Below, one piece after another: positions 1 through 21,701 of a DNA stretch of 21,701 bases (position 1 is the first letter of the stretch; each line of letters starts with the position of its first letter). Both the position numbers and the translations under genes were made by a program. The notes below the pieces were generated by a model, which worked only from the letters and a program-made list of their open reading frames with translations, was not told where the DNA came from and ran no database searches. Source of the DNA: a virus; the IMG/VR virus record IMGVR_UViG_3300030328_005124, positions 1 through 21,701 of that record; one strand, 5' to 3'.

Positions 1-2762
1 GTAATAATAAAGAGTTACATTTACAAGCTGCTGGTGCTGTTGAGATACTAACAAATGCGACAGAAAAAGCTATAATAGCAAGGCAAGATGGAGATCTTGA
101 GCTCTATCATGCCGATTCTTTAAGAATAGAAACTACTGAATATGGAACCCTTTTTTACGGTGGACAGGCAGGTATAGGAACTATTGCTGGTCCCGCTACT
201 TTTCATATAGATCCAGCATCTGTAGGAGATAACACAGGAACAGTTGTAATTAAAGGTAATCTTCAAGTAGACGGAACTCAGACTACTGTAAATTCGTCTA
301 CAATGGATGTGGCCGATAAAAATGTAGGAATAGCAAGTGGAGCAGCAAATGATGCTGCAGCAGACGGTGCAGGTATTACCGTTTATTCAGGTGACGGTAA
401 TAAAACTTGGAATTGGGTAGATGCCACAGATGCATGGACATCATCTGAACATATTCAGGTTGCTGCTGGTAGGCAATTGGGTTTTGCGGATGATACGAAT
501 ACTTACGTCGATAGACCTGCTGTTGATAAAATAAGATTTACTACAGGTGGTTCGGAGAGATTAATAGTAACTAATGATGGTATAAATGTTACTGGTGTTT
601 CTACATTCTCTTCTAATATAGATGCTAATGGAGATCTAGATGTAGATGGTAGAGCAGAATTAGATAATGTTAACATAGCAGAAACATTAAATGTTGTCGG
701 TGTTTCTACATTTACAGGTGCTATTGATGCCAACGGTGATTTAGATGTAGATGGTCGGGCAGAGTTAGACAATGTTAATATTGCTGAGACATTAAATGTA
801 GTTGGTGTATCAACATTCACTGGTGCTATAGATGCTAATGGAGATTTAGATGTTGATGGTCGTTCTGAGTTAGACAATGTAAACATAGCAGAAACATTAA
901 ATGTTGTCGGTGTTTCAACATTCACTGGAGCAATAGATGCTAATGGAGACTTAGATGTAGATGGGCGATCAGAACTAGACAATGTAAACATAGCAGAAAC
1001 ATTAAATGTCGTTGGTGTTTCTACATTTACAGGTAATATAGATGCTAATGGTAATTTAGATGTAGATGGAACTTCTGATCTAGATCAAGTCAATATTGCC
1101 CAAGGATTAAATGTAACTGCTGGTATAGCAACATTTGCTGGTGACATTGATGCTAATGCTGACATGGAGTTAGCAGGTAACTTAGCAGTTACTGGTGTTT
1201 CTACACTTACTAAGGAAGTAGGAATTGGTAGTGCTCTTACTGTCGCTGGTGTATCTACATTTTCTGGTGATATTAATGTACCTGATAATATATCGGTATT
1301 ATTTGGTACTAATGATGATGGCAAAATTAAACATACTGGAGCTAATCTTCAAATACAGGAGACGACTGGTAATATACAAATAACAAACTATGCTAATGAT
1401 CTTGATGTAGATATTAGTAGTGATGATGGTAGTGGTGGTACAACAAATTATTTTAAGGCAGATGGTTCAACAGGTGAAGCGATTCTTTATAATTATGGAA
1501 CTGCGAGAATAAAAACTACTGGAACTGGTGTTACTATAACGGATACTTTAAGTGTTGCTGGTGTCTCTACCTTTACTGGTGCTTCTTCATTCAGTAGTGG
1601 TGCAACTTTTGATGGAGCTATAATTGGTTCTCCTGGTATAGATCTTCGATTGGGTGGTAATATTAACTCCAATTCTGGAATTACCACTCTTGGTGTTACA
1701 ACAGCAACTAATTTAACATTACAACAATTAAATGTATCTGGTGTATCTACATTTTCTGGTGATGTAAAAGTTGATGCTCAGCTTACTATTGATAGTTTAC
1801 GAGTTAAGGATGATGGTAGTGGTAATCCAATAGTACTCATCGCAACAGATGATCAAAATCCTTCTGCCTTACGTATCAAAAATGATACCTATCATTCTAA
1901 TACTTCAACTGGACTTAGTGTTAACCAACAGAATACTGGAGCATTTCATATTTCTGGTAAAGGAAACAGTGAATTTGTTCCTATTAAAATAAGAAGTCAA
2001 GATGGTAGTTCAACTAAAGAATTATTGCAATGGGATGCTGCTGGTAATGCAACATTTGGTTATGACTTAAGTGTTGCAGGTGTTTCCACATTCACTGGAG
2101 CAATTGATGCCAACGGTGATTTAGATGTAGATGGTCGCTCAGAATTAGATAATGTCAATATTGCTGAGACATTAAATGTTGCTGGTATTACCACATTCAA
2201 TGTTGATACTGGTTTCATTGGTGGTGGTGCTGGTATTACTTCTGCTTATTGGGATCAGTCTGCTGCTTCATTTAAATTCCTTGATAATGTAAAAGTACAA
2301 TTTGGAGATTCGCAAGATCTTTCCATACGGCATAATGGTTCTAATTCATTTATAGAAGATTCGGGAACAGGTGCGTTATATATTGACACCAATCACTTGT
2401 ATTTTAGAAAATATAATACAAATGATATTCTGGCTATGTTCCAGTCAGATGCTGAAGTTCAATTATTTCATTCTGGAACAAAACGTCTTGAAACCACTGG
2501 AACTGGTGTTGATATAACTGATAATTTGAATGTTGCTGGTGTATCAACATTCGTTGGTGAAACAAACATTGGTACTGGTGGAACAGTCTTTACTGCACTG
2601 GTTGGTGCTGCTGCATCTGTTGGTATTGGATCCGCAACTCCTGACTATATGTTGGATGTTGCTGGTGCAATAAATAGTGAAACAGACGTTAAAGTACAAG
2701 GTGTCAGTATTTCAGATACAGCTCTCAATGATGCCGTCGCAATGGCAATCGCTCTAGGTTAA
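1..2762 (+). CDS. Giant repeat-rich virion fibre protein, 5' end cut by the window
   Basis: The reading frame is open from base 3 to the stop at 2760-2762, so about 100 codons precede the first in-window ATG at 303. That ATG is not the likely start; the true start lies left of the window. At least 919 residues are visible. Upstream of 303 the frame encodes typical fibre sequence (GNLQVDGTQTTVNSS, then DKNVGIASG), a module common in phage fibre proteins. From base 594 there are five tandem 35-36-residue units of the GVSTFTGAIDANGDLDVDG type, and a displaced copy near 2079. Other parts carry GTKRLETTGTGV-type beta-rich repeats and one VGIGSATP motif near the end. The C-terminus (DTALNDAVAMAIALG) is of a kind seen in marine phage fibre proteins. 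Role inferred: an elongated, probably trimeric tail or baseplate fibre for host contact. No enzyme motif is visible. The next gene starts 6 bases after the stop. Confidence 0.85.
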   Translation, partial: NNKELHLQAAGAVEILTNATEKAIIARQDGDLELYHADSLRIETTEYGTLFYGGQAGIGTIAGPATFHIDPASVGDNTGTVVIKGNLQVDGTQTTVNSSTMDVADKNVGIASGAANDAAADGAGITVYSGDGNKTWNWVDATDAWTSSEHIQVAAGRQLGFADDTNTYVDRPAVDKIRFTTGGSERLIVTNDGINVTGVSTFSSNIDANGDLDVDGRAELDNVNIAETLNVVGVSTFTGAIDANGDLDVDGRAELDNVNIAETLNVVGVSTFTGAIDANGDLDVDGRSELDNVNIAETLNVVGVSTFTGAIDANGDLDVDGRSELDNVNIAETLNVVGVSTFTGNIDANGNLDVDGTSDLDQVNIAQGLNVTAGIATFAGDIDANADMELAGNLAVTGVSTLTKEVGIGSALTVAGVSTFSGDINVPDNISVLFGTNDDGKIKHTGANLQIQETTGNIQITNYANDLDVDISSDDGSGGTTNYFKADGSTGEAILYNYGTARIKTTGTGVTITDTLSVAGVSTFTGASSFSSGATFDGAIIGSPGIDLRLGGNINSNSGITTLGVTTATNLTLQQLNVSGVSTFSGDVKVDAQLTIDSLRVKDDGSGNPIVLIATDDQNPSALRIKNDTYHSNTSTGLSVNQQNTGAFHISGKGNSEFVPIKIRSQDGSSTKELLQWDAAGNATFGYDLSVAGVSTFTGAIDANGDLDVDGRSELDNVNIAETLNVAGITTFNVDTGFIGGGAGITSAYWDQSAASFKFLDNVKVQFGDSQDLSIRHNGSNSFIEDSGTGALYIDTNHLYFRKYNTNDILAMFQSDAEVQLFHSGTKRLETTGTGVDITDNLNVAGVSTFVGETNIGTGGTVFTALVGAAASVGIGSATPDYMLDVAGAINSETDVKVQGVSISDTALNDAVAMAIALG
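594..1121 (+). repeat. Five tandem ~105-bp coding repeats
   Basis: Units begin with the GGT of GVSTF at 594, 699, 804, 909 and 1014. The first four are exactly 105 bases; the last is 108 bases and diverges. Each encodes GVSTF-(T/S)-(G/S)-x-IDANGDLDVDG followed by (R/T)(A/S)(E/D)LDxVNIAETLNVV. The units differ mostly at synonymous third positions, so this is an in-frame protein repeat that can lengthen or shorten without breaking the gene. Confidence 0.9.
2079..2183 (+). repeat. Displaced copy of the 105-bp repeat
   Basis: A single full-length 105-base unit encoding GVSTFTGAIDANGDLDVDGR and then SELDNVNIAETLNVA sits about 960 bases downstream of the tandem array in the same gene. Its core (GATGCCAACGGTGATTTAGA and onwards) is nearly identical to the unit at 699-803, including the rare GCC AAC codons. 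This suggests copying between distant parts of the gene. Confidence 0.85.
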
Positions 2763-2768
2763 TTACAA

Positions 2769-3101
2769 ATGGCAAATACTTTTAAATTAAAAACTAAAGC
2801 AAATGTGGGTACGGCAACATCAAATGTTTATGTTGTACCTAACAGTCCTTCGACAACAACAGTAGTTATCGGTATTACTGTTGCGAATACTACTGGAAGT
2901 GGTGTTAATGTTGGATTAGGTATAACCAGATCATCAACTGATGATATTAATTTGATGAAAAATGTTCCGATACCTCAAGGATCATCATTAGAATTCATGC
3001 AAGGAAATAAAGTAGTATTAGAAGCAACAGATACTATTACTGCGGTTAGTGATGTAAACAACAGTGTTGATATAGCGTTAACTATAATGGAAATTACCTA
3101 A
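2769..3101 (+). CDS. Small beta-rich phage structural protein, unassigned
   Basis: This 110-residue protein starts MANTFKLKTKANVGT, followed by a VYVVP segment, a VVIGITVANTTG strand, IPQGSSLEFMQGNKVVLEATDTITAVS, and ends ALTIMEIT. The pattern of alternating strands ending in a short ILE(I/V)S-like tail recurs in small uncharacterised proteins encoded beside fibre genes in marine phages. I recognise the pattern but cannot name a family with confidence. It has no signal peptide, membrane span or cysteine. It sits 6 bases after the upstream fibre gene and 1 base before the next, with no good ribosome binding site, so it is probably translated by coupling within one transcript. A role as a small decoration, connector or chaperone for the fibres is inference. 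Confidence 0.75.
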   Translation: MANTFKLKTKANVGTATSNVYVVPNSPSTTTVVIGITVANTTGSGVNVGLGITRSSTDDINLMKNVPIPQGSSLEFMQGNKVVLEATDTITAVSDVNNSVDIALTIMEIT

Positions 3102-3102
3102 T

Positions 3103-6100
3103 ATGGCACTTACAAAAGTTACTGGACCATTAGTTAGTGGAAGTACTAACAATTTAGGAGATTATACTGTTAATAATATTACTGGTGTTGCTGCAACATT
3201 TAGTGGCAATTTATCAGTTGGTGGTACGATAACTTATCAAGATGTTACAAGTATAGATTCGGTTGGTATAATTACAGCACAAGCAGGTATTCATTTAGGT
3301 ATTGGGGCAACAGCAGGAAAAATAGATATTGCAACAGGTATATCTACATTTACTAAAGTTGGTATCGGAACCACTAATCCAATAGCAAAATTGGAAATAA
3401 CTGGAAATGCTATTATTGGAAGTGCAGACAAAACAAATTTTTCCAATACACTTAACACAAGTGGTAATGGATTAGGTGTAACTGGATTCAGAGCTCTTAA
3501 TATTGTTGATAATAATGCTGTAATAAAAGTATCAAGAACTCACGATACTTATGGGGGAGGGATAGATTTTCAGCATTGGAATCCTGATATATCTACAAGG
3601 TATGGTAGAGGAATTGTTGGGATTGAGTCTAGTAGTATGTATATGATGAATACTACTGAAGAAGGTTACATACACTTTAATACTAGACCAACTGGTGTTG
3701 CTCATACAGAAAGAGTTCGTATCACATCAGCAGGTAAAGTTGGTATCGGAACTACTAATCCAGTAAGAAATTTAACAATTCATGGTGGATCAAGTGAAGC
3801 AAAATTAAATTTCTCAAATGTTGGAACAGGAGCAACAGGAACGGTATTTGGTGCTAACAGTAATGGTAATACTATATTATGGATATATGAAAATAAACCA
3901 TTTTATGTTGCAACTAATAATCAAGAAAGACTTCGCATCGATTCAGGTGGTAAAGTTGGTATCGGAACTAATAATCCAGATCACAATCTACACGTTTATC
4001 AAAATGCTGGTGATGCTGTAGTTACAATAGAATCCCAAGGTAATAATAATCATGCTGCACTTGAATTTTATCGCACATCATCTGCTGGAGATCATAAGGG
4101 TGCAGGATCAATTTATGTAACTGGTGATACTAGTACTAGTACAGCAACAATGAATTTTGGTGTTGCTTCTAATATTTCTCATGGTGCAAATCCAAGACTG
4201 AGTATTGTTGGTGATGGTAAAGTTGGAATCGGAACCACTACTCCAACAGAAAAATTAGATGTCCTTGGTAATTTAGTAGTTGCAGAGTCTATTGTAGTTA
4301 ATAGACCTCGAATAGTTTTATCTGCTCCTAATGATGGTACAAATTATAGACATTTATTTGGTGCAAACTTACAAGTTAATAGTTCTGGAACTTTTACAAC
4401 TCCAACTGCAAACATTAGTGGTGGTGGATGGGAATATTTTTCTGCAAATAGTCTTAATGCACATGGAGATATAAGATACCTATCTGCACCTGATACAAAT
4501 GCAACATCATCAACACCAGTAGAAAGATTTCGTATCGATAATGATGGTAACGTTGGTATCGGAACTGATGATCCAAGTGCTCTCTTGCACGTAGAAAAAG
4601 ATGGAACCTCTCAGGTTCTAGCAAAGTTTGAGTCCAATATGGGTACAAACAATAGTAGAGCACTTTCTCTAACTTCTCCAACATCAGACAGTGCATCTTT
4701 ACCTTTTACATTCTCTACTGGTAATTCGATTGAATTTAAATGTGATGATCATATTGGATTGCATATTGCATTTGATGGTAAAGTCGGTATTAATACTGAT
4801 ACTGGTATAAAGGCACCACTTCATGTTGCCCATGCTGACGGTGGTTTTGGTGCTACACCATATAATAAGGCTGCGATTTTTGGTTCTCAAGGTTGGGTAG
4901 ATGATACTAGATATCACTATAATGATGCAACTATTTTTATCTCAGGTAGAAATAATGCTGGTATTGATACTGGTGCTGGAATAGAATTTACCACTCGTAC
5001 TGTGGCTGATAATAATTGGAGACATGGAGCAATTACTTTTGGTCAAGATGGTATTTTTAGAGTTCTTAATGGTGGTGCTGGAACAACAGAAGGAACAGAA
5101 AAAGTTAGCATCTTAACAAATGGTAATGTTGGAATCGGAAGTACTACTCCAACATTAGGATTAGATATAAACAGAGGTGCTAATTCTGGTGTCTTTTTGG
5201 GTAATCCTATACATGGATATAAGGTAAGAGCGAATGTAACTAGTTCTAATGATTATGGATTGTTGATTGAGGATGAAGATGGTGTTGATCTTTATAGAGC
5301 AGTAGCTTCTACTGGTAGTTCTAACGAAAATACTCATACATTTTTTACAGCAGGTGAAGAAAGATTTCGCATCTTAGCAAATGCTGATATAACATTTACA
5401 GGGGTAGATACTAGTTTTGCGACAATAAAGTACGCAGCTAATTTCGCAAAATTAGATTTAAGAGGAACAAATATTGCAAACTCATATCATTATATCTTAA
5501 GTTATGGTGAAGGTCATGCTGAAGCTGATCACTTCCATATGGTGAATAAAACAACAAATGGTAGTTTAGTATTCCGCACTGGTTCCTCAACAGATACAAG
5601 ACTTACCATCAAATCAGATGGAGAAACTAATATTGGAACTGGTGTTGTAAATATTGCAAAGTTCTGTCAGTCTGGTAATCATCATCAAATTGTAGGACAA
5701 GCAGCAGATGATGTTGCTGCATTGGATGTTTATTCTCAACATGGTAATGATGGTGATAGAATATCTTTTGCTGTTTCTGACAATAGAACTGGTAGTAAGA
5801 GTAATTCTTTTGTTGTAAGAGGTAATGGTCAAGTTGGTATTGGAACCGAGAAATTTTATGATAGTTCTACAAAGTTAGAAGTAAAAGGAAGAATTAATAC
5901 AGTTGGTAGTGCATCCACAGGATCTATAAACCCAGGTAATGGTACTGTTGTTAATGTAGGTTCATTAACAAATCATGATGTACAGTTGATGACTGGTAAT
6001 TCTACCAGAGTAACAATTGTACAAGGAGGTACGTCTGGGGAAGCAATGCGTATCTCAGGTGTTGGTGTAACTGTACAAAGTTCCTTAACTCCTAATTTTG

Positions 6101-6915
6101 AAGTACAGACTACAGCTTCTTCAGGTCAGGATTGTAAGATAACACTAAAAGGTGCAAGAACTTCTTCTAGTACCAGTAGTATTGCTATGATACGATTCGT
6201 TAATGATACATCTTCCTCATATACGATGGGTGAAATTGTTGGTATGGATCCAGCTGGATCACATGCTAGTCAAATAGGTGATATAGTCTTTAGAACAACT
6301 CATAATGATACCACAACTGAAGTTGCTAGATTTACAGGTGGTGCAACTGCTGCTGGTAGAAATTTAAAATTTGCGGATGGATCTGGTATTGATTTCTCTG
6401 CAACTAGTAATTCACCAGGTGCTAACTCTGATACGTCAAATGAAGTTCTGGATGATTATGAACGAGGAACTTTTGATTTCAAATTAGAGGATGCAAATAG
6501 TGGTAGTGATACTCTTAAGATGCATTATGTTAAAGTCGGAAGCATAGTACATTGTTATGGTCCATTTAGAGGTAGTGAAGGATCAACTGCATCTGTATTT
6601 TGGCAATTATCAGGTACAACAGATTCAAATATAACTACTACTTGTGAATTACCATTCATTCCTGTAGATTCTGGTGCATGTGAATCACCAATTTATAGAA
6701 ATATAGAAACAAGAGAAAGTACACCGAACAATCCTGCAGATGGTGATACTATGCCAGTTTTGGGTTGGGCAGCAGGAGATTCAACATGTAGATTAACTGA
6801 TACCAGAACTGAAAAATCATATAATGCTTATACTGGTGGTGATACAATGCGAAAAGCTGATACTAGGACTAACGTTGTTCTACATTTTAATTTTTGCTAC
6901 GTTACAAATTCCTAA
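3103..6915 (+). CDS. Giant modular tail-fibre-like virion protein (1270 aa)
   Basis: The N-terminus (MALTKVTGPLVSG, then GDYTVNNITGVAATF) matches the N-termini of the 1705- and 852-residue proteins in this window, which suggests a common attachment end. A module ITYQDVTSIDSVGIITAQAG at about residues 45-65 recurs in the 1359-residue protein. From about residue 86 to 915 there are around eight units of the form (R)IDxxGKVGIGTTNPxxxLxV, each followed by a variable 60-150-residue beta-rich insert. The C-terminal domain begins at LDDYERGTF (about residue 1116), a known entry motif to receptor-facing C-terminal domains of phage fibres, and continues YVKVGSIVHCYGPF to the end. I see no S74 autoprotease signature. 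Role inferred: a trimeric fibre with its tip at the C-terminus. The ATG at 3103 lies 1 base after the previous stop, so translational coupling is likely. Confidence 0.85.
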   Translation: MALTKVTGPLVSGSTNNLGDYTVNNITGVAATFSGNLSVGGTITYQDVTSIDSVGIITAQAGIHLGIGATAGKIDIATGISTFTKVGIGTTNPIAKLEITGNAIIGSADKTNFSNTLNTSGNGLGVTGFRALNIVDNNAVIKVSRTHDTYGGGIDFQHWNPDISTRYGRGIVGIESSSMYMMNTTEEGYIHFNTRPTGVAHTERVRITSAGKVGIGTTNPVRNLTIHGGSSEAKLNFSNVGTGATGTVFGANSNGNTILWIYENKPFYVATNNQERLRIDSGGKVGIGTNNPDHNLHVYQNAGDAVVTIESQGNNNHAALEFYRTSSAGDHKGAGSIYVTGDTSTSTATMNFGVASNISHGANPRLSIVGDGKVGIGTTTPTEKLDVLGNLVVAESIVVNRPRIVLSAPNDGTNYRHLFGANLQVNSSGTFTTPTANISGGGWEYFSANSLNAHGDIRYLSAPDTNATSSTPVERFRIDNDGNVGIGTDDPSALLHVEKDGTSQVLAKFESNMGTNNSRALSLTSPTSDSASLPFTFSTGNSIEFKCDDHIGLHIAFDGKVGINTDTGIKAPLHVAHADGGFGATPYNKAAIFGSQGWVDDTRYHYNDATIFISGRNNAGIDTGAGIEFTTRTVADNNWRHGAITFGQDGIFRVLNGGAGTTEGTEKVSILTNGNVGIGSTTPTLGLDINRGANSGVFLGNPIHGYKVRANVTSSNDYGLLIEDEDGVDLYRAVASTGSSNENTHTFFTAGEERFRILANADITFTGVDTSFATIKYAANFAKLDLRGTNIANSYHYILSYGEGHAEADHFHMVNKTTNGSLVFRTGSSTDTRLTIKSDGETNIGTGVVNIAKFCQSGNHHQIVGQAADDVAALDVYSQHGNDGDRISFAVSDNRTGSKSNSFVVRGNGQVGIGTEKFYDSSTKLEVKGRINTVGSASTGSINPGNGTVVNVGSLTNHDVQLMTGNSTRVTIVQGGTSGEAMRISGVGVTVQSSLTPNFEVQTTASSGQDCKITLKGARTSSSTSSIAMIRFVNDTSSSYTMGEIVGMDPAGSHASQIGDIVFRTTHNDTTTEVARFTGGATAAGRNLKFADGSGIDFSATSNSPGANSDTSNEVLDDYERGTFDFKLEDANSGSDTLKMHYVKVGSIVHCYGPFRGSEGSTASVFWQLSGTTDSNITTTCELPFIPVDSGACESPIYRNIETRESTPNNPADGDTMPVLGWAAGDSTCRLTDTRTEKSYNAYTGGDTMRKADTRTNVVLHFNFCYVTNS
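4012..4130 (+). repeat. Module shared with the 1359-aa fibre gene (copy A)
   Basis: This 119-base stretch aligns without gaps to 15125-15243, with about 16 mismatches by hand count. It encodes the segment DAVVTIESQGNNNHAALEF followed by GAGSIYVTGDT. The protein similarity continues to the next VGIGT motif, but the DNA match is strongest here. Confidence 0.8.
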
Positions 6916-6921
6916 TAAATA
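6914..6921 (+). promoter_or_regulatory. T4-type late promoter box (AATAAATA)
   Basis: AATAAATA differs from the T4 late consensus TATAAATA at the first base and overlaps the stop codon of the 1270-residue gene. It lies 38 bases before the ATG at 6960, which leaves room for a leader containing a strong ribosome binding site. T4-like late genes are read by a phage sigma factor that recognises this single box. Chance matches are possible in AT-rich DNA, but the position in an intergenic gap supports it. Confidence 0.6.
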
Positions 6922-6928
6922 ATAATGC

Positions 6929-6942
6929 CTAAACCTGTTTAG
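6929..6942 (+). other. Short palindrome in the leader of the 95-aa gene
   Basis: CTAAAC-CT-GTTTAG is a perfect inverted repeat of 6 bases per arm with a 2-base centre. It lies between the late promoter box and the GGAGG ribosome binding site. It could form a small hairpin in the mRNA or be a protein-binding palindrome; it could also be chance. Confidence 0.35.
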
Positions 6943-6945
6943 TTC

Positions 6946-6950
6946 GGAGG
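6946..6950 (+). promoter_or_regulatory. Ribosome binding site GGAGG
   Basis: GGAGG stands 9 bases before the ATG at 6960. It is one of only two strong Shine-Dalgarno sequences at gene starts in the window. It fixes the start of the 95-residue gene and suggests that this product is made at a higher rate than the fibres. Confidence 0.75.
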
Positions 6951-6959
6951 ACTTTCCTA

Positions 6960-7247
6960 ATGGCTCTTACTGAATCAATTGAATATGATAAGATTGAAGT
7001 TGTTGGACTTTATAAACATATTCAAGTTAGAAAAGCTACAGTTATAAAAAAAGACGGAAATGAAATAACTCGTACATTTGATCGTTATGTTTTAAAATGT
7101 GGATCTCTAGATGGTGATAATGAATTAGTAGAAACTGATATTTCTGGTCAACCAGATGAAGTAAAAGTAATATGTAATGCAGCATGGACAAATGCAGTCA
7201 AAGAATCTTGGAAAAACTATATGATTGCCCATGATAATGGAACTTAA
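6960..7247 (+). CDS. Small conserved-type phage protein, function unknown (95 aa)
   Basis: The product is MALTESIEYDKIEVVG followed by YKHIQVRKATVIKKDG, a FDRYVLKCG stretch and a C-terminal helix VICNAAWTNAVKESWKNYM. It is a small mixed alpha/beta protein with no signal peptide or membrane segment. The N-terminal half looks like two beta-hairpins and the last third is a Trp-containing amphipathic helix. I recognise similar short proteins next to fibre genes in T4-like cyanophages, but no function is known to me. It has its own late promoter box and a strong GGAGG site, unlike the fibre genes around it, which suggests abundant independent expression. A fibre-assembly helper or small virion component is plausible inference only. 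Confidence 0.8.
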   Translation: MALTESIEYDKIEVVGLYKHIQVRKATVIKKDGNEITRTFDRYVLKCGSLDGDNELVETDISGQPDEVKVICNAAWTNAVKESWKNYMIAHDNGT

Positions 7248-7264
7248 TTGTTATGAAATGTACT

Positions 7265-7272
7265 CATAAATA
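7265..7272 (+). promoter_or_regulatory. T4-type late promoter box (CATAAATA)
   Basis: CATAAATA lies 13 bases before the ATG at 7286. With T4-like spacing, transcription would begin about 6 bases after the box, giving a leader of only about 8 bases and excluding any Shine-Dalgarno sequence from the transcript. Confidence 0.6.
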
Positions 7273-7285
7273 GGTAAAAAGTATA

Positions 7286-10200
7286 ATGGCATTAGATAAA
7301 TTAACTAAAATTGATTCTCAAACTGGTATAAGAACCACAGCTGATTATACTGTATCAGATTTAACAGTGGATACTGTAACTGTTAAATCTGGTGGAATCA
7401 AGATGCCAGTTGGAATGAGTACATTCCAAAATGTTACTGTTACTGGAGCATTAACAGTAGAAGGAACGACAACAACATTAGATACTAATTTGATAGGTGT
7501 AGATAGAGTTGAAGTAGGAGCAAATAGTGATAGTGTTGTTGGTGTAGCAGTCACACAAAGTGGATCAGCAGATATTGTAAAGTTAGTTGGATCAGGAAGT
7601 ACAGTTGTTACTGTTACTACTGGTGGAAATGTTCTTGTGGGAACAACAAATGAAGGTACTGCTGCCCAGTTGTTGTCACTTTATAGAACAGGTTCATCTT
7701 CATTAGAATTGAGAACTAATACAACTGGAAATAGTATTGTTCATTTTACTGATGGAGATCCACCATCAGGTAATGCAGCATATAGAGGATTTATCGAATA
7801 TAATCATAGAAATGATTTTATGAAGTTTGGTACTTCTGCGTCGGGAAGAGTTTGGATTAATAGTGCGGGAGTTGGTATCGGAACGACCAACCCACAAGTA
7901 AGATTGCATATATTAGCTGCTAATCCAGTTATAAGATTAACAGATTCAGATCAAGCAGCAGATAATAAGAGTTGGAATATTGCTGCTGGATTCTCTAATC
8001 TTTTAAGATTCCAAGCAATAAATGATTCTGGATCTGGTGGTGGAAATTTATTTGAATTTTATAGAACTGGAACGGCAATAAATCAATTCCGTGGACTTAA
8101 ATCAGCTGTTCCTTGGTTTGTAATTGATAATGACACCAGAAGAGTTGGTATCGGAACTAGTGTTCCAGACACACCTGTACACATATATGCAAACGACGCA
8201 ACATTAATTACTGCTGAGAGATCAACAAATGCTAATGCTGCCATAAGATATAAAAATACAGTTTCAAGTATGTTTGCTGGATTGACATCAAATGCGAATG
8301 GATGGGCAGTTGACGATGATGAAGATCTAGGAACAGCTCCAATGTTCTTTGTTGATCGATCAACAGGTAAAGTTGGTATCGGACTCACTAATCCAACTTA
8401 TAATTTGCATATAAAGAATGGTGCAGGTGATGCAAATTCTCGTGTTGAAGCTATTGCTGGTGATTCGTTACTTAATTTATCAAATACTGGAAATGCAAAT
8501 TGGAGTGGAATAAACTTTGTAAGAGAAAGAAGCACTGGAACTGGTGTAGTTGGTGGATCAATTTTTATGCCATCAGTTACTGCAAATAATAGTGCATTAC
8601 TGTATTTGCAAACTCAAACTGCTTCTGCTCAATCAGGTGTTGATGGTGCATTAACTGATAATAATGGTGTTAGATTAAAGTTAGCATCACAACCTGGTGG
8701 TGTTGCTGCAGATACTGCATTTACTGTTGAAGTAGGTGCTTCAGAAAGACTTCGCATCGACTCAAGTGGTTTCGTTGGTATCGGAACTGACAATCCACAA
8801 AAGACTTTAAATGTTTTTGCTGGTGTAGGAACAACTGAGTTAATTCGTCTTTCTCAAAATGTTGATGCTAGTGTTCAACAAAATTTTGGAATAGGTTGGT
8901 GCTCAAATAATGACCATGACTGGCCTGGAGCACAAATAACTTCTGAGGAATATGATGTCTCAGATCCAAGGAGATCTTTACTTTTTTATACTAGAGGAAC
9001 AAATGATGATATTGCTCCTACTGAAAGAATGCGTATCAATGCAGATGGCCAGGTTGCGATTGGAACTAATACTACAACTAATATTTTCCGTATATTTTAC
9101 ACTGATTCAACGGTATGGCCTTTTGGTTCTGTGGTAAGTGGAGCACCTTCATATACTCCATACTCTAATGAGGTAGTTCTTCAGAATCATGTAAGAGACA
9201 CAGAGGGTTCATTTGCTAGTATCTTTTTCCGTGCAGGATCAGATGCTAGTGGAGGTAAAATTGGAGCAGCAAGAATTGCTGCTGTAGAGACAGGAGATTA
9301 TAAAGCAGATCTTGTATTTGGAACAAGAAATACTACATTCGCTGAAAGACTTCGCATCCAATATGATGGTAAAGTTGGTATCGGAACTAATGTACCAGGT
9401 GCAAAACTTCATGTGCATACTGCTCCTGGTTATGGATCCATAGCAAAATTTGGTAGTACTGACAGTACATCTGGAGAACAATATGAAGCTCTAGAAATAA
9501 ACAATGGTACAGCAACATATCCTGCATTAATAAATCAGGCATCTGGTGATACTTTAGATTTAAGATCTTTGGGTTCGATTCAGGCAACGATAGATGCTAA
9601 TGCTAATGATAATAATACTAAGTATTTCCGTGTATCTGCTAATGGTATCGGTAATACTGCAACTGAATTATTCAGAGTTCATGAATCTGGTGATGTTGGT
9701 ATCGGAACGACTGGTAGTGTTAATAGATTGCATGTGTATTCGGATGTAGCTTCTCTTGCAAAATTTGAAAGAACTGGTGGAGCATGGGCAAAGGTAGATA
9801 TTAAAGCAGGTAATAATACTGGTAATTCATATCTTACATTTAGTGATACTGATGCATCTGAAGTTGGTGCTATTAATTATGAACATAATGATGATAGTTT
9901 GAGATTGATGACATATAATGGAAGTAGTAAGACTGATAAACTTATTATTACAGGGGTTGGAACTGTTTATATGCCAATTGAAGGTGCTAAATTTGGAGTA
10001 TCACAAGATCCAGATTTAACCACAATGGGTGCGACATCTGGAACTTGGCAACTTCCTGAAGTTGATGGGCAAACAATAGGTGCTGAGATGAGAATTGGAG
10101 ATATTAACTCCAGTACCACAGCATTAATTAGACTAGCAAGTTATGGATCTGGTGATGGTGGAGTAGGTGGTGGAGCAATTATGTTCACCAATACAAGATG

Positions 10201-12403
10201 TGGATCTGCCAGTCATCATAGTGATCTTGCAGCAATTAAAGGAGCAAGAGAATCTCTTGGAAAAGGATATTTAAGATTCTTTACTGCATCTAGTGCTGCA
10301 AATACTGAGAAGATGCGTATCGACTCAGTTGGCCGTGTATTAATTGGTGTAACTGAGGCAATGACTACTGGATCTGATGATCATAGAGATACTCTTCAGG
10401 TAGTTGATACAGCAGGTGGTCAACTTCTACTAGGACGTAATGATACAGAAACATCAGTATCAAATAGGTTAGGTGAAATTGCAGCACTAGGTAATGATTC
10501 TGGTGGAGCTGGATATAAGGTAGGTGCATCTATAAGATTTGAAGTTTCTGCTACTCATGGTAGTGGTGGTGATTATCCAACAGCAATATTATTTAAAACT
10601 TGTAATGATGGTAGCGACACCTTAGAAGAGAGAGTACGTGTTAATCATGATGGTAATTTGGTATTCACATCATCTCAAATCCAAAAAATTAATAATACTG
10701 GTTCTCTGGTTGTTGCTGGTGGTGATAATTCAAATGTTGGTGGTAATATTACATTGTATAGTGCTAATCATAGCACTGCTGATTTACAAAATGTAATTAG
10801 ATTTAGGAATAGTGCAACTGAAGTAATGCGTATTGATGGTAGTGGTAGACTACTTCTGGGTAGTAGTAGTGAAACTGATCGTTCTATTAGTAATGACGCA
10901 AATGCACTTCTACAATTAAGTTCTGGAACAACACCTAAAATGATTCTTGTTAGAGATGATACTAGTATTGTTTCTGGTAATCATCTTGGATTAATTGATT
11001 TCCATAGTATAGATGCAGGTCCAGTTAGGTGTGCAAGAATTGGAGCACTTGCTGTATCAACTCATCAGTCAACTGATCATGCTACTGCTTTAGTATTCGA
11101 GACTTGTGCTGATAATAGTTCAACTACTTATGAAGCGTTGCGTATTTGTCATGATGGTGATATTGCGATTAACAAAAATGATATGAATACATCAAATGCT
11201 GCTATTCTTGAAATAAGTTCGCATGATGTTCAAAACAAATTTAATAATGATAATCAATCACAATATGCTCTATTAATCGATAGTCATCATTCTGGTACTG
11301 AAGCAATGACTTCAAATAGAACGAAAGCAGGTATAAGAGTGGATATGGAGTACAGTGGTACTGGTGCAAAGGATAATGCTTCTGGTAGTAGACAGTCATT
11401 GTATGGAATACATTCTACAGTAAATACAACAAAAGATACATATACAAATTATTCTGGATACTTCTTTGCAGAATGTAATGCAGATGATCAAGAGGAATCC
11501 ACTACCATTATCGGTGTATATGGATATGGAAGAACTTATAGTAGTGGAGGATCAAATAGAACCTCCACAATATATGGTGGATATTTCTTAGGATATAGAG
11601 GTGGAGATTGTAACGCTGGACATTGTTATGGTTTATATGCACGATCACATCAGACCACTAATGGATCTGGTAAGACTGGTGATATGACTGGTGTGTATGC
11701 AGAATGTGAATTTGATGAGGAAGATATTACAAATGCATATGCCTTCAGGGGGCATATGGACAGGGATGCTGGTACTATCTCAAATGGTTATCTCTTTTAT
11801 GGTTCTTATGCTGGAGATGCTCATTTTACCAACAGATGGGGAATTTACATAGGAGATTCTGCGAAGAACCATCTTGCTGGTAATTTAACAATTACTGGAG
11901 ATTTAAATGCTGGTGCAGGAACAAAAGATTTTAGAATAGACCATCCATTACCAGCATTGAAAGATACAAAAGATTTAGTTCATGCTGCGATTGAAGGCCC
12001 ACAAGTAGACTTAATTTATCGTGGTAAGACTACTCTTGTTGCTGGTATATCTACAGTTAATATTGATACAAAAGTAGGAATGACAGAAGGAACATTTGTT
12101 TTATTAAATCGTGATGTTCAGTGTTTTACAACAAATGAAACAGGTTGGACAAATATAAAAGGATCAGTGACTGGTAATAAACTTACAATTATTGCACAAG
12201 ATAATACTTGTACAGATACTATTTCTTGGATGGTAATTGGGGAACGTCAAGATGATGGATTGAAACAAATGGATAGCACTGATGCTGATGGTAAACTCAT
12301 TCTTGAACCTGATAGGAGAACTGATCTTAACGATAAATATCAGGCAGAGTCTGAGAAAAATATTTACAATATAGATCCTAATCATAATCCTGGTGAAGAA
12401 TAG
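7286..12403 (+). CDS. Giant modular tail-fibre-like virion protein (1705 aa)
   Basis: This is the largest gene in the window. The N-terminus MALDKLTKIDSQTGI, then ADYTVSDLTVDTV, parallels the other fibres. Residues about 45-115 hold the module GALTVEGTTTTLDTN, then VGVAVTQSGSADIVKL, which also starts the 852-residue protein. From about residue 196 there are many (L)RIDSxGxVGIGTTNP units alternating with variable beta-rich inserts. Later inserts degenerate to VLIGVTE and LLLGSSSE forms. Residues about 1370-1535 form a second repeat class rich in Gly and Tyr (YSGYFF, VYGYG, YGGYFLGY, CYGLYARS, GVYAEC, NRWGIYIGDSAKNHLAG). The C-terminal domain (about 1543-1705) starts GTKDFRIDHPLPALKD and contains HAAIEGPQVDLIYRGKTTL and SWMVIGERQDDG. 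I recognise this domain from other phage fibre-like proteins without an assigned function. Role inferred: a long trimeric adhesin. Confidence 0.85.
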   Translation: MALDKLTKIDSQTGIRTTADYTVSDLTVDTVTVKSGGIKMPVGMSTFQNVTVTGALTVEGTTTTLDTNLIGVDRVEVGANSDSVVGVAVTQSGSADIVKLVGSGSTVVTVTTGGNVLVGTTNEGTAAQLLSLYRTGSSSLELRTNTTGNSIVHFTDGDPPSGNAAYRGFIEYNHRNDFMKFGTSASGRVWINSAGVGIGTTNPQVRLHILAANPVIRLTDSDQAADNKSWNIAAGFSNLLRFQAINDSGSGGGNLFEFYRTGTAINQFRGLKSAVPWFVIDNDTRRVGIGTSVPDTPVHIYANDATLITAERSTNANAAIRYKNTVSSMFAGLTSNANGWAVDDDEDLGTAPMFFVDRSTGKVGIGLTNPTYNLHIKNGAGDANSRVEAIAGDSLLNLSNTGNANWSGINFVRERSTGTGVVGGSIFMPSVTANNSALLYLQTQTASAQSGVDGALTDNNGVRLKLASQPGGVAADTAFTVEVGASERLRIDSSGFVGIGTDNPQKTLNVFAGVGTTELIRLSQNVDASVQQNFGIGWCSNNDHDWPGAQITSEEYDVSDPRRSLLFYTRGTNDDIAPTERMRINADGQVAIGTNTTTNIFRIFYTDSTVWPFGSVVSGAPSYTPYSNEVVLQNHVRDTEGSFASIFFRAGSDASGGKIGAARIAAVETGDYKADLVFGTRNTTFAERLRIQYDGKVGIGTNVPGAKLHVHTAPGYGSIAKFGSTDSTSGEQYEALEINNGTATYPALINQASGDTLDLRSLGSIQATIDANANDNNTKYFRVSANGIGNTATELFRVHESGDVGIGTTGSVNRLHVYSDVASLAKFERTGGAWAKVDIKAGNNTGNSYLTFSDTDASEVGAINYEHNDDSLRLMTYNGSSKTDKLIITGVGTVYMPIEGAKFGVSQDPDLTTMGATSGTWQLPEVDGQTIGAEMRIGDINSSTTALIRLASYGSGDGGVGGGAIMFTNTRCGSASHHSDLAAIKGARESLGKGYLRFFTASSAANTEKMRIDSVGRVLIGVTEAMTTGSDDHRDTLQVVDTAGGQLLLGRNDTETSVSNRLGEIAALGNDSGGAGYKVGASIRFEVSATHGSGGDYPTAILFKTCNDGSDTLEERVRVNHDGNLVFTSSQIQKINNTGSLVVAGGDNSNVGGNITLYSANHSTADLQNVIRFRNSATEVMRIDGSGRLLLGSSSETDRSISNDANALLQLSSGTTPKMILVRDDTSIVSGNHLGLIDFHSIDAGPVRCARIGALAVSTHQSTDHATALVFETCADNSSTTYEALRICHDGDIAINKNDMNTSNAAILEISSHDVQNKFNNDNQSQYALLIDSHHSGTEAMTSNRTKAGIRVDMEYSGTGAKDNASGSRQSLYGIHSTVNTTKDTYTNYSGYFFAECNADDQEESTTIIGVYGYGRTYSSGGSNRTSTIYGGYFLGYRGGDCNAGHCYGLYARSHQTTNGSGKTGDMTGVYAECEFDEEDITNAYAFRGHMDRDAGTISNGYLFYGSYAGDAHFTNRWGIYIGDSAKNHLAGNLTITGDLNAGAGTKDFRIDHPLPALKDTKDLVHAAIEGPQVDLIYRGKTTLVAGISTVNIDTKVGMTEGTFVLLNRDVQCFTTNETGWTNIKGSVTGNKLTIIAQDNTCTDTISWMVIGERQDDGLKQMDSTDADGKLILEPDRRTDLNDKYQAESEKNIYNIDPNHNPGEE

Positions 12404-12412
12404 GATAACAAT

Positions 12413-12420
12413 GATAAATA
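12413..12420 (+). promoter_or_regulatory. T4-type late promoter box (GATAAATA)
   Basis: GATAAATA lies 19 bases before the ATG at 12440. The box and the bases after it (TAAATAACTAAAAAATAA) recur almost unchanged upstream of the gene at 16554, with one difference in 18 positions. The predicted leader is about 14 bases and carries only a weak AAGAG. Confidence 0.6.
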
Positions 12421-12439
12421 ACTAAAAAATAAGAGTGTC

Positions 12440-15400
12440 ATGCCTTATATTGGTCAATTACCTGCAACTGGTGAGAATAATGCGTTTAGGATATTAGATG
12501 ATATTTCTTCTTATGTTCTAACATTTGATGGATCGGATGCGAGTGTTGTAAGTACATCGAATGATACAATTACAATAACTGGTGCAGAAAATAGATTTCT
12601 TACAGGACAAAGAGTAACATATAGTAAAGGCTCTGGTGGAACGGTAATAACTGGGTTAACAGATGATACAGCATATTATGTAATTAGAGATAGTAATACA
12701 ACAATAAAACTTGCTACTAGTTCATCAAATGCAACTAATGGTGTAGCAGTTGATCTAACAGGTGTTGGAGGAGGAACAGCACATAAAATAACTCTAGCAT
12801 TTGATGGAACAAATACAAAATTTAGAACAACATATGATAGTGGAAAGCAAGATCCAAAGGTAACTAGAGCTGCTCAATTAGTATTATCAATAAATGGTAT
12901 TATTCAACAACCAATTGATAGTACATCACCTTCTTCTGGTTTTGGAATTGATGGTGGTGATATTGTATTTTCAACTGCACCTGATGCCAATGATGATTTT
13001 TGGGGTCATGTATTAGCAAGTAATACAGTAACATTTGATATTTCTGATAATGATATTGATAATTTTACTGGTGATGGATCAACAGTAAACTTTACTCTTT
13101 CAAAAACTCCATCAGATAATAGAAATGTTTTAGTTACATTAGATGGTGTAGTTCAGTATCCATCAGATAATAGTACAACAAGAGCATATCAAGTTTCAGA
13201 GAATGAATTACAGTTTGTAAGTGCTCCTGCATTAAATGTTTCGATACAAGTAAGACATATTGGTTTTGCTGGTGCATCAAGTGGTTCTAGTGCATCTGGT
13301 GGAGTAACAGGATTTTATGGTAGAACAGGTAATGTAGTATTAAAGAACACAGATAATCCAGTTATTGGTAATTTAACAGCAGTAGATGGAACATTTAGTG
13401 GTAATGTCTCGATTGCAAAGACATTAACATACATGGATGTTGCACATATTGATGCTGTTGGTGTGGTTACAGCACAATCTGGTATTCAATGTCTTGATGA
13501 TTTGAATGTTGGTTTAGGTACATTTTTTGTTGATAAGAGCACAGGATTTGTAGGTATTGGAACTATTGTTCCAGGAAGGAAACTTCATGTAGTGTCCGAT
13601 GAACAGGTAGTAGGACTTCTTACATCTACAAATGCTGCAAATAAAAGTTTTCTGAGGATGTCGGATCCTACTACAACTTCTCAAGGAACTGCCCCCTCTA
13701 TTGGAAGTAAGGGTGATTTTTTAGAGTTAAGAACTGGTAGTGCTACTAGATTAACTATCGACTCAAGTGGTAATATTGGTATTGGAAGCACTGCTCCTGC
13801 TCAAGTATTACATTTAGAAAGAAATGGTGCATTTCAAATTCTTTTAAAAAGAGGTGGTGGTGCTCCTAGTGAGGTGGCATTTAAAAACTCAGGTAATTAT
13901 GCAGTAATCTCAAATAATACAAACGGAATAGATTTACAAACAGGTACGACTCCATCATCTTCGATGCATATCGATCAAGATGGTCATGTTGGTATCACAA
14001 CCGAAGAACCACAGAGAAATTTACATATACATCAAAATACAGCAGCTAGTGCTTATTTGCATATGACTAATAGCACTACAGGTGCTACAACCACTGATGG
14101 TTTTAGTTTGTATATTGCAACTAGTGGAATTGCATATTATCGGGCAAGAGAAACTACAGGACAACATGTATTTTATACAGGAACTACAGAAAAATTTCGC
14201 ATAGATGAAGATGGTAAAGTTGGTATCTTAAGCACCAGTCCAGGAAAAACATTAGATATTATAGGTAGTTTACAAGTAAAAGATACTGGTAACAAGATAG
14301 GACTTCTTGTTGATCCTTCTACTGGTGATTTTCAGGTAAATCAATCTGTTGCAAGTTGGAATAATCCTGGTGTAGATCCAGTTGGTCTTTTGAAATGGGG
14401 TTGGACTGGTGCAACTGGAAATTATATGTATATGGGTTCTGGTGGTAATGATACTGTTGCCAGTCAGATGGCATTATTAATTTCGGGAGAGGATGGGTTT
14501 AAGGTTGGAAGATCTGCATGGGATGGAACTAATGGTGATATTTCAGCAACTAATGAATTTTTCACAGTTAGTAAAACAGGTAGCGTTGGTATCGGAACTT
14601 CTGTTCCAGCTGGAAGATTGGAAGTAATTGATACGAGTGCTCTTGGTATTATTTCACGATCTGCAACCACACAAGCAACTGATACTAACAGAGCACTTAA
14701 GGTAAGAAATAATAGCACAACAGATACATTTAGTGTAAGTTACAAAGGAGAAGGTTACTTTGCAGGTAGAGTTGGTATCGGAACTGATGATCCTTCTACA
14801 GATATTCATATATGGGATGATGCACCTAATATTAGATTAACAGATACAAATCCATATGCAGTAAATCGGTATGGACAAATCGCACAGTCTGGAGGTGTAT
14901 TACAATTAAGTGCAAGAGGTGATGGTTCTGAACATGGTAGTGTATACATGTATGCTGTCAATAATAGTGAGACATTGAATATGTATCGGGGAGCCGACAA
15001 CTATCATTCGTGGTACACCGCAAATGATAGTAATAGTGTAAAGATGCGTCTCACTAATGCTGGTGGTCTTGGTATTGGAACTATTACTCCAGATCATCTT
15101 CTACATGTTCATAAGGGTGGTGGTGATGCTGTAGTCACAATCGAATCTACAGGTAATGGTAATCATGCTGCACTTGATTTTAAACGTACATCATCTGGTG
15201 GAGATAGTAAGGGTGCAGCATCAATTTTTGTAACTGGTGATACAGGTGGAAGTGAAGCAAAACTGGAATTTGGTGTTGGTCATAATATTAATCATGGCAC
15301 TGATACAAGAATGGTTATTATGGGTAATGGTGAAGTTGGTATCGGAACTGATAACCCATCTCAACTACTTTCTCTTTCTAGCACTTCTCCAAGAATTCTA

Positions 15401-16519
15401 TTAACACATGCAACATCACCTGCATCAAATTGTTTTATAGATTATGCAGCAGCTGGAGTACTTGAATTATCTGTTGATGATAATAATGTAAGTGCGAACA
15501 GTAAACTTCAAATTAGAATGGATGGTGGTGCAGCTGCTAAACTTATGATTAATTCTTCTGGTCAAGTTGGAATTAATCAAAATGATTGGGATGATAAAAA
15601 TCATATGTTTGAGGTAGTCAATGATACTCATAATGTAGAAATTGCAAGATTTACTTCAGGTGCTGGTGGTGCTGGATCAGTAGTAGGTGAGGGATCTATT
15701 GGACTTTCTGTATTTGGTTCAACTGTCTATCCCCATGTATCAATTGGTGTAGAGGAAGCTTCAAATGCAAGTTATGCAGGTCATTTGACATTTGCAACTA
15801 GAAGTGTTGGTAGTGATTCGAAACCAGTTGAAAAAATGCGTATCAAATCGAGTGGTGAGGTCGGTATCGGAACCACTACTCCATCTGGTACTTTGCATTT
15901 AAGTGGTACTGGACCAGTATTGACCTGCACAGCAGATAATGGTTCTTCTGGACTTAGAGTTAATACTGTAAATCAAACTACAGGTCAAGTATTTAGAGTC
16001 CAGCAGGATGGTACTACTAAATTTGAAGTTGCTTGGAATGGACATACAACAATTACTAATGGTTTCTCATTTGGACCTCATCATGGGCATACAAATGATG
16101 AAAATATGAAAATGCATATGTATAGTAATAATACTATTAATGATGCTGTTAATTTTTCAGTTGCGATTCAATTTGGTAATGCAAATAATGGACCTTTTAT
16201 GATTGAATTATACCAAGCTCATAGTCATTACACAGGTAATGCTTCATATTGTAAGATACTTGGTTCATATGGTGCTCATGATGCTAGTGGTGGTTGCTCT
16301 TTTCTTGTATTAGAGAAACAAGGATATATCGACACAGGTTCGGTATTCGCAGTTACTGATAATAGCACTTCTACTCAAAGAACTAATAATACTGATTATA
16401 CGATTACTATTACAGGTAAATCTGCTTCTTCTAATACTGGCACTAGTCTTAAAGTTAAGACTTACGTTATTGTTTATAGTAGAACTGGTCCAGCATCAGT
16501 TGTATTTGCTGAAGTTTAA
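12440..16519 (+). CDS. Giant modular tail-fibre protein with a distinct N-terminal adaptor (1359 aa)
   Basis: The N-terminus MPYIGQLPATGENNAFRILD, then DDISSYVLTFDGS, is of a type that opens tail-fibre proteins in many marine phages, unlike the MALTKV type of its neighbours. Two copies of an adaptor-like module follow: VLSINGIIQQP with FSTAPDANDDFWGHVL (about residues 150-195) and VTLDGVVQYPSD with LQFVSAPALNVSIQVRHIGF (about 220-275). The linker GVTGFYGRTGNVVL at about 288-301 is a familiar fibre-shaft entry. LTYMDVAHIDAVGVVTAQSG links to the 1270-residue protein. Around eight VGIGT units run from about 371 to 1145. The C-terminal domain (about 1209-1359) starts GFSFGPHHGHTNDEN and resembles none of the other C-termini in this window. 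Role inferred: a receptor-contacting fibre attached by a different base. Confidence 0.85.
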   Translation: MPYIGQLPATGENNAFRILDDISSYVLTFDGSDASVVSTSNDTITITGAENRFLTGQRVTYSKGSGGTVITGLTDDTAYYVIRDSNTTIKLATSSSNATNGVAVDLTGVGGGTAHKITLAFDGTNTKFRTTYDSGKQDPKVTRAAQLVLSINGIIQQPIDSTSPSSGFGIDGGDIVFSTAPDANDDFWGHVLASNTVTFDISDNDIDNFTGDGSTVNFTLSKTPSDNRNVLVTLDGVVQYPSDNSTTRAYQVSENELQFVSAPALNVSIQVRHIGFAGASSGSSASGGVTGFYGRTGNVVLKNTDNPVIGNLTAVDGTFSGNVSIAKTLTYMDVAHIDAVGVVTAQSGIQCLDDLNVGLGTFFVDKSTGFVGIGTIVPGRKLHVVSDEQVVGLLTSTNAANKSFLRMSDPTTTSQGTAPSIGSKGDFLELRTGSATRLTIDSSGNIGIGSTAPAQVLHLERNGAFQILLKRGGGAPSEVAFKNSGNYAVISNNTNGIDLQTGTTPSSSMHIDQDGHVGITTEEPQRNLHIHQNTAASAYLHMTNSTTGATTTDGFSLYIATSGIAYYRARETTGQHVFYTGTTEKFRIDEDGKVGILSTSPGKTLDIIGSLQVKDTGNKIGLLVDPSTGDFQVNQSVASWNNPGVDPVGLLKWGWTGATGNYMYMGSGGNDTVASQMALLISGEDGFKVGRSAWDGTNGDISATNEFFTVSKTGSVGIGTSVPAGRLEVIDTSALGIISRSATTQATDTNRALKVRNNSTTDTFSVSYKGEGYFAGRVGIGTDDPSTDIHIWDDAPNIRLTDTNPYAVNRYGQIAQSGGVLQLSARGDGSEHGSVYMYAVNNSETLNMYRGADNYHSWYTANDSNSVKMRLTNAGGLGIGTITPDHLLHVHKGGGDAVVTIESTGNGNHAALDFKRTSSGGDSKGAASIFVTGDTGGSEAKLEFGVGHNINHGTDTRMVIMGNGEVGIGTDNPSQLLSLSSTSPRILLTHATSPASNCFIDYAAAGVLELSVDDNNVSANSKLQIRMDGGAAAKLMINSSGQVGINQNDWDDKNHMFEVVNDTHNVEIARFTSGAGGAGSVVGEGSIGLSVFGSTVYPHVSIGVEEASNASYAGHLTFATRSVGSDSKPVEKMRIKSSGEVGIGTTTPSGTLHLSGTGPVLTCTADNGSSGLRVNTVNQTTGQVFRVQQDGTTKFEVAWNGHTTITNGFSFGPHHGHTNDENMKMHMYSNNTINDAVNFSVAIQFGNANNGPFMIELYQAHSHYTGNASYCKILGSYGAHDASGGCSFLVLEKQGYIDTGSVFAVTDNSTSTQRTNNTDYTITITGKSASSNTGTSLKVKTYVIVYSRTGPASVVFAEV
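15125..15243 (+). repeat. Module shared with the 1270-aa fibre gene (copy B)
   Basis: Ungapped partner of 4012-4130, encoding DAVVTIESTGNGNHAALDF followed by GAASIFVTGDT. The sequence preceding it (PDHLLHVHKGGG) also matches copy A (PDHNLHVYQNAG) at the protein level. The similarity fades after the following VGIGT motif. Confidence 0.8.
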
Positions 16520-16528
16520 TTTATTATA

Positions 16529-16536
16529 CCTAAATA
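16529..16536 (+). promoter_or_regulatory. Late promoter box variant (CCTAAATA)
   Basis: CCTAAATA differs from TATAAATA at the first two positions. Its downstream context TAAATAACTAAAAAGTAA matches that of the box at 12413, which supports a shared function. It lies 17 bases before the ATG at 16554; the predicted leader has no clear Shine-Dalgarno. Confidence 0.5.
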
Positions 16537-16553
16537 ACTAAAAAGTAATATAG

Positions 16554-19112
16554 ATGGCATTCACCAAAGTCCGTGGTCGGGGAGTCACTACAACAGATAA
16601 TTATACAGTTGGAGTTATAACTGCGACCAAGTTCGTTGGCCCAATTACTGGTGGTGGAGGAGGAATTAATGTTGGTGTTTTAACAGCAACAGAATTAGAT
16701 CTTAATGGTAATGGAAATATTAGTGGCAATCTTGTAGTTGATGGTAATCTTACAGCAAACGGAGACTTCACTACATTAAACACAACTTTAAGAGAAGTAG
16801 AATTATTAAAAGTAAATGCAAATAGTTCAACAACAGCAGGTATAATAACACAAACAGGTGCAGGAGACATATTAAACTTATTTGATGGATCTACAGAAGT
16901 GATGACTGTAGTTGATGGAGGTAAAGTCGGTATCGGAACTGATAATCCATCCGAAAAATTATCTATAGAAAATGGTAATATTTTTATTAGAGATGCCTCT
17001 GATAATGAGTCATATATTTATTTTACACATAGTCCAATAGCAAATAGAAGATCTTATATCGGTGCGGTAGAGGGAACTGGAAATTCAAATTCATTAGTTT
17101 TTGCTACTAATGCTGATGGTGCTGATGGTGTAGAAAAACTTCGCATCACATCTGCTGGTTCAGTTGGTATCGCAACTGTTACTCCTCAAGGTAATGTTAA
17201 TATTCATGGAAGTGCTAATGATGATGTAAAATTATATTTGACAACTCCTATTAAAACTAAAACTCGTATTGGTTATTTGGGATTATCTAATCGTTTTGGA
17301 ATGGATGTTGAAAATGGATTCCAAATAAGAGATGCTGCTGCTTCTTATGCGACAAGAATTCTTATCTCATCAACTGGTGCTCTTTGTTTTAGTGATACTG
17401 CTGATGATAGTGCTGATGGATACGGAACTTCAGGGCAAGTATTAACCAGTAATGGTAATGCTCCTCCTACATGGCAAGCTGCTGGTGGAGGTGGTGGTAG
17501 TGGATCTGGTATCTCAACGATTAGTGGTGTTGTAAATATCGCTGATGATTTAGATGTAGATGGACATACAGAATTAGATAATGCTAATATCACTGGTGTA
17601 ACAACTTTTGCATCAAATCTTACAATATCAGGAGATGGATCAAACAACAGTCTGATTACAGAGTCTGGTGCTGGTAATCTATTCATCAAGGCAGATGATG
17701 CGATATTTAACAACGCTGCTGGAGATACATTTCTTGGAAAGTTTAATTCTGATGGTTTGACTATTCCTGGAAATATAGTTCATTCTAGTGATACTAACAC
17801 TACGATTGGTTTTCCAGGAAATGATGCATTTACAGTCACGACTGCTGGTTATGCGAGAATGGAATTTTCTGGAGATTATATTTACCTGAATGGACAACAA
17901 ACTGGTAATAATCGTGGATTATTATATAATTATGCTGCAGGACTGGGTTTTTATGGAAGTGTAAGTTCTAATGCTAGTGATCAAAGAGAGATAACATTTT
18001 ATACAAATGGTAACACACAAAAAGTAAATATTAATTCTTTTGGAGTCAATATGGTGGGTATTACTACCGTAACTGATACTCTTAAAGTAGGAACTGCTAT
18101 TACAGCACATGCTGGTATTATTACTACCAATAGTGTTTATGGTAAACTTAATAATTTAACTTATCCAACTGCTAATGGTACTGATGGTCAAGTATTAACT
18201 AGTGATGGGGCTGGTGTTGTACAATGGGAAGATGCTCCTGGAGCAGGTGGTGGAATTTCAGGTATAACCATTGAGAATGATGGTAGTGCATTATCAACTC
18301 TTGCTACAACTTTAAATTTTACTGGAGCTGGTGTTGTAGCAAGTGGAACAGGAGCAGAAAAAACAATTACAATTTCTGGTGGTGGTGGTGGAGGAGGAGC
18401 TTCTGGTTTATGGGCATCAAATGCAACTGGTATTAATACATCAACAAATGTTGGTATAGCAACCACTACTGCTTCTGCCATGCTTGAAATTGGTAGTTCT
18501 GGTATTGCGACTGCCACTACTATGATTAATGCAAAGGCATGGGATGGTCAAACATTTAACGTTGATGGTAATATTACATCAGGTTCTATTTTTGCTGTTA
18601 ATGATATAAGTGGTCTTCCTGTAGTAGATTATAATGCTACTCATGGTCTGTTATCATTAGCACCGTTTGGTGGTAATGTTTCTATTGGTTATACTAATTC
18701 AGGTACTAAACTTGGTCTTAAAGGTAGTACATCTGAAAGAGTTTATATAGTAGCTGATGAACTATCTGATCAGCCATCAGATACAATTAATATTGATAAT
18801 GGAAACGTACAATACTTTACCACTGCTGAAGATGGTGGTACTTTAACTGCTAATATTACATCAAATAATACACTTAATGCTGATTTGGCAATTGGAGATT
18901 CTGTCACCGTTGTTGTTATTATAAAACCAGATAGTACTTCTGATAATATTACTAATATTACGATAGATGGTAGTGCAGCTACAGAAGAATGGTTAGGGGG
19001 AACTGCTCCAAGTGGTGGTGCGAATGGTACTTATGATGTGTACACATTCTTCATACTTAAAACTGCCGATGCAACATTCCTTCCTCTTTGTAATAAAGTT
19101 AATTTTGCATAA
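16554..19112 (+). CDS. Modular tail-fibre-like virion protein (852 aa)
   Basis: The N-terminus MAFTKVRGRGVTTTDNYTVG matches the MALTKV family, followed by a Gly linker (about residues 35-40) and the module NGDFTTLNTTLREVELL, then AGIITQTGAGDILNLFDGS. It has fewer VGIGT units than its neighbours (about residue 125, with variants later). Two DGQVLTSDG-type units (about 295 and 545) are each followed by a Trp-containing strand and a Gly-rich hinge (about 309 and 608), a layout common in phage fibres. The C-terminal domain from about residue 740 begins INIDNGNVQYFTTAEDGGTL, runs through IGDSVTVVVIIKPDS and ends YDVYTFFILKTADATFLPL; I recognise this as a frequent marine-phage fibre C-terminus without an assigned ligand. 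The gene stops 6 bases before the glycine-rich gene, so the two are probably co-translated and may work together. Confidence 0.85.
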   Translation: MAFTKVRGRGVTTTDNYTVGVITATKFVGPITGGGGGINVGVLTATELDLNGNGNISGNLVVDGNLTANGDFTTLNTTLREVELLKVNANSSTTAGIITQTGAGDILNLFDGSTEVMTVVDGGKVGIGTDNPSEKLSIENGNIFIRDASDNESYIYFTHSPIANRRSYIGAVEGTGNSNSLVFATNADGADGVEKLRITSAGSVGIATVTPQGNVNIHGSANDDVKLYLTTPIKTKTRIGYLGLSNRFGMDVENGFQIRDAAASYATRILISSTGALCFSDTADDSADGYGTSGQVLTSNGNAPPTWQAAGGGGGSGSGISTISGVVNIADDLDVDGHTELDNANITGVTTFASNLTISGDGSNNSLITESGAGNLFIKADDAIFNNAAGDTFLGKFNSDGLTIPGNIVHSSDTNTTIGFPGNDAFTVTTAGYARMEFSGDYIYLNGQQTGNNRGLLYNYAAGLGFYGSVSSNASDQREITFYTNGNTQKVNINSFGVNMVGITTVTDTLKVGTAITAHAGIITTNSVYGKLNNLTYPTANGTDGQVLTSDGAGVVQWEDAPGAGGGISGITIENDGSALSTLATTLNFTGAGVVASGTGAEKTITISGGGGGGGASGLWASNATGINTSTNVGIATTTASAMLEIGSSGIATATTMINAKAWDGQTFNVDGNITSGSIFAVNDISGLPVVDYNATHGLLSLAPFGGNVSIGYTNSGTKLGLKGSTSERVYIVADELSDQPSDTINIDNGNVQYFTTAEDGGTLTANITSNNTLNADLAIGDSVTVVVIIKPDSTSDNITNITIDGSAATEEWLGGTAPSGGANGTYDVYTFFILKTADATFLPLCNKVNFA

Positions 19113-19118
19113 GATATT

Positions 19119-20036
19119 ATGTCTCCTTTTTCACAAGTACCTTCATTAGGGGGTGGACCTATATCTAATTTAACTAGTCCTGCACCATCATCAGACGCTG
19201 ATCCTGGTCAGGTTGTATTTACTTCTACACAAAACTGGACTGTTCCTGATGGTGTCACAGCAATATCTATGGTTTGTGTTGGTGGTGGGGGAGGAGGTAG
19301 TTGGTGTCAGGGATATAGTGAACAATCTGGTGCTGGTGGAGGTGGAGGAGGTCTTGCATGGCGAAATAATGTTGCAGTAGCTGCTGGTCAGATTATGGAA
19401 GTAACAGTTGGTAGTGGTGGTGAAGCTGGATCTTCATCCCCTGCTGATGGTGAAGATGGTGGATATAGTCGTGTTACAAATGAAACTACTAGTACTATTC
19501 TTTGTCAGGCAAATGGTGGAGAAGGTGGTGAGCACAGCTATGAAGAAGAATCTGGAGCAGGTGGTACTGGTGGTTCTGGTGGGGTACTATTAGGTTATGG
19601 TGGTGGTGGTAAGGGTGGTAATGGTGGGCAGACATATAATAATAATGGCGGCGGTGGCGGCGGCGGTGCTGGTGGATATGAAGGTAATGGTGGTGGTGGT
19701 GGTGTAGCAAATAATGGTTATGGAGGAGGTGGAGCTGGTGGTGCTGGTGGAGGCGGTGGTGGTAATGGAGAATATGGAGCACCAGAAACTTCTGGGGGAG
19801 GAGTTGGTCTTATTATAGAAGGTACTAGTGGTTCTGGTGGTGCACCTAATAGTGTAGGAGAAGGTGGAAGTGGTGGTCAAGATGGTATATATGAGACGAG
19901 GGGTGGAAATTATGGTGGAGGAGGTGGAAGTCGAGAAGATGATAGTCGAGGTAATGGTGCTGCTGGTGGCCAAGGCGGTGTTAGAATTATATGGGGTAGT
20001 GGTCGTTCTTATCCTAACGCTTCTTTAGATGCGTAG
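19119..20036 (+). CDS. Glycine-rich phage protein, possible fibre-tip adhesin (305 aa)
   Basis: Residues about 28-62 (GQVVFTSTQNWTVPDGVTAI followed by SMVCVGGGGGGSW) match the opening of the phage glycine-rich domain family, usually seen as FTxxGTWTVPxGVTSVxVxxVGGGGGG. Residues 60-300 are very rich in Gly: about 80 of the last 175 by hand count, in short runs broken by Asn, Ser, Ala, Tyr and acidic residues. The C-terminus GGVRIIWGSGRSYPNASLDA is a characteristic end of this family in marine phages. Such sequences can fold as packed polyglycine II helices, as shown for the gp38 adhesin of Salmonella phage S16. Its position right after a long fibre gene parallels gp37-gp38 in T-even phages, so a distal receptor-binding tip is a reasonable inference. 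An unordered linker-like virion protein is the alternative. Confidence 0.8.
   Translation: MSPFSQVPSLGGGPISNLTSPAPSSDADPGQVVFTSTQNWTVPDGVTAISMVCVGGGGGGSWCQGYSEQSGAGGGGGGLAWRNNVAVAAGQIMEVTVGSGGEAGSSSPADGEDGGYSRVTNETTSTILCQANGGEGGEHSYEEESGAGGTGGSGGVLLGYGGGGKGGNGGQTYNNNGGGGGGGAGGYEGNGGGGGVANNGYGGGGAGGAGGGGGGNGEYGAPETSGGGVGLIIEGTSGSGGAPNSVGEGGSGGQDGIYETRGGNYGGGGGSREDDSRGNGAAGGQGGVRIIWGSGRSYPNASLDA
19594..19765 (+). repeat. Low-complexity GGT/GGC glycine-codon tract
   Basis: Runs of GGT, GGA and GGC codons encode most of the polyglycine core. A short GGC-rich island at about 19648-19668 stands out in an otherwise AT-rich window where GGT and GGA are the normal Gly codons. Slippage in multiples of three would change loop length while keeping the frame. 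Confidence 0.7.
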
Positions 20037-20065
20037 TATAATATAGTTGATGAATATTTTTTATT

Positions 20066-20680
20066 ATGAGAAAAGAAATAAAATTAAATATACCTAAAGA
20101 TAAATTAGATTTTATCTATCACGTTAAGAGTGCATTAAGTTTTGATGAATGTAATAATATAATTAAATTTTATGATGATAATGAAGAATATCATCGATAT
20201 GGAACTCTGACGGGTGATACTACAAAAGAATATTCTAAATTAAAAAAATGTACTGAAATTATTATAAGTAAAAATCTTTTAATTGAAAGTGAATATTTTA
20301 AATCTTTTGATTCAACAATTATAAAAATTATTGATGAATATAAGATGAAATATAATTATCTTAATTATACAAGAAAATGGGGAATGAATGGGGTTTTTAA
20401 GATACAAAAATATTTACCTTCGGAGGGATATTTTGGTACACATTGTGAAAATGATGGTGTACCTGATGATTGTATGAGAATGTTGGCTTGGATGGTTTAT
20501 CTCAATACTGTTACCGATGGTGGAGAAACAGAATTTCCATGCCAAGGGGTTAAGTTTCAACCACATTGCGGTGATGTTTTAATATGGCCTGCATATTGGA
20601 CTCATCCTCATCATGGATTAACATCTCCATCACAAGAAAAGATTATTATGACTGGATGGTATAGTTATTATGATACTTGA
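20066..20680 (+). CDS. 2-oxoglutarate/Fe(II)-dependent oxygenase (prolyl 4-hydroxylase-like)
   Basis: A 204-residue soluble protein of typical length for the single-domain phage members of this superfamily. Such enzymes hydroxylate a substrate using O2, Fe(II) and 2-oxoglutarate. The iron triad is readable as H126-C-E128 (in GTHCEND) and H182 (in WTHPHHGL), and K192 ten residues later is the expected 2-oxoglutarate carboxylate ligand, followed by the usual TGWYSY end. The first pair is HxE, where most relatives have HxD. Strands VYLNTVTDGGETEFP and GDVLIWPAYWTH are the characteristic core. T4-like cyanophages often carry several such genes; their substrates are mostly unknown. The gene follows the glycine-rich protein by 29 bases, with no clear ribosome binding site or late box in the gap, only an AT-rich TATAAT at about 20037. 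Modification of a virion protein encoded upstream is possible but unproven. Confidence 0.9.
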   Translation: MRKEIKLNIPKDKLDFIYHVKSALSFDECNNIIKFYDDNEEYHRYGTLTGDTTKEYSKLKKCTEIIISKNLLIESEYFKSFDSTIIKIIDEYKMKYNYLNYTRKWGMNGVFKIQKYLPSEGYFGTHCENDGVPDDCMRMLAWMVYLNTVTDGGETEFPCQGVKFQPHCGDVLIWPAYWTHPHHGLTSPSQEKIIMTGWYSYYDT

Positions 20681-20688
20681 CACTTCAT

Positions 20689-20696
20689 AATAAATA
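20689..20696 (+). promoter_or_regulatory. T4-type late promoter box (AATAAATA)
   Basis: AATAAATA sits 8 bases after the oxygenase stop. With T4-like spacing transcription would start near 20702, immediately before the run of hairpins that ends in an intrinsic terminator. The box therefore seems to drive a short RNA rather than a protein gene. Confidence 0.6.
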
Positions 20697-20701
20697 CATT
20701 A

Positions 20702-20813
20702 TAATAGTCTCATCTTCATCATCCTTGTAGATTCGGGAATGAAGTCACTTCTCTGTGGTGGGAGAAGTGTGTTGGTGAGAGAACAGGGAGGAAAAGTCCT
20801 CCCTTTTTCTTTT
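20702..20813 (+). ncRNA. Candidate structured small RNA with four contiguous hairpins
   Basis: The gap between the oxygenase and glutaredoxin genes is richer in G+C than the surroundings and folds by eye into back-to-back stems. P1: 20714-20719 pairs with 20739-20744 (CTTCAT/ATGAAG), then after a 2-base bulge 20722-20724 pairs with 20736-20738 (TCC/GGA). P2: 20746-20753 pairs with 20762-20769 (CACTTCTC/GAGAAGTG) around an 8-base loop. P3: 2070-73 of this segment, that is 20770-20773, pairs with 20782-20785 (TGTT/AACA). P4: 20786-20792 pairs with 20797-20803 and is followed by a T run. Promoter box, stems and terminator fit an RNA of about 110 nt. The 5' end is estimated from T4-like promoter spacing. 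It could instead be a leader or attenuator for glutaredoxin. I do not recognise a known RNA family. Confidence 0.6.
20786..20813 (+). terminator. Intrinsic (rho-independent) terminator
   Basis: A perfect 7-bp stem GGGAGGA/TCCTCCC with an AAAG loop is followed directly by TTTTTCTTTT. It is the only strong intrinsic terminator I see in the window and marks the end of the late fibre/oxygenase transcript or of the small RNA just upstream. Confidence 0.85.
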
Positions 20814-20820
20814 ATAAATT
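20813..20820 (+). promoter_or_regulatory. Possible late promoter box (TATAAATT) for glutaredoxin
   Basis: TATAAATT matches the T4 late consensus at 7 of 8 positions and lies right after the terminator T run. It could restart transcription for the glutaredoxin gene. Being in very AT-rich sequence, it may be chance. Confidence 0.35.
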
Positions 20821-20853
20821 ATTATAGCAATGTTAATTAATAAATTAATCAAA

Positions 20854-21096
20854 ATGAATTTTGCCGTTTATTCTAAGGATGGATGTCCATATTGTGATAA
20901 AGTGAAGCAAGTATTGGAGTTGACAGGAAGTAACTTTGTGGTATATAATTTAGGAGATCAATTTGATAGAAAATCATTTTATGGTGAGTTTGGAGAAGGA
21001 TCTACTTTTCCCCAAGTTGTTGTAGATGGTAACAAACTAGGAGGATGTGTTGACACAATCAAATTCCTTAAAGAAAACCGAATCATCAAAGGATGA
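20854..21096 (+). CDS. Glutaredoxin
   Basis: A short classical glutaredoxin of 80 residues from the chosen start. It begins MNFAVYSKDGCPYC, with the dithiol active site CPYC 11-14 residues in, the cis-proline loop STFPQV, and the GGCVDT motif that helps bind glutathione. It is a cytoplasmic thiol-disulfide exchanger; in T4-like phages such proteins can supply electrons to ribonucleotide reductase (the NrdC role), which fits a phage that must make dNTPs in its host. An in-frame ATG at 20830 would add MLINKLIK. I prefer 20854 because glutaredoxins normally begin just before the first beta strand and this extension is not part of the fold, but neither start has a clear Shine-Dalgarno. The gene lies 40 bases after a strong terminator, so it needs its own promoter or read-through. 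No ribonucleotide reductase gene is in the window. Confidence 0.9.
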   Translation: MNFAVYSKDGCPYCDKVKQVLELTGSNFVVYNLGDQFDRKSFYGEFGEGSTFPQVVVDGNKLGGCVDTIKFLKENRIIKG

Positions 21097-21104
21097 TATA
21101 AATA
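21097..21104 (+). promoter_or_regulatory. Consensus T4 late promoter box (TATAAATA)
   Basis: An exact TATAAATA begins on the base after the glutaredoxin stop codon. It is the only perfect match to the T4 late consensus that I found at a gene boundary in this window. It should drive the small basic protein, the membrane protein and the DUF6433-like gene as late products. Confidence 0.75.
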
Positions 21105-21139
21105 AAACCAACACCAAGGTTAATCGTGGTGTTGAACTT

Positions 21140-21271
21140 ATGCTTCGTGGAGGGAAGAATAAGAAAAAGAAAAAACCAATTCACATTACGTTAGAGAAAA
21201 TTATTTCATTTTTTAATACAGAAATTGATATTTATTTTGAATTTTCTTTATCATTAAAAAAGAAAAAGTAG
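21140..21271 (+). CDS. Small basic hypothetical protein (43 aa)
   Basis: From the ATG at 21140 the product begins MLRGGKNKKKKKPIHITLEK, continues IISFFNTEIDIYFEFSLSL and ends KKKK: a lysine cluster, a short beta-like hydrophobic middle and a lysine tail. The frame is open further left to a GTG at 21047 inside the glutaredoxin gene. I rejected that start because the consensus late promoter at 21097 would begin transcription near 21110, after it. No in-frame ATG lies between, and the Shine-Dalgarno before 21140 is poor, so the start is uncertain. I recall short lysine/arginine-rich ORFs with an RGVELMLR-like beginning in cyanophages, and that string spans this ATG, which may mean that translation starts earlier at a rare codon. 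Function unknown. Confidence 0.5.
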   Translation: MLRGGKNKKKKKPIHITLEKIISFFNTEIDIYFEFSLSLKKKK

Positions 21272-21275
21272 TCAC

Positions 21276-21283
21276 AAGGAGGT
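21276..21283 (+). promoter_or_regulatory. Strong ribosome binding site AAGGAGGT
   Basis: A full anti-16S match 5 bases before the ATG at 21289. It is the best Shine-Dalgarno in the window and fixes the start of the membrane protein. Confidence 0.85.
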
Positions 21284-21288
21284 AACAG

Positions 21289-21519
21289 ATGACGATAGAA
21301 ACTATATTGATCTTAGTGTTACCCATATCTTTTTTATTATTTTGTGCAGGGCTACTGGGTGGGTGGATGGCACGAGATTATATGATGAACTATCAGGAGT
21401 TTCCAAAACCTCACCCTGAGATGTTTGATGAAAATGGTAATTTAGTTACTGATGAGGTTATAGCATTTCGATTTGAAAACAATTATGGCATCGAAGACAT
21501 CGACGACGAAGAAGAGTAA
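21289..21519 (+). CDS. Small one-span membrane protein (76 aa)
   Basis: Residues about 5-27 (ILILVLPISFLLFCAGLLGG) form one clear membrane helix right at the N-terminus, followed by WMARDYMMNYQEFPKPHPEM, then a hydrophilic tail ending EDIDDEEE. The topology suggests an N-terminal anchor with an acidic soluble tail; the lack of basic residues before the helix and the Arg just after it favour the tail in the cytoplasm. Similar tiny membrane proteins occur in T4-like cyanophages, without a known role that I can name. A holin is conceivable but a single helix with a long acidic tail is not diagnostic. It has a very strong ribosome binding site and overlaps the next gene by 35 bases. Confidence 0.8.
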   Translation: MTIETILILVLPISFLLFCAGLLGGWMARDYMMNYQEFPKPHPEMFDENGNLVTDEVIAFRFENNYGIEDIDDEEE

Positions 21520-21701
21520 GAGTTTTTCAGTTAAATCTCTTCCAGAATTAGCAAAGAATCCTCTTATTTTTGAGATTTTAGATTTAGTATCACGACAAAG
21601 AGCTAAAACTAAAAAAATAGAGGCTCTTAGAAAGTATGATCATAAACCATTAAGAAATATTCTTATTTGGAATTTTGATACATCTATTGTTTCATTATTA
21701 C
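21485..21701 (+). CDS. DUF6433-like phage protein, 3' end cut by the window
   Basis: From the ATG at 21485 the frame runs open to the window edge (72 residues visible). It begins MASKTSTTKKSKSFSVKSLP, continues ELAKNPLIFEILDLVSRQR, then KIEALRKYDHKPLRNILIWNFD. The SLPELAKNPLIFEILDLV and YDHKPLRNILIWNFD strings resemble an uncharacterised family conserved in T4-like cyanophages that I associate with DUF6433; this is recognition from memory, not a search. The N-terminus is basic and Ser/Thr-rich, then mostly helical. The start overlaps the upstream gene by 35 bases in another frame and has no good Shine-Dalgarno, so translational coupling to the membrane protein is likely. Function unknown. Confidence 0.7.
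   Translation, partial: MASKTSTTKKSKSFSVKSLPELAKNPLIFEILDLVSRQRAKTKKIEALRKYDHKPLRNILIWNFDTSIVSLL

Follow-up and report, generated by a model that had tools for sequence, protein, structure and literature searches.

The window, the whole 21.7-kb virus record analysed (21,701 nt), is closest at the DNA level to T4-like cyanophages among the phages of the collection compared. Toward its 3' end, two genes identified through Pfam, a 2OG-Fe(II) oxygenase gene and a glutaredoxin gene (20830-21096, plus strand; PF00462, E 5.9e-13), flank an intergenic RNA locus that begins directly 3' of the oxygenase stop codon. Many related glutaredoxin loci carry the same RNA element upstream. The gene upstream of the RNA differs from copy to copy, and the next gene after it is glutaredoxin in nearly all copies, mostly immediately downstream. 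Elsewhere in the window, positions 303-19112 hold several long tail-fibre-like genes with many repeats of 'VGIGT' and 'ANGDLDVDG(R)(S/A)ELDNVNIAETLNV' units.

The RNA gene is headed by a sigma-70-type (early) promoter, TTGACA-17-TATAAT, on the plus strand (20677-20705), matching the consensus at 12 of 12 positions. Among 93 homologues, 84 have an exact TTGACA at -35 and 85 an exact TATAAT at -10, and in 92 the two boxes are 17 nt apart. In 91 of these 93 copies, the RNA core lies equally far from the -10 box, which places the predicted RNA start near 20712. The predicted 3' end, at 20810, follows from the position of an intrinsic terminator (20785-20813, plus strand), composed of an 8-bp G+C-rich stem, a 4-nt loop and a T run; a terminator scan recognises it in 91/93 homologues and finds it (20785-20804) as the single plus-strand terminator between 16500 and 21701. 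The T run that the earlier note had marked at the end of the stretch is part of a terminator, and the dedicated RNA gene that it had proposed is strongly supported by the conserved promoter and terminator, covarying stems and invariant loops of 95 aligned copies, with a predicted plus-strand transcript (20712-20810) of ~98 nt in place of the ~110 nt given there. Predicted homologous transcripts measure 97-108 nt. The late-promoter box to which the same note had assigned the gene, an ATAAATA string (20690-20696, plus strand), is present but lies in the spacer of the sigma-70-type promoter and is shared by only 3 of 93 homologous RNA promoters; no TATAAATA-type late box occupies the -10 position of the RNA. 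The late-type promoter box TATAAATTA (20813-20821, plus strand), which contains TATAAAT, belongs instead to the glutaredoxin gene, and a TATAAAT late-type box follows the RNA terminator in 89 of 93 homologues. Each position upstream of the promoter carries on average 0.16 bit of information, compared with 1.76 in the -35 box, 1.74 in the -10 box and 1.51 in the RNA core. Promoter, structure and recognition loops are nearly fixed in both an isolate and many environmental contigs, which argues for strong selection on the RNA gene.

The stretch has a folding energy of -40.3 kcal/mol, compared with -29.2 ± 3.3 kcal/mol in dinucleotide shuffles (z -3.38; 0/200 as good). Hairpin 1 (20714-20744, plus strand), delineated by RNAalifold and fixed-structure pair counts, is composed of a bulged stem and an 11-nt loop, TTGTAGATTCG, at 20725-20735. 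Hairpin 2 (20747-20768, plus strand) presents the loop GTGGTG at 20755-20760, which shows no variation in the alignment and stays unpaired in 94/94 folds; the TTGYA loop is unpaired in 91/94. A G/U-rich linker (20769-20784, plus strand) connects hairpin 2 to the terminator and carries a conserved GTTGGTG (20771-20777), seen as near-invariant columns in two alignments. The conserved sequence elements of the RNA comprise a UUGYA..UUYG loop and the GUUGGUGG linker. Four adjacent hairpins had been described for this stretch; hairpin 1, hairpin 2 and the terminator hairpin stand, and the third, of 4 bp, falls outside the consensus, its region being mostly unpaired linker (UUGGUG unpaired in 65/92 minimum-energy folds).

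Given no structure in advance, RNAalifold arrives at hairpins 1 and 2 as well, and 11 of the 16 pairs that it predicts show changes on both sides. With the structure fixed, changes occur on both sides in 12 of 17 pairs (6 of 10 in hairpin 1 and 6 of 7 in hairpin 2, where 99.6% of cells are paired), and 95.4% of all cells are paired, a figure that falls to 85.4% on shuffling. For covariation, the real data score 0.351 and the shuffles 0.170 (0/500), with structures slid along the alignment reaching at most 0.10. Because this alignment had been fitted to a covariance model, we repeated the analysis on a MAFFT alignment made without reference to structure, using a null in which alignment columns evolve independently along the tree. 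Compensatory changes, which the earlier note had proposed to look for, number 17 when counted on the same branch, against 1.07 ± 1.02 expected (0/300). In a stricter, generic covariation test applied pair by pair against a tree-aware null, several top-ranked pairs are pairs of the proposed structure and no single pair reaches E < 0.05; the covariation support rests on the aggregate and not on individual pairs. Loops that are nearly fixed and unpaired above changing stems typically mark recognition elements, and a recognition function is implied here.

DNA patterns drawn from the RNA core match 29, at least 119 and 4 stretches in IMG/VR, three overlapping sets that have some contigs in common, and the homologues share the promoter, its spacing and the terminator. 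A covariance model built from eight RNA copies finds 95 copies (70 distinct) in 94 sources, with E values from 3e-21 to 8e-10, so the covariance search foreseen in the earlier note bears out its expectation of conservation at this locus in related phages, the RNA being mostly kept upstream of glutaredoxin together with its promoter and terminator. One copy usually occurs per genome, as in the phage-sized records G001 and G002, where it is strong; two occur in each of G004 and G008. The only isolate found to carry the RNA, among those searched, is S-SRM01 (MW015081), a Synechococcus phage from a freshwater reservoir in Singapore, with a copy at 10975-11048 where the deposited record has no annotation. 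The covariance-model search returned no credible copy in the isolates DSL-LC03, S-SKS1, P-TIM68, S-CAM9, ACG-2014f, S-CRM01, S-PM2, Syn9 and P-SSM2 or in the single-cell virus AG-345-L05. S-PM2, ACG-2014f and Syn9 gave weak hits with scores well short of those of genuine copies, and inspection of the S-PM2 sequence showed that it is not the RNA. Among 84,980 prokaryote species, one DNA pattern, covering one of the two hairpin-2 types only, gave four unrelated matches that had no promoter, none named as cyanobacterial. BLASTN with the window's RNA alone returned short chance-like matches only, mostly to the terminator; two other RNA copies gave no matches, and an S-SRM01-like copy (L233) matched only S-SRM01 besides short chance-like stretches. 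The RNA gene is very probably a free-standing gene of T4-like cyanophages (Kyanoviridae).

Several copies differ from the common arrangement. Two (L134 and L248, in records G006 and G008) precede a collagen-like repeat gene and have no recognisable consensus promoter; G008 holds a further, promoter-bearing copy ~42 kb from its promoterless one. A truncated second copy lies on the reverse strand of L120, from ~1669 of the reverse complement, and merges into a glycine-rich tail gene via a common GGTGGTGG sequence, a sign that the RNA gene and tail genes may have recombined.

No family in Rfam release 15 matches the RNA at gathering cut-offs, in line with its proposed undescribed status, and relaxed thresholds give only sub-threshold, chance-like matches. 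Over ten homologous loci, Rfam identifies a tRNA and two glutamine aptamers and leaves the RNA itself unmatched. Two related phage contigs have glutamine riboswitch aptamers (RF01739) on the downstream side of the RNA, at 2176-2224 in L116 and at 2602-2650 in L027. A term search of the paper describing S-SRM01 found no mention of the RNA. There is very strong comparative support for a real phage sRNA family, apparently previously undescribed in Rfam and the open-access literature, with a description elsewhere possible.

RNAs reported from T4-like cyanophages in the literature consulted comprise CfrI, wcaG, manA, PhotoRC-II, glnA and abiF. CfrI of cyanophage S-PM2 is an antisense RNA of ~225 nt (Millard et al. 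2010, via PMC5931967 and PMC12197685). Both it and the new RNA are free RNAs of T4-like cyanophages; as described there, however, CfrI lies at the psbA 3' end, antisense to psbA, whereas the new RNA is intergenic, ~100 nt long, equipped with its own sigma-70 promoter and terminator, and far from psbA. In S-SRM01, the RNA (10975-11048) is not antisense to the 3' part of psbA, which is located at ~207.4-209.0 kb. The wcaG, manA, PhotoRC-II and glutamine (glnA) motifs are cis-regulatory leaders in cyanophages (PMC2864571, PMC9964418). They resemble the new RNA in being structured, covarying and derived from T4-like cyanophages and marine metagenomes, but they act as cis leaders, whereas the new RNA appears to be an independent gene. 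Catalogued cyanophage non-coding RNAs are mostly such leader elements from Rfam scans. The closest likeness in anatomy is to short intrinsic-terminated trans-acting sRNAs of bacteria and phages, which share the fixed promoter spacing, 5' hairpins, exposed conserved loop and terminator, although in sequence and structure the new RNA matches no known family.

We consider the stretch very probably a phage small-RNA gene, a view that draws on comparative sequence analysis. The fuller statement, a free-standing RNA gene that is transcribed early and acts in trans, likely by base pairing, is on balance probable. In S-PM2, sigma-70-like motifs mark early and Gp55-type boxes late transcription of T4-like cyanophages (PMC5931967). 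Since sigma-70 motifs are equated there with early promoters, host RNA polymerase would transcribe the RNA early in infection, and glutaredoxin would be transcribed from the late-type box 3' of the RNA terminator. The two hairpins and the terminator would stabilise the ~100-nt RNA, and the GUGGUG loop and the GUUGGUGG linker, both exposed, could pair in trans with a CACCAC/CCACCAAC-type sequence. The paired target would be one common to many hosts or phages, with its translation or stability altered as a result. Base pairing through GUGGUG/GUUGGUGG has, in our estimate, about an even chance of being the mechanism and is judged likelier than protein titration. A search for base-pairing targets in the three phage genomes S-SRM01, G001 and G002 yielded no conserved one.

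The start codons at 89350 and 90334 of S-SRM01 (MW015081) belong to neighbouring genes with an identical 5' leader, CTCAGTTCACACCACTGAACCATG, in which a CACCAC-loop hairpin forms at the start codon; G001 has one similar leader. These leaders were rejected as a conserved target because they represent a single duplicated leader that is not shared by G001 and G002.

The best-surviving alternative, though a rather unlikely one, is a protein decoy, in which large amounts of the RNA, transcribed from the consensus promoter, would titrate an RNA-binding protein of the host or the phage through two GGUG-containing exposed sites, the GUGGUG loop and the GUUGGUGG linker. CsrB/RsmZ-type titrating RNAs carry the motif GGA. 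The new RNA resembles them in repeating a short motif at exposed positions but differs in that its motif is GGUG and occupies two sites only. Consistent with titration are the two exposed G/U motifs, which resemble each other and vary little, a consensus promoter fitting high output and the lack of a conserved phage mRNA target in the three genomes. Against it stand the small number of sites per RNA, the usually single gene copy per genome and the lack of a candidate protein. More tentative still, and doubtful at present, is the idea that an abundant early cyanophage RNA reprogrammes the host as a G/U-rich kissing loop or decoy, in which case its partner might be an RNA or RNA-binding protein conserved in all picocyanobacteria. 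If true, this would constitute a widespread viral take-over RNA with a mechanism not yet described in phages.

Cyanophages are abundant viruses of oceans and lakes. As the cultured phage S-SRM01 carries the RNA, its expression, timing and partners are open to direct tests, and these may show in what way hosts are redirected at the RNA level by T4-like cyanophages.

A role as 5' attenuator, one of the possibilities raised in the earlier note, or as riboswitch leader would have the RNA govern read-through into glutaredoxin. Nearly all copies precede that gene and the RNA is terminator-ended, but the terminator is constitutive and almost always present, alternative antiterminator pairing was not seen, and a separate late-type box for glutaredoxin follows the terminator. 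Nor do the copies always stand before the same gene in a shared transcript: three (L108, L159 and L247) precede genes other than glutaredoxin, the unrelated genes in L108 and L247 having their own consensus-like promoters, and in two more (L069 and L222) one gene intervenes between the RNA and glutaredoxin. Because some copies adjoin other genes or recur within a genome, the RNA is better read as an independent gene than as a glutaredoxin leader, and attenuation is improbable; the mostly immediate adjacency to glutaredoxin may leave some room for a cis role.

More improbable again is that the locus is merely a terminator and structured 3' UTR of the upstream gene with no free-RNA function. Its position directly after the oxygenase stop codon and the intrinsic terminator at its end fit this reading, but the upstream gene varies between copies, and the DNA upstream of the promoter is unconserved in comparison with the promoter and RNA. 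A very short coding gene is scarcely credible and was rejected: an ATG followed by ~26-30 open codons is present in some copies, but 32 of 94 have no ATG, RNA core lengths spread about equally over the three frames, the longest peptides are 81 different ones that are not shared, and substitutions track base pairing, so the absence of a convincing ORF noted earlier extends to the absence of any conserved frame across the 94 copies.

A second perfect promoter, TTGACA-18-TATAAT, overlaps codons inside the glutaredoxin gene (20920-20949). Over 88 distinct phage glutaredoxin genes, counted with kinship ignored, TTGACA is exact in 83 and TATAAT in all 88, and the spacing is always 18 nt. The Leu codon at this site is TTG in 88/88 genes, compared with an overall TTG usage of 0.29 there, and the element looks like a conserved early promoter hidden within the glutaredoxin coding sequence.
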